Below, in pieces: positions 1 through 64,000 of a DNA stretch of 64,000 nt. Both the position numbers and the translations under genes were made by a program. The DNA is from Neptunicoccus cionae (GTDB taxonomy: Bacteria > Pseudomonadota > Alphaproteobacteria > Rhodobacterales > Rhodobacteraceae). The notes beneath the pieces were generated by a model. That model was not told the origin of the DNA, did not search any database, and saw nothing but the letters and a program-made list of their open reading frames with translations. The DNA lies in assembly GCF_002860325.1 (NCBI RefSeq), contig NZ_PKOJ01000003.1:248001-312000 (forward strand). Direction: 5' to 3'. Each line of letters begins with the position of its first letter. Within the stretch, counting starts at the first letter, position 1.

Positions 1-446
1 ACAAGCCGAACCTTGTTTTTGTCGATGCTTTGATCGAAAAAACACCACCAGCTTCACTATTGGGAGCAATGGTTTTAACGCTTGATGCAGTCAGGCACGG
101 TGACGTCATTACTTCTTTTCTGAATTCTGAAATAGCCGGTAGAAGAATGGCGATGGGGATGGGTCAATCAGCTGATATTGAACGTGCCACGCTCTATTCC
201 CATTTGCTATACGGAATCCAGTTGTTTGCGGCACAGGCTGCCTGTGAGGAAAGGTTTAATTGTGGAGAATTGCAGAACTTTGCCCGGATCACGGAGATGT
301 TCGGCAGTGAATTTGAATTTCTTGACCCCGTAGCTCCACAATTTGCACTTTTATGTTTATTGAAAACGGATGGGTATGTGGTCCCGTTACGGACCGTTTT
401 GGCCAGCCCTAGATTCCGAGATTGCATTTCTAAATGGAAGCTTTAG
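1..446 (+). CDS. secreted hypothetical protein, 5'-truncated paralog
   Basis: The reading frame is open from base 3 through the window edge to the stop at 444-446, so this is the C-terminal part of a longer gene. The TTG at 30 is unlikely to be the real start because the frame continues upstream. The last ~125 residues closely match the downstream gene at 604-1341, including the motifs CEERFNCGELQNFARI and GYVVPLRTVLASPRFRDCIS; the DNA is also near-identical near the 3' end. The two Cys of CEERFNC are kept, as expected for an exported protein. I do not recognise the family. The stretch is visibly AT-richer than the metabolic genes further on, hinting at accessory DNA. Function unknown. Confidence 0.7.
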   Translation, partial: KPNLVFVDALIEKTPPASLLGAMVLTLDAVRHGDVITSFLNSEIAGRRMAMGMGQSADIERATLYSHLLYGIQLFAAQAACEERFNCGELQNFARITEMFGSEFEFLDPVAPQFALLCLLKTDGYVVPLRTVLASPRFRDCISKWKL

Positions 447-603
447 AGCATCGTCGCTTTCAAAATAGCTTCCGCCGCTATGGCCTACTTTTACCCTCCA
501 CGACACCTTCATGAGCCAACGCGATAACGAGAGTTACTTGCGATCCGTTACTAAATAATTAACACTACCTTAGGTATTGAAAACCAATTGCAGGAAATAA
601 GCA

Positions 604-1341
604 ATGGTCCGCAAAAAATATTTTAAGAACAAAAATTTATTTACGTTTTTGGGAAATTCGGGATCGCCTCTTCCCTTCTCTCTAGGGGGCGCTGCCCTTC
701 TTCTCATTACTGTAATGTTTTCTATCGGCGCTGTCCGGCTGGCAGCGGCCCAGGATGAGTCTCTATTGGTGCAAAACGACAGAGACATTTCTGAATACAT
801 TGAAGCTTGTGATAGCTATAAGCTGTTTTTAGAATTGAAGCCTGTAGATGAGGCCAACATCGAAACATGTCACCCGTTCAATCAGGCGATCATTGAGCTC
901 GGTGAGCTGCCAACATCTGAGTTTTTAAATATTCTTAAAGAAAATATTGATCCGGTCACATCATTTGGGGCAACGGTTTTAACGCTTGATGTAGTCAGCC
1001 GCGGTAACGCCGTTTCTGTTTTTGCGCAATCCGAAATAGCTGGTAGAAAAGAGGCGATGAGGATGGGCGGATCAGGTGATATTGAACGTGCCACGCTATA
1101 TTCTCATCTTCTATTCGGGATCCAGTTGCAATCGTTTCAACAGCTCTGTGAGGAGAGGTTTAATTGTGGAGAATTACAGAACTTTGCTCGGATCTCAGAG
1201 ATGTTCGGCAGTGAATTTGGATTTCTAGACCCCGTAGCTCCCCAATCTGCACTTTTATGTTTAGTGAAAACGGATGGATATGTGGTCCCGTTACGGACCG
1301 TTTTGGCCAGCCCCAGATTTCGAGACTGTATTTCGAAATAG
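604..1341 (+). CDS. secreted hypothetical protein, tandem paralog
   Basis: 245 residues. A basic N-terminus (MVRKKYFKNKN) precedes a long hydrophobic stretch at about residues 30-50 ending in LAAAQ, consistent with a signal peptide or anchor. The mature part is hydrophilic and has several Cys, including CEERFNC. The C-terminal ~125 residues repeat the upstream gene (1-446) with few substitutions, so the pair arose by tandem duplication. The spacer between the copies (447-603) is AT-rich and shows no other gene. The ATG at 604 follows the weak purine stretch GGAAATAAGCA. No catalytic motif or known domain is recognised. Confidence 0.7.
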   Translation: MVRKKYFKNKNLFTFLGNSGSPLPFSLGGAALLLITVMFSIGAVRLAAAQDESLLVQNDRDISEYIEACDSYKLFLELKPVDEANIETCHPFNQAIIELGELPTSEFLNILKENIDPVTSFGATVLTLDVVSRGNAVSVFAQSEIAGRKEAMRMGGSGDIERATLYSHLLFGIQLQSFQQLCEERFNCGELQNFARISEMFGSEFGFLDPVAPQSALLCLVKTDGYVVPLRTVLASPRFRDCISK

Positions 1342-1505
1342 GATTTTAAGGAATGAACCTTCCAAAAGAGGATCTTGACTGGAACTAGTGAAAAGCCTCT
1401 CCACCGCAGGCGAAGACCCATGTTTCCATCATCCCGACAGCCTTCGGAAAACCGGAGCCGCCAAAAGTACCTCTGCTGATTTATACGGGGCCGTGCCCGT
1501 CAAAA

Positions 1506-4500
1506 TCACGGATCTATCTGGACCTTGAAGGCGACAAATCCGGCGGCGCCCGGTGGGTAACTTCCCGAACAGTCCCAGCGTAGCGGGCCGGTGTAACCGC
1601 TGACATTGGTTGCTGGCACGGTGAGCGCACAACTTATACTTGACCCGAGAGAGACTGGTGTGGAGACAGGCTCGGAGAGCGAAGTATAAGCGGGCGTGCG
1701 GTCAAAGATGATGACATCCGTAGCTGCAGAAGGGCTGACGTTTTCCACGTAAATCCTGTAAGCAAGAACATCCCCCACCCCGCCGCTGTTCACTGTGCCT
1801 TCCGGCGTGTTCTCGGTCTCGTTGCGGACCGTTTTGCGCAAGGAAATAAGACCGGCGCCAGCCCCGGAGGTAATCCGGTCCGTATTGATGGCAACCTCGA
1901 CCAGCGGGGTGTTCACCAAAGCGGTCCGTGCCTCCAGATCATAGACAAATGATCCTCCGGGGCCGACGCCGGCACCTGCCGAGACACGGGACACAAGGCA
2001 TATACGATCTCCTTCGACCACTGCAATGGCACCGGTCAAAGCGGTGTCGGGGATGCCATCACAATCGGGATCAAGAAATATGCCTGCGCTATAGCCGTTG
2101 GCAGGTGTCTGCGAGTTGTCGCCGTAGGCAAAGGTGACATCTCCTGTTGTTGTTGCGAAATATTCATGGGCCAGATTCGTGACCTGACCGGCGGCGATAT
2201 TGTCTGTTCGGTCTTCGGTCAGTCGGGGTGCCTCGATCACGCCGAAATCAAGCCCCGCGTAATCCGTGTCCGCCGAAGGGGTGAATGTGTAGGTTCCATC
2301 ACGGGTGCTGGCATCTACCAGTGTCGGCAGACCGGATTTGGTTTCCGAGACCGGTATCCAGCCGGTCTCAGGCGTGACAGTCAGGGTCAGGGGCCCGGAA
2401 TAACTATCGTCCATTGCATAAGACCATGTGCCATCAGCCTGGATCTTTGGCTGGGCAATAGTGTCGCCACTGTCGTTAAGAATGCTCAGGACAGAAGCGG
2501 GTGCGCCAGCCTCGGTGCCGTTTGACACACCGTCATGGGCCGTCCCACTGCCGCTGCCATTGTCGCCAAACACGCGCCCTGACAAACTCGGCCCGCCAGA
2601 TTTCAGCTTGATTTCATAGCGGTCCTCATCGTCATCCGCGATGCCGTCCGACAGGTCGTCGGTTTTCGCGCCGACGTTAACGTCACTGTCACTGTCAGGC
2701 AGCGAAGAGCGGATGATTTCAACTTCGTTGACATGCGTGCCGGTTTCCAGCACCCGCACCTGAATGGTCAGGGTTTCCACAGCCCCCGAAAGAATTTCAT
2801 CCACGAACCAAACCCCGGTGGAGGGATCAAAATAATCTCCGGTGGCGGGTGCGTCATCGCTCAGATACTCGAACCCATCGGGCAGCTTTTCGATAACTGT
2901 CACATTGGAAGGCGAGCCGGGACCGGAGTTGTTGACCGAGATCACCCAGTCGATCAAATCACCGGCGACGGCTTCTGTAATGACGGTATTGGTGTTCGCC
3001 TTATAGGCCACTTTGGTTATGGACAGGTCGCTTTCACCCGGATCGAACCCGAAGTTTTGATCCTGTGTCGTAGCATTGGGCACCACTGCTACAGACACCA
3101 AAGGGTTAGACGTGCCGATAGTTGAACCTGCTGGCAGATCGGTATCGGTTTCGTCCACTTCTATCCGGTAGGTGGATCCGCCGGAAAGGTTGCCGATGGT
3201 GTAAGTCCCGTCCGCCAAAGTCTCTACCGTGCGTATGAAACTGTCATCTGTCAGGTCATTCGGTGTGCCGCGGTCGTCATAAATCGATACGGAAACGCCA
3301 CCGCCAAGGTTGATCTCGGCTCCGTCCTTTTCGTCCGAACCATCCTGATCCACGTAGATATTCCCGGACACGCTGCCAAAAGGTATGACGGAAGGCCCCC
3401 GACAGGAAGCGCCGTCATTTCTGCCGCCTTCCTCATTCGAGCTTGTTGCAATCAGTTGGGCAATGCCGGTGATCGTATCCACGAGGAAAAGTTGGTTGGT
3501 GTCGTCATCATAGACATAAAACAACCCGTTTTCATCGAACCAGGCTGCGCCGTAAGATCCGCCATAAGTCGCCGGCCCGAAGAAAGTGACCTGTTCCGTC
3601 CCGACACTGGCCGCACCGTTATTGGCAGAGAATTTGAAAACCTGACCGGTATTCCCATCAATCCCGTAGAGGAAACCGTCCAGTTCGTTATAGGCGATAT
3701 CTTCGGTTTGGAGTTGGTCACTGGTGCGCAGTTCCCCCCCGCTGGTAGCCGAAGTGGCCACCGTCAGATCAAGGAGCTGGAACACATCCCTGTCGCTTTG
3801 ATAAACCATGATCCCGTTGGGCAGGACATCGCCCGCAGTCTGGCCTTTTTCCACGCCACCTGTCGGGTCCGGAAGCCGTGTAAACGCCCCTGCCCCGTCA
3901 ACGCGCCACAGTCTGCGCTCTCCTTTAGGTACGCCGTAGATATATCCGTCGAGTTCGTTATATCCCCAGCTTCCCTCAAGGTTCTGCCCCGCAGCACCGA
4001 TGTCTTGAAGGTTAAGCGAATACCCCGTTGGCGTCGCCGAGAAATTCAACCGTTTCAGGGTCGAGTCACCAGAGGCAATCTGATAGAGGCCGGCGTCGCA
4101 AACGAGAGGGGGGCTATCGCCGGAAAGCGTCAGGCCATAATCCTCGACCTCGCCGTCCAGAGCGAGTTGCACCACACCGGCTGTTGTGGACCAGCGGAAC
4201 CGGGCAAACGTCGGAAGCTGGCTGGCGCTGGCCGGCACGTTGACATCAAAGACAATAACGCCGTTCACCAGCCCGTCCTTATCCCCTGCAGACCCGTCCT
4301 GCAGGTTGGAAGCAATCATGTCGACCTCGTCAAAGCTCCCGTCTGAATCAAAGTCGATCCATGCTTGGAGATAGGCGATCGGGCCGAGCCCTGCTGTCAC
4401 TTCGTTCACGGTCACCGAAATTTCACCGGTCGCGCCTACATATAACTGGGGTAACACAACGCCGTCTTCATCGTCGCTTCCGTCAAGATCATCGCCGGTA

Positions 4501-7364
4501 GCATCAGGGCTGGCTTGTGAAACGGCCTCCGGATCGGGGGCGATGGCACCAAGGTACGTCCCTGCCACCCCTGCGTCCGCAATAATGTGCTGCGGGTCGC
4601 CATAAGACGCTGGCGCATCGCCGCGGTCTACGATCGGGGCTGCTGCGATGGTAACTGCATAATCCTCGATCTCTCCGTCTGCGGCAAAGCCGGTCGGGGA
4701 TAGAGATTGTGAAGAGGACCAGCGAAAGCGGGCAAAAGTCTGATCGAGCACTGCATCACCGGGCACGACAATTTCGATATCGATCCTGCCGTCATTGGCA
4801 AATTGGTCGCTTCCCGTACCATCGTCCTGCAAATCCAGCACAATCTGTTCGGCAGTACCGCTTTCAAACACGTTGTTGCCGTTGTAATCAATCCAGCCTT
4901 GCAGATAGCCGCTTGTTCCGGTGACTGTTGCCGTCAGTGTAGATGTTAGACCCTGCGTAAGTGGCGGGATGGACACGCCATCGTCGTCGTCACTATCCGC
5001 GTTTGCCGCATTGCCCGGCGCGGCATCTCCGGTGATGACACTGCCAAGCAATACTTCGTCGCTGTCGCGCAAGTTGTGGACCGCATCCCCAAGAACCGAA
5101 GGCGCATCGGAATATTCCAGACAGGTCAGAATGTCCGAGACTTCCATACTGCCCGGCGGCGAAAAACCCGGCGCACTGAATTGCAGTGGCTTGTGTTCAA
5201 TAACCAGCGTATCAATCGGCTGACTGAAGCCCACGGTAACCGCACGGGACGCCCCTGACCCCAATGCGTTCTGCCGCTCACCCGTAACAGAACCGTCGTT
5301 ATTGGCGACCCGTGTCATTGCGAAAGAACCCGTGCCATCGGCCATAGACGGAGACACCCGCGTGCCGCCGAGTAGCCCATAGACTGTGGCGGATTCATTC
5401 TGGTTCAGATCCGCGATATAGACGTAGATACCATTCAAAGGCGTTGCAAAAGCGGTGCGCAGTTCAACATATCGCGCTGTCAGCATCGGGTTACCGCCAG
5501 TGCCCGGATAAAGCGTGTTGGTTGTGCCGATCGTTGCAGAGGTCAGTGCGGGGGAAATATCAGTTGTGGTAACGGTGCCGCTGATGCCGTGATTGGTAAA
5601 GGCAGTGGTCGCACCTACAGTCAGCGGGGCGTCATTTGCCCAGTCTACAATCGGCGTCCGTGTCCCGGAACAACCGGGCATCTCTTCTGTCGGGGCAGGA
5701 GAAACTGCGACGGAAACACTCCCCGTTGCAGGCCCGCCCTGATCGCTCGACAAAGCGGTGTCTGCGGTCACGGTGTCACCGCCAACCGCAGAGAGTTTTA
5801 CATCAAATTCGATCACACCGGAGCCAAGACCCTCAAGGCTCGACATTGTATTGAAAGAGAACGTGCCGCCGGACGGGTTGCTTACAAGGCGGATATCCTC
5901 GCCGCTGATCACTTCGAAATTGGATGTGCCCGTCGTTTGGGAAGGCAAGGTCACAGACAGAACGGCGTTTGTCATCGCGGACAATGAGGTATTGGCATAG
6001 CCGACACGGTAGCGAACCGTGGCGGCGGGGGGGATATCTCCGCCGGTGTAGGTTGTGCCATTCACTTCGCTGATGCTAATGCCCACAGCGAGATCATCTC
6101 CGGAGGGAATGGCATAGACGGAAGACCCCGCTACCCAATAGCGCCAGGGATTGTCATTGCCGGCTGCACCGCCCTGCGCACTATCGCCACCGTGGCCTTC
6201 GGCGTTGATAGGCGACAAGGACTCAACATCCGTAATCCGCAGACGCAACGAGGCGTAAAACACTTCGCCCTGCGCGATACCGCCAAAGGCAAAGCGCACA
6301 GCATTTGTTCCGGCAGGAAGCTGCGTTGCATCCGAAGCGTTGAGGCTGAACCCGGTAGCAGAGGCGTCAGTACACACGAATTCGGAGTTCACATCGGCAT
6401 TGTTGGTTTCCGGATAAACCGATCCAGCGCTGACCGCCGGACCTTCCTGTCCGACAATCAGTGGATCATCGGCTTTACAACTTCCCGGGTACTGGATACG
6501 CTGCCATGGTCCGGTGGTGCCGTAACGGTCCCAATCCGAACCTGAATCCGGCCCTGCAACCGGACTACCCGCGCGAAAGGGCGTGGCACCGCGCCCGCCG
6601 GTAATTGAGGTTTCTTCAGACGGGCTGAACCCGTTGGAATCAATGGTGCCACCTGAACCAAAAGCATTGATCTGCACCGCGTCCCATTTGTTGTGAACCC
6701 GCGCTGTACCGGAACCGCCAACCGAAGACCAGGGAGTGCCGTTGGTCGGGTTTACCAGATAGCCGTTTGTCAAATCGGCGACCAGTGATCCGTTTGCAAA
6801 CAGCGCTGTATCGGCGCGGGTGGAATAGAAGACGCCCGTATCCCCATAGATATAGGCGAGTCCGGCATTACAATCTTCAGTCGTGGCAGCGAATCCCGCC
6901 AACAGACATTCCGTGTTGGATTCCGGGTTCCAGCCGTTGGCCGACACATCGAAAACCAGTTGGCCCTTTGGCCCCCAACCTTTTGAAATACCGCTGCCCG
7001 TTGTTGCCTGCGCCGGTCGTGCGGGGAGTTCGTTACCGGCTGCATCCGTGATAAACGCACCTACCACCTCGGTGCCTTCGGGGACATACATGGTGGCGTA
7101 CCCTCCCGGACCGTCTTGGGTTCCGGCTACGATCGTTGGGAAACTGGAGTAAACCTGAACGATATCCCCGTTCTGAACAGCCGGTTCGCCGGCAAGGACT
7201 CGGGCCTTGATTTCGGATCTTGTGTCCGGTGTCAGATCAATGACACCCGTTCCCAGCCAAGCACCATGGGCCAAAGCAATCACAGTCAGGCCAAGCCAAA
7301 CAAGAATTGAAGCAACCAACCGGTGCGCTGCGACAGCTTTCATACAGACAAAAAAGCACTTCAT
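1506..7364 (-). CDS. giant secreted GEVED/SdrD-B/DUF11 surface protein
   Basis: 1952 residues, predicted exported and extracellular. An N-terminal hydrophobic segment (about residues 15-38) acts as signal peptide. Approximate layout: N-terminal beta-rich region to ~400; a DUF11-like segment near 420-540; two GEVED-type domains (about 770-900 and 915-1075, each ending in FARFRW...DGE(I/V)EDY); a propeller-like DUF6923-type region (about 1085-1320, repeated YNELDG(Y/F)(I/L)YG); SdrD-B-like domains (about 1326-1430 and 1591-1690); and DUF11-like repeats (about 1445-1550 and 1838-1952). It is acidic and rich in D, G, S and T, with many DxDxDG-like calcium-type loops. No RTX tail, LPXTG or beta-barrel is visible at the C-terminus, so the secretion and anchoring route is unclear. 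A second in-frame ATG lies at 7343. Probably an adhesin or matrix protein; exact role unknown. Confidence 0.85.
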   Translation of the reverse strand: MKCFFVCMKAVAAHRLVASILVWLGLTVIALAHGAWLGTGVIDLTPDTRSEIKARVLAGEPAVQNGDIVQVYSSFPTIVAGTQDGPGGYATMYVPEGTEVVGAFITDAAGNELPARPAQATTGSGISKGWGPKGQLVFDVSANGWNPESNTECLLAGFAATTEDCNAGLAYIYGDTGVFYSTRADTALFANGSLVADLTNGYLVNPTNGTPWSSVGGSGTARVHNKWDAVQINAFGSGGTIDSNGFSPSEETSITGGRGATPFRAGSPVAGPDSGSDWDRYGTTGPWQRIQYPGSCKADDPLIVGQEGPAVSAGSVYPETNNADVNSEFVCTDASATGFSLNASDATQLPAGTNAVRFAFGGIAQGEVFYASLRLRITDVESLSPINAEGHGGDSAQGGAAGNDNPWRYWVAGSSVYAIPSGDDLAVGISISEVNGTTYTGGDIPPAATVRYRVGYANTSLSAMTNAVLSVTLPSQTTGTSNFEVISGEDIRLVSNPSGGTFSFNTMSSLEGLGSGVIEFDVKLSAVGGDTVTADTALSSDQGGPATGSVSVAVSPAPTEEMPGCSGTRTPIVDWANDAPLTVGATTAFTNHGISGTVTTTDISPALTSATIGTTNTLYPGTGGNPMLTARYVELRTAFATPLNGIYVYIADLNQNESATVYGLLGGTRVSPSMADGTGSFAMTRVANNDGSVTGERQNALGSGASRAVTVGFSQPIDTLVIEHKPLQFSAPGFSPPGSMEVSDILTCLEYSDAPSVLGDAVHNLRDSDEVLLGSVITGDAAPGNAANADSDDDDGVSIPPLTQGLTSTLTATVTGTSGYLQGWIDYNGNNVFESGTAEQIVLDLQDDGTGSDQFANDGRIDIEIVVPGDAVLDQTFARFRWSSSQSLSPTGFAADGEIEDYAVTIAAAPIVDRGDAPASYGDPQHIIADAGVAGTYLGAIAPDPEAVSQASPDATGDDLDGSDDEDGVVLPQLYVGATGEISVTVNEVTAGLGPIAYLQAWIDFDSDGSFDEVDMIASNLQDGSAGDKDGLVNGVIVFDVNVPASASQLPTFARFRWSTTAGVVQLALDGEVEDYGLTLSGDSPPLVCDAGLYQIASGDSTLKRLNFSATPTGYSLNLQDIGAAGQNLEGSWGYNELDGYIYGVPKGERRLWRVDGAGAFTRLPDPTGGVEKGQTAGDVLPNGIMVYQSDRDVFQLLDLTVATSATSGGELRTSDQLQTEDIAYNELDGFLYGIDGNTGQVFKFSANNGAASVGTEQVTFFGPATYGGSYGAAWFDENGLFYVYDDDTNQLFLVDTITGIAQLIATSSNEEGGRNDGASCRGPSVIPFGSVSGNIYVDQDGSDEKDGAEINLGGGVSVSIYDDRGTPNDLTDDSFIRTVETLADGTYTIGNLSGGSTYRIEVDETDTDLPAGSTIGTSNPLVSVAVVPNATTQDQNFGFDPGESDLSITKVAYKANTNTVITEAVAGDLIDWVISVNNSGPGSPSNVTVIEKLPDGFEYLSDDAPATGDYFDPSTGVWFVDEILSGAVETLTIQVRVLETGTHVNEVEIIRSSLPDSDSDVNVGAKTDDLSDGIADDDEDRYEIKLKSGGPSLSGRVFGDNGSGSGTAHDGVSNGTEAGAPASVLSILNDSGDTIAQPKIQADGTWSYAMDDSYSGPLTLTVTPETGWIPVSETKSGLPTLVDASTRDGTYTFTPSADTDYAGLDFGVIEAPRLTEDRTDNIAAGQVTNLAHEYFATTTGDVTFAYGDNSQTPANGYSAGIFLDPDCDGIPDTALTGAIAVVEGDRICLVSRVSAGAGVGPGGSFVYDLEARTALVNTPLVEVAINTDRITSGAGAGLISLRKTVRNETENTPEGTVNSGGVGDVLAYRIYVENVSPSAATDVIIFDRTPAYTSLSEPVSTPVSLGSSISCALTVPATNVSGYTGPLRWDCSGSYPPGAAGFVAFKVQIDP

Positions 7365-8016
7365 GATCTATTCTTCCCCGCAAAATATAGCCACACCGCT
7401 TCCGTGCAGTTGTCCCTGAACCAACTCAAGCCGAAACAGGAAGGCGGATCTGGACGCCATTTATCCCGTTTCGCTGCGCAGCAGTCTTTTGATACGGACA
7501 GCAAATCTGCGCGGTCCGTTTGCTTTCAGTCTTCTCAAATTCGTTATCGTTCATCGCACAGACAGCGGAGCTTCTATGCAAACCGCTTTGGTATGACCCT
7601 TTAGTATCTGAACATTCACCTTTTGAATTCTTGCAGAAGAATAGAAGGCGCTCTCTTTTGGATAGAAACTCTGCGCTAGAGGGGGATTTTGCGGCGTTCT
7701 TGCCTGACAAAAGCAAATAGCTCCGGCCTCACTGGAATGTGGCCGGAGCTGCTATGTAGATATGTAACTCAGGTGGTTATCGCCTGCTATCCCTGCCAGA
7801 TAGCGCAACAGAAGTGCTGTAAAACCGTCGAACGGACTCTTCCCGACTGGGCTAGCACATTCCTGATATGGTCAGCAGAAGTCAGCGATGCCGGAACATG
7901 TATGAGGAGGCGCGCTAACTTCAGCCTGTAACGCCCGCGTTTGCGCGGCCTTAATTACGTTCCTTTTCGTAACTGTCATTAATCCGTCCTCCCCTGAATT
8001 TACTGCCCTTTCGGGC
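7365..8016. other. 650-bp intergenic region without a convincing gene
   Basis: Only short overlapping open frames occur on both strands. They have no ribosome binding site, biased composition or recognisable motif. The stretch lies between the start of the giant surface protein and the stop of the acyl-CoA carboxylase, so both neighbours read leftward. It contains one perfect hairpin (7719-7750) and otherwise resembles decayed sequence. Nothing else can be supported. Confidence 0.5.
7719..7750 (-). terminator. possible terminator hairpin
   Basis: Perfect 10-bp inverted repeat AGCTCCGGCC / GGCCGGAGCT with a 12-nt loop. Read on the minus strand it is followed by a moderately T-rich run (CTATTTGCTTTTG). 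It lies about 270 bp after the carboxylase stop codon and could end that transcript. The tail is imperfect, so this is tentative. Confidence 0.4.
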
Positions 8017-11000
8017 CTAGCGTCTCTCGGCCATACGCAAGCCTTTGGCGATCCAGCCTCGCGTTTCCGCAGGGTCGATCACCGCGTCGATTTCATGGGT
8101 CGAGGCCACATTCATCGCCCCACCCCGCGCGTAAAGTTCATCCACCAATCGGGTATACAAAGCTTCACGCGCGGCGGGATCTGTCTCGGCCTCCAGCTCT
8201 TTGCGATAGCCAAGCTGGATCGCGCCCTCCAAGCCCATCGGCCCGAATTCCCCCGTCGGCCAAGAGATCGAAAAGGCCGGTTCCCCAAGGCTCCCTGCCG
8301 CCATTGCCTGCGCCCCGATGCCATAGGCTTTGCGCAGGCAAACAAAGAACATCGGCGCGTTTAGGTTGGCGCCCGCCGTGATCAGTTCACAGGCCGCAGC
8401 GACTGCGCCTTCCTCTTCGCTGTCCGGTCCAACCATGAAGCCCGGCGTGTCACAAAGCGACAAAACTGGCAGGTCGAATTTGGCGCAGAGGTTCAGGAAT
8501 CGTGCCCCTTTGGACGAAGCCGCCGCGTCGAGCGCCCCGCCCAGATGTTGCGGATTATTGGCGATCACCCCCATCGGACGCCCCTCAATCCGCACGAACC
8601 CTGTCACCATGCCGGCCGCATGTTGTGCGCCCAGTTCAAGGAAACTGTCCTTGTCCACCAGCCCTTCGATCAGGGGGCGGATCAGATAGGATTTCTTGCG
8701 GTTTTCGGGGATAGCGTGGCGCAACATCCGCTGGTCCGCGGCCTCCCAATCAGCCAGATCCCCTTGGAAATAGGACAGAACCTGACGGGTCGCGGCAATC
8801 GCGGCTTTATCGTCTTCGGTCAGAATATCCAGCAGTCCGTTTTGCGCGTGCATGGGCGCGGGGCCGATCTCCTTGGGATGGAAACTGCCGATCCCACCCG
8901 CTTCGATCATGGCAGGACCAGCCAACCCGATCCAACTGTTTCGGGTGGCGATCCGGATGTCCCCCGCCCCGAAAATCGCCGCGTTACCGGCAAAACAGAA
9001 CCCCGAGTTGACCGTAATCCGCGGCCCCCAGCCCTTAAGACGTGCAAATTCCGCAAAGGTCGTGACCTTCAGGCCCGACTGGATGGTTTGGGCAAAATCA
9101 TCGTCATTGGGTCGACCGCCGCCCCCTTCGGTGAAAAACACAGACGCAAGACCCTGTTCATGGGCGACTTCGATCATCCGGTCGGTTTTCAGGTGCCCGA
9201 AATAGCCCTGTGTCCCCGCCATCACGGTGGAGTCATAGGCCAGCAAGGCCACCTGTGAACGCCAGCTGGGGAAACGATCCGCATTCATCGCTCCTACGCC
9301 CGTGACGATCCCGTCCGCCGGAGACACGTCGATCAGGGTTTCCAACCCCAGCTTGCGGCGCTGACCTGCAAGAACGAGCTGCCCGTATTCATGAAAATCG
9401 CCGCCAGCGCACAGGCCGCTGATGATCTCGCGGGTGGTGCGCTGGCCGCGATCCCGCCGCCGCGCAACCGCACGAGGGCGGTTTTCATCCAGCGTCCGCG
9501 CAAGACGGCCTTGCAGTGCTGAAAGATCGTCGCGGATATGATCGGGATCAACGGCGCTGTCCTGTGCGCTGATTTCCGCAAGCGTGTCGTCCCGCGTAAA
9601 GGCCAGCACCGGCGTACCGGCGGAAACGGTCTGCCCTTCGGAGACAAAAATCTCGGCCACGATCCCGCCAGCCTCGGCCACGACCACATGCTGCATTTTC
9701 ATCGCCTCGATCACGGCGACTTCCTGTCCTTTGGCGATCTGGTCGCCCACCGCCACAAGCACCTGCTGGATCATCGCCTGCATCGGCGCACGAAGCGCCT
9801 CGGTCCCTTGGGGGAGTTGCACCTCTTCCTCCGCTGCTAGGGTTTCGGCTTCAAAGAACCGGTCCGCCCCGCCGCTATCGGCCAACAGCGCGGGCATCTG
9901 CGCATCCAGCGTGCGAACATCTACCGCCCAGTCTGCCATCACCGGCAGACGCAAAAGGGACCGCAGGAAGGCGATGTTTGTGTCGATGCCGCTGATCTGG
10001 TACTCTGACAAGGCGCGTTCTGCCTTGGCAAACAACCGCCCCAAATCGCCGGACTTTTCATGCACCACCAGTTTCGCGAGCAGGGAGTCAAAATTCGGAT
10101 TGGTGCTGTACCCCGCATAGGCGTATCCGTCGACCCGCACTCCCGGACCGCTGGGCAGAGCATATGCGTTCAGCCGCCCGCCTGTTGGTGTGAACACCCC
10201 GTCCTGATCCAGTGTTTCCGTATTGATACGGGTCTGCAGACTGTAGCCCACAGGCGCTGCGGGAGGCTGATCCAGCCCTATTTCCGCAAGCGTTGCCCCC
10301 GAGGCCAGCGCAAGCTGGATTTCCACCAGATCCTGTCCGGTGGTCTCTTCGGTGATCGTGTGTTCCACCTGAATACGCGGATTGGTTTCGATGAAGTAAA
10401 AGGCGCCGCTTTCCTCTACCAGAAACTCTACCGTGCCCAACCCGCGATAATCGCAGGCCCGCCCGATCGCCACAGCCGCCTCTAATAGTGCTCTGCGGGT
10501 GGCTTCTGACAAATTCGGCGCGGGGGCGAGTTCGATGATCTTCTGATGCCGCCGCTGCACCGAGCAATCCCGCTCCCACAGGTGGGTCACATTACGGCCA
10601 TCGCCAATGATCTGCACCTCAATGTGGCGCACGGACGGCAGGAAGCGTTCTGCATAAAGCGTGCCATCGCCAAAGGCTGCGGCGGCTTCGGTGCCGGCCT
10701 GATTGAAGGCGGTCTCGATCTCTGCTGCGGATTGCACGATGCGCATTCCGCGCCCGCCGCCACCATTCACCGCCTTGATCATCAGCGGTGCTGCACCCTG
10801 TTCTTCAAAGAAGGCTTTCACCGCGTCCACATTGTCCAGCGGACCGGACCCGCGCAAAACCGGAACGCTTGCGCTTTCAGCCAAAGCACGAGCCGAGACC
10901 TTGTCTCCCTGACGGCGGAGTGTCTCTGCATCCGGCCCGACAAAGATGATACCTGCCTTGGCACAGGCATCTGCGAAATCGGCACGCTCGCTCAACAGGC

Positions 11001-11244
11001 CGTACCCCGGATGTACCGCATCACAGCCGGCTTCTTTCGCAATTTCGATCAGTGCCGCAATGTCGAGATACCCCGCCACGCCCGCCTTTGGCAGCACGCG
11101 CACCGCGTCCATATGTTTGGTGTGCAGAGACGTAGCGTCATCCGGCGTGTGAACCGCCACAGTTTGCAGGCCCAAGGCCGCGGCGGTGCGTGCAACACGA
11201 ATGGCAATCTCTCCGCGATTCGCAATCAGCAACTTTTCGATCAT
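8017..11244 (-). CDS. single-chain biotin-dependent acyl-CoA carboxylase
   Basis: 1075 residues from the ATG at 11244; AAGGGA lies 9 nt upstream, better than the TTG two codons earlier. Domains in order: biotin carboxylase/ATP-grasp (about 1-450; LLIANRGEIA, the Gly-rich GGGGRGMRIV, the biotin carboxylase signature around FIETNPRIQVEH); biotinyl carrier domain (about 485-555; the biotinylated Lys is in EAMKMQ, ~residue 516); and a full carboxyltransferase region (about 600-1075). It would carboxylate an acyl-CoA using ATP and bicarbonate in the cytoplasm. Most acetyl- and propionyl-CoA carboxylases split these domains over subunits. The one-chain ~1075-residue form resembles the long-chain acyl-CoA carboxylases (LCC) described from mycobacteria, but substrate chain length cannot be read here. 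A divergent TetR gene probably regulates it. Confidence 0.85.
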   Translation of the reverse strand: MIEKLLIANRGEIAIRVARTAAALGLQTVAVHTPDDATSLHTKHMDAVRVLPKAGVAGYLDIAALIEIAKEAGCDAVHPGYGLLSERADFADACAKAGIIFVGPDAETLRRQGDKVSARALAESASVPVLRGSGPLDNVDAVKAFFEEQGAAPLMIKAVNGGGGRGMRIVQSAAEIETAFNQAGTEAAAAFGDGTLYAERFLPSVRHIEVQIIGDGRNVTHLWERDCSVQRRHQKIIELAPAPNLSEATRRALLEAAVAIGRACDYRGLGTVEFLVEESGAFYFIETNPRIQVEHTITEETTGQDLVEIQLALASGATLAEIGLDQPPAAPVGYSLQTRINTETLDQDGVFTPTGGRLNAYALPSGPGVRVDGYAYAGYSTNPNFDSLLAKLVVHEKSGDLGRLFAKAERALSEYQISGIDTNIAFLRSLLRLPVMADWAVDVRTLDAQMPALLADSGGADRFFEAETLAAEEEVQLPQGTEALRAPMQAMIQQVLVAVGDQIAKGQEVAVIEAMKMQHVVVAEAGGIVAEIFVSEGQTVSAGTPVLAFTRDDTLAEISAQDSAVDPDHIRDDLSALQGRLARTLDENRPRAVARRRDRGQRTTREIISGLCAGGDFHEYGQLVLAGQRRKLGLETLIDVSPADGIVTGVGAMNADRFPSWRSQVALLAYDSTVMAGTQGYFGHLKTDRMIEVAHEQGLASVFFTEGGGGRPNDDDFAQTIQSGLKVTTFAEFARLKGWGPRITVNSGFCFAGNAAIFGAGDIRIATRNSWIGLAGPAMIEAGGIGSFHPKEIGPAPMHAQNGLLDILTEDDKAAIAATRQVLSYFQGDLADWEAADQRMLRHAIPENRKKSYLIRPLIEGLVDKDSFLELGAQHAAGMVTGFVRIEGRPMGVIANNPQHLGGALDAAASSKGARFLNLCAKFDLPVLSLCDTPGFMVGPDSEEEGAVAAACELITAGANLNAPMFFVCLRKAYGIGAQAMAAGSLGEPAFSISWPTGEFGPMGLEGAIQLGYRKELEAETDPAAREALYTRLVDELYARGGAMNVASTHEIDAVIDPAETRGWIAKGLRMAERR

Positions 11245-11309
11245 GTACAAAATCCCTTTTAACCAAACTGAACTGACTTCCTGGCAATTTGATAACCGAG
11301 GGTCACTGA

Positions 11310-11345
11310 ACTTTCCAAAGTTTAGGTATCAGCCCTTTGGAAAGT
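11310..11345. promoter_or_regulatory. candidate TetR operator
   Basis: Perfect 11-bp inverted repeat ACTTTCCAAAG ... CTTTGGAAAGT with a 14-bp spacer. It lies between the divergent carboxylase and TetR genes, about 65 bp from either start codon. TetR proteins usually bind such palindromes in shared promoters and often autoregulate. Its overlap with a possible TTG start at 11337 argues that the regulator starts at the ATG at 11403. Confidence 0.6.
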
Positions 11346-11402
11346 CAACTAACTACAATTCGCTCTATTGACCCCGAAACGGCGGTTAACGATACTCTCG
11401 CG

Positions 11403-12008
11403 ATGACAGAACTCTCCGGTTTTCCGACCCGCAAACAGCTCCGAGATTTAAAGCGCCGTGAAATCGTGCGTTGCGCCACCGTAAAGTTCGGCACCGAGGG
11501 CTATGAGAACGTTACTCTTGAAGCAATCGCGACCGAACTGGGTGTCACCAAAGCGGCGCTTTATAACTATTGCAGCAGCAAGAATGACCTGCTGATGCAG
11601 TGCTATGAACTCGGGATGGACCGGCTTGTGGACGCGGTCGAAACCGCCATGGCAGGCACAGGCAGTGCGGCAGAACGGCTGGCCGCCGGACTGAAGGCTT
11701 ATATCGTCACCATGTTGCGTCCGGACATGCAATACCTGTGGAGCTATACCCGCCCGATGGTCACTTCCGGCGACAAGCGCAGCGTGCTGGACAGCCGTGA
11801 CAAACTGGATGTTATGTTTCGCAACATGCTGAACGCCGGAATATCGGACGGTTCTCTGCGTGCCGATCTAGACCCGAAACTTGCCAGTCTGGTTATTCTT
11901 GGCGCGGCAAACTGGGTCGGGATCTGGTATCGCAAAGGGGGCGGGAAATCCCCGAGCGAGATCGGCGCAGAAGTTACGGGTGAAGCCCTGCGCGGGTATC
12001 TCGCCTGA
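11403..12008 (+). CDS. TetR/AcrR-family transcriptional regulator
   Basis: 201 residues from the ATG at 11403. The N-terminal helix-turn-helix is clear: RREIVRCATVKFGTEGYENV, then LEAIATELGVTKAALYNYCSSKNDLLMQC. The C-terminal ligand domain is generic. Divergent orientation to the acyl-CoA carboxylase and the perfect palindrome between them suggest an acyl-CoA-responsive repressor of carboxylase and self. A TTG start at 11337 would lie inside that palindrome and is less likely. The stop is only 2 nt from the convergent methyltransferase stop. Ligand unknown. Confidence 0.85.
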   Translation: MTELSGFPTRKQLRDLKRREIVRCATVKFGTEGYENVTLEAIATELGVTKAALYNYCSSKNDLLMQCYELGMDRLVDAVETAMAGTGSAAERLAAGLKAYIVTMLRPDMQYLWSYTRPMVTSGDKRSVLDSRDKLDVMFRNMLNAGISDGSLRADLDPKLASLVILGAANWVGIWYRKGGGKSPSEIGAEVTGEALRGYLA

Positions 12009-12010
12009 TT

Positions 12011-12523
12011 TCAGCCTCCGGTGCGCGCCCCTTGACGCAGCCCCGATAGCGCCTTGTTCTCCACCCCGATCCGCACCCACAACATCGCGGCATTCAGCGC
12101 GGTGAACAAGACCGCCACCCAAACCAGCCCCAATACCATCGGCGCGACGATAATCTCGGCCACCACCAGCATGTAATTGGGATGGGAAAGGTATCGGAAA
12201 GGCCCGCGCACGACCAGAGGCTCCTCAAGCACGATCACCCGCGTCGTCCAGCGTGGCCCGAGCGTGGCGAGTATCCAGACCCGCAAGATTTGCAGCAGTG
12301 CAAACAGCACCAGCCAGCCAAGCGAAACCGTCTCGTCATACCCAGCAAACAGCAGACAGGCGATCCACGCGCTGTGCATGGCAACCATCACCGGATAATG
12401 CGCCGCCCCTACCTCATAGGCCCCAAGCGCCAGCAGCCGCGCGGTATTGCGTTTGGCAATGAAGAGTTCGCTTAACCTTTGCAGGATAATAAACCCCAGA
12501 AACAGCCCCGCACCAAACGTCAT
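12011..12523 (-). CDS. isoprenylcysteine carboxyl methyltransferase-like membrane enzyme
   Basis: 170 residues with about four hydrophobic helices. The C-terminal motif VRGPFRYLSHPNYMLVVAEI is the hallmark of ICMT/PEMT-type integral membrane methyltransferases, which use S-adenosylmethionine. Its ATG (12523) overlaps the TGA of the type III polyketide synthase (ATGA), so the two are translationally coupled. In Bacillus and Streptomyces similar pairs (BpsA/BpsB, SrsA/SrsB) make and O-methylate alkylpyrones or alkylresorcinols. By analogy this enzyme methylates the polyketide product, which is inference. Confidence 0.8.
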   Translation of the reverse strand: MTFGAGLFLGFIILQRLSELFIAKRNTARLLALGAYEVGAAHYPVMVAMHSAWIACLLFAGYDETVSLGWLVLFALLQILRVWILATLGPRWTTRVIVLEEPLVVRGPFRYLSHPNYMLVVAEIIVAPMVLGLVWVAVLFTALNAAMLWVRIGVENKALSGLRQGARTGG

Positions 12524-13587
12524 GTCCCCTGCTCCGTTTTCACACGGATTGGCAGGTAGGATGCGGTGAACCCCGGCCCGAGCGCGCAAGCCATGAACTG
12601 CCCCGTGCACCCCGCATCCAGAACAGCTTTCAGTACGAACATAACTGTCGGCGCAGACATGTTTCCGGCGTCCCGCAAAATGTCCCGCTCTCTGTCCAGA
12701 CTGTCCGGCTCCAGTTTCAGGGCAGTTTCAATGGCAGCGACAACCTTGGCGCCGCCGGGGTGGCAAATGTAGCGGTCAATCTGACTATGGTCCAATCCGG
12801 TCGCGGTCAGTGCAGCGCTGGTGGCTTGCGCAAATTCGGCGGTGACAAAATCGGGGATGGAACGGTCGAACACTACGCCAAAACCGGTTTCATCAATATC
12901 CCACCCCATGATTTGTAATGTATCCGGCCAGAGCTTTTGATGCCCTTGCCCAAGCTGCACCTGTTGCCCCGTGTCCTGTGCCTGATCGCTCAGACAGGCG
13001 GCGGCGGCACCATCCCCGAACAGGACAGCGGCGATGATGTCGGCTTTTTGCAAACGGTCGGCGCGAAATGACACAGAGCAGGTTTCAACCACCACCAGCA
13101 AGACCTTGAAGCCCGCACGCCCCGCAGCGATGGATTGCGCAAGGGACAATCCGCTGACCCCACCCGCACACCCAAGCCCGAATACCGGCACCCGCATTAT
13201 GTCATCGCGGAACCCCATTTCCTTGTGAACCTGTGCCTCCAGCGACGGTGTCGCGATGCCGGTGGAACAAACCGTCACCACACAATCCACGCTTTGCGCA
13301 CTCCAGCCCGAAGCATCCAACGCAGAGCGGGCCGCATCGCAAAACAGCGCGGTTGCCCCTATCATGAATGCAGCATTGCGTTCGGACCAACCGTGGCTCT
13401 CTGAAAACCAGTCAAGCGGTACAACACTATGACGGGTGTTGATCCCCGCGCTGCGAAAACTGCGCGCAAGACGGTGGAATTGGGGATATTTACCGCCGAA
13501 AATCAGCTTTGCCCGCTGTTCTACCTCTGTCTGGTCCAGACAGTATTCCGGCAAGGCGGTGGATAGTCCATGAAGATAAACGCTCAT
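12520..13587 (-). CDS. type III polyketide synthase (chalcone synthase-like)
   Basis: 355 residues from the ATG at 13587 (MSVYLHGLST); ten extra upstream codons are possible but lack a better start. The thiolase-fold triad is visible: catalytic Cys in FGLGCAGG (~150), His in YICHPGG (~275) and Asn in GNMSAPT (~310). Such enzymes condense a starter acyl-CoA with malonyl-CoA units to give pyrones or resorcinols. The coupled membrane methyltransferase suggests a lipid-like alkylpyrone or alkylresorcinol ether. The nearby acyl-CoA carboxylase (8-11 kb) might supply extender units, though nothing in the sequence proves a link. Confidence 0.88.
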   Translation of the reverse strand: MSVYLHGLSTALPEYCLDQTEVEQRAKLIFGGKYPQFHRLARSFRSAGINTRHSVVPLDWFSESHGWSERNAAFMIGATALFCDAARSALDASGWSAQSVDCVVTVCSTGIATPSLEAQVHKEMGFRDDIMRVPVFGLGCAGGVSGLSLAQSIAAGRAGFKVLLVVVETCSVSFRADRLQKADIIAAVLFGDGAAAACLSDQAQDTGQQVQLGQGHQKLWPDTLQIMGWDIDETGFGVVFDRSIPDFVTAEFAQATSAALTATGLDHSQIDRYICHPGGAKVVAAIETALKLEPDSLDRERDILRDAGNMSAPTVMFVLKAVLDAGCTGQFMACALGPGFTASYLPIRVKTEQGT

Positions 13588-13889
13588 TGCAGGCCTTTGT
13601 TTGTACGATCCGGCCAAGGCGGCAAAGACCTAGCCCCCAACATAACCCTGCTTGTCCGGTGAACAAGCCCGCACATGAACGGTTCTTGAATTGCAATAGT
13701 ACATAAACGTCACAGTGCACTATACCGCCTGCCGCCATGTTCAGAGCGGGCGGTTGTACCTTTTCTGCCGCTTTGATAGTCACCAGTGGCTCATGTTTAG
13801 TCGTTTTTAAGCGTTTGCGCTGCGGTTCCCTGCCAGAACCTCGGCGTTTTTTCGCTTTTGCTACGACAATACTTACCAAGGAGAATCCG
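13588..13889. other. divergent intergenic region
   Basis: About 300 bp between the divergent polyketide synthase and BCCT transporter genes, with no supported gene. It must hold both promoters; no clear operator palindrome was seen. An in-frame extension of the BCCT frame runs through it but its composition does not look coding. Confidence 0.5.
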
Positions 13890-15626
13890 ATGACGGATGT
13901 AAATAACGATCAGGGAATACCGGATCCGGACGGATACCACCTTCCCATCGAAACCGACCACGAGATCGGTGAAAATAACGTAGACGGAAGTATCGGACGG
14001 ATCGGTTTTGATATCCACAATCCTGTCTTTGCGATCTCGGGCATTGCAGTGATTGCTTTTGTGATTTTCACACTGGCGCTCCCCGATCAGGCCGGAACCA
14101 TGTTTAAAACCATGTTTAACGTTGTGACTAAGAACTTTGACTGGTTCTTCCTCTCAGCGGGGAACATCTTTGTGCTGTTCTGCCTCGCACTTATTGTCCT
14201 GCCTGTAGGGTCGGTCCGGCTGGGCGGAGCGGATGCGAAACCGGATTACGGTTATCTCGGCTGGTTCGCCATGCTGTTTGCCGCCGGTATGGGCATTGGC
14301 CTGATGTTCTACGGCGTGTCCGAACCGATGAGCCATTTTTCCAGTTCCTTTGGCGGTACATCAATGGAGAACGGGCTGCGCACCGACTGGGCACCACTAA
14401 ACGGCGCTGAAGGCGATCAGGCAGAAGCCATCCGCCTTGGTATGGCCGCCACAATTTATCACTGGGGACTGCACCCTTGGGCCATGTACGCGGTTGTTGC
14501 ACTGGCGCTGGCCTTGTTTTCCTACAACAAAGGTTTGCCGCTCTCGATCCGCTCTGCGTTTTACCCGATCTTCGGGGAACGGGTTTGGGGCTGGACCGGT
14601 CATATTATCGATATCCTTGCGGTGTTTGCCACATTGTTTGGTCTTGCAACTTCGTTGGGGCTCGGCGCGACACAGGCTGCAAACGGTCTGACCCTGCTGT
14701 TTGGCAGCGGCGTTGCCGAAGAAGGTACACGCAGCCTGCTTGGGATGCCATTTGGTAACACCGCCGACAGCGGCGTGGAAAACTCCGGTGGCCTGCTGAT
14801 CCTGCTGATCGTTGCAATTACGGCTATCGCGCTTGTTTCGGTCATCCGCGGTCTGGACGGCGGCGTCAAAGTCCTGTCCGAGATCAATATGGTTCTGGCG
14901 ATCCTGCTGGTGCTGTTTGTGCTGATCGTGGGTCCGACTCTGGATATTTTCAAGGGCTTCTTTAGTGCCCTTGGTGCCTATTTCGAGTATCTGCCAAGAC
15001 TGGCGATGCCTTTCGGTCGGGAAGACACGAACTTTGTACAGGGCTGGACAGCCTTTTACTGGGCTTGGTGGATCAGCTGGTCCCCTTTCGTTGGCATGTT
15101 CATCGCCCGCGTCTCCCGTGGCCGCACAGTGCGCGAATTCATGATCTGTGTGCTGTTGATCCCGTCGCTGGTCTGCGTTCTGTGGATGAGCGTCTTTGGC
15201 GGCACAGCGATCCAGCAATTCGTTCAGGACGGTTATGAAGCCGTAGTTAACGCACCGCTGGAACTGAAACTGTTCGGGATGCTGGACGCGTTGCCACTGG
15301 CCTCCATCACCTCTTTTGTGGGGATCCTTCTGGTCATCGTCTTCTTTGTCACTTCCTCTGACTCCGGCTCGCTGGTGATCGACACGATCACCGCAGGCGG
15401 CAAGGTAGATGCACCGCTGCCACAGCGTGTGTTCTGGTGTACCTTTGAAGGCGCGGTTGCCATTGTCCTGCTGCTTTCTGTAGGTGGCCTGTCGTCCCTG
15501 CAATCCATGGTGATTTCGACCGGCCTGCCCTTTGCTGCAGTTCTTCTGCTGCTTTGTGTCTGTATCTTTATGGGCCTGCGATCAGAACGGAAGGCGATTA
15601 AAAACCGGATCAATCCGGCAGAGTAA
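13890..15626 (+). CDS. BCCT-family betaine/choline/carnitine transporter
   Basis: 578 residues from the ATG at 13890, which follows AAGGAGAATCCG. About 12 membrane helices. Family signatures include the Trp-rich stretch FYWAWWISWSPFVGMFIARVSRGRTVREF (shown in part: WISWSPFVGMFIARVSRG) and the glycine-rich FAAGMGIGLMFYG in helix 3. BCCT proteins take up quaternary ammonium compounds or related osmolytes such as glycine betaine, choline or DMSP by sodium or proton coupling. The short C-terminal tail argues against osmosensing of the BetP kind. A strong terminator follows, so it is probably a single-gene transcript. Substrate not assignable. Confidence 0.9.
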   Translation: MTDVNNDQGIPDPDGYHLPIETDHEIGENNVDGSIGRIGFDIHNPVFAISGIAVIAFVIFTLALPDQAGTMFKTMFNVVTKNFDWFFLSAGNIFVLFCLALIVLPVGSVRLGGADAKPDYGYLGWFAMLFAAGMGIGLMFYGVSEPMSHFSSSFGGTSMENGLRTDWAPLNGAEGDQAEAIRLGMAATIYHWGLHPWAMYAVVALALALFSYNKGLPLSIRSAFYPIFGERVWGWTGHIIDILAVFATLFGLATSLGLGATQAANGLTLLFGSGVAEEGTRSLLGMPFGNTADSGVENSGGLLILLIVAITAIALVSVIRGLDGGVKVLSEINMVLAILLVLFVLIVGPTLDIFKGFFSALGAYFEYLPRLAMPFGREDTNFVQGWTAFYWAWWISWSPFVGMFIARVSRGRTVREFMICVLLIPSLVCVLWMSVFGGTAIQQFVQDGYEAVVNAPLELKLFGMLDALPLASITSFVGILLVIVFFVTSSDSGSLVIDTITAGGKVDAPLPQRVFWCTFEGAVAIVLLLSVGGLSSLQSMVISTGLPFAAVLLLLCVCIFMGLRSERKAIKNRINPAE

Positions 15627-15649
15627 CGCCACCACGTTTAAAAAAACAC

Positions 15650-15680
15650 GCAGCGCCGGACCCTCCGGCGCTGCTTTTTT
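15650..15680 (+). terminator. Rho-independent terminator after BCCT gene
   Basis: An 11-bp perfect GC-rich stem (GCAGCGCCGGA / TCCGGCGCTGC) with a CCC loop and six T. It lies 24 nt after the BCCT stop codon and is a textbook intrinsic terminator. Confidence 0.92.
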
Positions 15681-15740
15681 ATGGGGGTTGCGCGGATGAG
15701 GCGGCCGCGTATCGTGGGGAGAACCCCACGGAGACATGCA

Positions 15741-17477
15741 ATGACCCTGTTCAGAAAAATCACGACCGCTCTGATACTTTGTGCAACGCCACTGACAGCG
15801 CAAGACTGGTCTGATACAGCCCGCGCCGCGCTGGAACAGCGTGATGCGGGGCAATCGGTAACCGCGGATACCTGGATGATCAGCGCAGCCAATCCCCACG
15901 CTGCGGAAGCTGGCGCCGCCGTGCTGCGTGCGGGCGGCACAGCCGCTGATGCGATGGTGGCGGTTCAGGCGGTGCTGGGGCTGGTAGAGCCGCAATCCTC
16001 CGGTTTGGGGGGCGGTGCGTTTCTGGTCTGGTATGACAAGGCCAGCGGCAAAGTCACCACGCTCGACGGGCGCGAGGCGGCGCCCCTCGCCGCCACTCCG
16101 ACCCTGTTTCAGGATGAAACCGGCACGCCTTTAAAATTCTTTGATGCGGTGGTTGGCGGACGTTCTGTCGGGGTTCCCGCAACCCCTGCCCTGATGGAAG
16201 CCGCCCACAAGCGCTGGGGCAACCGTCCTTGGGCCGAACTTCTGGCTCCTGCGGCCAGACTTGCCAGAGAAGGCTTTACTGTCTCACCCCGACTGGCAGA
16301 CTCTGTCGCCGCCGATCCCGAGCGTCTGGGCCGGTGGCAGAAAACCCGCGACTATTTCTTACCGAACGGCACGCCGCTGCGCAGCGGCGACAGACTGAAA
16401 AACCCGGCCTATGCCGCCACGCTGGAGGCAATGGCAGATCGCGGGGCGGACGTGTTTTACACAGGCCCGCTGGCACAGGAAATCGTGGCAACCGTGCGAG
16501 GCGCGACAGGTAATCCGGGGGTGTTGTCTCTGGTGGATCTGGCGATCTACCGCGTAAAGGAACGCGCCCCCGTCTGCGCCGCCTACCGCGGGTACGAAGT
16601 CTGCGGCATGGGTCCGCCTTCATCCGGCGGCCTGACGGTCGGGCAGATCCTGCAACTGCTGGAACCCTACGACCTGCCCGCACTTGGCGCGGACTCGCCG
16701 GAAAGCTGGCGGCTGATCGGGGATGCCTCCCGTCTCGCCTTTGCGGACCGTGGCCGATACATGGCGGACAGTGATTTTGTTCCTGTTCCGGTCAAGGGCC
16801 TGCTTGATCCCGCTTACACCCGCGCCCGCGCACAACTGCTGGACCGCCATACAGCGCTGGACGACATAGCGGCGGGCGATCCGACCTTCGATCACGGGTG
16901 GAACCGTGCGGATGACCAATCTATCGAACTGCCCTCAACCAGCCATTTTTCCATCGTGGACAGCTATGGCAACGCGCTCTCGATGACGACGACTGTGGAA
17001 AACCGCTTTGGCTCGCGGCTTATGGTTGGTGGATTTATCCTGAACAACGAACTCACGGATTTCTCTTTCGCTACCCACAAAGACGGCGTTCCCATTGCAA
17101 ACCGTGTGGCACCGGGCAAGCGCCCCCGTTCTTCCATGTCGCCTACAATCGTGCTGAAAGACGGGGCACCCGTGCTGGTCATCGGCTCCCCCGGAGGCAG
17201 CCGGATCATCGGCTTCACCGCGCAAACCATTGTTGCAGTGCTGGACTGGGGCATGGACATCCAGAGCGCGATTTCCATGCCGCGCCTTGTGAACCGTTTC
17301 GGCACTTATGAAATTGAGGACCGCCCCGAAACCGAGGCGCTGACCGAACCGCTGCAAGTCATGGGGTTTGAGGTTAAACGTGGCGCGATCACCTCGGGCC
17401 TGCACGGGATCAGCATCGCAGACACCCTGACAGGCGGGGCCGATCCCCGCCGTGAGGGCATCGCAATCGGGCATTAA
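15741..17477 (+). CDS. ggt: gamma-glutamyltransferase
   Basis: 578 residues from the ATG at 15741 (upstream ACGGAGAC). An N-terminal signal peptide (MTLFRKITTALILCATPLTAQ) sends it to the periplasm. GGT precursors cleave themselves; the new N-terminal Thr of the small subunit is in STSHFSIVDSYGN (about residue 398), followed by the conserved LNNELTDFS and the PRSSMSPTIV and GSPGGSRI motifs. It transfers or hydrolyses gamma-glutamyl groups of glutathione and related peptides. It converges on the neighbouring deacetylase gene with only 4 nt between the stops. Confidence 0.92.
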   Translation: MTLFRKITTALILCATPLTAQDWSDTARAALEQRDAGQSVTADTWMISAANPHAAEAGAAVLRAGGTAADAMVAVQAVLGLVEPQSSGLGGGAFLVWYDKASGKVTTLDGREAAPLAATPTLFQDETGTPLKFFDAVVGGRSVGVPATPALMEAAHKRWGNRPWAELLAPAARLAREGFTVSPRLADSVAADPERLGRWQKTRDYFLPNGTPLRSGDRLKNPAYAATLEAMADRGADVFYTGPLAQEIVATVRGATGNPGVLSLVDLAIYRVKERAPVCAAYRGYEVCGMGPPSSGGLTVGQILQLLEPYDLPALGADSPESWRLIGDASRLAFADRGRYMADSDFVPVPVKGLLDPAYTRARAQLLDRHTALDDIAAGDPTFDHGWNRADDQSIELPSTSHFSIVDSYGNALSMTTTVENRFGSRLMVGGFILNNELTDFSFATHKDGVPIANRVAPGKRPRSSMSPTIVLKDGAPVLVIGSPGGSRIIGFTAQTIVAVLDWGMDIQSAISMPRLVNRFGTYEIEDRPETEALTEPLQVMGFEVKRGAITSGLHGISIADTLTGGADPRREGIAIGH

Positions 17478-17481
17478 CCCG

Positions 17482-18636
17482 CTAGCGGAGCTGACCTGCA
17501 ACCCGCCCCAGCATCTCCAGACAGGCGGCAAGCTGGTCGCGGCTGACGTATTCATCCGGCTTATGGGCCTGTTCGATCGAACCCGGCCCGCAGATCACCG
17601 CGCTGACGCCGCCCTGCTGGAACAATCCAGCCTCGGTGCCGAATGACACCACTTCGGTTTCATTACCCCCTGTAAGGGCGCGCACGATGGCAACCGCCTC
17701 GCTGTCGGGGTCCGGTTCCAGCCCTGCGACCTCGCTCGCAAAGATTTCTTCGATGTTGGCCACTGGGTTTTTCGCCTTCATCTCGGGCAGCAGCACGTCG
17801 CGGGTAAAGCTCTCGATGCGGTCGCGCACGTAATCGCGGTCGCTTTGCTGGATGGGCCGCATTTCCCAGCCCACCGCCGCCTTGTTCGGGATCACGTTAT
17901 GGGCCACGCCAGAGTGCAACTCGCAAATCTGCAAGGTGGTATGGGGCGGATCAAAACGGGAGCCTTCAGGCGCGCGGGCGGGCAGGTCCTGCCGGATTTC
18001 CATCAGCTTGGTCACATAGCGCGTGGCGTATTCAAGCGCGTTTACCCCCAGATCCGGCAGGCTCGAATGGCCCTCAACGCCGGTGAATTCAGTGGTGTAT
18101 TCGCAACAGCCCTTATGCCCTTCGATGATCCGCATGGACGTTGGTTCCCCGATGATCGCAGCCGAAGGTTTCAGCCCCGCCTTAACCATCTCGTCCACCA
18201 GAACCCGTGCGCCGAGACAGCCGATTTCCTCGTCATAGGTGAAGGCATAATGCACGGGCCGCGCCAGATCAGCGGCGGCAAATTCCGGTGCCAGCGCCAG
18301 AGCCGCCGCAATAAACCCCTTCATGTCACAGGTCCCACGCCCGTAGAGCAACCCATCCTTTTCACGCAGGGTAAAAGGGTCCGCAGACCAGTCCTGCCCT
18401 TCTACCGGAACCACATCCGTATGACCCGACAAGATCAACCCGCCATCCACATCCGGCCCGATAGTCGCAAAGATATTCGCCTTGCCGTCCGTATCCGAGG
18501 TGATCTGACACCGTGCGCCATAAGGTTCCAGATAGGCGGCAATCCAGTCAATCAGATCACGATTGCTCTCGCTTGAAATACTCGGAAAAGCAATCAGCCG
18601 CTCCAGTATCTCCAGTGTTCTTTCCATGCGTTCCAT
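17482..18636 (-). CDS. argE: acetylornithine deacetylase (M20 family)
   Basis: 384 residues from the ATG at 18636, preceded by AAGGAGCCTTTG. M20 dinuclear-zinc features: SGHTDVVPV (His and Asp), YGRGTCDMKGF (bridging Asp), YDEEIGCLGA (catalytic Glu-Glu) and the late KPDEYVS. The length and the CDMKGF/DEEIGCLG pattern fit ArgE-type N-acetylornithine deacetylases of alphaproteobacteria; a related N-acyl amino acid deacylase cannot be excluded. It acts in the cytoplasm. The start region faces an unusual G-run tract (18689-18726). Confidence 0.85.
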   Translation of the reverse strand: MERMERTLEILERLIAFPSISSESNRDLIDWIAAYLEPYGARCQITSDTDGKANIFATIGPDVDGGLILSGHTDVVPVEGQDWSADPFTLREKDGLLYGRGTCDMKGFIAAALALAPEFAAADLARPVHYAFTYDEEIGCLGARVLVDEMVKAGLKPSAAIIGEPTSMRIIEGHKGCCEYTTEFTGVEGHSSLPDLGVNALEYATRYVTKLMEIRQDLPARAPEGSRFDPPHTTLQICELHSGVAHNVIPNKAAVGWEMRPIQQSDRDYVRDRIESFTRDVLLPEMKAKNPVANIEEIFASEVAGLEPDPDSEAVAIVRALTGGNETEVVSFGTEAGLFQQGGVSAVICGPGSIEQAHKPDEYVSRDQLAACLEMLGRVAGQLR

Positions 18637-18688
18637 CAAAGGCTCCTTTCGAACGGGACGCTACGCGGAAAGGTAAGGAATGAAAAGC

Positions 18689-18726
18689 GGGGGAATGGGG
18701 GGGGAGGGGTTGTGGGGGGGTGGGGG
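18689..18726 (+). repeat. G-run tract, potential G-quadruplex
   Basis: Five G runs of 5, 8, 4, 7 and 5 bases separated by 1-4 bases. This meets the usual intramolecular G-quadruplex pattern on the plus strand. It lies 53 bp upstream of the argE-like start, so in the promoter or leader of a minus-strand gene, where the transcript would be C-rich. Confidence 0.6.
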
Positions 18727-18910
18727 TGCGAACGTCAGATCTGCGCAGGAAACGGGCTTTGCAAACTGACGCCGTGAGGGTGCCCTTGACTGCAAACCCG
18801 GCCTACAGCTGCCCTTTCTGCAAGTCACAGCGAAGGTTGGCTTCGAGCCCATCTTGACCGATGCTGCAATTGGTAGGAATGACAGCAAAACCTTTGTTTA
18901 CAAGCAGTCG

Positions 18911-19468
18911 TCAGTACCGATTTCGCTTAAGGGCATACCATCGCTCTGGGCGAATAGAATAGCATACATGGTTCACCCACCTGTCGTATAGCCACTCAGC
19001 ATTTTTGGATACTCCTTCTGAAACGAGACCCAGCCTCTCACATACTCTGCGGCTGCGAGTATTGCCCTCTGCAACTGGTATCCAGACCTTTTCTAGTCCC
19101 AGTTCATTAAACGCGTAGCTAATGAAAAAGGATGTGCATTGTGAGACGATGCCTTTCCCTTGATAGCCTTCCGAAAGCCAATATCCGATGACAACAGATT
19201 GTTCTCGCTTATCTATTTCATGGAAGCCACACATGCCGACGAGATTCGCATCCCAGAAAACACCGCATGCAAAGCCTAGCCCGTCTTCTTCTTGGCCAAT
19301 GATACCTTCGATGAAGGCCTGGGAGTCTTTCGACGAACGGTTTCGGTCAAGCCAAGGCAGCCAAGCTCGCAAGTGATCACGGTTTGCATCGACAACTTTA
19401 AACAAGATGTCAGCGTCCGATTCCCCTAGAACCCTCATGGACAGATTAGGTGCAATGTTGAATGTCAT
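18911..19468 (-). CDS. GNAT-family N-acetyltransferase (RimJ/RimL-like)
   Basis: 185 residues from the ATG at 19468. The GNAT fold is recognisable: SMRVLGESDADILFKVVDAN at the N-terminus and the acetyl-CoA loop IGYWLSEGYQGKGIVSQC near residue 100, then GLEKVWIPVAEGNTRSRRVCERLGL. These features match the RimJ/RimL group that acetylates ribosomal proteins, amino acids or small amines. No operon partner; base composition is closer to average and codon use less GC-biased than the neighbours. Substrate unknown. Confidence 0.85.
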   Translation of the reverse strand: MTFNIAPNLSMRVLGESDADILFKVVDANRDHLRAWLPWLDRNRSSKDSQAFIEGIIGQEEDGLGFACGVFWDANLVGMCGFHEIDKREQSVVIGYWLSEGYQGKGIVSQCTSFFISYAFNELGLEKVWIPVAEGNTRSRRVCERLGLVSEGVSKNAEWLYDRWVNHVCYSIRPERWYALKRNRY

Positions 19469-19704
19469 TCCTGACAACTACTGTCCAAAATGAGTCGAGT
19501 ACAGACATTCCAGTACCGGTCAAGAATGGCGGCAAAGTCCGCACAGCCGACCTCTATGCATGATGCAGCTAAGGTCTGCTTTTCGCCAGCCTTTCAGATG
19601 CCGCACCAGCTAAGGCAGCTCCAAGATGGGTCCGCATCGGGCTGGAAGCAGACATTGCCATCCCGCCAAAATTTAGACTGATCACGCAGCCACTACCGCC
19701 CCCC
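19469..19704. other. intergenic region without gene
   Basis: About 235 bp with no supported open frame. It lies between the acetyltransferase start and the stop of a small acidic protein gene. It contains two similar short stretches built on GCAGCTAAGG and CAGCTAAGGCAG, probably decayed repeat sequence. No promoter or terminator can be assigned with confidence. Confidence 0.4.
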
Positions 19705-19989
19705 TCAATCCTCTCGACTGCGATCAGACCTTATCCCGCTGAGTTCCCCTGACGTTTCCTGCGCGTCGTCGCCGTCGTGGCGGCCTGCGTCGCCATCCCA
19801 AGTGCCTTCGCTGCGCACGGCCTCTTTTATTTCGGGTGGGAGTTCGCGGGCGAGGTCTGCGACCGGCGGGTCGTCGCGGTCGACTGCTTCCTTGCGGATG
19901 TTGCGATCTTCGCCGGGGGTCACAACTGTCAGACCTTCCGTTTCGGCGGTGGATTCGGGTTGTGTGCTGTCGGTGGTTTTATCGGCCAT
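19705..19989 (-). CDS. small acidic disordered protein
   Basis: 94 residues from the ATG at 19989, preceded by a strong AAGGAGAACTACC ribosome binding site. The product is very hydrophilic, rich in D, E, T, S and G, with no hydrophobic segment or Cys; it should be cytoplasmic and largely disordered. A central conserved-looking piece is DPPVADLARELPPEIKEAV. I do not recognise a family. A perfect hairpin at 19999-20025 covers part of the ribosome binding site, suggesting translational control. Possibly a stress-related hydrophilin-like protein; that is a guess. Confidence 0.65.
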   Translation of the reverse strand: MADKTTDSTQPESTAETEGLTVVTPGEDRNIRKEAVDRDDPPVADLARELPPEIKEAVRSEGTWDGDAGRHDGDDAQETSGELSGIRSDRSRED

Positions 19990-19998
19990 GGTAGTTCT

Positions 19999-20025
19999 CC
20001 TTTGCAGGTACAACGCCTGCAAAGG
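19999..20025 (-). promoter_or_regulatory. hairpin sequestering a ribosome binding site
   Basis: Perfect 10-bp inverted repeat CCTTTGCAGG / CCTGCAAAGG with a 7-nt loop. In the minus-strand mRNA the 3' arm contains AAGG of the AAGGAG ribosome binding site of the small acidic protein gene, and the start codon is 9 nt after the stem. It is immediately preceded by a second palindrome, GGAATG-GTT-CATTCC (20026-20040). The pair resembles a leader switch such as an RNA thermometer. Confidence 0.6.
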
Positions 20026-20090
20026 GGAATGGTTCATTCCGGCGGGCAAACTATTCCGTTTTCCCTGACACGCAGAAACCTTGCGCGGCC

Positions 20091-20633
20091 TCAGCGTTCG
20101 GACAACCGCGCCAGTGCGTCCGCCACATCCGCGGTTTCGATCGCCAGACCGTCCCGTTCCAGCCGGATCTTATGGGCGAGGTTCAGCACATCGCCGTGGG
20201 TTTTCCCTTGGGGCGGATCAAATTTGTAGCTGGCCAGTTCCACCAGCAGGCCCAATGGATCACGGAAATAAAGGCTGTCCATGAAGCCCCGATCCTTAAT
20301 GCCGCTGGACCCGTATCCTTTTGCTTTCAAACGGTCCTCGGCCAGCCGGATGGTGGCTTGGGAGACCCAGAAGGCGATGTGATGCAGGGAACCGGGTTGC
20401 TGGGCAAGCTTCTGGCTTGGCGGTTGGCGGCCCTCTTCGGTGAATACGGTCAGGGTGCGCCCGTCGCCGGTGTCAAAATACAGGTGGTTGATCTCGGGCG
20501 CGTCCAGATTGGGTTGCTCGAAAATCAGCGGCATCCCCAGCACGCCCTCCCAGAAATCGACCGAGGTCTGACGGTCCGCGCCGTTCAGGGTGATGTGGTG
20601 AATGCCTTGGACTTGGACTGGTACATGGGTCAT
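20091..20633 (-). CDS. VOC (glyoxalase/dioxygenase) superfamily protein
   Basis: 180 residues from the ATG at 20633, preceded by GGAGGCACCCC. It has two beta-alpha-beta-beta-beta modules: QGIHHITLNGADRQTSVDFWEGVLGMPL and, later, GSLHHIAFWV ... DSLYFRDPLGLLVELASY. The His in HHITL, His in HHIAF and Glu in LLVELA are typical metal ligands. The fold covers glyoxalases, extradiol dioxygenases and resistance proteins; the reaction here is unknown. It is on the same strand as the aminotransferase/TRAP genes, 80 bp after the aminotransferase stop, and may be the last gene of that unit. Confidence 0.8.
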   Translation of the reverse strand: MTHVPVQVQGIHHITLNGADRQTSVDFWEGVLGMPLIFEQPNLDAPEINHLYFDTGDGRTLTVFTEEGRQPPSQKLAQQPGSLHHIAFWVSQATIRLAEDRLKAKGYGSSGIKDRGFMDSLYFRDPLGLLVELASYKFDPPQGKTHGDVLNLAHKIRLERDGLAIETADVADALARLSER

Positions 20634-20713
20634 GGGGTGCCTCCGTTCTGTCATCTGAATGTAGAACGGGGCACCTTCTGTGTCACCTTTTCGCCGCGAA
20701 TTTCACTGTTCGT

Positions 20714-21973
20714 TCAGGCGGAACGACTGTCCACCACGGTTTGCAGTGCTGCCAAAAACTGCGAGACTTCCTGTTCGGTGTTGTAGTGGCACATGGACAC
20801 GCGCACACAACTGTCCAGACCGAGCGGCTCCAGCACATTGCCCGAATAATGATCCGCCTTGCGCAGGTGGGTGCGGATGTTCTGGGCGTTCAACGCGGTG
20901 ACAACATCTGCCCCGCTCATCCCTTCAACCGTTATGGATACCAGCCCTTCACGCAGTGGGTTATCCACACCGCCGATCACGGACACACCCTCCAGTTCCG
21001 CCACGCCCTTCAGGTTGCCAATCCCGTGTAGCATCGCGTCGGTAAGGTCTTTCTCATGGGCATGGATCGCAGCGCCTGCCGCTTCGATCCGTTCGCGCCG
21101 GTCGCTGCTGTCGCTGATTTGCCCGCCCAGCCAGTCAAAGTAATCCACCACATCGGAAAACGTGGCATAGGCACCCGTGTCCCGCGTGCCGAATTCCCAG
21201 TTCTCCGCCTGACCGTTGATCAACATATCATGGTTCATCGCCCCCAGACGGTCCGACACCCAAGCCACGCCGTAGCCGTGACGGGAGAACACTTTGTAGG
21301 GGGAGACCGCATAACCGTCCACGTCGTATGCCGCGATATCAAGCCGCCCGTGGGCCGCGTGCTGGATGCCGTCCACAATGATCAGACAATCGGGTGCCGT
21401 GGCGCGGATCACCTTGACGATGCCCTCTACATCCACGGCCATCCCCGTCACCGGAGAGGTGTGCAGAATGGTTGCCACAACCGTATCGGGCGTCACATGG
21501 GGGGCATAATCCTCTGCACTGACGGAACCGGTTTCATTGTTATGGGGCACAGAGATGTAATCCTTGCCCGCAATCCCCGCCCAGCGCACCGCGGCAGAGC
21601 GGCTGGCGGGATGTTCAAGCGTGCTGCCCAGAACCTTGCCCGCGCCGCTTTCAATTACGGCCGTGCGGATCATGCGAAACAACAATTCGGTGCCGCTTTC
21701 GCCCACAAAGAACTGACCTGTTGGCGCGTTAAAGAACACGCGCATATCGTCCTTGGCCTTGGCAATGACGCGCATCAATTCGGCGCTGGCCACGTTATCG
21801 CGCCCCTGATTGTCAGGGATAGAGGCATAGAACGTGCTTGTCTCAACCGCCGATTTCAACGTCAGCGCCCCGCCTGCGTTTTCGAAAAACACCCGTGGCC
21901 CCTGAAACGGGCAACTGTCCACATGGGCAAACCGCCCTCGGATTTCGTCGATCAGACCTTCTTTGGCAAACAT
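20714..21973 (-). CDS. class V aminotransferase / cysteine desulfurase-like PLP enzyme
   Basis: 419 residues from the ATG at 21973, preceded by AAGGAGCCGCGCA. PLP fold-type I features: FFENAGGALT at the N-terminus, IIVDGIQHAAHGRLDI (PLP Asp and His) and the Schiff-base Lys in VSPYKVFSRHGYG. It belongs with the cysteine-desulfurase-like subgroup, but no catalytic Cys loop is evident near the C-terminus, so it may act as an aminotransferase or C-S/C-N lyase instead. It follows the TRAP permease at 81 bp and is probably co-transcribed with it, implying a role in catabolising the imported substrate. Confidence 0.8.
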   Translation of the reverse strand: MFAKEGLIDEIRGRFAHVDSCPFQGPRVFFENAGGALTLKSAVETSTFYASIPDNQGRDNVASAELMRVIAKAKDDMRVFFNAPTGQFFVGESGTELLFRMIRTAVIESGAGKVLGSTLEHPASRSAAVRWAGIAGKDYISVPHNNETGSVSAEDYAPHVTPDTVVATILHTSPVTGMAVDVEGIVKVIRATAPDCLIIVDGIQHAAHGRLDIAAYDVDGYAVSPYKVFSRHGYGVAWVSDRLGAMNHDMLINGQAENWEFGTRDTGAYATFSDVVDYFDWLGGQISDSSDRRERIEAAGAAIHAHEKDLTDAMLHGIGNLKGVAELEGVSVIGGVDNPLREGLVSITVEGMSGADVVTALNAQNIRTHLRKADHYSGNVLEPLGLDSCVRVSMCHYNTEQEVSQFLAALQTVVDSRSA

Positions 21974-21989
21974 TGCGCGGCTCCTTATT

Positions 21990-22024
21990 ATGGTTGGCCA
22001 TTTCAAACCGGAACAGCCAACCAT
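21990..22024 (-). other. intercistronic inverted repeat
   Basis: Perfect 9-bp arms ATGGTTGGC / GCCAACCAT with a 17-bp spacer, between the TRAP permease stop and the aminotransferase start. In the minus-strand mRNA the stem ends just before the AAGGAG of the aminotransferase gene. It could be an mRNA processing or translation-modulating hairpin, or an internal operator. Confidence 0.45.
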
Positions 22025-22054
22025 GTGCAAGCGGATTCGCCTGTGTCGGGGCTT

Positions 22055-24310
22055 CTACGGGCCAGCAAAATAGGCCGGCAGCCAGAGGGCAATTTGCGGG
22101 AAGGTAAAGATCAGCACCAGCCCCAGAAGCTGGATCAGCATGAACTGCATCATCCCGAAATAGATGTCCTTCAGATCCCACTCCGGCACCACGCCTTTCA
22201 GGAAATAGGCTGACAGCGCCACCGGCGGTGACAGCCATGCGGTTTGCAGGTTTACCGCCACCAGAATGGCAAACCATGTCAGATTGATCTCCAGCGCCTC
22301 CAGTGTCGGCACAAGGATCGGTACAATGATCAGTACAATCGGCACCCATTCCAGCGGCCACCCCAAAAGGAAGACCAGCGCCATGATGATGATCAGGATC
22401 ATCGTCGGTGCCAGCTCCCAAGCCAGCAGCAGTTCGGTCAGCATGGTGGGTGTGCCAAGACGGCTGAACACCGCCCCAAAGAAGTTGGAGGCCGCCACAA
22501 GGAACATGATCAGAACGGTGATTTCCAACGTCTTGATCAGCGCGTCGTAAAAGCTCGCCCATGACAGTTTGTTATAGGCCAGTGACAGTAGCAGCGCACC
22601 AAAGGCACCACAGGCCGCAGCCTCGGCAGGGGTGGCCCAGCCCGCTAGGATAGAGCCGAGCGCAAAAGCAATCAGCGTTGTGGGCGGCACCAGCCCCATA
22701 AAGAACTCATACCAGAGATCAGAGTAGTAAAACCCGCCCGGCCGGACCTTGCGCGCCCAAGTGTAAACCGCCCACATCAGCGCAACCCACGCCAATGGAA
22801 CAATCAGACCGGCAAAGGGGAACAGCCCCGCGAAACTGCCCTGAATGCCCAGTGTAATCAGCCAGATCATCACCACCAGAGAAGCAAAGACCGACGTAAA
22901 CTCCAACGCGTAATAGGGCGAGGTTTCGGGTTGATCCTCAACCGGCAGGATCGGACCAAGGTCCGGATTGATCCAGCAGCGGATCAACGCATAGAGCATG
23001 TAAAGCACCGCCAGCATGATCCCCGGAATGATCGCCGCCTGAAACAGTTCCGTCACAGGCACCTCCAGCACCGGCCCCATCACCACCAGCATGATGGACG
23101 GTGGGATCAGGATCCCCAATGTCCCCCCCGCCGTGATCGTCCCTGCTGCAAGGCGCACGTCATAGCCCGATTTATTCATCGTGCGCGCCGCCATAATGCC
23201 AAGGATCGTCACCGATGCACCCACGATGCCTGTCGCTGCTGCAAAGATCATCGACACGAACAGAACCGCCACAAACAAGGCTCCCCGCGTGCGCGAGAAC
23301 ATCAACTGGATCGCCGTGAACAGCCGTTCCATCAGACCGGCTTTCTCCATCAGGATACCCATGAACACAAACAGCGGCACCGCCACCAATTGCTCATCCA
23401 GCATTGTGGAATTGAACTGAAAGGTTTGCAGATAGAAAGCCATCTTCGCCTTGAACCCCCAAGCCCCGAAGACAAAGGCAAGGAAGATCAGGGTGAAGGA
23501 AATCGGAAAACCAACGAAAATTGAAAACAGCATGACAGCAATCATCACCAGACCGATGCCTTCCTGTGACAGCCCGCCAACACCCAAGCCCCCCGCAACA
23601 CCGCGCAACCAGTCCCCCAAGGGGATCATGTTCGGATAGACCGTCGCAAGGAAGATAATTGCCAGCCCGACCATGTAGAAGGGTAACGCGATCAGGAACA
23701 TCCGGCGGCGCTCTGCGCTCATCTCGTAAAGGGTTTTCAGCAGTTCGGAAATGCCCTGCAACAGCAACAAAAAGGCACAGAGCGGCATTGCCGTGCGCGC
23801 AGGCGCAAGGGGTGCCATCATCGCCGTATCCATGCTGCGTTCCCACGTCACCCACGCCTTTGAGGTATATTCGAACGACACCCACAGAAAAAACACCATC
23901 GCCGGGAAATAGAAGGCCAGATACAACAACCCGTCTACCGTCATCTGGGTTTCCTTACTCCAGTTGCGGTAGATAAAATCCGCGCGAATGTGCACGCCGC
24001 GCATCAGCGCATAACCGGCACCGAGCATGAACATGGCCCCCGCCAGCATCCGGCTGTATTCAAAAGAGTAATCGGTTGGCGCGAGGAACAGCTTGCGGCT
24101 GACAACTTCGATCACCATCACGGCGATGATCGGGATCACCAGCAGACAGGCAAGCCGCCCGACCCAGAGGTTCAATACGTCGATCCCTGCCACAATCGGG
24201 CGCATCCAGGGGGTCATATCCTCTGGCGTCTGGCCCGGAATAAAGTCATTCCGCTCGGCAATCAGCTCGTCCGTGATCTCCAGCTTGCCTGATTCCACTT
24301 CTTCGGCCAT
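22055..24310 (-). CDS. TRAP transporter fused permease (DctQ-DctM)
   Basis: 751 residues with about 16-17 membrane helices. The N-terminal ~190 residues are a DctQ-type small permease (four helices; SYEYSRMLAGAMFMLGAGYAL-like segment), fused to a DctM-type large permease with motifs such as GFPISFTLIFLAF and ATGIVGASVTILGIMAA. It couples sodium flow to uptake of an organic acid delivered by the periplasmic DctP encoded just upstream. Start ATG at 24310 with GGGGAG upstream. Q-M fusion is known in a subset of TRAP systems, often the mannitol/chloroaromatic-type group to which the binding protein also belongs. Confidence 0.92.
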   Translation of the reverse strand: MAEEVESGKLEITDELIAERNDFIPGQTPEDMTPWMRPIVAGIDVLNLWVGRLACLLVIPIIAVMVIEVVSRKLFLAPTDYSFEYSRMLAGAMFMLGAGYALMRGVHIRADFIYRNWSKETQMTVDGLLYLAFYFPAMVFFLWVSFEYTSKAWVTWERSMDTAMMAPLAPARTAMPLCAFLLLLQGISELLKTLYEMSAERRRMFLIALPFYMVGLAIIFLATVYPNMIPLGDWLRGVAGGLGVGGLSQEGIGLVMIAVMLFSIFVGFPISFTLIFLAFVFGAWGFKAKMAFYLQTFQFNSTMLDEQLVAVPLFVFMGILMEKAGLMERLFTAIQLMFSRTRGALFVAVLFVSMIFAAATGIVGASVTILGIMAARTMNKSGYDVRLAAGTITAGGTLGILIPPSIMLVVMGPVLEVPVTELFQAAIIPGIMLAVLYMLYALIRCWINPDLGPILPVEDQPETSPYYALEFTSVFASLVVMIWLITLGIQGSFAGLFPFAGLIVPLAWVALMWAVYTWARKVRPGGFYYSDLWYEFFMGLVPPTTLIAFALGSILAGWATPAEAAACGAFGALLLSLAYNKLSWASFYDALIKTLEITVLIMFLVAASNFFGAVFSRLGTPTMLTELLLAWELAPTMILIIIMALVFLLGWPLEWVPIVLIIVPILVPTLEALEINLTWFAILVAVNLQTAWLSPPVALSAYFLKGVVPEWDLKDIYFGMMQFMLIQLLGLVLIFTFPQIALWLPAYFAGP

Positions 24311-24373
24311 GCAAAATCTCCCCGTGATTATATGAAAACACCCTGCACAGGGGTGCTTGCAAATAGACGGTTC

Positions 24374-24397
24374 GGGGCGCGACGCAGGCCGCGCCCC
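24374..24397 (-). other. intercistronic hairpin after dctP
   Basis: Perfect 8-bp GC stem GGGGCGCG / CGCGCCCC with an 8-nt loop, 8 nt after the dctP-like stop and before the permease gene. No T-run follows, so it is more likely a 3' stabiliser or attenuator than a full terminator. Such structures commonly keep the binding protein in excess over the permease. Confidence 0.6.
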
Positions 24398-24404
24398 AAG
24401 CAGT

Positions 24405-25511
24405 TTATTTTACAGAGTCAGCAAACGCCTTGCCGAGCGCGGCATTAGAAGCCTGCGAACCGGCCCAGTAAGGTACCGCAATTGCGGCGAAATCCTTCTG
24501 GGACTGCCAGACTTTGGCGAAAAACTCGTTCTCCGCCGCGTTCTTCTCAAGCGAGGCTTTGGCCGCGTTCATATAGGCCGGAAAGTAATCCGCCGGAGTG
24601 TCATGCAGGATCACGCCGTGGTTTTCTGTCAGGTCCTTCAGCGCCTTGCCGTTTTCGTAAATCCGGTAAGACATGGATTTGGACAGGGAGGCGTTCGCAG
24701 CAACTTCGATGGCCTTTTGTTGCAGCGGTGTCAGGCTGTCATAGACATCCTTGTTCAGATAAAGATCCGCGTTCACAACGACCTGATGTAACCCTTGCAG
24801 ATAGTAGTGCTTCAGGACTTTCTGAAAGCCAAACACCGAGTCAGGCTTGGGGCAGCACCATTCTGCGGCATCAATCGTACCTTTTTCCAGCGCGGGCAGA
24901 ATATCCCCGCCGCCCATCGCAACAGAGGCAACGCCAATGTCCTTATAGGTCTGGCCCGGAATGCCCGGAGGTGTGCGGAAGCGGTATTTGCGGAAATCGT
25001 CCATAGATGTGATCGGCTCTTTGAACCAGCCGAGCGCCTCGGGGCCGACAGGTTGCAACATGAAGCCTTTCACATTCATGCCCATCTCGTCCCAGAGCTG
25101 GTCATAAAGCTCCTTGCCGCCACCGAACTGGAACCACGACACAAAGGCGATGTTGTCGATGCCAACACCCGCCCCCGCCACCGGAGATCCGAACAGCATG
25201 GCCGCAGGATGTTTACCGGACCAGTAGTGCGTCCACGCAAACCCGCCGTCGATCAATCCCGCATCCACTGCATCCAGTGTTTCGGCAACGCCGACAACAG
25301 AACCGGCAGGCAGAATTTCGAATACCACTTCGCCGTTGGTCAAAGCGGTTACATCATCCCCGAAGTTCTTGAGCATGACAACTTCATCCGCCTTGGCCGA
25401 GATCACCGTCTGTACGCGGATCACCGTTTCGGCAAAAGCAGATGATACAAGCAAGGAAGCACCGACAACGGATGCTGCGGCCCCCTTGGTAATCGTCTTT
25501 AAATTGAACAT
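24405..25511 (-). CDS. TRAP transporter substrate-binding protein (DctP)
   Basis: 368 residues from the ATG at 25511, preceded by GGGAGGACGTA. A signal peptide (cleavage after SSAFA) places it in the periplasm. The AAEWCCPKPD segment, FRTPPGIPGQTYKDIG and GGDILPALEKGTIDAAEW point to the COG4663 mannitol/chloroaromatic-type DctP group. Substrate cannot be read, but members bind carboxylates such as 2-oxo acids or chlorobenzoate. It is the first gene of the transporter unit; a GMC oxidoreductase lies 186 bp upstream on the same strand. Confidence 0.9.
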   Translation of the reverse strand: MFNLKTITKGAAASVVGASLLVSSAFAETVIRVQTVISAKADEVVMLKNFGDDVTALTNGEVVFEILPAGSVVGVAETLDAVDAGLIDGGFAWTHYWSGKHPAAMLFGSPVAGAGVGIDNIAFVSWFQFGGGKELYDQLWDEMGMNVKGFMLQPVGPEALGWFKEPITSMDDFRKYRFRTPPGIPGQTYKDIGVASVAMGGGDILPALEKGTIDAAEWCCPKPDSVFGFQKVLKHYYLQGLHQVVVNADLYLNKDVYDSLTPLQQKAIEVAANASLSKSMSYRIYENGKALKDLTENHGVILHDTPADYFPAYMNAAKASLEKNAAENEFFAKVWQSQKDFAAIAVPYWAGSQASNAALGKAFADSVK

Positions 25512-25697
25512 TACGTCCTCCCAAAAAGTAGCCTTCTTAGTATATTGCCAAACCACGAAGGCGTTTGGTCCGGCTTATTCATGCGGATATGATCGCTCGA
25601 TCCTCCCCAATCCGCTGAATTATCTGTGGCAAAGGGGGTAGTGCCCCTTGCTCAAATTAAACCCTTCCATCAGTCCCGAAATCACACGTGTTTTCCA

Positions 25698-27305
25698 TCA
25701 TCTGCCTGCATCCTCCAGAACCATTGCAGCCAGTTTTTCCCCGATCATTATGCACGGCGCATTCGTATTGCCGCTGGTTATAATCGGCATGATAGAGGCA
25801 TCCGCGACCCGAAGGTTTCCGACCCCGTGCACCCTTAGTTGCGGATCGACCACCGCCTGACTGTCACGGCCCATCTTGCAGGTGCCGGTCGGGTGATAAA
25901 TCGTAACCGACGTGTCCCGCGCCCAGTTGAGCGTTGCATCGTAATCGCCCAAGGCAACCCCTGCACCGGGTGCATGTTCTTTCAAGATATGATCCGCCAG
26001 AGGGCTGGTCCGCGCGATCTTGCGGGCAATTTCGATACCTTCGACCAAGGTGCGCTGGTCCGTCTCTGTCGCCAGATAATTCGGGTGAATTTCAGGATAG
26101 TCGCGAAAGTTGTTGCTGGCCAGCTTCAGATGCCCCGCACTTTCAGGGCGCAGTTGCAGGACGGACGCGGTGAAACCGGAGAATTTATGCGGTCCGTCCG
26201 CCGGTTTGTCCGCGCTCCACGGCTGGATGTGAAACTGGATGTCCGGTGTCGCCATGCGCGGGTCGGTTTTCAGAAAACCTGTCCCGAGACTGGCCGCCAT
26301 CGTCATCGGCCCGGATTGGGTCAGCAGGTACTGCAACCCGATGATCCCCTGCTTGAACAGGTTGTTGATCTCTGTGTTGATGGTTCCGAGCGTTGTTTTG
26401 AAAACGGGTCGCGCCTGCAGGTGGTCTTGCAGGTTCTGCCCCACACCGGGAAGGTGGCAAACGGTTTCGATCCCCTGCTCCGCCAGATCCTCACTGTTGC
26501 CGACCCCCGACAGCATCAAAATCTGCGGTGAGCCGATTGCTCCGGCACAAAGGATCACCTCTCGCCGCGCTGTCAGAGTTTCGCTCTGGCCGTTCCGGTT
26601 AATTACAACCCCGGTGGCGCGCCCCTGCTCTATCACCACCCGCTCGGTCTGGGCGTGGGTCAGGATATGCAGGTTCTTGCGCCCTTTTGCAGGCTTCAGG
26701 TAGGCCCGCGCCGACGAACAGCGCCGCCCGCCGTCCAGCGTTAATTGGAAATAGCCGACCCCCTCCTGATCGCCGCTATTGTAATCGGGGTTGCGCTTGT
26801 AGCCCGCAGCTTCGGCCGCATCCATCCAGTAGTCCACCACATCCCGCGTCAGACGTGTGGGCGAGACAGACAGGGGACCGTTTGTTCCGCGGTCTGGGGA
26901 TTTCGGCTCTCCCTTCCAGCTTTCTGCTTTTTTGAAATAGGGAAGCACATCCTCCCACCCCCAGCCTTCGTTGCCAAGCTGACGCCAGCCGTCAAAGTCC
27001 TCGGCCTGTCCGCGTACATACAGAAGCCCGTTAATAGAGGACGAGCCGCCCAGAACCTTACCGCGAGGCCAAGGAATATCCCGTCCGTTCAACCCCGGAT
27101 CAGGGGCTGTACGATACATCCAGTCGGTTCCGGGATTGCCCATGGTTTTGAAGTATCCGACCGGAATGTGAATCCACGGATTGCTGTCCCTGCCTCCGGC
27201 TTCGATCAAACCGACCGTAAAGCGCCCGTCCTCTGACAGGCGCGCAGCTGCAGCGCATCCTGCGGAACCAGCCCCGATGACAAGGTAGTCGAAATCCAAA
27301 ATCAC
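25698..27305 (-). CDS. GMC-family FAD-dependent alcohol dehydrogenase
   Basis: 535 residues from the GTG at 27305. A TTG 15 codons upstream lies inside a palindrome and is rejected. FAD-binding DFDYLVIGAGSAGCAAAARL at the N-terminus, the GMC signature PRGKVLGGSSSINGLLYVRG near 85, and the C-terminal catalytic His (YHPTGTCKMG) and Asn (TSGNTNAPC). It resembles choline dehydrogenase and long-chain or polyol dehydrogenases; the exact alcohol substrate is unknown. It probably oxidises the compound brought in by the TRAP system downstream and is likely controlled by the divergent IclR regulator. Confidence 0.87.
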   Translation of the reverse strand: MILDFDYLVIGAGSAGCAAAARLSEDGRFTVGLIEAGGRDSNPWIHIPVGYFKTMGNPGTDWMYRTAPDPGLNGRDIPWPRGKVLGGSSSINGLLYVRGQAEDFDGWRQLGNEGWGWEDVLPYFKKAESWKGEPKSPDRGTNGPLSVSPTRLTRDVVDYWMDAAEAAGYKRNPDYNSGDQEGVGYFQLTLDGGRRCSSARAYLKPAKGRKNLHILTHAQTERVVIEQGRATGVVINRNGQSETLTARREVILCAGAIGSPQILMLSGVGNSEDLAEQGIETVCHLPGVGQNLQDHLQARPVFKTTLGTINTEINNLFKQGIIGLQYLLTQSGPMTMAASLGTGFLKTDPRMATPDIQFHIQPWSADKPADGPHKFSGFTASVLQLRPESAGHLKLASNNFRDYPEIHPNYLATETDQRTLVEGIEIARKIARTSPLADHILKEHAPGAGVALGDYDATLNWARDTSVTIYHPTGTCKMGRDSQAVVDPQLRVHGVGNLRVADASIMPIITSGNTNAPCIMIGEKLAAMVLEDAGR

Positions 27306-27324
27306 CCCAATCCAACAAAAAATG

Positions 27325-27337
27325 AGACTAATAGTCT
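27325..27337. promoter_or_regulatory. candidate IclR operator
   Basis: AGACTA-A-TAGTCT, a perfect 6-bp inverted repeat around one base. It lies between the divergent GMC oxidoreductase and IclR genes, about 20 bp from the proposed GMC start and 58 bp from the IclR start. IclR regulators usually bind short palindromes in such spacers. Confidence 0.45.
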
Positions 27338-27394
27338 TGTTAAACCTCAAGAATGAGCTAAACAGAGTTCATAGATCATTGCAAAGGAAAAAAC

Positions 27395-28156
27395 ATGGCT
27401 TCCGAGGACCGTATCCCGACCAACCTGCGCACGTTAATGATCCTTGAAATACTGGGGCGTGCGGACGAACCCCTGACCCCGACCCAGATCAATGACCGGC
27501 TTGGTCTGCCCAAACAGACGGTTCACCGCCTGTGCACGACCTTGGAACAGGAAGGTTTTCTGACCCGCTGCACCGACGGCAAGCGGATGAAACCGGCACG
27601 TCGGTTGATGGAGCTAGGCGCAGGGCTGATGCAATCGTCACGGGATTTCCACAGCCGCCACCAGATCCTCGAACAGATTGCACAACGGGTGAACGAGGCA
27701 GTGAACTACGTGGTGCCACAGGAAAGCGGGATGCATTATCTGGACCGTGTGGACACGGACTGGCCCTTGCGTATCCAGCTTCCGGTCGGCTCTCATGTGC
27801 CGTTCCACTGCACCGCCAGCGGCAAAGTCTATATGTCCTCGATGCCACCGGCCGCCCGCCGCGCGTTTGTCGCCGCATTGGATTTGAAGCCCCTAACAGA
27901 GGCGACGCTGACAACACCTTCGGCCCTGCTCGAAGAACTCGCCCAGATCCGCAAACAGGGGTTCGCCATCGACAACGGAGAATTTATGGAAGGTATGGTC
28001 GCGCTGGCTGTTCCGGTAACGGACCCTGCCGGACGCTATATTGCCTCACTTGCATTTCACGGCCCGTCCCAGCGGCTGACGGTGGCGCAAGCGATTGACC
28101 AGAAGTCGATCATTCAGGACGGGGCGGATAAACTTCGCGACAGCCTTTTTGAATGA
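27395..28156 (+). CDS. IclR-family transcriptional regulator
   Basis: 253 residues; ATG preceded by AAAGGAAAAAAC. N-terminal winged helix (TLMILEILGRADEPLTPTQINDRLGLPKQTVHRLC) and C-terminal GAF-like effector domain containing LPVGSHVPFHCTASGKVYMSSM and a late VTDPAGRYIASLAFHGPSQRL. IclR proteins sense small catabolites of aromatic or organic-acid pathways. Divergence from the GMC oxidoreductase and its adjacent TRAP transporter suggests it controls that catabolic block; the spacer contains a small palindrome. Confidence 0.9.
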   Translation: MASEDRIPTNLRTLMILEILGRADEPLTPTQINDRLGLPKQTVHRLCTTLEQEGFLTRCTDGKRMKPARRLMELGAGLMQSSRDFHSRHQILEQIAQRVNEAVNYVVPQESGMHYLDRVDTDWPLRIQLPVGSHVPFHCTASGKVYMSSMPPAARRAFVAALDLKPLTEATLTTPSALLEELAQIRKQGFAIDNGEFMEGMVALAVPVTDPAGRYIASLAFHGPSQRLTVAQAIDQKSIIQDGADKLRDSLFE

Positions 28157-28166
28157 AGCGGCCAGA

Positions 28167-28400
28167 TCAGGCCCAGCGGATCAACCCGATTATCGCGGAT
28201 GCCGCATAAAAGAACTGCAAGGCAAAAAACGCCCAGCGCCGGTCAATAAAACCCCAAGCCGCAAACAGCAGCGCCGAAACCAGCAGCAGCGAGAAGCCTA
28301 AAATCTCGTTGCCGGTATTGGAGGCGATCAGAAGCGCATAAATCATCGCCAGCACCGAGCCGCCGACTTCAAAAAACGTAATCCAGTTTTGCTTGCTCAT
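28167..28400 (-). CDS. small membrane protein, hypothetical
   Basis: 77 residues from the ATG at 28400, with three hydrophobic helices (EVGGSVLAMIYALLIASN, ILGFSLLLVSALLFAAWGFI, WAFFALQFFYAASAIIGLI). The ribosome binding site is weak. It sits 62 bp after the zinc dehydrogenase stop on the same strand and converges on the IclR gene. No family recognised; inner-membrane location expected. Confidence 0.6.
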   Translation of the reverse strand: MSKQNWITFFEVGGSVLAMIYALLIASNTGNEILGFSLLLVSALLFAAWGFIDRRWAFFALQFFYAASAIIGLIRWA

Positions 28401-28462
28401 CTCGGGGGCCCTGTAGTTGCTCAGACCCGAAGCCTTACCTCGCAGGTACACCATGTGCAATA

Positions 28463-29449
28463 TCAATGGGGGTGAAGGATAACTTTAGGAGCCGCGACCT
28501 GCCCTGCCAGAATATCTGCAAAAGCTGCAGCACCTTCTGAAAGAGGGCGATGTTCGACCCAGTCGAGCGCTCCGAAAATACCGTCAAAAATACCCTGTGC
28601 CGTGTCACGGAAATCTTGTGCGGTATATGTATAGGTGCCGATGAATGTAATTTCCTGCAAGGTGATCCGGCGTGTATCGATCCCCTCTTCAGCATCGCCC
28701 AGCCCGATATGCACGATGACCCCGCCTGGCTTTGCCAGTTTGCTTGCTGCGCGGCGGGTATAGCTGATCCCGACACAATCCACGATCAGATCGAAACTGC
28801 CAGAGACATCAGCAGGATCACTCACCGCAAAATCGCCCGCATTAACCAGCACACCGTGTCGCTTGGTGTTCGGCTCTGCAACGGTGATGTCCCGCGCTCC
28901 CATCGCCTGTAACGCCAAGGCACTGCCAAGCCCGATCGCACCGCCGCCCTGTACCAGACAGCGGGCCTGTTCCAGCGTGCCGAACAGGGCATTGCGCCCC
29001 AAACGCACCCCGTGCCAGCACACGGCCAGCGGCTCGGCCAAAGCCGCGTGATCGTCGCAGACAGTGTCAGGCACGGGCACAAGGTTGCGGCTTGGCATTA
29101 CCAGTTGCTGTGCAAAAGCGCCCTGTCGCGGCTCCATTGAAATGATCTGGCGGTCCACACAAAGGTTCTCCCGTCCCTCGTGACAGAAACTGCACTTCCC
29201 GCATGTGACCAGAGGATTGACCGCCACCCGCTGCCCCGCCATAGGCCCCTCGACTACCAGTCCCGCGGCCTCGTGCCCGAGGATGAGTGGCGCAGGGCGA
29301 CGGTCGTCATGACCAAGATAAGCATGCATATCCGAACCGCAAATGCCTACCGCGTCAACCCGGATCAGGTTCTCTCCTGTGCCGGCCTTAAGGTCTGCCC
29401 TGTCCTGCATCTCCAGCGTTTCCGGGCCGGTATAGACAAGGGCGCGCAT
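28463..29449 (-). CDS. hpsP: zinc-dependent alcohol dehydrogenase, probable DHPS dehydrogenase HpsP
   Basis: 328 residues from the ATG at 29449. Medium-chain zinc dehydrogenase: catalytic zinc ligands in GICGSDMH and GHEAAG, the structural zinc four-Cys lobe CGKCSFCHEGRENLC, and a NAD-binding QGGGAIGLGSALALQAMGARD. It starts 2 nt after the HpsN-like stop, so the two are one operon. In Cupriavidus and roseobacters, HpsP and HpsN act together on 2,3-dihydroxypropane-1-sulfonate; HpsP-type enzymes interconvert DHPS isomers through the 2-oxo form. The assignment rests on this context and could be a different polyol dehydrogenase. Confidence 0.7.
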   Translation of the reverse strand: MRALVYTGPETLEMQDRADLKAGTGENLIRVDAVGICGSDMHAYLGHDDRRPAPLILGHEAAGLVVEGPMAGQRVAVNPLVTCGKCSFCHEGRENLCVDRQIISMEPRQGAFAQQLVMPSRNLVPVPDTVCDDHAALAEPLAVCWHGVRLGRNALFGTLEQARCLVQGGGAIGLGSALALQAMGARDITVAEPNTKRHGVLVNAGDFAVSDPADVSGSFDLIVDCVGISYTRRAASKLAKPGGVIVHIGLGDAEEGIDTRRITLQEITFIGTYTYTAQDFRDTAQGIFDGIFGALDWVEHRPLSEGAAAFADILAGQVAAPKVILHPH

Positions 29450-29451
29450 GG

Positions 29452-30759
29452 TCAGGCGGTTCCGGTCAGATCGAAAGTCTCTTCGGGATAGTATTTGTGT
29501 AACCGCACATCCGCGGCACGGGCATGGCCTTCCATACCTTCCAGCCGCGAAATCCGCGCTGTGGCTTCGGCCACATGTTTCGCGCCGTCCCGCGTAGCGC
29601 GCTGCCATGTGACGACCTTCATGTATTTGTGAACGCTCAGTCCGCCGGTATAGCGTGCCGATCCCGAAGTGGGCAGCACATGGTTTGTACCGGAAGCCTT
29701 ATCCCCGTAGGACACGGTGGTTTCTTCACCCAGAAACAACGACCCGTAACATTGTAGCCGCTCCAGCCACCAGTCGAGGTCAGCCGCCTGTACGGTCAGA
29801 TGCTCGGGCGCGTAGTCATCAGACGTCGCCGCCATTTCTTCGCGATCGGCGCAAACAATCACTTCGGCATAATCGCGCCACGCGGCAGTCGCATTCTCGC
29901 GGTTGAGCTCCGGCAGATCCGCAATCAGTTCCGGCACACGGGCCATTACGGTCTGTGCAAGAGTGTCATCATCGGTGACAAGCCAGACCGGAGAATTGTA
30001 CCCGTGTTCGGCCTGACTGACCAGATCCACCGCCACAATTTCCGCATCTGCCGTGCCGTCTGCAAGGATCAGGCTATCGGTTGGACCTGCGATCATATCG
30101 ATGCCGACACGCCCGAAAAGGATGCGTTTTGCTTCGGCGACAAACTGGTTGCCCGGCCCCACGATAATATCCGCTTTGGGCAGACCGAACAGACCGAAGG
30201 TCATCGCAGCCACACCCTGCACGCCGCCCATAGACAGGATTTGATCCGCGCCGCACAGATGCGCGGCATAAATGATCGCCGGCGCAATGCCGCCATCCCC
30301 CTGCGGTGGCGAGCAAGCGGTGATCGTCTGCACCCCGGCGACTTTGGCAGTGGTGACGGTCATCATCGCGCTGGCTATATGGGAATAGCGCCCCCCCGGC
30401 ACGTAACACCCGGCTGCACGAACCGGGATCGTCTTTTGCCCCTCGATCAGACCCGGACGCACTTCCAGTTCAAAGTCGCTCATGGAGCCCTTTTGTGCCT
30501 CTGCAAACTTGCGGATGTTTTCGTGGGCAAAGGCAATATCGTCTTTCAGCTTTTGCGGCACTTTGGCGGCCGCCTGTTCAATCGCTTCAGCATCCAGCAA
30601 CAACGGGCCGGTGTACCTGTCGAACTTTTCCGCATAGCTCCGCGCTGCTGCTTCGCCGCCCTGTTCGATATCGTCCAGAATTTTCTGCACTGTATCCTGC
30701 ACAGAGGCGCTGTCCGTCTTGGCAGTTTTCTCGGCTTTTTTCAGATAGACACGCGCCAT
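29452..30759 (-). CDS. hpsN: sulfopropanediol 3-dehydrogenase HpsN-like (histidinol dehydrogenase family)
   Basis: 435 residues from the ATG at 30759, preceded by GGGAGCCGGATC. Histidinol dehydrogenase fold: GGRYSHIASAMMTVTTAKVAG, GPGNQFVAEAKR, metal ligands in SQAEHGYNS and the late EGMEGHARAADVR. HisD acts in histidine synthesis, but this gene is not among his genes. It lies in an operon with a zinc dehydrogenase and carries the LPTSGSARYTGGLSVHKYMK region characteristic of the HpsN branch. HpsN oxidises the 3-hydroxyl of DHPS to give sulfolactate using NAD. The sulfolactate-cleaving genes (suyAB, slc) are not in this window. Confidence 0.75.
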   Translation of the reverse strand: MARVYLKKAEKTAKTDSASVQDTVQKILDDIEQGGEAAARSYAEKFDRYTGPLLLDAEAIEQAAAKVPQKLKDDIAFAHENIRKFAEAQKGSMSDFELEVRPGLIEGQKTIPVRAAGCYVPGGRYSHIASAMMTVTTAKVAGVQTITACSPPQGDGGIAPAIIYAAHLCGADQILSMGGVQGVAAMTFGLFGLPKADIIVGPGNQFVAEAKRILFGRVGIDMIAGPTDSLILADGTADAEIVAVDLVSQAEHGYNSPVWLVTDDDTLAQTVMARVPELIADLPELNRENATAAWRDYAEVIVCADREEMAATSDDYAPEHLTVQAADLDWWLERLQCYGSLFLGEETTVSYGDKASGTNHVLPTSGSARYTGGLSVHKYMKVVTWQRATRDGAKHVAEATARISRLEGMEGHARAADVRLHKYYPEETFDLTGTA

Positions 30760-30829
30760 GATCCGGCTCCCTACAAGTTCTTCTGCGACAGGTCTGAACA
30801 GAATGCGCCTTCCGATCAAGAAATTTGCC

Positions 30830-30854
30830 CCAGTTTGGGAAAATCCGAAACTGG
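30830..30854. promoter_or_regulatory. candidate operator upstream of hpsN-like operon
   Basis: Long imperfect palindrome: CCAGTTT-G-GGA, AAA, TCC-G-AAACTGG, i.e. 11-bp arms with one G/G mismatch around AAA. It lies 70 bp upstream of the HpsN-like start in the 337-bp spacer shared with the divergent rsgA gene. Its position and symmetry suit binding by a dimeric regulator; no regulator gene is adjacent. Confidence 0.5.
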
Positions 30855-31096
30855 CTTTCCCCTCCGGCACGTTTCCCCGCTGCCTCCCTTGCAACAGGCT
30901 TGCCACGGGAGCTGTGGCCTTCTAAAATCCGGACACCAAACAACGGAGTTTTCATGTCCTGCTAAGGTGGGGAGCCAGTGGCCGCTCCCGCTCAATGACC
31001 GTAACGCGCGGGGCGCGATCCGATGCGGTCTGTTCCATCTTATTCTGTTTCCCTGCACCGCGTACCTGAACAGGTGCAGATCATGAAAGACATCCA

Positions 31097-32149
31097 ATGA
31101 CACGGGACCCTTCCCAAGACACACAATCCGAAATGACACTTGCACAGCTTGGCTGGCAGAACTTCTTTGCCCAGCAAACCGATGTGGACGAAATGGAACG
31201 GACACCGCCCGTGCGGGTGACAGAGGTGCACCGCAACGGCCTGCGGGTGCGCGGCGAAACCATTGACGCGCTGATCCCCCCCGGCCCCGAGGCCACGGTG
31301 GGCGACTGGTTGCTGTATGACAGCGAGTTGCCCAGCGCCAGCGCGGTGCTGGACCGTAAAAGCCTCGTGAAACGGCGGGCGGCAGGCCATGACCGGTCAG
31401 CCCAGTTGATCGCGGCAAATCTCGATACGGCCTTTATTGTCACCTCCTGCAATCAGGATTTCAACGTGGCACGGCTGGAACGCTATATTGCCCTGACACT
31501 TGAAGCGGGGGTGACACCGGTCATCGTACTGACCAAAGCGGATCTCTGCGACGATCCGGCATCTTTTGTGGAGACCGCCAATACGATTTCCGAACTTGTG
31601 GCGGTGGTGACGCTTGATGCCAGAGGCGCTGAACCAACGCAAAAACTTGCACCGTGGTGCAAGGCCGGAAAAACGGTTGCCTTTCTCGGCTCCTCGGGGG
31701 TCGGGAAATCCACCCTGACAAACGCCCTGTCAGACGCGCTTAACATTGAAACACAGGCGATCCGCGAAGATGACGCCAAGGGACGGCACACCACCACCAG
31801 ACGCCAGTTGCATTTTGTGCCCAACGGCTGCGCCGTGCTCGACACGCCGGGCATGCGCGAATTGCAACTGACAGAGGCGGCTTCAGGGGTAGCGGATTTG
31901 TTTTCGGACATTCACGCGTTGACGCAGCAGTGCAAGTTCCGCGACTGCGCCCATGAAACGGAACCGGGATGTGCGGTGCGTGGTGCTCTTGAAAGCGGTG
32001 AAATAGAGGCCCCCCGTTTGGAACGCTGGCGCAAGCTGTACGACGAAGACCAGCTTAATACGGCTGCCCTTGAACGGCGCAGGGCGTCTGACAAGGCACT
32101 GGCCAAGGTGATCCGTCAGGCAAAAAAGCTGAAAAACTACCGCAAGTAA
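31097..32149 (+). CDS. rsgA: ribosome small-subunit-dependent GTPase A
   Basis: 350 residues. Circularly permuted GTPase order: G4 (VLTKADL) comes before G1 (GSSGVGKSTLTNAL) and G3 (DTPGM). An N-terminal OB-fold region precedes these and a C-terminal zinc knuckle (CKFRDCAHETEPGCAV) follows. The HTTTRRQLHFVPNG switch segment is typical. RsgA helps late 30S ribosome maturation by checking the decoding centre. A five-codon ORF (31083-31100) ends on the start codon of this gene. An internal ATG at 31133 is an alternative start, giving MTLAQLGWQ, which many relatives resemble. Confidence 0.92.
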   Translation: MTRDPSQDTQSEMTLAQLGWQNFFAQQTDVDEMERTPPVRVTEVHRNGLRVRGETIDALIPPGPEATVGDWLLYDSELPSASAVLDRKSLVKRRAAGHDRSAQLIAANLDTAFIVTSCNQDFNVARLERYIALTLEAGVTPVIVLTKADLCDDPASFVETANTISELVAVVTLDARGAEPTQKLAPWCKAGKTVAFLGSSGVGKSTLTNALSDALNIETQAIREDDAKGRHTTTRRQLHFVPNGCAVLDTPGMRELQLTEAASGVADLFSDIHALTQQCKFRDCAHETEPGCAVRGALESGEIEAPRLERWRKLYDEDQLNTAALERRRASDKALAKVIRQAKKLKNYRK

Positions 32150-32152
32150 CCG

Positions 32153-32181
32153 GAACAGGGTGGCGGCTCTTCGCCCTGTTC
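32153..32181. terminator. bidirectional hairpin between convergent genes
   Basis: GAACAGGG / CCCTGTTC arms (8 bp, extendable with a 2-nt bulge through GCG/CGC) between the rsgA stop and the dacB stop. No long T-run, but the position between two converging genes suits a shared terminator. Confidence 0.5.
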
Positions 32182-32184
32182 ACG

Positions 32185-33684
32185 TCAGGAGCCGACACCA
32201 TACTCTAACGCCCAGTGCCGCAGGAGTTTCTGCTGCATGATCAGGGAGCGCCTGCGCCAAGCCCGCCCGCCTTCGGGCCGTTCGCGGTCTGCACGGCTGA
32301 TCTTGGCACGCCGCTGCATATCCGCGGTAAAGATGGCGAATGTGAGCTTCTGTCCGTTCGGGGTATCAATATAGCCTGCAAGCGCACTGGCAAAATTCAG
32401 CGTTCCGGTTTTTGCCAGCACTTTCACCCCTTCGATGGGGGCAGCACGACCTTTGGAGTTCACGAGCTTGATTTCCTTGAGCAACGGGCGCAGCGGCCCG
32501 TTCCAGCCGGATCGGGCGAGGATTTGTACCATCTGCCCCGCATTCACACGTGAATCATCGCCAAGACCGGAATGGTCCACAAATTTCACTCCGTTTACGC
32601 CATATGCCTTTTCCACCCAGTTTGTCATCTCCCGTGCGGAACCGGCCAGATTGCGCACCGCGCTGCCCCGTTTGCGCGTGGTGGCAAGCCCCGTCACCTC
32701 GGCGGTGAGGTTGGTAGAATATTTCAGCATCCCCTTCACCTGTGCCTGCAGGGGCGCGCTTACTTCCTGTGCAACAACTGTGCCATTATCCAGCCGGTTG
32801 CTCGAGGTGGCCTCAGGCAGGCGCACACCTTTCTGCGCCGCCAGACCGCGGAACACTTCGCCCACGTAGGCGTCGATCTCGCGCACCGGTAACCAGCGGC
32901 CACCACCATTACCCAGCGCACCCCGCATAACCGTCCATTCCTCGTTCTTGGTGGACTTCTTATAGGTGAAAAGCGGCCCCTGCCGATTCACGATCCCCAT
33001 GCGAATGCCCCGCACTGCCGGACGATATTTGTTGGTCCGCGCATCCATCGAGGTGGCATAGCCGTTGCCCTGCCGTTTCCATTCAAAATAGACGCGGTTG
33101 AAATTCAGGTTCAGGCCCGAGATCGCCGGATTATAGCCGACGTGATCGGGCTGCTGCGGGTCGATGCTCTGCTGATAGGGCAAGGCACCACTGTACACAC
33201 GAAAACGCCCCGACACGCCGGTAATTCCCGCCGCGCGCAGCTTGTTCGCCAGACTGGCCAGCCCGTCGGTATCAAGATGGGGGTCACCGCCGCCAGCGAG
33301 GATGACATCGCCCTGAACGATGCCCCCTGCAACAGGCCCCGTCGCAATCAGGCTGGTCGCAAAACGGTGGTTCGATCCCAGATGCTGCAAGGCGTAAAGT
33401 GCCGTGACCGATTTTGTCACGCTTGCGGGGGGCAGTTCCTTATCAGGTGTGTAGGATTCCAGCACCCGCCCCTGACTGTCCGCCACAAGGATGCTGACCT
33501 CGCCAGAGAGCCCTGCCCCCTTAACAATGTCAGCGGTCGTCACCCGCGGACTGGCGGCTTTGACCTTTTGTGCACCGCGCAGCGGGCGGTGATGCGGGCG
33601 CGGCGATGTCAGCGGAGCCGATGCCAGCGCAGGCATCGCAGCAGAGGCCAGCATGGCAGCGAGGAAGAAACGACGGGTCAACAT
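32185..33684 (-). CDS. dacB: D-alanyl-D-alanine carboxypeptidase/endopeptidase (PBP4, S13)
   Basis: 499 residues from the ATG at 33684; a GTG four codons earlier is also possible. An N-terminal RRFFLAAMLASAAMPALASA signal peptide exports it to the periplasm. The three penicillin-binding motifs are in order: SVTK (PPASVTKSVTALYALQ, ~85), SxN (STNLTAEVTG) and KTG (LAKTGTLNFASALAGYI). The large insertion between SxxK and SxN is typical of family S13. It trims or cleaves peptidoglycan cross-bridges. Confidence 0.9.
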   Translation of the reverse strand: MLTRRFFLAAMLASAAMPALASAPLTSPRPHHRPLRGAQKVKAASPRVTTADIVKGAGLSGEVSILVADSQGRVLESYTPDKELPPASVTKSVTALYALQHLGSNHRFATSLIATGPVAGGIVQGDVILAGGGDPHLDTDGLASLANKLRAAGITGVSGRFRVYSGALPYQQSIDPQQPDHVGYNPAISGLNLNFNRVYFEWKRQGNGYATSMDARTNKYRPAVRGIRMGIVNRQGPLFTYKKSTKNEEWTVMRGALGNGGGRWLPVREIDAYVGEVFRGLAAQKGVRLPEATSSNRLDNGTVVAQEVSAPLQAQVKGMLKYSTNLTAEVTGLATTRKRGSAVRNLAGSAREMTNWVEKAYGVNGVKFVDHSGLGDDSRVNAGQMVQILARSGWNGPLRPLLKEIKLVNSKGRAAPIEGVKVLAKTGTLNFASALAGYIDTPNGQKLTFAIFTADMQRRAKISRADRERPEGGRAWRRRSLIMQQKLLRHWALEYGVGS

Positions 33685-33759
33685 ATTCGAGGTCACATTA
33701 ATCTGGGATTGTTCACCGTGAAGCTTAGGGCGTCAGGCCCGCCCCGACAAGGTGGCGGC

Positions 33760-34413
33760 TCAGCTTTCAGGCGGTGTTTTGCCAGAGTCTCCCACTGGCG
33801 CGACAGATGCGGGCCAGTCCCCGCGCGCACGGATTTGTGTGCTTGACTGGCGTACCATGGGTCCGGTCAGCAGAGACCAGCAGGGTGCCTCGCGAAACGG
33901 CAACGCTTCGGCGCGCTGGGCCTGAAGCCGGTAGTTGCGATAACGCCGCGCCGCCGGAGAACATCCTGCGGCCAGTTGCTCCCCCGGTCGCCCCAAAACG
34001 CCGATCGGCAGGGTTTCCATAATCCAGTCCCAATCCTTCCAGCGATGGAATTCTGCCAGATTGTCTGCCCCCATGAGCCAGACGAACCGTACCCCGCGAT
34101 AGCGTGGCAGCAGTGCTTGTAGAGTGGCGGCGGTGTACCGCGTGCCCAGATGGGTCTCTATGTCTGTAACAATCATACGCGGATCATCCGCCAGCGCACG
34201 ACAGGCCGCCAGCCGCCGTTCCATCGGCGCAGGACCGCGGGCCTTCAGCGGGTTGCCCGGGCTGACCATCCACCAAACACGATCCAGCCCGAAGGATTTC
34301 AACGCCCAGCGAGAGATATGCAAGTGGCCCTGATGGGGCGGATCAAACGATCCCCCCAGCAGCCCGATACGCTGGCCCTGTGTCGCCAGCGGGAAATGCG
34401 CCTGTTTTGTCAC
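33760..34413 (-). CDS. nadD: nicotinate-nucleotide adenylyltransferase
   Basis: 217 residues from a GTG start that overlaps the TGA of the preceding gene (GTGA). Nucleotidyltransferase motif GLLGGSFDPPHQGHLHIS at the N-terminus and the late SSTQIRARG (ISSTxIR-type) motif. It adenylates nicotinate mononucleotide to deamido-NAD in NAD synthesis. The alphaproteobacterial form is ~200 residues, as here. Confidence 0.93.
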   Translation of the reverse strand: MTKQAHFPLATQGQRIGLLGGSFDPPHQGHLHISRWALKSFGLDRVWWMVSPGNPLKARGPAPMERRLAACRALADDPRMIVTDIETHLGTRYTAATLQALLPRYRGVRFVWLMGADNLAEFHRWKDWDWIMETLPIGVLGRPGEQLAAGCSPAARRYRNYRLQAQRAEALPFREAPCWSLLTGPMVRQSSTQIRARGDWPASVAPVGDSGKTPPES

Positions 34414-34832
34414 GCCTTACTGCCCTTCGTGCGGTCCCCTGCGTGGCATAATCCGCTTTGCACCATGCCAGTGGACAGGTTCTTCCCCTTTAGCCCGCGC
34501 CGTTCAGCCACGGTGCAACTGCCCCGCAAACGGTTATCGGGCAGTTCAACCAATTCGCATTCGAAATACCCAGCGCGGCGCAGAAACGTGTTCATCAACG
34601 CCTTGGCGTCGCGCCCTTCGGTTTCGCTTGGATCCGGACAGGTCAGATTTTCCAACAACAACTCCTGTCCCTTGAACAAAATCCGGTCCCCTGAAATGGC
34701 TTTGGTATCCACACGATCCCAGATGGCTGTATCGACACGGCGCTTCTCCTCCGCCTGCGCCGCCAGAGGCAACACGCACATCCCCGTCAAAAAACCTGCT
34801 GTTCGCGCGATATGATGCAATGCTTTATACAT
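34410..34832 (-). CDS. exported staphylococcal-nuclease-like protein
   Basis: 140 residues from the ATG at 34832. Signal peptide ends around LPLAAQA. The SGDRILFKGQELLLENLTCPDPSE... segment followed by AKALMNTFLRRAG resembles the OB-fold start of thermonuclease-type proteins, and Cys residues (CPDP, FECEL, GSCTV) suggest disulfides. The usual catalytic Arg/Glu set is not clear, and it is shorter than active nucleases, so it may be a non-catalytic relative. Translation is coupled to nadD by a 4-bp overlap. The long antisense frame that continues upstream over ettA is not real. Confidence 0.65.
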   Translation of the reverse strand: MYKALHHIARTAGFLTGMCVLPLAAQAEEKRRVDTAIWDRVDTKAISGDRILFKGQELLLENLTCPDPSETEGRDAKALMNTFLRRAGYFECELVELPDNRLRGSCTVAERRGLKGKNLSTGMVQSGLCHAGDRTKGSKA

Positions 34833-34976
34833 AGCCCGTGTGGTTAAGGGATAACGCGACGCTATTCCAGCGAAACAGCACGCAGGCAGCACAAAGCCCG
34901 CCCCCGCCCATTGCCCCTTTAGCCCTGCTTCGGTAAGAACACCCAAACTGCAGATACCAGTAACAAGGGCAACCAG

Positions 34977-36632
34977 ATGGCTTCCTACCAATATGTTTAC
35001 CACATGGACGGCGTGTCCAAGACCTATCCGGGCGGCAAGAAATGCTTTGAGAACATCCGCCTGTCCTTTCTTCCCGGCGTAAAAATCGGCGTCGTCGGCG
35101 TCAACGGCGCGGGTAAGTCCACACTGATGAAAATCATGGCCGGTCTGGACAAGGATTTCACCGGCGAAGCCTGGTCCGCCGAAGGTGCCAAAGTCGGCTA
35201 TCTGCCACAGGAACCCAAACTGGACGAAAGCCTGAACGTCCGCGAGAACGTCATGCTGGCGGTGGCCGAGAAAAAGGCGATCCTTGACGAATACAACGAA
35301 CTGGCGATGAACTATTCCGACGAAACCGCCGAGCGTATGGGCGCGTTGCAGGACATTATCGACGCACAGGACCTGTGGAATCTGGACGCCAGCATCGACA
35401 TCGCGATGGAAGCCCTGCGCTGCCCGCCGGATGACGCGGATGTTGCGAATCTTTCGGGCGGTGAAAAACGCCGTGTGGCGCTGTGCAAACTGCTGATCGA
35501 AGCGCCCGACATGCTGCTGCTTGACGAACCGACCAACCACCTTGATGCGGAAACCATCGCGTGGCTGCAAAAGCACCTGATTGATTACAAGGGCACCATT
35601 CTGATCGTGACCCACGACCGGTATTTCCTTGATGATATTACGGGCTGGATTCTGGAGCTCGACCGTGGCCGTGGCATCCCCTATGAAGGCAACTATTCCA
35701 GCTGGCTGGAGCAAAAGGCCAAACGGCTTGCCCATGAAGCGAAAGATGATAAGACCCGCCAGAAAACGCTGGAGCGGGAACTGGAATGGATCCGTCAGGG
35801 GGCCAAGGCCCGTCAGGCGAAACAAAAGGCGCGGATCAACGCCTATAACGATCTGGCAAACCAGTCCGAGCGCGAGAAAATCACTCGTGCGCAAATCGTT
35901 ATCCCGAACGGCCCCCGCTTGGGCGGCAAGGTGATCGAGGTTGAAAACCTTTCGAAAGCTTACGGCGACAAGCTGCTGGTGGAAGACCTGTCCTTCTCTC
36001 TGCCACCGGGCGGGATTGTTGGTGTGATCGGCCCCAACGGTGCGGGTAAATCCACCCTGTTCAAAATGCTGACAGGTCAGGAACAGCCCGACAGTGGCAC
36101 CGTCACCTATGGTGACACGGTGAAACTGTCCTACGTGGACCAGTCCCGCGACAACCTTGATGACAAGAAAACCGTCTGGGAGGAAATCTCCGACAGTCAG
36201 GACATCATCAAACTGGGCGATGCGGAAATGAACGCACGGGCCTATTGCTCGGCCTTCAACTTCAAGGGTGGCGACCAGCAAAAGACGATGAACCTGCTCT
36301 CGGGCGGGGAACGGAACCGCGTGCATCTGGCCAAACTGCTGCGCGAAGGCGGCAACGTGCTGCTGCTTGACGAACCGACCAACGACCTTGACGTGGAAAC
36401 CCTGCGCGCCCTTGAAGACGCGCTGGTCGATTTCGCAGGCTGCGCGGTGGTGATTTCCCACGACCGTTTCTTCCTCGACCGGATTTGTACGCATATTCTT
36501 GCGTTCGAAGGCGAAGCCCATGTGGAATGGTTTGAAGGCAACTTTGCGGATTACGAAGAAGACAAAATCCGCCGTCTTGGGCCAAATGCTCTGGAACCAA
36601 CCCGCGTGAAATACAAGAAGTTCACACGGTAA
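34977..36632 (+). CDS. ettA: energy-dependent translational throttle protein EttA (ABC-F)
   Basis: 551 residues. Two ATP-binding cassettes without membrane segments: Walker A GVNGAGKST and GPNGAGKST, signature LSGGEKRRVAL and LSGGERNRVHL, Walker B LLLDEPTNHLD and LLLDEPTNDLD. Between them is the P-site tRNA interaction motif region (EWIRQGAKARQAKQKARI). The length and N-terminal YQYVYHMDGVSKTYPGGKK match EttA, which binds the ribosomal E site and gates elongation according to ATP/ADP. ATG preceded by AAGGGCAACCAG. Single-gene unit. Confidence 0.95.
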   Translation: MASYQYVYHMDGVSKTYPGGKKCFENIRLSFLPGVKIGVVGVNGAGKSTLMKIMAGLDKDFTGEAWSAEGAKVGYLPQEPKLDESLNVRENVMLAVAEKKAILDEYNELAMNYSDETAERMGALQDIIDAQDLWNLDASIDIAMEALRCPPDDADVANLSGGEKRRVALCKLLIEAPDMLLLDEPTNHLDAETIAWLQKHLIDYKGTILIVTHDRYFLDDITGWILELDRGRGIPYEGNYSSWLEQKAKRLAHEAKDDKTRQKTLERELEWIRQGAKARQAKQKARINAYNDLANQSEREKITRAQIVIPNGPRLGGKVIEVENLSKAYGDKLLVEDLSFSLPPGGIVGVIGPNGAGKSTLFKMLTGQEQPDSGTVTYGDTVKLSYVDQSRDNLDDKKTVWEEISDSQDIIKLGDAEMNARAYCSAFNFKGGDQQKTMNLLSGGERNRVHLAKLLREGGNVLLLDEPTNDLDVETLRALEDALVDFAGCAVVISHDRFFLDRICTHILAFEGEAHVEWFEGNFADYEEDKIRRLGPNALEPTRVKYKKFTR

Positions 36633-36645
36633 TAAAACGAAAATG

Positions 36646-36665
36646 GGTCGGGCTGAAGCCCGACC
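36646..36665. repeat. REP-like palindrome
   Basis: GGTCGGGCT-GA-AGCCCGACC, a 9-bp perfect hairpin lying between ettA and the stop codon of the REP-associated transposase. Its 14-base core CGGGCTGAAGCCCG recurs in reverse complement within the transposase gene. It matches the general form of REP units mobilised by RAYT transposases and may also act as a stabilising or terminating hairpin for ettA mRNA. Confidence 0.65.
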
Positions 36666-37183
36666 TACGCATTATCGCGGTGATACGACGAATGGGGCCA
36701 GTCCTTCGGGTGCGCCACAAATCCGTGCTTTACCGGATTGTTCCAGCAATATTGTAAATGGTTACGGTAATCCCGTTCATCACGAATGTGATGTTCCCAA
36801 AACCGCCGCTGCCAGATACCGACCTCCCGCTTTTCAAGCCGTAGACCGGGCTTCAGCCCGGCAAACCGCCCCCGCGACACAACCGGCAAATCCATTGGCG
36901 GCACATAGCCTGCCTTGCGAACCCCCATAACGAACCGCGCCTTGATCGCACCGATCCGTCGTGAATACTCCGCATCCCCCTCCGGCAGCGTCAGCACACA
37001 GTGGAAATGATCCGGCAGCACGACAAAAGCATTGATGACAAAGGGGCGCGCCGCCTGTGTACGCGCCACGGCACCCCGCAGAACATCCACATAGCGTAGC
37101 AGCAGATCATCGCCGCGACGGGCGAGCACTACGGTAATGAACACGGTCGCACCACAGATTTTCGGTCTTCGATAATTCACCAT
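36665..37183 (-). CDS. REP-associated tyrosine transposase (RAYT)
   Basis: 172 residues from the ATG at 37183. IS200/IS605-like Y1 transposase domain: VVLPDHFHCVLTLPEGDAEYSRRIGAIKARF contains the HUH (HFH) metal motif, and WQRRFWEHHIRDERDYRNHLQYCWNNPVKHGFV is the conserved C-terminal helix with the catalytic Tyr among RDYRNH. RAYTs are single-copy domesticated transposases that move or maintain REP palindromes. One REP-like hairpin sits at its stop codon and another copy of the core lies inside the gene (36846-36861). Confidence 0.88.
   Translation of the reverse strand: MVNYRRPKICGATVFITVVLARRGDDLLLRYVDVLRGAVARTQAARPFVINAFVVLPDHFHCVLTLPEGDAEYSRRIGAIKARFVMGVRKAGYVPPMDLPVVSRGRFAGLKPGLRLEKREVGIWQRRFWEHHIRDERDYRNHLQYCWNNPVKHGFVAHPKDWPHSSYHRDNA
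36846..36861. repeat. REP core inside the RAYT gene
   Basis: CCGGGCTTCAGCCCGG, a 7-bp perfect hairpin with a TC loop. It contains the reverse complement of the 14-base REP core found at 36649-36662. It encodes the LKPGL segment of the RAYT protein. Confidence 0.55.
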
Positions 37184-37230
37184 CCAGTGACAAAAACGCA
37201 AAATAGTTAACACCCCCTCAATCCCACTTA

Positions 37231-37258
37231 TTTCAAACCTAAAATATTTTTGCTTGAA
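37231..37258. promoter_or_regulatory. candidate MarR operator / promoter of anthranilate cluster
   Basis: AT-rich near-palindrome: TTCAA, ACCT, the perfect AAAATATTTT, TGC, TTGAA. It lies 70 bp upstream of the first gene of the aryl-CoA cluster in an otherwise GC-rich region. MarR-type regulators of aromatic-CoA pathways (for example BadR, HcaR, CouR) bind AT-rich palindromes of similar size, and a MarR gene is in the operon. The position is also compatible with the promoter. Confidence 0.45.
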
Positions 37259-37327
37259 CGAAATCGCGACTCACCCTAGCCTTTCTTTATCCAGCCCTTT
37301 GGTGCTGGCCCTCAGAGAGGACAATAG

Positions 37328-39622
37328 ATGCGTATAGCTGTTTTGGGTGGTGGACCTGCCGGTCTCTATTTTGCAATCTCCTTGAAACTCCGCCAGCCGG
37401 ACGCCGAGGTGGTTCTGATGGAGCGCAACAAGCCGGATGACACATTCGGCTGGGGCGTAGTTCTGTCGGATGAAACGCTCGACAATCTGCATCGCAACGA
37501 TCCTCAATCCGCCGCCGAGATCCGCAAACATTTCGCCTACTGGGACGATATTGCCGTGCACCATCTGGGGCAAAAAATGCTGTCTACCGGTCACGGTTTT
37601 TGCGGCATCGGGCGGCAACGGCTGCTGTTGATCCTTCAGGAACGGGCCCGTGCGCTTGGCGTTGACATGCGCTTTGAAACAGAGGTGAAATCCGCCGCAG
37701 AATACCAGTCCGAATATGATGTGGTGGTGGCCGCTGACGGGTTGAATTCCAAAACGCGGATGGAGTTTGCCGACACGTTCAAGCCGGATATCGACCTGCG
37801 CAGCTGCCAGTTTGTCTGGCTTGGCACCCACCAGAAATTCGACGACGCTTTTACCTTTATTTTTGAAAACACCGATAAGGGCTGGGTCTGGGCCCATGCC
37901 TATCAATTCAACGACGACACCGCGACTTTTATCGTTGAATGTTCGCAAGAGACGTTCGACGCCTATGGTTTTGCCGATCTGAGCCAGGCCGAAAGCATCA
38001 AAATCTGTGAAGACATATTCAAGGATTATCTGGGTGGCCACGCCCTGATGACCAACGCCAACCACATTCGCGGGTCTGCGTGGATACGCTTTCCCCGTGT
38101 GCTCTGCGAAAACTGGAGCCATGAAAATGTCGTGCTGCTCGGCGATGCCTCGGCCACGGCGCATTTTTCCATCGGGTCCGGCACCAAACTGGCACTGGAA
38201 AGCGCGATAGAGCTGGCGGAATACATCACCGGAGAAGCCGATCTCAACGCGGCTTTTGACAAGTATCAGGACCAGCGCCGACTGGAAGTGCTGCGCCTGC
38301 AATCCGCCGCCCGAAACTCGGTCGAATGGTTTGAGGATGTGGAACGCTACCTGCATCTTGACCCTGTGCAGTTGAACTATTCCCTGCTGACCCGTTCCCA
38401 GCGGATCAGCCACGAAAACCTGCGAGAGCGGGATCCGGCGTGGCTTGCCTCCGCCGAGGCGTGGTTTCAGAAACAGGCAGGCGGCGCAGAAACCACCCCG
38501 CCCCGCGCCCCGATGTTTGCGCCCTTCCAACTGCGCGATATGCAGCTGAAAAACCGCATCGTCGTGTCTCCGATGGCGCAGTATAAGGCGGTGGAGGGCT
38601 GCCCGACAGACTGGCACCTGATCCATTACGGGGAACGGGCCAAGGGCGGCGCCGGACTGGTTTATACGGAAATGACCTGTGTCTCGGCTGAGGGTCGGAT
38701 TACGCCGGGCTGTCCGGGGCTTTACGCGCCGGAGCATCAGGCGGCATGGCAGCGGTTGAATGACTTCATCCATGGCGAAACCGATGCGAAGACCTGCTGC
38801 CAGATCGGCCATTCGGGGCGCAAGGGTTCGACCCGTGTAGGCTGGGAAGGCATGGATCAGCCGCTTGAAACCGGCAACTGGCCGATCCTGTCAGCATCCG
38901 CCATTGCATGGTCCGACGGCAATGCGACCCCCGTGGCCATGACCCGTGCGGATATGGATATGGTGCGGGACCAGTTTGTTGCAGCGGCAGAAATGGCGCA
39001 GGCTGCGGGGTTTGACATGATCGAACTTCACGCCGCCCACGGGTATCTGATCTCGTCCTTTATCTCGCCCCTGTCGAACATCCGTTCGGATGAATATGGC
39101 GGGTCTCTGGAAAACCGGATGCGCTACCCGCTGGAGGTTTTCACCGCGATGCGGGCGGTCTGGCCTGCGCAAAAGCCCATGTCGGTGCGGATTTCGGCAA
39201 ACGACTGGGCGGGGGATGACGGCGTCACCCCTGAAGAGGCGGTGCTGATCGCGCAGATGTTCGAAAATGCGGGTGCCGATATCATCGACGTCTCTGCGGG
39301 CCAAACCTCGACAGAGGCACAGCCGGTCTATGGCCGTATGTTCCAAACCCCGTTTTCCGATCGCATCCGCAACGAAGCCGGTATCAAAACCATGGCTGTC
39401 GGCAATATCTACGAGCCGGATCACGTCAATTCCATCCTGATGGCGGGGCGGGCCGATCTGGTCTGTCTGGCGCGGCCCCATCTGGCCGATCCCTACTGGA
39501 CGCTTCATGCCGCCACACAGATTGGCGACAGGCAGGAAAACTGGCCCAATCCCTATGACGCAGGGCGGGACCAGCACTGGCGTCTGGCGGACCGTCAGGC
39601 AGAAATGGTGGGGAAGGTATGA
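37328..39622 (+). CDS. bifunctional 2-aminobenzoyl-CoA monooxygenase/reductase
   Basis: 764 residues in two parts. Residues 1-~385 form a flavoprotein aromatic hydroxylase ([16 protein letters not shown] motif; [35 protein letters not shown]). Residues ~396-764 form an old-yellow-enzyme-type NADH:flavin oxidoreductase ([54 protein letters not shown]). This fusion is known as 2-aminobenzoyl-CoA monooxygenase/reductase of Azoarcus evansii; databases also label it bifunctional salicylyl-CoA 5-hydroxylase/oxidoreductase. It hydroxylates the CoA-bound ring with O2 and then reduces it, giving a non-aromatic 2-amino-5-oxo-cyclohexene carboxyl-CoA. First gene of a long overlapping operon. Confidence 0.88.
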
Positions 39623-40356
39623 CGCCGCAACATGTGGTCATATCCGGCGGTGGCACCGGCGTCGGCGCAGAAATCGCGCAGGCTTTTGCCCGCGAAGGTG
39701 CAAAAGTCACGATTCTGGGACGCAGCGAAGCCCCCCTGAAGGCACAATCCCTGCCCTATCAGATTTGCGATGTGACAGACCCTGCTTCGGTGGAACAGGC
39801 CATTGACGCTGCCCGCGCAGAAAACGGCCCCGTGACGGTTGCCATCGCAAATGCGGGCGCAGCCCTTAGCAAGCCTTTCGCAAAAATGACCGGCGCCGAT
39901 TTACACGCCATGACCGATGTCAATCTGGCTGGTGTGTTCCATCTGTGGCAGGCGGTTCTGCCGGATATGAAAGCCGCAGGCGAAGGGCGGATGATCGCCA
40001 TTGCCTCCACTGCGGGGCTGAAAGGGTACCCTTATGTGGCAGGTTACTGCGCGGCGAAACATGCCGTGGTCGGGCTGACCCGTGCACTTTCGCTGGAGCT
40101 GGCGGAGACAGGGATTACTGTCAATGCGATCTGCCCCGGTTTTGTGGAAACGCCGCTTCTGGACCGTTCCATTGACAACATCATGGAAAAAACCGGAATG
40201 CCCCGCGAGCAGGCCGTGAAATCCTTGCAGAAAAGCAATCCGCAGCGCCGCTTTATCCAGACGGATGAGGTGGCGAGCACGGCGCTCTGGCTGTGCTCGG
40301 AAGGGGCGCGATCGGTAAACGGCCATGCGCTCAGCCTGTCAGGGGGCGAGATATGA
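39619..40356 (+). CDS. short-chain dehydrogenase/reductase
   Basis: 245 residues; its ATG overlaps the previous stop (ATGA). Rossmann motif [27 protein letters not shown], catalytic [10 protein letters not shown] (YxxxK) with the upstream Ser in [10 protein letters not shown], and the NAGAAL segment. FabG-like 3-oxoacyl-CoA or hydroxyacyl-CoA dehydrogenase in size and motifs. In this operon it probably reduces or oxidises the ring keto/hydroxy group of an alicyclic CoA intermediate. Confidence 0.87.
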
Positions 40357-40829
40357 GCGAGCACGCTGCTACTTTGCCGGAAGACTCCGCCTCCAAAGCG
40401 CGGTTACGGCTCTGGCTCCGCTTCCTGAAGGCGAGCCGTTCGATAGAGGCCCAGATCAGGGATAACCTGCGGCGGGAGTTCGCCTCTACCCTGCCCCGCT
40501 TTGATGTGATGGCCGCCCTGTCGCGCTATTCCGACGGGCTGAAGATGAGCCAGCTTTCCGAGGTTTTGCGGGTCTCTAACGGCAATGTCACCGGCATTGT
40601 AGACCGGCTGGTGGAAGACGGGTTTCTGGTGCGGGTTGCCGTACCAAACGACCGCCGCGCCTGGCAGGTCCGCCTGACCGAACGGGGCGAAAAGGAATTT
40701 GCAGCGCAAGCCGCGGCTCATGAAAGCTGGATCAACGAGATGCTTGGCGAATTTGGCGAAAAAGACGCCGCCAATATCGCGATCCGGCTGGAACAACTTG
40801 AAACAAGCCTTCGGGAGAGGAAACAATGA
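40353..40829 (+). CDS. MarR-family transcriptional regulator
   Basis: 158 residues from the ATG at 40353, overlapping the SDR stop by 4 bp. Winged-helix core: [62 protein letters not shown], with the usual D-R-R wing. Embedded in the catabolic operon, it is most likely its own regulator, with an aryl-CoA as effector, as for other MarR proteins of aromatic-CoA pathways. A matching AT-rich palindrome is upstream of the operon. Confidence 0.88.
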
Positions 40830-41632
40830 CCATGCGCACCGATGTGAAACATTTTCTGTGCAAGATCGAGGACGGCATCGCCACAGTCGCGCTGGACCGG
40901 CCCGAACGCAAGAACCCGCTGACCTTTGACAGCTATGCCGAACTGCGGGACTGGTTCCGTGATCTGGTTTATGCGGATGACGTGAACGCGGTTGTATTTG
41001 CCTCTAACGGCGGCAACTTTTCTTCGGGTGGCGATGTGCATGACATCATTGGCCCGCTGACGAAGATGAGCATGAAGGAACTGCTGGCCTTTACCCGCAT
41101 GACCGGCGATCTGGTCAAGGCGATTGTCAATTGCGGCAAGCCCGTCATTGCTGCGATTGACGGGGTTTGCGTAGGGGCTGGCGCAATCATCGCGATGGCC
41201 TCTGACCTGCGGATCGCCACACCGGAAGCCAAATGCGCCTTTCTGTTCACCCGTGTCGGGCTGGCGGGCTGCGATATGGGCGCCTGCGCGATCCTGCCCC
41301 GCATCATCGGTCAGGGCCGCGCGGCGGAACTGCTTTACACAGGCCGCTCGATGAATGCCGAAGAAGGCGCGAATTGGGGGTTCTACAATTCCGTAGTTGC
41401 TGCGGACGAGTTGGACACAGCCGCGCAGAACTTGGCTGCCCGCATCGCGGCGGGGCCGAATTTTGGGAATATGATGACCAAGACCATGTTGGCGCAGGAA
41501 TGGTCCATGTCCATCGAACAAGCGATTGAGGCCGAAGCACAGGCACAAGCCATTTGCATGCAGACCGCCGACTTCGAGCGGGCCTTCAACGCCTTTGTCG
41601 CCAAGGAAAAACCCGTGTTCGAGGGCAACTGA
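40826..41632 (+). CDS. atypical enoyl-CoA hydratase/isomerase (crotonase)
   Basis: 268 residues; ATG overlaps the MarR stop. Crotonase fold: oxyanion-hole segment [10 protein letters not shown] and [43 protein letters not shown]. Both catalytic Glu positions of classic hydratases are missing (Ile-Ile in GAGAIIAM, Arg in FTRVG), while an Asp appears in GCDMGA. Such variants may hydrolyse ring C-C bonds or handle branched substrates. In this operon it could open the alicyclic 2-oxo-carboxyl-CoA ring, as BadI-type crotonases do; that is inference. Confidence 0.82.
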
Positions 41633-42783
41633 TGGCAGACCGCACCTTCCTGAACTGGCCGTTCTTTGAAGACAGCCACCGCAAACTGGCGGATGATCTG
41701 GACATTTGGGCGGCAGAACATCTGGCCGCAATCGACCATTCGGACACGGACAACGCCTGCCGGTCCATTGTCGCCGCCCTTGGCAAGGCGGGCTGGCTGA
41801 CCCATTCGGCGGTTGATCCGCAAACAGGCGCGCCACTGGACGTGCGCACATTGTGCCTGATCCGCGAAACACTGGCCCGCCACGACGGGCTGGCGGATTT
41901 TGCCTTTGCGATGCAGGGTCTTGGAACGGGGGCAATTTCCCTGTTCGGATCGGACGCGCAGAAATCCGAATGGCTGAGCAAAACCCGCAAGGGCGAGGCG
42001 ATTTCTGCCTTTGCGCTGACCGAACCGCAATCCGGTTCCGATGTGGCCAGTTCCAGCATGACAGCGACATTGGACGGCGACGATTATATCCTCAATGGCG
42101 AAAAGACTTGGATCTCAAACGGCGGGATCGCGGATGTATACACCGTCTTTGCCCGCACTGGCGATGCGCCCGGGGCCAAGGGACTGTCCGCTTTCATCGT
42201 GCCCGCTGAAACCGCCGGTTTCGAGGTGGCAGAACGGCTGGAAACCATCGCGCCCCATCCGCTGGCTACATTGCGGTTTACCGATTGCCGGATTCCCAAA
42301 TCCGCAATGATCGGCAGCAGCGGCGAGGGCTTCAAAATTGCCATGTCGGTGCTGGATGTGTTCCGCTCTACCGTGGCGGCGGCGGCGCTCGGCTTTGCCC
42401 GCCGTGCGCTGGATGAATCCCTTGCCCGCGTCACCAGCCGCCATGTTCAGGGTGCCCCCCTATTTGATCTGCAACTGGTGCAGGGGCATATTTCAGACAT
42501 GGCCGTTAATGTGGATGCAAGCGCCCTGCTGATCTATCGCGCGGCATGGACCAAGGACAGCGGCGCACCGCGCATCACCCGCGAGGCCGCAATGGCCAAA
42601 CTGTTCGCTACAGATCAGGCGCAGAAAGTCATCGATGCTGCGGTACAGCTTCACGGGGGGGACGGGGTGCGCTCCGGTGAAATGGTCGAAAGACTCTACC
42701 GCGAAATACGGGCGCTCCGGATCTACGAAGGCGCCTCCGATGTTCAAAAAGTCATCATTGCCCGCCAGACACTGGGCGCATAG
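41632..42783 (+). CDS. acyl-CoA dehydrogenase
   Basis: 383 residues from the ATG at 41632, which overlaps the crotonase stop (TGATG). Family signatures: [18 protein letters not shown] (FAD/substrate loop), [12 protein letters not shown], and the catalytic Glu in [20 protein letters not shown] near the C-terminus. It introduces an alpha-beta double bond in a CoA thioester, passing electrons to electron-transferring flavoprotein. In this operon the likely substrate is a dicarboxyl or alicyclic CoA formed after ring reduction or cleavage. Confidence 0.9.
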
Positions 42784-42797
42784 GAGAGACAGGAAAC

Positions 42798-44420
42798 ATG
42801 CTAGGGCCAAGCGCACATACCGATCGTTTCACACGGGACAATCTACCCCCGAAAAACACTTGGCCCGACTTCCTGCTGGACGGGTTTGATTATCCCGAAT
42901 ACCTCAACGCTGCGGTCGAACTGACGGATGCCATGGTTGCGAAAGGCTTTGGAGACCACACGGCCCTGATCGGCAACGGGCGGCGGCGCACGTATAAGGA
43001 ACTGACCGACTGGACCAACCGCCTTGCCCATGTGCTGGTGGAAGATTTTGGCGTTGAACCGGGCAACCGCGTGCTGATCCGCTCTGCCAATAACCCCGCG
43101 ATGGTAGCCTGCTGGCTGGCCGCGACCAAGGCGGGGGCCGTGGTGGTCAATACCATGCCGATGCTGCGCAGCGGGGAACTGGCCAAGATTGTGGACAAGG
43201 CAGAGATCACCCATGCGCTCTGTGACACGCGACTGATGGATGAAATGGTGGCCTGCGCCAAGGATAACGCCACGCTGACCCATGTTATCGGCTTTGACGG
43301 CACATCAAACCACGATGCCGAACTGGACCGGCTGGCGCTGGAAAAATCGGTGCAGTTTGAAGCAGTAAAGACGGGGCGGGACGATGTGGCGCTGCTTGGG
43401 TTTACATCGGGCACCACAGGCGCCCCCAAGGCGACGATGCATTTTCACCGCGACCTGCTGATCATCGCGGACGGTTATGCAAAGGAAGTCCTGAACGTCA
43501 CGCCCGAGGATGTGTTTATCGGTTCCCCGCCACTGGCCTTTACCTTCGGGCTGGGCGGGCTGGCGATCTTTCCTTTGCGTTTCGGGGCGGCGGCAACCCT
43601 GCTGGAAACAGCCTCACCGCCCAATATGATCGAGATCATCGAGAAATACCGCGCCACCGTTTGTTTCACCGCGCCAACGGCCTACCGCGCCATGCTGGCC
43701 GCGATGGACGAAGGGGCCGACCTGTCGAGCCTTCGTGCCGCTGTATCAGCAGGGGAAACCCTGCCCGCACCGGTATATCAGGCGTGGATGGAGAAAACCG
43801 GAAAGCCCATGCTAGACGGGATCGGCGCAACAGAGATGCTGCATATCTTTGTTACCAACCGCTTTGACGATCACGCCCCCGCCTGCACCGGCAAACCCGT
43901 CACCGGCTATGAGGCCAAGATCATCGACGACACCGGCGCCGAAGTGCCGCGTGGCACCGTGGGTCGACTGGCGGTGCGCGGCCCGACGGGCTGCCGCTAT
44001 CTCGCGGACGAGCGGCAGGCGAAATACGTGCAGGACGGCTGGAACATTACCGGCGATGCCTTTTCCATGGATGAAAACGGCGCATTACACTTCGCCGCAC
44101 GTAACGACGACATGATTGTCTCCTCCGGCTATAATATCGCCGGCCCCGAAGTAGAAGCCGCGCTTCTTGCCCATGAACTGGTCGCGGAATGTGCTGTGAT
44201 CGGAGCACCGGACGAAGAACGCGGTTCCATCGTAGAGGCCCATGTTGTCCTGCAGTCCGGCACGCCGGACGACGTCACCGCCAAACTGTTGCAGGATTTC
44301 GTCAAAGCGCAGATCGCGCCGTACAAATATCCCAGACGGATCATTTTCACAGAAGGTTTGCCAAAAACCCAGACAGGGAAAATTCAACGTTTCCTTTTGA
44401 AGCAGGATGTGGATTCATAA
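42798..44420 (+). CDS. 2-aminobenzoate/benzoate-CoA ligase-like enzyme
   Basis: 540 residues; GGAGAGACAGGAAAC precedes the ATG. ANL-superfamily motifs: TSGTTGAPKATMHFHRD (P-loop), DGIGATEMLHIF, WNITGDAFSMDENG and the C-terminal lysine in PKTQTGKIQRFLL. The HFHRD and GATEMLHIF pattern is that of benzoate-CoA ligase relatives. Together with the monooxygenase/reductase the expected substrate is anthranilate (2-aminobenzoate), activated to the CoA thioester with ATP. It would be the first cytoplasmic step of the pathway. Confidence 0.87.
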   Translation: MLGPSAHTDRFTRDNLPPKNTWPDFLLDGFDYPEYLNAAVELTDAMVAKGFGDHTALIGNGRRRTYKELTDWTNRLAHVLVEDFGVEPGNRVLIRSANNPAMVACWLAATKAGAVVVNTMPMLRSGELAKIVDKAEITHALCDTRLMDEMVACAKDNATLTHVIGFDGTSNHDAELDRLALEKSVQFEAVKTGRDDVALLGFTSGTTGAPKATMHFHRDLLIIADGYAKEVLNVTPEDVFIGSPPLAFTFGLGGLAIFPLRFGAAATLLETASPPNMIEIIEKYRATVCFTAPTAYRAMLAAMDEGADLSSLRAAVSAGETLPAPVYQAWMEKTGKPMLDGIGATEMLHIFVTNRFDDHAPACTGKPVTGYEAKIIDDTGAEVPRGTVGRLAVRGPTGCRYLADERQAKYVQDGWNITGDAFSMDENGALHFAARNDDMIVSSGYNIAGPEVEAALLAHELVAECAVIGAPDEERGSIVEAHVVLQSGTPDDVTAKLLQDFVKAQIAPYKYPRRIIFTEGLPKTQTGKIQRFLLKQDVDS

Positions 44421-44465
44421 CCCATCAACAACCAACAGAAACGATAACAACAAGGGAGAACTATA

Positions 44466-45602
44466 ATGAAAATCAAAACACTGGCACTCGCAACCGCGCT
44501 GGCCGCACTCGGCACCGCCGGCTTGGCCGAACCCCTGAAGGTGGGCATGATCACCACACTGTCCGGCGGCGGCGCAGGGCTTGGCATTGATGTGCGCGAC
44601 GGCTTTATGCTGGCTGTAAAACAGTCCGGCAATACCGACATCGAAGTGGTGATCGAGGACGACCAGCGCAAACCGGACATCGCGGTTCAACTGGCTGACA
44701 AGATGATCCAGTCGGAAAAAGTAGATGTTATGACCGGCATCATCTGGTCCAACCTCGCGATGGCTGTGATCCCGAGCGCCACAGCGCAGGGTAAAATCTA
44801 CCTCTCACCGAACGCGGGACCATCCGCGCTGGCCGGTAAGGGTTGCCACCAAAACTATTTCAACGTGGCATGGCAAAACGACAACCTGCACGAAGCCGCA
44901 GGCGCACACGCGACATCTGAAGGGTACAAAAACACGTTTATCCTTGCCCCGAACTACCCCGCAGGTGTTGACGCGCTGACCGGCTTCAAAAGCCAGTACA
45001 AAGGCGAACTGTCCGGCGAGCTGTTGACCAAACTCGGCCAGACGGATTACGCCTCTGAAATCGCACAGATCCGCGCCTCCGGTGCAGATAGCGTGTTCTT
45101 CTTCCTGCCGGGCGGCATGGGGATTTCCTTCCTCAAGCAATATGCCGACAGTGGTATCGACCTGCCTGTCGTCGGTCCTGCCTTCAGCTTTGATCAGGGT
45201 ATCCTGCAAGCCGTGGGCGATGCGGCTCTTGGTGTGCGGAACACCTCCCAGTGGAGCAAGGACATCGACAACGCCACAAACAAGGCCTTCGTCGAAAGCT
45301 TTCAAGCCGAATACGGTCGCTTGCCGTCACTCTACGCCAGTCAGGGGTTTGACACAGCCAACCTGCTGCTGAGCGCGATGGGCAAAGCGAGCATTTCGGA
45401 TGCAGATGCCTTCCGCGCTGCGCTGAAAGAAGCGGATTTCTCCAGCACTCGCGGGGATTTCAAATTCGGCAACAACAACCACCCGATTCAGGACATCTAT
45501 GTGCGCGAAGTCATCAAGGAAGGCGATGTATACACCAACAAAATCGTTGGTGTCGCCCTTGAAGATCACGGCGATGTCTACGCCGCTGAATGTAAGATGT
45601 AA
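44466..45602 (+). CDS. ABC transporter substrate-binding protein (LivK-type)
   Basis: 378 residues; AAGGGAGAACTATA precedes the ATG. Signal peptide (MKIKTLALATALAALGTAGLA), then the type I periplasmic binding fold with PLKVGMITTLSGGGAGLGIDVRDGF and the later SLYASQGFDTANLL hinge. It belongs to the branched-chain-amino-acid-type group that also binds aromatic acids. Placement in the anthranilate-type operon suggests an aromatic carboxylate ligand. A strong hairpin lies directly after its stop. Confidence 0.9.
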   Translation: MKIKTLALATALAALGTAGLAEPLKVGMITTLSGGGAGLGIDVRDGFMLAVKQSGNTDIEVVIEDDQRKPDIAVQLADKMIQSEKVDVMTGIIWSNLAMAVIPSATAQGKIYLSPNAGPSALAGKGCHQNYFNVAWQNDNLHEAAGAHATSEGYKNTFILAPNYPAGVDALTGFKSQYKGELSGELLTKLGQTDYASEIAQIRASGADSVFFFLPGGMGISFLKQYADSGIDLPVVGPAFSFDQGILQAVGDAALGVRNTSQWSKDIDNATNKAFVESFQAEYGRLPSLYASQGFDTANLLLSAMGKASISDADAFRAALKEADFSSTRGDFKFGNNNHPIQDIYVREVIKEGDVYTNKIVGVALEDHGDVYAAECKM

Positions 45603-45610
45603 GCAAATCC

Positions 45611-45638
45611 GGCGGGCGCGGCCAATGCTGCGCCCGCC
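45611..45638 (+). other. intercistronic hairpin after binding-protein gene
   Basis: Perfect 9-bp GC stem GGCGGGCGC / GCGCCCGCC with a 10-nt loop, 8 nt after the stop of the binding-protein gene, followed only by CTTTCG. Without a real T-run it probably stabilises the upstream mRNA or reduces readthrough to the permeases. Confidence 0.6.
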
Positions 45639-45659
45639 CTTTCGCGCAAGGCGTTTTCC

Positions 45660-46580
45660 ATGTCCCTTCTTCTCTTGGCTGAACAGGTTCTGAACGGATT
45701 GCAGTTCGGAATCATGCTGTTCCTTATGGCTGCCGGCCTGACGCTCGTGTTCGGGGTAATGGGGTTGATCAACCTCGCCCACGGCTCTTTGTTCATGATC
45801 GGTGCTTTTGCTGCCGCCGCCGTCGCCGGTGCCACCGGATCTTTCCTGCTGGCCCTGATCGCCGCGCTGGCCGCTGCTGCTGCGGCCGGTGCGCTTGTGG
45901 AAATCCTTGTGATCCGCAGGCTCTACGCCCGCGAGCATCTGGATCAGGTTCTCGCCACTTTTGCGCTGATCCTGATCTTTTCGGAAAGCACGCGCTGGCT
46001 GTTCGGATCGTTCCCGCTGTTCCTGAACATACCCGAGGCGCTCTCCGGTCCTGTCACCCTGCCCGGTGGTATCCAGTATTCGCTGTACCGTCTGACCCTG
46101 ATCGCCATCGGGCTGGTCGTGGCCTTCGGCCTGTTCCTGCTGATTTCGCGCACGCGACTTGGCATCCAGATCCGCGCCGGTGAAAGCGACCGCGAGATGA
46201 TTGCGGCCCTCGGTGTCGATATTTCCAAACTCTACACTATCGTCTTTGCCCTTGGCGCCGCCCTTGCCGGACTAGCCGGAGCACTGGTCGGCGCGATCCA
46301 GTCGGTGCAGGTGGGCATGGGCGAGCCGGTTCTGATCCTTGCCTTCGTCGTCATCGTGATCGGCGGCATCGGTTCGATCAAGGGCGCACTGGTCGGGGCG
46401 ATCCTTGTGGGGCTGACCGATACGCTGGGCGGGCTGCTGCTGCCCCTGTTCTTCAGCCTGTTCATGGACAATGCCTCTGCCACATCCACCGGATCGGCGC
46501 TGGCCTCCATGTCCATTTACATCCTGATGGCCATCGTTCTGGTGGTAAAACCGTCCGGACTCTACGGAGCCAGAGCATGA
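45660..46580 (+). CDS. ABC transporter permease (LivH-type)
   Basis: 306 residues with about eight membrane helices. LivH features: LNGLQFGIMLFLMAAGLTLVFGVMGLINLAHG at the N-terminus and the cytoplasmic EAA-like loop near IQIRAGESDREMIAALGVDI. It forms the membrane channel with the next gene. Its stop overlaps the next ATG, and the binding protein is 57 bp upstream beyond a hairpin. Confidence 0.92.
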   Translation: MSLLLLAEQVLNGLQFGIMLFLMAAGLTLVFGVMGLINLAHGSLFMIGAFAAAAVAGATGSFLLALIAALAAAAAAGALVEILVIRRLYAREHLDQVLATFALILIFSESTRWLFGSFPLFLNIPEALSGPVTLPGGIQYSLYRLTLIAIGLVVAFGLFLLISRTRLGIQIRAGESDREMIAALGVDISKLYTIVFALGAALAGLAGALVGAIQSVQVGMGEPVLILAFVVIVIGGIGSIKGALVGAILVGLTDTLGGLLLPLFFSLFMDNASATSTGSALASMSIYILMAIVLVVKPSGLYGARA

Positions 46581-47560
46581 CCCGCGAAACACTGATAAAT
46601 TCTGCGCTGGCGCTGGCGCTGCTGCTGGTGCCGCTCTTGGCTTATGCCATGGACGAACCTTTCATCATCACGCTGGCCACCAAAGTTGCGATCCTTGCGC
46701 TGGCCGGTGTGGGGCTGAACATCGCCCTTGGCCTTGGCGGGCTGGTCAGCCTTGGTCATGCCGCCTTCTTCGGGATCGGCGGCTATGCGATGGGCATCCT
46801 TGCCAGCCACGCCCAGAGCTATACCGCAATCACAGACTGGCCAGTCCTGATCGAAGGCACGAAATCCATGCCGGTGATATGGCTGGTGGCTGTTGTTGCA
46901 TCCGGTATCACGGCACTGCTGATCGGTGCGCTGAGCCTGCGTACCTCCGGCGTTTATTTCATTATGATCACCCTCGCTTTCGGGCAGATGCTCTATTACT
47001 TCGCCATAAGCTGGGCCGCCTACGGGGGCGAAGACGGCTTGTCTATATACGTGCGAAACAGTTTTCCGGGATTGAACACGCTCGACCCGATCCAGTTCTT
47101 CGCCATTACTTTTGTGCTGCTACTGGCCGCCCTGCTGTTCTCGGCACGACTGGCCCGCTCGCCTTTCGGCCTTGCCCTGAATGCCGCGCGGCAATCTCCG
47201 CAAAGGGTGGAAACCATCGGCCTGTCCCCCTACCGCCTGCGCCTTCTGGCCTTTGTGATTTCGGGCATGATTACCGGACTGGCCGGCGCGCTGTTTGCCG
47301 ATTTAAACCGCTTCGTCAGCCCCACCATGTTCAGCTGGCAAACCAGCGGCGAGATCATGGTGTTCATCATCCTTGGCGGCACGGCGCGTTTGTTCGGCCC
47401 TGTCGCGGGTGCAGCGCTGTTTATCATCCTTGAACACATCCTCGGCGGACTGAGCGAGTTCTGGCACATCTACCTCGGCTTGTTACTGCTGCTGGTGGTG
47501 CTCTTTGCCAAGGGCGGTGTCATCGGCACTCTTGCCGGACGGGAGAAAGCCCATGACTGA
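46577..47560 (+). CDS. ABC transporter permease (LivM-type)
   Basis: 327 residues, about nine to ten membrane helices. LivM features: ALAGVGLNIALGLGGLVSLGHAAFFGIGGYAMG and the later NAARQSPQRVETIGLSPYRLRLLAFVISG coupling loop. Coupled by a 4-bp overlap to the LivH-type gene and by an 8-bp overlap to the ATPase gene. Confidence 0.92.
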   Translation: MTRETLINSALALALLLVPLLAYAMDEPFIITLATKVAILALAGVGLNIALGLGGLVSLGHAAFFGIGGYAMGILASHAQSYTAITDWPVLIEGTKSMPVIWLVAVVASGITALLIGALSLRTSGVYFIMITLAFGQMLYYFAISWAAYGGEDGLSIYVRNSFPGLNTLDPIQFFAITFVLLLAALLFSARLARSPFGLALNAARQSPQRVETIGLSPYRLRLLAFVISGMITGLAGALFADLNRFVSPTMFSWQTSGEIMVFIILGGTARLFGPVAGAALFIILEHILGGLSEFWHIYLGLLLLLVVLFAKGGVIGTLAGREKAHD

Positions 47561-48311
47561 CCTGCAAACCCCGATCCTTGAAACCCGTAATATCTGTAAA
47601 TCCTTTGATGCCCTCAAGGCCAGTCAGGACATTTCGCTTGATCTGCGTGCAGGGGAAATCCACGCGTTAATCGGGCCGAACGGGGCAGGCAAATCCACCC
47701 TGATCGCCCAGATCGCAGGCGGGTTGAAACCTGACAGCGGATCAGTCCATCTTAACGGGCGGGATGTTACCACCCTGCCAACAGCCAAACGGGCACGGCT
47801 GGGACTTGGACGAACCTTTCAGGTCTCGGCCCTTGCGATGGAAGACACGGTTCTGCAAAACGCTGTGCTGGGTGCGCTTGGTGCACAAGGCCGCCCTTTC
47901 CACCTGTTCCAATCCGCCTTGGGCAATGCCAGCTTGCGACAAGTGGCAGAACAGGCGCTGGAACGGGTCGGCCTGCAAGACCACGCCCGTACCCGCACAG
48001 CAGAACTGTCCCACGGGCAACGCCGCCAGTTGGAGGTCGCCGTAGCGCTGACCCTTCAACCAAAGGCTTTCGTGATGGACGAACCGATGGCGGGGCTTGG
48101 CGCGAGCGGTTCCAAAGCCCTGACGGGCTTTCTTGACAGCCTGCGTGAACAGGCTCCGATCCTGATGGTAGAACACGATATGGACGCAGTATTTGCGCTG
48201 GCCGACCGGATCAGCGTACTGGTCTACGGCCAGATTATCGCCACCGGAAGTGTCGCTGAAATCCGGGCCCATCCCGAAGTCCGCCGCGCCTATCTGGGGG
48301 AAGACGCATGA
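47553..48311 (+). CDS. ABC transporter ATP-binding protein (LivG-type)
   Basis: 252 residues from the ATG at 47553, inside the preceding permease gene. Walker A GPNGAGKST, signature ELSHGQRRQLEVAVAL (SHGQ, as in LivG) and Walker B region AFVMDEPMAGL, then LMVEHDMDAVF. It energises uptake together with the following LivF-type ATPase. Confidence 0.92.
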   Translation: MTDLQTPILETRNICKSFDALKASQDISLDLRAGEIHALIGPNGAGKSTLIAQIAGGLKPDSGSVHLNGRDVTTLPTAKRARLGLGRTFQVSALAMEDTVLQNAVLGALGAQGRPFHLFQSALGNASLRQVAEQALERVGLQDHARTRTAELSHGQRRQLEVAVALTLQPKAFVMDEPMAGLGASGSKALTGFLDSLREQAPILMVEHDMDAVFALADRISVLVYGQIIATGSVAEIRAHPEVRRAYLGEDA

Positions 48312-48997
48312 GCCTGCTTTCAATCCAAAACGTTGCAGCCTCCTACGGCGCCACCCAAGCCCTGTTCGATGTCTCGCTCGAGATTGCCGAGGGCGAAGTT
48401 CTCGCCCTGATGGGGCGCAACGGCATGGGCAAATCCACCACCGTTAAAACCATCTGCCGCCTGTTGCCTGCAAGCGCGGGGCAGATCAGCTTTGACAGTA
48501 CAGACCTGACCCGCCTGCCCGCTTTCAAGGCTGCACGGCTCGGGCTAGGTCTTGTACCCGAAGGGCGCCGCTGCTTTCCAAACCTCAGCGTTGAGGAAAA
48601 CCTGACGGCCGCAGCCCGTACCGGCCACTGGGATTTATCGCGTGTGGCCACCCTGTTTCCCCGCCTTGAAGAACGCCGGGACCAGTCCGCGGCATCGCTG
48701 TCGGGCGGTGAACAACAGATGCTCGCAATCGGACGCGCCCTGATGACCAACCCGCGCCTGCTAATTCTGGACGAAGCCACCGAAGGGCTCGCCCCGCTGG
48801 TCAGGCAGGAAATCTGGAACGCGATCGCCACGCTGAAACAGGACACAGGCCTGTCCATTCTGGTGGTAGACAAATCGCTGAAAGAACTGTCTCAGGTGGC
48901 AGACCGCGCCACGATCCTCGAACGGGGCAGAACCGTCTGGACAGGAGCCATGGCAGAGCTTGACGAAGACGTAACACAGCAATTCCTGGGCGTCTGA
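48308..48997 (+). CDS. ABC transporter ATP-binding protein (LivF-type)
   Basis: 229 residues; ATG overlaps the previous stop. Walker A GRNGMGKST (typical of LivF), GLVPEGRRCFPNLSVEENL, signature LSGGEQQMLAIGRALM, Walker B LLILDEATEGLAPLV. Completes a five-part importer in the catabolic operon. Confidence 0.92.
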   Translation: MSLLSIQNVAASYGATQALFDVSLEIAEGEVLALMGRNGMGKSTTVKTICRLLPASAGQISFDSTDLTRLPAFKAARLGLGLVPEGRRCFPNLSVEENLTAAARTGHWDLSRVATLFPRLEERRDQSAASLSGGEQQMLAIGRALMTNPRLLILDEATEGLAPLVRQEIWNAIATLKQDTGLSILVVDKSLKELSQVADRATILERGRTVWTGAMAELDEDVTQQFLGV

Positions 48998-49025
48998 ACA
49001 CGCCCCCTCTGAAGGGAGAGAGACA

Positions 49026-49427
49026 ATGACACAGACAAATATCCAGCCTGACGGTTGGGCCCCGGCCAAAGGCTATGCCAACGGCATTCTCGGGGATGAC
49101 GGTACACTTTATATCGGCGGCCAGATTGGCTGGACTGCCGAACAGAAGTTTGAAACCCATGATTTCATCGGGCAGATGGAGCAGGCGCTGCGCAACATTG
49201 TCGATGTGGTTGAAGCCGCAGGTGGAAAGGCCACAGACATCACCCGCCTGACATGGTTCATTCTGGACAAGACCGAATATCTGGCCCGCCAGTCCGAAGT
49301 TGGCGCGGTGTACCGCAAGGTGCTGGGCCGTCATTTTCCCGCCATGTCCATGCTGGTCGTAGCTGGCCTGATCGAAGACGAAGCGCTGCTGGAAATCGAG
49401 GCCACCGCCTATCTTGGCCCCCGTTAA
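49026..49427 (+). CDS. RidA (YjgF/YER057c/UK114) enamine/imine deaminase
   Basis: 133 residues; GAAGGGAGAGAGACA precedes the ATG. RidA-like features: YANGILGDDGTLYIGGQIGW, the QMEQALRNIVDVVEAAGGKATDITRLTWFI core, and the C-terminal LIEDEALLEIEATAYLG. RidA proteins speed hydrolysis of reactive enamines and imines to ketones plus ammonia. It closes the operon after the importer. The monooxygenase/reductase product is an enamine-type beta-amino enoyl-CoA, so a dedicated deaminase would fit the pathway; that link is inference. It is a RidA-subfamily member rather than certainly RidA itself. Confidence 0.87.
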   Translation: MTQTNIQPDGWAPAKGYANGILGDDGTLYIGGQIGWTAEQKFETHDFIGQMEQALRNIVDVVEAAGGKATDITRLTWFILDKTEYLARQSEVGAVYRKVLGRHFPAMSMLVVAGLIEDEALLEIEATAYLGPR

Positions 49428-49445
49428 CCGGAACTGCCGTTACAT

Positions 49446-49468
49446 CCGGTGGCAGCTTCTGTCACCGG
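49446..49468 (+). terminator. hairpin after ridA-like gene
   Basis: CCGGTGGCAG, CTT, CTGTCACCGG: 10-bp arms with one G/T mismatch, 18 nt after the RidA-type stop. It is followed by A-rich rather than T-rich sequence, so it may be a Rho-dependent or processing end of the operon transcript. Confidence 0.4.
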
Positions 49469-49594
49469 AAAATTTGATATCCGGTCAATACGCCCCAGTG
49501 GAATTCCTGCAAAACCGGCTTAAATTGATCCGTATCAAAGAAACCTTTGCGCGTTCATGCCAACATGAACACGTCGCAAAAACGGGAGAAAACC

Positions 49595-50029
49595 ATGTTC
49601 ACCACAATCGTCGCTGCTGTAGATGGATCCGAGCCATCCAAACACGCAATCAAAGCGGCTTGTGACATTGCCGGCCACTACGGCGCAGAACTGCATCTGG
49701 TCCACACCCCGCAAGTGGACACGACAGCCGTTGCTGTCGGGGCGGGAACCTATGTGCTTGAAGCTTCATTCGAGCAAATCGCAGAAGCGGGCCGCGCCGT
49801 TATGGCAGAGGCGAAAACCGCATGTGAAAGCTACGGGATAGAGCCGAAAAGCACCTATATCGGCAGCGGCATTCCTGCTGACGAAGTCCTGTCTGTCGCC
49901 ACCGCCAAAGACGCCGATCTCATCGTCTGTGGTCGCCGCGGCCTTGGAAATCTCGCCGCCATCTTCCTTGGCAGCACCTCTTCCAAGATTACCCATGACG
50001 CCACTTGCGCGGTTCTGACGGTCAAATAA
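49595..50029 (+). CDS. universal stress protein (UspA family)
   Basis: 144 residues from the ATG at 49595, preceded by GGGAGAAAACC. UspA fold: FTTIVAAVDGSEPSKHAIKAACDIA at the N-terminus, and the ATP-binding GRRGLGNLAAIFLGSTSSKITHDATCAVLTVK at the C-terminus (G-2x-G-9x-G(S/T) pattern). Such proteins bind ATP or AMP and respond to starvation and stress. It stands alone after the catabolic operon. Confidence 0.92.
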   Translation: MFTTIVAAVDGSEPSKHAIKAACDIAGHYGAELHLVHTPQVDTTAVAVGAGTYVLEASFEQIAEAGRAVMAEAKTACESYGIEPKSTYIGSGIPADEVLSVATAKDADLIVCGRRGLGNLAAIFLGSTSSKITHDATCAVLTVK

Positions 50030-50044
50030 CTGTCAAATCACCGT

Positions 50045-50091
50045 AACAATGCTGTAAACCTGCTGACAGCACGCGGGTTTGCGGCATTGTT
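50045..50091. other. long imperfect hairpin before small membrane protein gene
   Basis: Arms AACAATGC / GCATTGTT (8 bp) enclose a further AAACC / GGTTT pairing and a 15-nt loop, spaced by short internal bulges. It lies between the stress protein stop and an ATG just 5 nt after the structure, with no ribosome binding site visible. It could terminate the stress protein transcript or structure the next leader. Confidence 0.45.
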
Positions 50092-50096
50092 GATCT

Positions 50097-50456
50097 ATGA
50101 AAAACCTGATCCTCTGTCTTGTCGTTGCAGCCCTTCTGCCTTTGGGCTTTGCCCTTCTTGGCGGCGCACGCGCGCTTGGTGCACATATCTGGTGGGACGT
50201 GCAAACCATCCTGATCGGCATACCTATCGGGCTGGCCCTTGGCTACGTGGCAAGCTGGCTCCCCTTCCGGCGCAGTAAGGGCACCCTTGTCTTCCTGATC
50301 CTGCTCGCCATCGGCTTTGGCTTGGCCAAATACGGCCAGATCACCTTTGCCAGTTCCTATGGCGAAGACGCATTTGCAGGGGCAGCATGGTACTTCGGCT
50401 GGATCGCCACAGGGGCTTTCACGACAGCCACGCTCTTTACGGCACTGCGCCGCTAG
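50097..50456 (+). CDS. small membrane protein, hypothetical
   Basis: 119 residues with about four hydrophobic helices (LILCLVVAALLPLGFALLGG, ILIGIPIGLALGYVASWL, LVFLILLAIGFGLAKY, WYFGWIATGAFTTATLFTAL). No recognised motif and no clear ribosome binding site. It converges on the second ABC importer operon. Inner-membrane location expected; function unknown. Confidence 0.6.
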   Translation: MKNLILCLVVAALLPLGFALLGGARALGAHIWWDVQTILIGIPIGLALGYVASWLPFRRSKGTLVFLILLAIGFGLAKYGQITFASSYGEDAFAGAAWYFGWIATGAFTTATLFTALRR

Positions 50457-50488
50457 CGCTTTTCAATGTTCTTAAAATGCTCCTAACG

Positions 50489-50516
50489 AAAAGGGCGGCC
50501 AAAAGACCGCCCTTCA
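50489..50516 (-). terminator. intrinsic terminator of second ABC operon
   Basis: AAGGGCGG / CCGCCCTT stem with an 8-nt loop. Read on the minus strand it ends in TTTTCG and lies 22 nt after the LivF-type stop at 50537. It may also serve the convergent small membrane protein gene. Confidence 0.75.
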
Positions 50517-50536
50517 GAAAATTCACTCGGCCCCGA

Positions 50537-51274
50537 TCAGATCGCCAGATACTCGTGGCGCAATTGTTCGTTGTCGAGAACCTCTTTGGCGGTGCCGTCA
50601 AACACCACCTGCCCCGTATCAAGGATCACCGCCCGATCCGCGAGGTTCAGCGCGGCGACCGCGTTTTGCTCTACGATGATCGTCGTCATCCCCTGTTCGC
50701 GGATGTGGTGCAGGGTCTTTTCGATCTCCTGTACGATCACCGGCGCCAGACCTTCATAGGGTTCGTCCAGCAGCAGGAGCTTGATATCCCGCGCCAGTGC
50801 GCGCCCGATGGCCAGCATCTGCTGTTCGCCCCCTGACAGGGTTGTACCCTCCTGCTTGCGCCGCTCCCCGAGCCGGGGGAAAAGGTCGTAAATGCGGTCA
50901 ATCGACCAGCCTATCGGCTTCTCGATCTGGGCCAGCTGGATGTTTTCTTCCACCGTCAGCCCCTGAATGATCCGCCGGTCCTCGGGAACAAGTCCGATAC
51001 CCGCCTGCGAGGCCTGCCATGCCTTCATCTGGTGCAGGGGCTGGCGGTCCAGCCAGACCTCACCGTGGGTCAGCATGGGATCATCCAGCCGCGCCAGCGC
51101 CCGCAGGGTCGAGGTTTTCCCCGCCCCGTTACGCCCCAGCAGCGCAAGAATTTCGCCTTCGTGGATATTCAGCGACACGCCCTGCACGATATAGCTCTCG
51201 CCGTAATAGGCGTGAATATCATAGGCCGAGAAATAGGCCGGCGCGGTGGCTGCGTGATTTGCGTTCTTTTCCAT
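50537..51274 (-). CDS. ABC transporter ATP-binding protein (LivF-type), second system
   Basis: 245 residues from the ATG at 51274; a GTG four codons earlier has poorer spacing to AAGGGG. Walker A GRNGAGKTST, GLVPEDRRIIQGLTVEENI, signature LSGGEQQMLAIGRAL, Walker B LLLLDEPYEGLAPVI. N-terminal FSAYDIHAYYGESYIVQGVSL is typical of the LivF partner. Last gene of the second importer operon, before a terminator. Confidence 0.92.
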   Translation of the reverse strand: MEKNANHAATAPAYFSAYDIHAYYGESYIVQGVSLNIHEGEILALLGRNGAGKTSTLRALARLDDPMLTHGEVWLDRQPLHQMKAWQASQAGIGLVPEDRRIIQGLTVEENIQLAQIEKPIGWSIDRIYDLFPRLGERRKQEGTTLSGGEQQMLAIGRALARDIKLLLLDEPYEGLAPVIVQEIEKTLHHIREQGMTTIIVEQNAVAALNLADRAVILDTGQVVFDGTAKEVLDNEQLRHEYLAI

Positions 51275-51289
51275 AATGTCATGCACCCC

Positions 51290-52045
51290 TTAATGCGCCG
51301 TACCAAGATAGGCTTCCTGAACTTTCGGATGGCCTTTGATGTTTTCAGGCAGGTCTTCGACGATCACCGTCCCCTGTGCGAGCACCGAAATCTTCTGCGC
51401 CAGCGAAAATACCACATGCATATCATGCTCGATAACACCCATCGTGATATGCCGCTTGTCCTGAATTTGGGCCAGCAGTTCGATCGTGTTGTTGGTATCC
51501 GCCCGCGCCATCCCTGCTGTAGGTTCATCAAGCAGTAGCAGCTTGGGGTCTTGCGCCAGACACATGGCCATTTCCAACCGCCGCTTGTCCCCGCGCGACA
51601 TGGACGAAGCGATCATGTCACGCTTGTCGATCATGTTCACGTCGATCAACATCTGTTCGGCCTTTTCGCGTATGTCGGTCTGTCCCTGCACGCGGGACAG
51701 TGCGTTCAGTTCAAATGCGCCGTCCCGTTTGGCGAAACAAGGGATCATCACGTTTTCAAACACGCTGAGGTCGGAGAAGATTTCAGGTGTCTGGAAGACG
51801 CGGCTGACTCCGATCTGGTTGATCTCATGCGGCTTCTTTCCCAACAACGAGTGACCATCAAAGGTCACCGTGCCCGTGTCCGGAACCAGCTTGCCGACAA
51901 AACAGTTCAACAATGTCGATTTGCCTGCTCCGTTGGGGCCGATGATCGCGTGGATCGTGCCTTCCTCGATGTTAAGATTGACGTTCTGCAACGCTTTCAA
52001 ACCGCCAAAGGATTTGTTCACGTTCTGGATTTCAAGAATTCCCAT
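51290..52045 (-). CDS. ABC transporter ATP-binding protein (LivG-type), second system
   Basis: 251 residues; AAGGAGGGCTGGATTT precedes the ATG. Walker A GPNGAGKST, signature-like SSMSRGDKRRLEMAMCL (SRGD, an unusual but recurrent form in this subgroup), Walker B LLLLDEPTAGMAR, then VIEHDMHVVF. Works with the adjacent LivF-type subunit. Confidence 0.92.
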   Translation of the reverse strand: MGILEIQNVNKSFGGLKALQNVNLNIEEGTIHAIIGPNGAGKSTLLNCFVGKLVPDTGTVTFDGHSLLGKKPHEINQIGVSRVFQTPEIFSDLSVFENVMIPCFAKRDGAFELNALSRVQGQTDIREKAEQMLIDVNMIDKRDMIASSMSRGDKRRLEMAMCLAQDPKLLLLDEPTAGMARADTNNTIELLAQIQDKRHITMGVIEHDMHVVFSLAQKISVLAQGTVIVEDLPENIKGHPKVQEAYLGTAH

Positions 52046-52059
52046 AAATCCAGCCCTCC

Positions 52060-53247
52060 TTATTCGCCAGCCGGGGCGTATTTGCCCTCGGTGTCTTTTT
52101 TATTCTTGTCGCCACTGAACCGGTCACGAATGCGGGTTGCACCTTCCATAAGGCCACCGGGCAGGAAGATCACAATCAGCATGAACAACAGACCCAATGT
52201 CAGGTGCCAGCCGGAACCGACGAAGTGCTCGATCACCCAGATTAGACCGTTCTCGATCCCGTCCGGCAGGAAGCCGAACCAGCCGTGCAACACACTTTCA
52301 TTAATCTTGGAGAAGATATTCTCGAAGTATTTGATGAAACCTGCACCCAGCAGCGGACCAAGCAGCGTACCTGCACCGCCAAGAATGGTCATCAGAACCA
52401 CCTCACCCGAAGCTGTCCATTGCATCCGTTCGGCCCCGGCCAGCGGGTCCATGGAGGCCATCAGTCCACCGGCCAACCCAGCATACATGCCCGAAATCAC
52501 AAAAGCGGCGAGCGTATAGGGGCGCGAATTCAGACCTGTGTAGTTCAGACGTGTCTGGTTGGTCTTGATCGCCCGCAACATTAACCCGAAGGGAGAGCGG
52601 AAAATCCGCATGGACAGATAGAAGGCCACCAGCATCAGCACCGCGCAGAAATAGTAGCCGACGTTAAAGGAAAACGACCACGCACCGATATCCAGATCAA
52701 AGGTCGAACGCATCTCCAACCCGAAGAAATGGGTCGCATCCGGCCCGTTGCCTTTCAGCCATTGCGGATCGTCGTTATAGACCTGCAAGCCGGTTTCCCC
52801 GTTTGTCAGCGGTGTCAGCACCGAATAGGCCATGGCAAAGGACATCTGGGCAAAGGCCAGTGTGAGGATCGAAAAGTAGATGCCGGAGCGGCGCAGGGAG
52901 ATAAACCCGATGATCACGGAAAACAGCCCTGCAACAATGACCGACAGGATGATCGCCGGCACGATGTTATAGCTGAGAAGTTTGAACATCCAAACCGCCG
53001 CATAGGAGCCTGCCCCCAGGAAGGCCGCATGGCCGAAGGACAGGTATCCGGTCAGGCCGAACAGGATGTTGAAACCGATGGCAAAGATGCCGAAGATCAC
53101 AAACCGCTGCATCAGGTCGGGATAGCCCGCGTTGAACTGCGCCATCGCACTGTCTGCGGGAAACGGGTTCATGATGAACGGGGCGAGTGCCGTGACACAG
53201 ATCACGAAGATGAAAAGGCCGGTGTCTTTTTTGTTCAGTCCAAGCAT
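52060..53247 (-). CDS. ABC transporter permease (LivM-type), second system
   Basis: 395 residues, about ten helices. LivM features: [33 protein letters not shown] and the [34 protein letters not shown] loop. A ~50-residue insert ([22 protein letters not shown]) makes it longer than the first system's permease, as in urea/amide-type members. Charged C-terminal tail. GAGGAATAATCCC precedes the ATG. Confidence 0.92.
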
Positions 53248-53251
53248 GGGA

Positions 53252-54298
53252 TTATTCCTCCATCACGCCTCTGCGTCCCATCAGACCACGCGGGCGGGTC
53301 AACAGAACAATAATTGCAACTAGGTAGATGATGATCTGGTCAATGGACGGCAGATAGATGGCTTCAAAGAAGCTTTTGACCTCGTTCATTGCGGCGAAGC
53401 TTTCGAGAATACCCAGAAGGAAGCCTGCCAGTACCGCTCCGGGAAGGCTGCCCATGCCGCCGACCACGACGACCACAAAGCTCAGCACCAGAAAATCCAT
53501 ACCCATGTGATAGTTCGGGCTGTTAATCGGCGTGTACATCACACCTGCCAGACCGGCCACAGCCGCCGCGATCCCGAATGTCAGGGTAAAACGGCGGTCG
53601 ATGTTAATGCCAAGCAGACCTACGGTTTCGCGATCTGCCATACCGGCCCGCACCACCATGCCGAATGTGGTGAATTGCAGGAAGGCGAAGACCGCGCCGA
53701 TGACAAGGGCCGAGAAGGCGAAATAAACCAGACGCCACAGCGGATAAATCACTGCATTCGGGTCAAAGCCAAGCAACACGCCGAAATCGAAGGAACCGCG
53801 CAGCGCATCAGGTGCGGGTGTCGGGATCGGGTTTGCGCCGTAGTAGTGTTTCACGATTTCCTGAATCACAATCGCCAGACCAAAGGTCACAAGGATCTGA
53901 TCCGCATGCGGACGCTTGTAGAAATGTTTGATCAACCCGCGTTCCATAATGTAGCCAACCGCCAGCATCACCGGAATCGCGAACAGAATGGCCAGCGGGA
54001 CGGACCAGTTGATGATCAACTGGCCGGTGGCCTCTCCGAACAGGGATTCCACATAAGGTGTTTTCACCTCCATCGGGTTGCCCAGAAAATCCTTCTTTTC
54101 CGGATCAATGCTGACAGAGCTGATGGTGAGGATTTTTTGCAAGGTAACGGCGCAGAATGCACCGATCATGAACAAGGCACCGTGCGCGAAGTTCACCACG
54201 CCCAGAGTGCCGAAAATCAACGTCAGGCCAAGGGCGATCAACGCATAGGCGGAGCCTTTGTCCAGTCCGTTCAGAATTTGCAGGAGGATTGCGTCCAT
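53252..54298 (-). CDS. ABC transporter permease (LivH-type), second system
   Basis: 348 residues, about eight to nine helices. LivH features: [35 protein letters not shown] and [30 protein letters not shown]. It carries a periplasmic insert ([23 protein letters not shown]) near residue 60. A terminator-like hairpin lies upstream, between it and the binding-protein gene. Confidence 0.92.
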
Positions 54299-54338
54299 AG
54301 TCCCGCCCTTCTTCTATATCGAGGGATGTATTGTAAAA

Positions 54339-54365
54339 GACCACGGCAATTGGCTTGCCGTGGTC
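54339..54365 (-). terminator. attenuator-like hairpin between binding protein and permease genes
   Basis: Perfect 11-bp stem GACCACGGCAA / TTGCCGTGGTC with a 5-nt loop, followed on the minus strand by TTTTAC. It lies 21 nt after the binding-protein stop and before the LivH-type gene. Partial termination here would leave the binding protein more abundant than the membrane parts. Confidence 0.75.
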
Positions 54366-54386
54366 CTGTTCAGCATCAGGCTACAC

Positions 54387-55745
54387 TTACGCGCCCGGAT
54401 TGCATTGACCCAGATCACCACCGGCAAACATCGGATGGTCAGGGGCGTATTCAACCTGCTCGCGCGGGGTAACTTCCACAACTTCCAGAAGGTCGAACTC
54501 GGAGGTCGGGTTGTCTTTACCCTTCACAACCAGAACGTCCTTGAAGCACTGGTGGTCCTCGGCGCGGTACTCGGTAGCGCCATTGCCCATACCATCGAAC
54601 TGCAAGCCTTCCAGCGCTTCGGCAATGCCACAAGGGTTGAACGTGCCGGCGGTTTCCGCTGCGTTGGCATAAAGCAGGGTCTGCACGTAACATGTGTGCG
54701 CAGCCTGGCTTGGCGGGAAGCCGTATTTTGTACCAAAGGATTTAACAAACGCTTTGGAGGCTTCGTCCTGCAAGGACCAGTGCCAGTTGGTGGACCCGAA
54801 GATCCCCTTCACGTTTTCACCCGCACCACGAGCCATCAGACGAGAATACAGTGGAACAACGATTTCGAAGTTCTTGCCGTTTACCTGCTTGTCCCGCAGA
54901 CCGAACTGCACCGCAGAGGTCAGCGAGTTCACCATGTTGCCGCCGTAGTGGTTCAGAACCAGTACATCCGCTCCGGAGTTCAGAACCGGTGCCACATAGG
55001 ACGAGAAGTCCGTTGTCGCCAGCGGTGTCAGAACATTCTTGACGGTTTCCCAGCCCTTGGCCTCGGTTGCCGCAGCGATGGATTCCTGCTGTGTCCAACC
55101 CCAAGTGTAGTCCGCTGTCAGGTGATAGGCCTTGCGGTCCTTGCCGTACATTTTCTCAAGCACTGGGGCCAGCGCAGCGGCAGACATATAGCCGTTGAAG
55201 AAGTGACGGAACCCGTTGGCTTTCTTGTCCTTGCCGGTTGTATCGTTGGAATGGGTCAGACCGGCCATGAAGATAACGCCAGCTTCCTGACACAGCCCCT
55301 GAACCGCAATCGCCACGCCGGAGGACGAACCACCCGTGATCATGACCGCGCCATCTTTTTCGATCATGGACTTCGCAGACGCCCGCGCCGCATCGGATTT
55401 GGTCTGTGTATCGCCGGTGACGAATTTCACCTCTTTACCCAGAATACCATTCCCCTTCAGCGCGTTTTTGCTGCCGTTGGCGGTGAAGGTATTCATCATA
55501 CCGCCGTCGCCACCGCCGTTGAGGTGTTCGACCGCAAGTTCGTAAGCGCGCAGCTCGTCCGCGCCCTCATCCGCATAGGGACCGGATTGCGGCACGTTAA
55601 AGCCCAGCGTCACGGTACTGCCTTGGGGTGCATTGCGATAGCCGGCATGGCTTTCCGCAGTCAGGATCGTCGGCATCGCGATACCGGCCCCTGCCAAAGC
55701 GCCGGCCTGAATGACACCACGCCGTGTTGGTTTAATCAGAGTCAT
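54387..55745 (-). CDS. ABC transporter substrate-binding protein, Tat-type signal
   Basis: 452 residues from the ATG at 55745, preceded by GGGAGGAAATCT. N-terminal TRRGVIQAGALAGAGIAMPTILTA resembles a twin-arginine signal. The mature part is the periplasmic binding fold of the urea/amide-type branch (TVTLGFNVPQSGPYADEGADELRAYELAVEHLNGGG; TADYTWGWTQQESIAAATEAKGW; HTCYVQTLLYANAAETAG). The ligand is unknown. The adjacent short-chain-acyl XRE regulator and transporter-like kinase may be functionally linked. Confidence 0.88.
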   Translation of the reverse strand: MTLIKPTRRGVIQAGALAGAGIAMPTILTAESHAGYRNAPQGSTVTLGFNVPQSGPYADEGADELRAYELAVEHLNGGGDGGMMNTFTANGSKNALKGNGILGKEVKFVTGDTQTKSDAARASAKSMIEKDGAVMITGGSSSGVAIAVQGLCQEAGVIFMAGLTHSNDTTGKDKKANGFRHFFNGYMSAAALAPVLEKMYGKDRKAYHLTADYTWGWTQQESIAAATEAKGWETVKNVLTPLATTDFSSYVAPVLNSGADVLVLNHYGGNMVNSLTSAVQFGLRDKQVNGKNFEIVVPLYSRLMARGAGENVKGIFGSTNWHWSLQDEASKAFVKSFGTKYGFPPSQAAHTCYVQTLLYANAAETAGTFNPCGIAEALEGLQFDGMGNGATEYRAEDHQCFKDVLVVKGKDNPTSEFDLLEVVEVTPREQVEYAPDHPMFAGGDLGQCNPGA

Positions 55746-55981
55746 AGATTTCCTCCCAATGAACTCAATTTTTTGACCGACCCGTGCATCCTCCCATGGA
55801 CACGCGCCCGGACACGAAGTCAAATAATTGACATTGGCATCTTCCCGCCGATCCGTTAAAAACACAATAAACAGTTGCTTTGGTTGAATTTTTTTGTAAA
55901 GTTTTTCTCGACGCAATGCAGCATTTTGTAAATTTAGTGACCGATCTTCCCGCAACGTAAAGCAATCAAAGGAAAAAAATC

Positions 55982-57238
55982 CTGCCCAGAACCCTTATCG
56001 GAACCCGCATCAGAGAACGCCGTCAGACCCGCAAACTGACCCAGACAGCGCTGGCCCGTGCTGTGGGGATTTCGGCGAGCTATCTCAATCTGATCGAACA
56101 CAACCGGCGGGGAATCGCGGGCCGGACCCTGCTGTCCATCGCGCGGGAACTGGACCTGCACCCTTCCGAACTGACCGAAGGCGCCGATGCCTCACTGATC
56201 AACGCGCTGACCGAAACGGCCAAAAGCCACAGCTCAATTCACGCCGAGGTGGAGCGGATCGAAGAATTCGTCGGACGCTATCCCGGCTGGGCAAAACTGC
56301 TTAGCGAACTGGCGCGGATCAGCCGCGAACAGCGCGAGACACTGACCGCGATGACAGACCAGATGGCCCATGACCCGTTTGTGTCAGAGACGATGCACCA
56401 GATCCTGTCCAACATCACCGCGATCAGGTCCACCGCCAGCATCCTTGCCACAGAAGGGGATATTCCGGCGGATATGCAGGCCCGCTTTCTCGCCAACCTG
56501 CACAGCGACAGTCAACGCCTGTCCGAGACCGCCCAGAAGATGGTGGATTTCTTCGACCATGAAGCCAAGTCCGACCCGAGCGGACCGGCAACAGCTGTGG
56601 CGCATGATTTCTGGGCGAGCCATGATCATGTGCCCCCGCCCGACATCAACCCAGACCTGAAAACCGGCCCCCACGACGCACCGGTCCTCCACAGCACGCT
56701 GGAACGGTATCAGTCGATCCAGAACGCGATCCCTGCCGAGGCCTTTGCCAGCACAGCCGGAAAACACGGCTTTGATCCTCTCAGCCTTGCGCAGCATTAT
56801 GACACCAGCGTCATGGCGATCCTGTTTCGCATGGCACAGATGCCTCCGGACATGGGATTTCCGGTCTTCGGATTGATCGAAGTAGACATGTCCGGCGCGG
56901 TTCTTATGCGTAAACCCACCCCCGAACTTGCGCTGCCGCTCTATTCCTCGGCTTGTCCGCTCTGGCCGATCTACCGTGCTTTTGCCCAGCCCGGGCAGAT
57001 TTTGCGCGCCACACTGGAAATGCCGTCAGGGGACCGTGTCCTGACTTATGCGCTGTCCGAGCCACTTGATCACGGCGGTTACGATCTGCCTGCCCTGCTG
57101 CGCTCAACCATGATTTTCAGCGCCGACAATCGCGTCATGACACAAGCGCCGACAGCACCTGTGCTGGCCGGTCTTCATTGCAGCGTCTGCCCGCGAAAAC
57201 ACTGCGACGCGCGGCGGGTGGATTACATCCTTGCCTAA
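55982..57238 (+). CDS. XRE-family short-chain fatty acyl-type regulator
   Basis: 418 residues if CTG at 55982 is the start. The frame is open only back to 55961 and contains no ATG, GTG or TTG before the GTG at 56063, which would delete half of the helix-turn-helix. PRTLIGTRIRERRQTRKLTQTALARAVGISASYLNLIEHNRRGIAG is a full N-terminal HTH, and AAAGGA sits 8 nt before the CTG. The C-terminal part (ACPLWPIYRAFAQPGQILRA and the Cys motif LHCSVCPRKHCDARR) is that of RamB/ScfR-type acyl-responsive regulators. Divergent from the second importer operon; probably controls it and/or the two-component genes downstream. Confidence 0.82.
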   Translation: MPRTLIGTRIRERRQTRKLTQTALARAVGISASYLNLIEHNRRGIAGRTLLSIARELDLHPSELTEGADASLINALTETAKSHSSIHAEVERIEEFVGRYPGWAKLLSELARISREQRETLTAMTDQMAHDPFVSETMHQILSNITAIRSTASILATEGDIPADMQARFLANLHSDSQRLSETAQKMVDFFDHEAKSDPSGPATAVAHDFWASHDHVPPPDINPDLKTGPHDAPVLHSTLERYQSIQNAIPAEAFASTAGKHGFDPLSLAQHYDTSVMAILFRMAQMPPDMGFPVFGLIEVDMSGAVLMRKPTPELALPLYSSACPLWPIYRAFAQPGQILRATLEMPSGDRVLTYALSEPLDHGGYDLPALLRSTMIFSADNRVMTQAPTAPVLAGLHCSVCPRKHCDARRVDYILA

Positions 57239-57271
57239 AACCACAGGCTTGCCGTAGTTTCACCAAGCTGG

Positions 57272-57309
57272 CAGTTGGGAGGCTGTCTGCAAAACAGTTG
57301 GGAGGCTGT
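57272..57309 (+). repeat. 15-bp direct repeat containing a ribosome binding site
   Basis: CAGTTGGGAGGCTGT occurs at 57272-57286 and again at 57295-57309, period 23 bp, just before the response regulator ATG. The second copy supplies the working ribosome binding site GGGAGG; the first is a spare copy. A small tandem duplication. Confidence 0.7.
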
Positions 57310-57310
57310 A

Positions 57311-57676
57311 ATGCACGAACGGGTGTTATTGATCGAGGACGAACCCCATATAGTAGAGGCGCTCAGCTTTCTTCTGACACGGGAGGGGCTGTCTGTCAGC
57401 ACCCATTCCGATGGCAGCAATGCCGCCGAAACCGCCGCGCGGCTGACACCGGATCTTGTGATCCTTGATGTTATGCTGCCGGGCAAGAGCGGTTTTGACA
57501 TCCTCAGCGAAATTCGCGGAACGGAAGGCATGGCCGACACGCCGGTATTGATGCTGACGGCCAAGGGACAGTCCCGTGACCGCGCCGCAGCACAGGCCGC
57601 CGGCGCGTCTATGTTTATGACCAAACCCTTTTCAAACCGCGAAATCGTGGCCAATATCAAAGCCCTGCTGGAATGA
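57311..57676 (+). CDS. single-domain response regulator
   Basis: 121 residues from the ATG at 57311, preceded by GGGAGGCTGTA. Receiver domain only: acidic pocket LLIEDEPHI, phospho-acceptor Asp53 in LVILDVMLPGKSG, Thr in LMLTAKG and Lys in FMTKPF. No output domain, so it acts by protein contact or passes phosphate on. It lies two genes upstream of an SLC5-type histidine kinase on the same strand and is its probable partner. Confidence 0.92.
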   Translation: MHERVLLIEDEPHIVEALSFLLTREGLSVSTHSDGSNAAETAARLTPDLVILDVMLPGKSGFDILSEIRGTEGMADTPVLMLTAKGQSRDRAAAQAAGASMFMTKPFSNREIVANIKALLE

Positions 57677-57685
57677 TCCCTGCTG

Positions 57686-57934
57686 ATGGCTGACCGGACC
57701 AAACGCCCCACCCTCCCCAGCCGTCCGGGCCGCCGGTTTCGAGATGCGGCCACCTTGTTGCCGGTGGTGGGCGTGGCGTTGCTGATGACACCTGTGATGA
57801 CGGTATTCACCCGCGCTGAAAGTCTGTTCGGCCTGCCCACCCCTTTTGTCTATGTGTTCAGTGTCTGGGCCGGATTGATCCTTCTGGCCCTGTTCCTCGC
57901 CCGTCGCGCACTGCGGATCAACATCTCCAAATGA
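57686..57934 (+). CDS. two-helix membrane protein, SLC5-kinase partner
   Basis: 82 residues with two hydrophobic helices (AATLLPVVGVALLMTPVMTVF and FVYVFSVWAGLILLALFLAR) and a basic N-terminus. Its stop overlaps the kinase ATG (ATGA). Small two-helix proteins (DUF485/DUF4212 groups) are encoded next to many SLC5 transporters such as ActP; this one sits in the same place though I cannot confirm the family. Inner-membrane location. Confidence 0.72.
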   Translation: MADRTKRPTLPSRPGRRFRDAATLLPVVGVALLMTPVMTVFTRAESLFGLPTPFVYVFSVWAGLILLALFLARRALRINISK

Positions 57935-60621
57935 TCAGTTTCAATGTCCTTGTCTCAATCTGCCTACTCTATGTGCTCGGGCTGTTTGCAGTCGCCTATG
58001 CTGCGGAACGCTGGGCTGAAACGGGACGCTTTGCGATCCTGCGCTCTCCGCTGGTCTATACACTGTCGATCTCGGTTTATTGCACCGCATGGACGTTCTA
58101 CGGCGCGGTTGGATCGGCAGCGCGCAACGGGCTGGAGTTTGTGGCGATTTACCTTGGTCCCACCCTTGTTTTTGTCGGCTGGTGGTTGCTGTTACACAAA
58201 CTGGTACGGATCGGGCGGGTGCAGCGTATTACCTCTATCGCGGATCTCTTGTCGTCCCGATATGGAAAGAGCGGCGGAATGGCGGTTCTGGTCACTGTGC
58301 TGGCCGTGGTGGGCACCACTCCCTATATTGCGCTGCAATTGCAATCCATGACGCTCAGCTTTGCGGTATTTACCACCGCCACAGGAGCACCCGCGCCTTC
58401 CCCGACGGTGACCGCATTTTATGTGGCGGCGGGGCTGGCGGTATTCACCATCATCTTTGGCACCCGCAATCTGGACGCAAACGAGCGTCATCACGGTGTT
58501 GTCACCGCCATCGCGGTTGAAGCCGTCGTAAAGCTGGCGGCCTTGTTGTCTGTTGGTATTTTTGTCGTTTGGGGCGTTGCGAACGGCCCTGCTGATATTT
58601 TCGCGCGGATGGACCCCGAGCTTTTACAAAGCAGCCAGGTGTTCAACACGCGCTGGCTGACGCTGAATTTCCTGTCTGCCTGCGCCATTATCTGCCTGCC
58701 GCGCATGTTTCAGGTCATCGTTGTCGAAAATGCGAACGAACGGCATCTGGCAACCGCAAGCTGGGCCTTCCCGCTTTACCTTTTTCTGATGAGCCTGTTT
58801 GTCCTGCCTATCGCCATCGCTGGACAATCCATTCTGGCACCTGATGCAAACCCCGATCTGTTCGTTTTGACTGTGCCGCTGGATCAGGGCCAGCAGACGC
58901 TCGCAACGCTGGCATTTCTGGGTGGATTTTCGTCGGCCACTTCGATGGTGATTGTCGCTTCAATCGCACTCTCCACCATGGTGTCCAACCACATCGTCCT
59001 TCCGCTCTGGCTGCGGATGAACGCCAGCCGTAACCCTGCGAGCGACGATGTGCGTGATCTGCTTCTCCGCTCCCGCAGGCTTAGCATCGCGGTCGTTGTC
59101 GCGCTCGGCTATGTTTATTTCCAGTTTAATGGTGGCACCGGCGCGCTGGCCTCTATCGGGCTGATTGCCTTTCTCGGGGTGGCTCAAGTGCTGCCTGCCC
59201 TGCTGGGCGGATTATTCTGGCACAGCGCCACCCGCCCCGCCGCAATTGCCAGCATATGCACCGGCTTTTTCGTCTGGGCCTACACACTGTTCGTGCCGAG
59301 CTTTGGTGGCGCGGCCCTGATGGGGCCGGAAACGCTGGCAAGCGGCCCCTTTGGCATCCTTTGGCTGGCGCCGCAAAACCTGCTGGGCGTTGGCATCACC
59401 GATCCGCTGGTCCACGCGGTGTTCTGGTCTTTGGGGCTGAACACACTGGTCTTTATCACAGTGTCGCTTCTGACCACGCCCAGCGCAATAGAACGCCTGC
59501 AATCTGTCCAGTTCATCAATGTGTTCGGTCAGGTTTCCCCCCGTCGCGGTATTACTCGAAACACAACGATTGAGGACCTGCTGGTTCTGGCCCAGCGTAT
59601 TCTGGGACGAGAGGAAGCAATGGCCCTGTTCAAAGCGCAAGCGCGGCATCAGGGAAAGGACTCTCCCCTGCCCGATGCCACCAACGAACTGATCGCCACA
59701 CTGGAACGGGAGATTGCAGGTTCGGTCGGTGCTGCTGCGGCCCATGCGATGATGGCACAGGTCACAGGCGGCGCGGAGATTTCGTTTGAAGACATGATCG
59801 CCGTTGCGGATGAGACCGCCCAGATCATGGAATATTCCGCACGCCTTGAAACCCAGTCGAAAGAGCTTGAACAAGCAGCAGCGCAGCTTCGCCATGCAAA
59901 TGCAAAACTGACGGAACTGGGTGCGCAGAAGGATACGTTTCTCAGTCAGGTCAGTCACGAGTTGCGCACGCCAATGACCTCCATCCGCACGTTTTCCGAA
60001 ATTCTTCAGGACGGCGATACGCTGGAACCTGACCAGCTCAACCATTTTGCAACCATCATCCACAGCGAAAGCATCCGGCTGACACGGTTGCTGGATGATA
60101 TACTCGATCTCAGCTTTATGGAAAACGGGCGTGTGCAATTGAACCTTGAAACCGTTCCCTTGCAAAACATCATTGATCGCGCCCTTGCGACCACACAGGC
60201 TCAAGCCAACGAACTTGGCGCGGTAATCCGGCGAGACAAGACGGCCGAACAGATCACGCTTTATACCGATGCGGACAGGCTGTCCCAAGTGTTGATCAAT
60301 CTGGTGACAAACGCATTGAAACATTGCGGAACCACCCCGCCCGAGGTCAGTGTGCTAAGCGGACTGCACAACGGCAAGCTGGTGATTACGGTGGCAGATA
60401 ACGGCAAGGGCATCAGCGACGATGACATTGACCTGATTTTCGAGAAGTTCTCCAAACTGTCAAAGAAGTTCACCTCCGGCAGCGCCGGACTTGGCCTGCC
60501 GATCAGCCGTGAAATTGTAAAGAACCTTGGCGGCACGCTGGTTTATGCGGGCAACAGTATGGGGGCGGTTTTTCGTATCACGCTGCCGCTCGCAGCGAGT
60601 GAGACGCCGATAACCGCCTGA
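57931..60621 (+). CDS. SLC5-STAC sensor histidine kinase (CrbS/CbrA-like)
   Basis: 896 residues. Residues ~1-500 form about 13 helices of a sodium:solute symporter (SLC5) domain (VYTLSISVYCTAWTFYGAVGSAARNG; RIGRVQRITSIADLLSSRYGKS; GFSSATSMVIVASIALSTM). A STAC-type linker (about 540-620: LAQRILGREEAMALFKAQ ... LEREIAGSVGAAAAHAMM) and a coiled coil follow. Then HisKA (phospho-His 676 in QVSHELRTPMTSIRTF) and HATPase (NLVTNALKHC, ADNGKGIS, GSAGLGLPIS). CrbS and CbrA of this build control acetate or amino-acid use. No PAS domain is evident. Confidence 0.9.
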   Translation: MISFNVLVSICLLYVLGLFAVAYAAERWAETGRFAILRSPLVYTLSISVYCTAWTFYGAVGSAARNGLEFVAIYLGPTLVFVGWWLLLHKLVRIGRVQRITSIADLLSSRYGKSGGMAVLVTVLAVVGTTPYIALQLQSMTLSFAVFTTATGAPAPSPTVTAFYVAAGLAVFTIIFGTRNLDANERHHGVVTAIAVEAVVKLAALLSVGIFVVWGVANGPADIFARMDPELLQSSQVFNTRWLTLNFLSACAIICLPRMFQVIVVENANERHLATASWAFPLYLFLMSLFVLPIAIAGQSILAPDANPDLFVLTVPLDQGQQTLATLAFLGGFSSATSMVIVASIALSTMVSNHIVLPLWLRMNASRNPASDDVRDLLLRSRRLSIAVVVALGYVYFQFNGGTGALASIGLIAFLGVAQVLPALLGGLFWHSATRPAAIASICTGFFVWAYTLFVPSFGGAALMGPETLASGPFGILWLAPQNLLGVGITDPLVHAVFWSLGLNTLVFITVSLLTTPSAIERLQSVQFINVFGQVSPRRGITRNTTIEDLLVLAQRILGREEAMALFKAQARHQGKDSPLPDATNELIATLEREIAGSVGAAAAHAMMAQVTGGAEISFEDMIAVADETAQIMEYSARLETQSKELEQAAAQLRHANAKLTELGAQKDTFLSQVSHELRTPMTSIRTFSEILQDGDTLEPDQLNHFATIIHSESIRLTRLLDDILDLSFMENGRVQLNLETVPLQNIIDRALATTQAQANELGAVIRRDKTAEQITLYTDADRLSQVLINLVTNALKHCGTTPPEVSVLSGLHNGKLVITVADNGKGISDDDIDLIFEKFSKLSKKFTSGSAGLGLPISREIVKNLGGTLVYAGNSMGAVFRITLPLAASETPITA

Positions 60622-60631
60622 AACTGACGCC

Positions 60632-61636
60632 TCAGTTCATCGTCTCTGCAAAGGCTTTGCGCGCGGCTTCAAACACCGGAACAATCGGGCGGGTCACACC
60701 GTTACGATCCGCCAGTATCCGCCCGTTGTCACACAGATGTATCGCGAGACGCGGGTTAATCCCCACATCATCGTAATGAAGCGCACGCTGTTCGCTGATC
60801 CAGCCTTTGCGCTTTACACCCCGGAATACCTGCAAAACCCGGTTTATGGCCTGAAGGGTTGCAAAGATCTCCAGATAGGTTCGATAGGCGTCCCAGCTAC
60901 GGGTTTCCCCCCGCCCAAATTCCTGACCGATAATCGACAACATCGTATCCGCCGGAAGTGGCCAGTTTTCATCCGCAACAAGCCACGCAAAATCTTCGGC
61001 ACCGTGGCGCAATCCGGCATATTCAAAATCGAACCAGCGGATTTTTCCCGCTTCATCGGTTGCCGCATTGCCCGCCCTGCAATCCCATTTGATAAAGCGC
61101 CGTTCTGGCGTCTTTACAATCTCGGCCAATGCATCCTTGTCATACTCCGGTACCGGTTGCCCCAGCTTTTTGGCCACACGTGCAGGATCATTCACAAACA
61201 TCTTGATCCAGCCGGACCGCATAAAACAGGATTTCAGGTCCTGCGGCAGGCTGGACGCATTCCCTGCTACATGTACATCAAACAGGGAGCGAACCGTATT
61301 AACGGCAACGTCCTCCCACTCGGAGGGGTCTTGCAGGCGGACGTATTGCCCCAAGCGATGCTGCCCCACATCGGTCTGGAACATTACATCCCCGTCCATG
61401 GCCAGAAATCCTGCACAGGATGATGTGTGCTTCGTCAGTTGCTCAAGGATATGTGCCTCGGCTTTGGTCTCTTCCAGACTGTCACGCCGTGTAGCGATGA
61501 TTGTCTCGTCGGCAAAAACGATCCGAATGCTCCCGCGCTTTCGTCCGCCCGGTGCAATGACTTTCAAGACACGCTTGTCAAACAGACGCTCTGCCCGTTG
61601 TGCGATGTCAACTCCGTTCCAGATTTGCTCTACCAT
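60632..61636 (-). CDS. phosphotransferase-fold protein with degenerate catalytic loop
   Basis: 334 residues. The region FIKWDCRAGNAATDEAGKIRWFDFEYAG resembles the HGDLHxGN ... DxE segment of aminoglycoside-phosphotransferase/choline-kinase folds; here the catalytic loop reads KWDCRAGN, keeping the Asp and Asn, and the metal site reads FDFEYAG. An N-terminal glycine-rich/lysine area around VIAPGGRKRGSIRIVFADETIIATRRDS could be the nucleotide lobe. Substrate unknown. It converges with the kinase gene (10 nt between stops) and faces a 428-bp spacer before the RTX/Hint gene. Confidence 0.65.
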   Translation of the reverse strand: MVEQIWNGVDIAQRAERLFDKRVLKVIAPGGRKRGSIRIVFADETIIATRRDSLEETKAEAHILEQLTKHTSSCAGFLAMDGDVMFQTDVGQHRLGQYVRLQDPSEWEDVAVNTVRSLFDVHVAGNASSLPQDLKSCFMRSGWIKMFVNDPARVAKKLGQPVPEYDKDALAEIVKTPERRFIKWDCRAGNAATDEAGKIRWFDFEYAGLRHGAEDFAWLVADENWPLPADTMLSIIGQEFGRGETRSWDAYRTYLEIFATLQAINRVLQVFRGVKRKGWISEQRALHYDDVGINPRLAIHLCDNGRILADRNGVTRPIVPVFEAARKAFAETMN

Positions 61637-62064
61637 AATGACTCTGTCGAATAAGTTCGGTCCGCGCTGTATGGGCAGGGTTTAAGTCGAAATTGTGGCA
61701 AATGCTGCCACATTTACTCGCTCAACCCGCCAAAAAATGCGAATCACATTCTCCTTTTGCATTTTGCAATAGCCTTATGGCCTTGAGGTTTAGCGCTATT
61801 GTCCACGATTGAGAGACAAAGAAGCCCCCTCAACCCCAATGTTCCCAAAAAAGGCAAAAAATATCGAAATGTGGCGAAATTTGTTCAAAATCGGGCAAAA
61901 TTGGACGGTTTTCCTTGAGTTTTGATCCGAGTGCTGTGTAACTGAACAAGAGAATTCGCGGCGCATCAGGAGTCCATCTGTTCGGAACCGGCGCTGCTTA
62001 TAGGATATTTTCATTTTTCGCCGGAGCGATACCGGTCGAACCAGCATGATGAGTGGAGTTTGTA
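61637..62064. other. intergenic region with palindrome TGTGGCA-N5-TGCCACA
   Basis: About 430 bp, AT-richer than the flanks, no supported gene. It contains a perfect 7-bp inverted repeat TGTGGCA / TGCCACA at 61694-61712, near the start of the phosphotransferase-fold gene (58 bp upstream), and a related TGTGGCG at 61871. It must hold the divergent promoters of that gene and of the RTX/Hint gene. Confidence 0.5.
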
Positions 62065-63780
62065 ATGAGTGATGTAACGGGCGTAACTAAAGACGACAAA
62101 ACTTATTGGGCTGCCGGAACCGGTGGCACAGGTACTGGCGGCACTGGCACAGGCGGCACAGGTACTGGCGGCACCGGCACAGGTGGAACGGGTACTGGCG
62201 GAACCGGCACAGGTGGAACGGGTACTGGCGGCACCGGCACAGGTGGCACAGGTACTGGCGGCACCGGCACAGGTGGCACAGGTACTGGCGGCACCGGCAC
62301 AGGTGGCACGAAAACGGCCGGCCCGGTAGACGGCACCAGCGGCGATGACATCATGCTGCCCGGTTATGTTGACGACCAATGCGACACAATCGACGGCGCA
62401 GACGGCGACAATGACGTGATTTACGCCTATGCAGGCAACGATATCGTTGATGCGGGCAAAGGCGATGACACCGTTTACGGTGGCAATGGCAATGACACCA
62501 TTGCCGGCGGCACCGGCAGCAACATGCTCTATGGTGGCAACGGCGACGATGTGTTTGTCGGCGGTTCCGGCAAAGATACCTTTGAAGGTGGCGCAGGTCA
62601 GGATAACCTCGACTACTCCAGCAGCGGTTCTGCTGTAACTGTCGATCTTTCTACAGGTTCCCTCTCGGGTGGAGATGCGGATAACGACAGCATTACCAGC
62701 GGCATCGACGGTGCCATCGGTTCTGATTTCGACGACACACTCATCGGCTTTGATCAAGAGGGCAACTCTTCCTCTGATACGTTCACGAACGAGTTCTTCG
62801 GCGGCAAGGGCGACGACTACATCGAAGGCAAAGGCGGCGACGACCGTCTGTTTGGTGGCGAAGACGACGACGAAATCTTTGGCGGCGGCGGCGCAGACAT
62901 CATTGAAGGTGGTGAAGGTGTCGACAATCTCTTCGGCGGTGCCGACAGGGATACGTTCAACTACAGCTCTGCAGAAGAAGCCATCGGTGATCATGTAGAC
63001 GGCGGCAGCGCAGGCGACGATTACGATACGCTCGACCTGTCCAATGTCGGTCACTACAAAATTATCAACGAGACTGTCGATGCGGATGGCAACTCCACAT
63101 CTGGCACGGTCCAGTTCATCGACCATCCGGGTGGTTCTGTCACCGGCGAGATGACCTTTACCGAGATCGAGAATATTCTCGACACGACTCCTCCGCCCTG
63201 TTTCACACCGGGCACGCTGATTGCAACCATGCAAGGCGAGAAGCCGGTAGAGATGCTCAAAGTCGGGGATCGGGTGATCACGCGGGACAACGGCGCTCAG
63301 GAAATCCGCTGGATCGGTGCCAAGCCGATGACAGGGATGGAACTGCAAGCCAACCCCCATCTGCAACCGGTTCTGATCCGCAAGGGCGCGCTTGGGAACG
63401 GTCTGCCGGAACGGGATATGCTGGTCAGCCAGAACCACCGCCTGCTGGTGAACAACGCCGAAGTCGGCCTGCTGTTCAACGAGCCGGAAGTGCTGGTTGC
63501 TGCCAAGCATATGGTGAATGACAACAAGGGCATCTCATTGGTCAGCGCATCGCAAGCCACATATGTGCACTTCATGTTCGACCACCACGAGGTTGTCCTG
63601 TCCGATGGCGCATGGACCGAAAGCTTCCAGCCCGGCGATCAGGCTATGGCCAGCGTAACAGCAGAACAGCGTGACGAGATCACGGAACTCTTCCCTGAAC
63701 TCGCATGCGCACAGGGACGCGAAGCCTATACCTCTTCGCGGCTGTCGCTGAAGGCCTTCGAAGCCAAGATGTTCAAATAA
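62065..63780 (+). CDS. RTX repeat protein with C-terminal Hint domain
   Basis: 571 residues from the ATG at 62065 (a GTG four codons earlier is in frame). No N-terminal signal peptide; a (GTGGT)12 linker at about 20-79 precedes RTX-type nonapeptides (GNDIVDAGKGDDTVYGGNGND; GGKGDDYIEGKGGDD; GGGGADIIEGGEG) that bind calcium and suggest type I secretion. At about 379 the Hint_2-like domain starts with PPPCFTPGTLIATMQGEKPVEMLKVGD; its Cys may drive self-cleavage. The C-terminal YTSSRLSLKAFEAKMFK is typical of Rhodobacteraceae Hint proteins. An extracellular function is likely, its target unknown. Confidence 0.88.
   Translation: MSDVTGVTKDDKTYWAAGTGGTGTGGTGTGGTGTGGTGTGGTGTGGTGTGGTGTGGTGTGGTGTGGTGTGGTGTGGTGTGGTKTAGPVDGTSGDDIMLPGYVDDQCDTIDGADGDNDVIYAYAGNDIVDAGKGDDTVYGGNGNDTIAGGTGSNMLYGGNGDDVFVGGSGKDTFEGGAGQDNLDYSSSGSAVTVDLSTGSLSGGDADNDSITSGIDGAIGSDFDDTLIGFDQEGNSSSDTFTNEFFGGKGDDYIEGKGGDDRLFGGEDDDEIFGGGGADIIEGGEGVDNLFGGADRDTFNYSSAEEAIGDHVDGGSAGDDYDTLDLSNVGHYKIINETVDADGNSTSGTVQFIDHPGGSVTGEMTFTEIENILDTTPPPCFTPGTLIATMQGEKPVEMLKVGDRVITRDNGAQEIRWIGAKPMTGMELQANPHLQPVLIRKGALGNGLPERDMLVSQNHRLLVNNAEVGLLFNEPEVLVAAKHMVNDNKGISLVSASQATYVHFMFDHHEVVLSDGAWTESFQPGDQAMASVTAEQRDEITELFPELACAQGREAYTSSRLSLKAFEAKMFK
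62122..62301 (+). repeat. six 30-bp tandem repeats encoding (GTGGT)n
   Basis: Six consecutive 30-bp units, each encoding GGTGTGGTGT, differing by a few synonymous bases (for example GGAACG for GGCACA in two units). Copy number could vary by slippage. Because the unit is divisible by 3, variation would change linker length without shifting the frame. Confidence 0.9.
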
Positions 63781-63790
63781 TCCGAGATAG

Positions 63791-63822
63791 CCCGCCCAGT
63801 ATAAAAATGCAGGGCGGGTTTT
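63791..63822 (+). terminator. terminator after RTX/Hint gene
   Basis: CCCGCCC / GGGCGGG stem with a 14-nt loop and TTTT, 10 nt after the stop. Intrinsic terminator form. Confidence 0.8.
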
Positions 63823-63877
63823 AAGTGACAAGCCGTTCCGGCCTGCCGGAGCGGCATATTTGACTCACTTACGCGTA

Positions 63878-63904
63878 GGCCCGCCCGGTTGATCCGAGCG
63901 GGCC
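63878..63904. other. hairpin near the edge gene stop
   Basis: GGCCCGC / GCGGGCC, 7-bp stem with a 13-nt loop, 30 bp beyond the stop of the minus-strand gene that enters from the right. No T-run. Possible 3' end signal of that gene. Confidence 0.4.
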
Positions 63905-63933
63905 GTCGTCGTCTTCAGACACCGGTTACACGA

Positions 63934-64000
63934 TCAGGAGTAGTTCGGCGTACGTTTTTGCATTATTGCAGCCACTGTTTCGGCAAATTCGGGCGATCTA
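63934..64000 (-). CDS. 3' end of a gene entering from the right, crotonase-like
   Basis: Open minus-strand frame from the window edge to TGA at 63934-63936, giving ...RSPEFAETVAAIMQKRTPNYS. The pattern F-A-E-x-V-A-A-x-M-x-K-R-x-P-x-(F/Y) is typical of the C-terminus of enoyl-CoA hydratase/isomerase proteins. Only about 21 residues are visible, so both the gene and the family are tentative. Confidence 0.45.
   Translation of the reverse strand, partial: RSPEFAETVAAIMQKRTPNYS

Follow-up and report, generated by a model that had tools for sequence, protein, structure and literature searches.

Organization of the operon

The locus at positions 37328-49427 of the window (the whole 64,000-nucleotide stretch of DNA analyzed here, from the marine bacterium Neptunicoccus cionae) raises the question of which aromatic acid its operon degrades, and of what a Rid protein encoded at its end contributes. 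The reading towards which we lean slightly is that the operon serves to take up anthranilate and break it down via the aerobic 2-aminobenzoyl-CoA route, with an arginine-less Rid protein deaminating a CoA-bound enamine.

All 12 genes lie on the plus strand (Table 1), and 7 of the 11 gene junctions overlap (-4, -4, -4, -1, +14, +45, +57, -4, -8, -4 and +28 bp in order, with the dehydrogenase and ligase starts set at the first ATG of each frame). Since the gene order recurs in relatives, the operon is beyond chance. Profile matches and coordinates agreed with the original prediction of twelve genes on one strand, in the families and order named and with mostly short overlaps (1-8 bp), and as predicted, no ring-cleaving dioxygenase was found among the 12 operon genes by profile searches. 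For two products the family name misleads: the arginine of RidA is missing from the Rid protein, and of the two glutamates of hydratases the crotonase has just one.

Table 1. Features of the operon and its upstream region (window positions)
Feature	Position	Strand	Basis
Putative MarR operator, TTCAA...CTTGAA, 27 bp	37232..37258	+	conserved in upstream regions
Fused FAD monooxygenase/old-yellow-enzyme (OYE) reductase, 2-aminobenzoyl-CoA monooxygenase/reductase type, 764 aa	37328..39622	+	PRK08255, FAD_binding_3, Oxidored_FMN
Short-chain dehydrogenase/reductase (SDR), 245 aa	39619..40356	+	adh_short
MarR-family regulator, 158 aa	40353..40829	+	MarR
Crotonase-fold enzyme, 268 aa	40826..41632	+	PRK08258, paralogue alignment, invariant columns
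Acyl-CoA dehydrogenase, 383 aa	41632..42783	+	Acyl-CoA_dh_1/M/N
AMP-forming aryl-CoA ligase, probably anthranilate-CoA ligase, 540 aa	42798..44420	+	pAL1 ligase, 4wv3
Periplasmic binding protein, branched-chain-amino-acid ABC type, probably for an aromatic acid	44466..45602	+	Peripla_BP_6, model, Foldseek
ABC permease 1	45660..46580	+	BPD_transp_2
ABC permease 2	46577..47560	+	BPD_transp_2
ABC ATPase 1	47553..48311	+	UrtD/LivG-like, below cut-offs
ABC ATPase 2	48308..48997	+	UrtE/LivF-like, below cut-offs
Arginine-less Rid protein, 133 aa, proposed CoA-enamine deaminase	49026..49427	+	Ribonuc_L-PSP, Met107, phylogenetic profile

The fused monooxygenase/reductase and its distribution

The first gene encodes an FAD monooxygenase and an old-yellow-enzyme protein in one chain, the mark of the aerobic 2-aminobenzoyl-CoA pathway, and the beta-oxidation-type genes of this pathway are also present in the cluster (SDR, crotonase and acyl-CoA dehydrogenase). 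The fused protein scored 1294.5 bits against the full-length NCBIfam model PRK08255 (cut-off 1078), titled bifunctional salicylyl-CoA 5-hydroxylase/oxidoreductase, and is 48% identical to its counterpart on plasmid pAL1 of Arthrobacter sp. Rue61a. The Azoarcus evansii pathway is described as an AMP-forming ligase and a fused monooxygenase/reductase followed by beta-oxidation enzymes (PMC4539516), and going by that description the window has a counterpart of each, its ligase being matched by homology.

The fused gene was found in 71 of the 398 Pseudomonadota genomes, giving 74 match rows, of which 61 are covered by 60 loci (L191-L250) and twelve were fetched separately, besides the window's own. 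In the fused-protein tree (quick mode; these 60 loci, seven others and the window), L212 had a long branch. The operon had been predicted to be unusually self-contained, but a homologous importer adjoins it in 23 of 80 genome_contigs loci, 11 of the 80 carry both importer and Rid gene in the stretch that was fetched, and both are also present in Comamonas L120 and in loci L259 and L264. The operon is thus not unusual, and its gene set, though complete, is fairly widespread.

Evidence for anthranilate as the substrate

Over 539 alignment columns the ligase shares 55% identity with the pAL1 ligase, an assayed enzyme whose locus was assigned to its record by position next to the fused gene. In the PDB it matches best an anthranilate-CoA ligase (4wv3), and with 353.7 bits it does not reach the threshold (375.25) of the family model for benzoate-CoA ligases. 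The pAL1 gene gave anthranilate-CoA ligase activity in E. coli extracts, and Arthrobacter sp. Rue61a is described as growing on anthranilate and not on salicylate, with CoA esters of two acids, C7H7NO3 and C7H8O4, in anthranilate-grown cells only; the second ester may be cyclohexanedione-carboxyl-CoA, which deamination would be expected to yield (PMC3534580). Because a mutant lacking pAL1 can still use anthranilate for growth, by means of chromosomal paralogues (PMC3534580), neither the growth nor the LC-MS data can be credited to the pAL1 genes. According to a review, genetic work has confirmed that a 2-aminobenzoyl-CoA cluster serves in anthranilate degradation (PMC6221969).

For the periplasmic binding protein, a model was predicted with a pLDDT of 87.6, and Foldseek returned binding-protein complexes for 7 of the top 8 chains (five entries), four of these chains with an aromatic acid named in their titles. 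The ligands of the matches 4eyg and 4f06 are presumably aromatic acids. The closest solved relatives of the binding protein are thus mostly aromatic-acid binders of the Liv type, and the modeled protein is probably an aromatic-acid binder as well.

Anthranilate is a breakdown product of tryptophan. The N. cionae genome encodes kynureninase (KynU) and tryptophan dioxygenase (TDO), both unlinked to the operon, and among relatives one or both genes lie inside the fetched stretch in 11 of the 60 loci. TDO adjoins the operon in Ruegeria pomeroyi (L116; 390.2 bits against a cut-off of 390.7), and KynU adjoins it in Aminobacter (L121). An alpha/beta hydrolase next to the R. pomeroyi TDO was rejected as kynurenine formamidase, being assigned by NCBIfam to the hormone-sensitive-lipase family. 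Among the literature matches listed, nothing specific on anthranilate use by Roseobacter was found. Judged by homology (the assayed ligase and the aromatic-acid binders) and by the linked kynurenine-pathway genes of several relatives, anthranilate degradation via the CoA route, as originally predicted, is well supported.

Co-occurrence of the Rid protein with the fused enzyme

Of the 71 genomes that have the fused gene, 69 also encode a close Rid homologue (E <= 1e-20), against 0 of the 327 that lack it, the E-value thresholds being chosen by the analyst and the 398 genomes being related to one another. The two genes lie within 16 kb in 62 of 70 pairs (the nearer Rid gene being taken where a genome has two), and in the other 8 they are far apart or on different contigs. 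This ties the Rid protein to the 2-aminobenzoyl-CoA pathway; no such link was found among the literature matches listed, in a search with most subscription journals outside its scope. Since the crotonase has a nearly identical profile (67 of 398 genomes), with both proteins present in 67 of the 71 sampled fused-positive genomes, the co-occurrence shows pathway membership, not chemistry.

The missing arginine and the proposed mechanism

The original prediction had called the last protein a RidA deaminase, and this was not borne out as stated. The window Rid has Met107 where RidA has Arg105 (the methionine aligning with the arginine of RidA proteins), and methionine occupies this position in 54/54 and 43/44 Rid sequences of two partly overlapping sets, which share some contigs (e.g., L115 and L243); the first comprises complete frames above a bit-score limit from 53 of 99 loci plus the window. 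An ordinary RidA-type deaminase was accordingly rejected. The best PDB match of the Rid (5v4f) is likewise without the arginine, and no function is given for it. The tyrosine and glutamate of the cleft, which lies between subunits, are retained (Y17 and E123, invariant in 31 rows and matched by alignment to TdcF Tyr17/Glu120). They prove little, because alanine at these positions hardly affected RidA (PMC4433059).

The RidA arginine holds the substrate carboxylate (PMC4433059), and an arginine at this position predicts deaminase activity (PMC4433059, PMC8113886). RutC R104A is inactive, and the arginine-less Rids covered by these sources have so far had no deaminase activity (PMC8113886, PMC4433059), the single tested Rid7 being named in PMC5619798. 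The position holds tryptophan in Rid4/Rid7 and is variable in Rid5/Rid6 (PMC4433059). RutC (3-aminoacrylate deaminase) and AmnE (2-aminomuconate deaminase) are members of the Rid family that each deaminate within a catabolic operon (PMC8113886, PMC6742747). RutC keeps the arginine as Arg104, and AmnE has a conserved cleft Arg117, presumably its equivalent; their substrates have free carboxylates. In a CoA-bound enamine the carboxylate is replaced by a thioester, so the arginine would have nothing to hold, and the window Rid is best read as dedicated to such a compound.

In the proposed mechanism, the binding protein and ABC permease would bring the aromatic acid into the cell, where anthranilate may also arise from tryptophan, judging by the genes present. 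The ligase would form anthraniloyl-CoA, as its assayed homologue does. The fused enzyme would then hydroxylate C5 and reduce the ring, giving 2-amino-5-oxocyclohex-1-ene-1-carboxyl-CoA, a beta-enamino thioester that the Azoarcus evansii fused enzyme reportedly makes. The new step would be hydrolysis of this enamine by the arginine-less Rid to the 2,5-dioxo thioester and ammonia. The SDR, crotonase (non-canonical) and acyl-CoA dehydrogenase would then handle the redox and ring-opening steps and pass the product to general beta-oxidation. MarR is predicted to repress the operon at 37232-37258 until a ligand releases it.

The enamine may also hydrolyze spontaneously, which is chemically plausible, and the same anthranilate pathway could then run with the Rid as a tautomerase, chaperone or side-product scavenger and with deamination spontaneous or due to another enzyme. 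We regard this as a serious but distinctly less probable account: the arginine is missing in nearly every sequence of both sets and the arginine-less Rids tested so far are inactive, whereas the Rid gene is kept in 69 of 71 fused-positive genomes, sometimes at a distance from the fused gene. In addition, one genome (G087, locus L225) keeps the Rid without the crotonase, together with an FAA hydrolase and a pAL1-like cupin, so the presence of the Rid may follow the amino substrate and not one particular fate of the ring. In 2015 the arginine-less subfamilies Rid4-7 were described as completely unknown in function (PMC4433059), and in 2021 deaminase activity had so far been seen in no arginine-less Rid, according to PMC8113886. 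A tight genomic partner and a defined enamine product make such a function testable, at least for the arginine-less Rids that accompany this pathway. If enzymatic deamination by the window Rid is true, for which we see an even chance, an arginine-less Rid gains an enzymatic function and the deamination step of the pathway gains a dedicated enzyme.

The crotonase

The crotonase scored 477 bits against NCBIfam PRK08258 (cut-off 330). Enoyl-CoA hydratases use two catalytic glutamates, both present in 3 of the five same-genome paralogues aligned, but Arg143 replaces the first in the window protein and Glu168 stands at the second. Glu168 and Asp150 are invariant in 30 rows. An ordinary hydratase was therefore rejected, and an isomerase or C-C hydrolase is suggested by these residues, which would be compatible with the predicted ring opening in the manner of a beta-keto thioester.

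Comparison with a salicylyl-CoA route and with known clusters

Gentisate-dioxygenase-like and FAA hydrolase genes, as in a salicylyl-CoA/gentisate-like route, are absent from the 12 genes and present in L118, L210, L212 and L213, the L118 cupin reaching 311.7 where the gentisate 1,2-dioxygenase model requires 442.1. In both Rid-less fused-positive genomes the fused gene adjoins the gentisate-dioxygenase-like cupin and the FAA hydrolase, as do the L213 and L118 copies, and these four fused copies occupy two places on the tree. Degradation of salicylate or another ortho-substituted benzoate instead of anthranilate, to which the PRK08255 title and these gentisate-type neighbors point, is improbable and was rejected, since the window operon lacks the gentisate-dioxygenase-like gene, the 3 of 60 loci that have it (L210, L212 and L213) lack the Rid and crotonase, the window ligase shares 55% identity with an anthranilate-CoA ligase that was assayed, and kynurenine-pathway genes are linked in several relatives. 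As a suggested annotation rule, a protein titled salicylyl-CoA 5-hydroxylase/oxidoreductase is probably a 2-aminobenzoyl-CoA enzyme if it occurs together with this Rid and this crotonase.

Besides its ligase and fused protein, pAL1 shares with the window a nearby Rid gene with methionine at the arginine position, but the two Rids are just 30% identical. Where the window has the SDR, crotonase and dehydrogenase, pAL1 carries genes for an FAA hydrolase, a small cupin and a thioesterase, and its regulators are of the PaaX type instead of MarR. The core genes and Rid of the window are found in Ruegeria pomeroyi DSS-3, with an extra cupin gene, a divergent tryptophan dioxygenase and no importer in the 26 kb viewed. 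Comamonas odontotermitis WLL has the core genes, Rid and importer, and differs in a divergent MarR and an extra thioesterase.

A putative operator upstream of the operon

The putative operator starts 96 bp ahead of the first start codon. With patterns drawn up after inspecting 30 upstream regions, the simple pattern was found in 58 of 81 upstream regions (the window and 80 loci; 23 were missed) and a stricter one in 48 of 81, while regions shuffled in 20 rounds gave a mean of 0 matches for both. A promoter scan of 37100-37400 found no sigma-70-like promoter. The pattern matched once in the window and 0 times in 100 shuffles, and in the genome scan the site was the only perfect match, with one other place showing 2 mismatches. 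An imperfect palindrome (37236-37255) lies inside the putative operator.

Organization and distribution of the operon

The operon comprises 12 genes, with 7 of the 11 junctions overlapping, in a host genome of 4.29 Mb in 17 contigs. The family names originally predicted for the 12 genes were confirmed with Pfam and NCBIfam. The fused protein, in which an FAD monooxygenase and an old-yellow-enzyme reductase form one chain, had its closest named relative in Neptunicoccus sediminis (97%).

Features of the operon and its surroundings (window coordinates)
Feature	Position	Strand	Remarks
REP-associated tyrosine transposase	36665-37213	-	NCBIfam NF047646, 154.9 bits; immediately upstream of the operon
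Candidate operator	37232-37258		27 bp
Operon	37328-49427	+	12 genes
Fused gene	37328-39622	+	764 aa
Acyl-CoA dehydrogenase	start at 41632	+	corrected start codon
Aryl-CoA ligase	start at 42798	+	corrected start codon
Rid	49026-49427	+	133 aa
Second branched-chain-type ABC cassette	50537-55955	-	downstream of the operon, opposite strand; 2 ATPase frames, 2 permease frames, Peripla_BP_6 protein
Frame with RTX calcium-binding repeats and Hint domain	62053-63780	+	

The fused gene was detected in 71 of 398 Pseudomonadota genomes and in 54 of 149 genomes sampled from the window's family (both E <= 1e-130), and 95 of 72,556 plasmid records matched the fused protein (E <= 1e-100). At genus level the spread was patchy: 8 of 33 genomes, counting that of the window, gave a full-length match. 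A homologous importer adjoined the operon in 23 of the 80 genome_contigs loci; importer and Rid both lay within the fetched stretch in 11 of the 80, some other stretches stopping short of the Rid position. In one further locus, L259, the core genes were accompanied by kynureninase, tryptophan dioxygenase, the importer and Rid. Given these loci, the description of the operon as unusually self-contained was not upheld; it is a typical representative of a group that occurs widely. A 150-aa cupin also recurred in these clusters (17/60 loci, e.g. L116, 17538-17990).

Substrate of the pathway

The fused protein was a full-length match to NCBIfam PRK08255, "bifunctional salicylyl-CoA 5-hydroxylase/oxidoreductase", a model name that is no proof of substrate. 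The best solved-structure match of the ligase was 4wv3, an anthranilate-CoA ligase. A model of the periplasmic binding protein was built from 24 sequences (pLDDT 87.6); seven of its best eight Foldseek chains (five entries) were ligand complexes, an aromatic acid was named in the titles of four of these best chains, and urea and leucine binders ranked lower than the top chains. The ligands of 4eyg and 4f06 are also aromatic acids.

A homologous pair is present on pAL1, a plasmid of Arthrobacter sp. Rue61a, with the ligase 55% and the fused protein 48% identical to those of the window. PMC3534580 reports activity in E. coli extracts carrying the Arthrobacter anthranilate-CoA ligase gene, a locus equated here, by its position, with the AMP-binding gene immediately before the pAL1 fused gene. 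The same source describes growth of Rue61a on anthranilate and none on salicylate, and CoA esters of C7H7NO3 and C7H8O4 acids in anthranilate-grown cells, interpreted as presumably hydroxyanthraniloyl-CoA and possibly cyclohexanedione-carboxyl-CoA, respectively. Since the plasmid-free strain still uses anthranilate for growth via chromosomal paralogues (PMC3534580), these growth and metabolite data are not assignable to the pAL1 genes. A 2-aminobenzoyl-CoA cluster is described in a review as genetically verified for degrading anthranilate (PMC6221969).

Kynureninase (above the curated cut-off) and tryptophan 2,3-dioxygenase were both encoded in the window's genome, on contigs other than that of the operon. 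In some relatives these genes are physically linked to the operon: a tryptophan dioxygenase gene is divergent from it in Ruegeria pomeroyi, a kynureninase gene lies about 7 kb before it in Aminobacter, and one or both were found in 11 of 60 fetched loci.

The Rid protein and its proposed step

According to section 5 of PMC4433059, RidA proteins require an arginine that grips the substrate carboxylate. Met107 of the window's Rid aligned with this arginine (6l8p; four RidA-type chains), and its best PDB match, 5v4f, likewise lacked it. All 54 rows of one set, including that of the window, had Met at this position, as did 43 of 44 in another set overlapping the first in part; the sole other case was an additional, distinct Rid gene of L239 (at 17020) with Asn, a locus that also holds a Met-type Rid. 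Subfamilies without the arginine are Rid4-7, whose function is reported as unknown and whose deaminase activity as so far not seen (PMC4433059, PMC8113886). Family membership therefore does not give a deaminase label, and "RidA deaminase" as a family-based name was abandoned.

The product of the Azoarcus evansii fused enzyme is reported as 2-amino-5-oxocyclohex-1-ene-1-carboxyl-CoA (PMC4539516), a beta-enamino thioester with a losable amino group and no free carboxylate. Such a product would fit a Rid lacking the carboxylate-holding arginine, which may take the amino group off the CoA-bound thioester. Anthranilate degradation by the 2-aminobenzoyl-CoA route, with the arginine-less Rid as the proposed hydrolase of the CoA enamine, is favoured with modest confidence as the explanation of the whole. 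The same pathway with a Rid that is not a deaminase is a tentative alternative of lower probability, to which the lack of activity in other arginine-less Rids assayed to date and a possible spontaneous hydrolysis of the enamine lend weight. Because the Arthrobacter growth and metabolite data cannot be tied to the pAL1 genes, the first reading is held somewhat less firmly and the alternative somewhat more so.

Co-occurrence of Rid and crotonase with the fused gene

A close Rid homologue (E <= 1e-20) was found in 69 of the 398 genomes, all among the 71 fused-positive ones, and in none of the 327 without the fused gene; crotonase was found in 67 of 71 and 0 of 327, respectively. E-value thresholds were chosen by the analyst, and as the sampled genomes are related (46 genera contain the fused gene), these counts are not independent trials. 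With the nearer Rid taken in genomes that carry two, 62 of 70 fused-Rid pairs were separated by at most 16 kb. The remaining eight comprised five pairs on different contigs, one pair with a gap of about 40 kb, and two pairs separated by about 1 and 1.8 Mb.

The two fused-positive genomes without Rid (G354 and G407; loci L210 and L212) carried the fused gene next to an FAA hydrolase and a cupin resembling gentisate dioxygenase, neighbours also seen in L213 and L118, and Rid and crotonase were absent from the fetched stretches of these four loci. Fused copies with such neighbours occupied two places on a quick tree, and genome G283 carried one fused copy of each type. Two genomes had Rid without crotonase: G087, in which an FAA hydrolase and a pAL1-like cupin are present (L225), and G110, where the fused gene sits at a contig end (L257).

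In the crotonase, Arg143 replaces the first glutamate found in 3 of 5 aligned same-genome paralogues, including the paralogue that most resembles a hydratase model, making an ordinary hydratase unlikely. The second glutamate, Glu168, is retained and Asp150 is invariant; the protein may act as an isomerase or C-C hydrolase.

Putative operator

Of 81 upstream regions, 58 contained a simple pattern of the 27-bp site upstream of the fused gene and 48 a stricter version (shuffle mean 0 for both), both patterns having been drawn up after inspection of 30 of the 81. The site, which would be the natural operator candidate for the MarR regulator, was the sole perfect pattern match in the genome, and one other place matched it with two mismatches, both strands being read.
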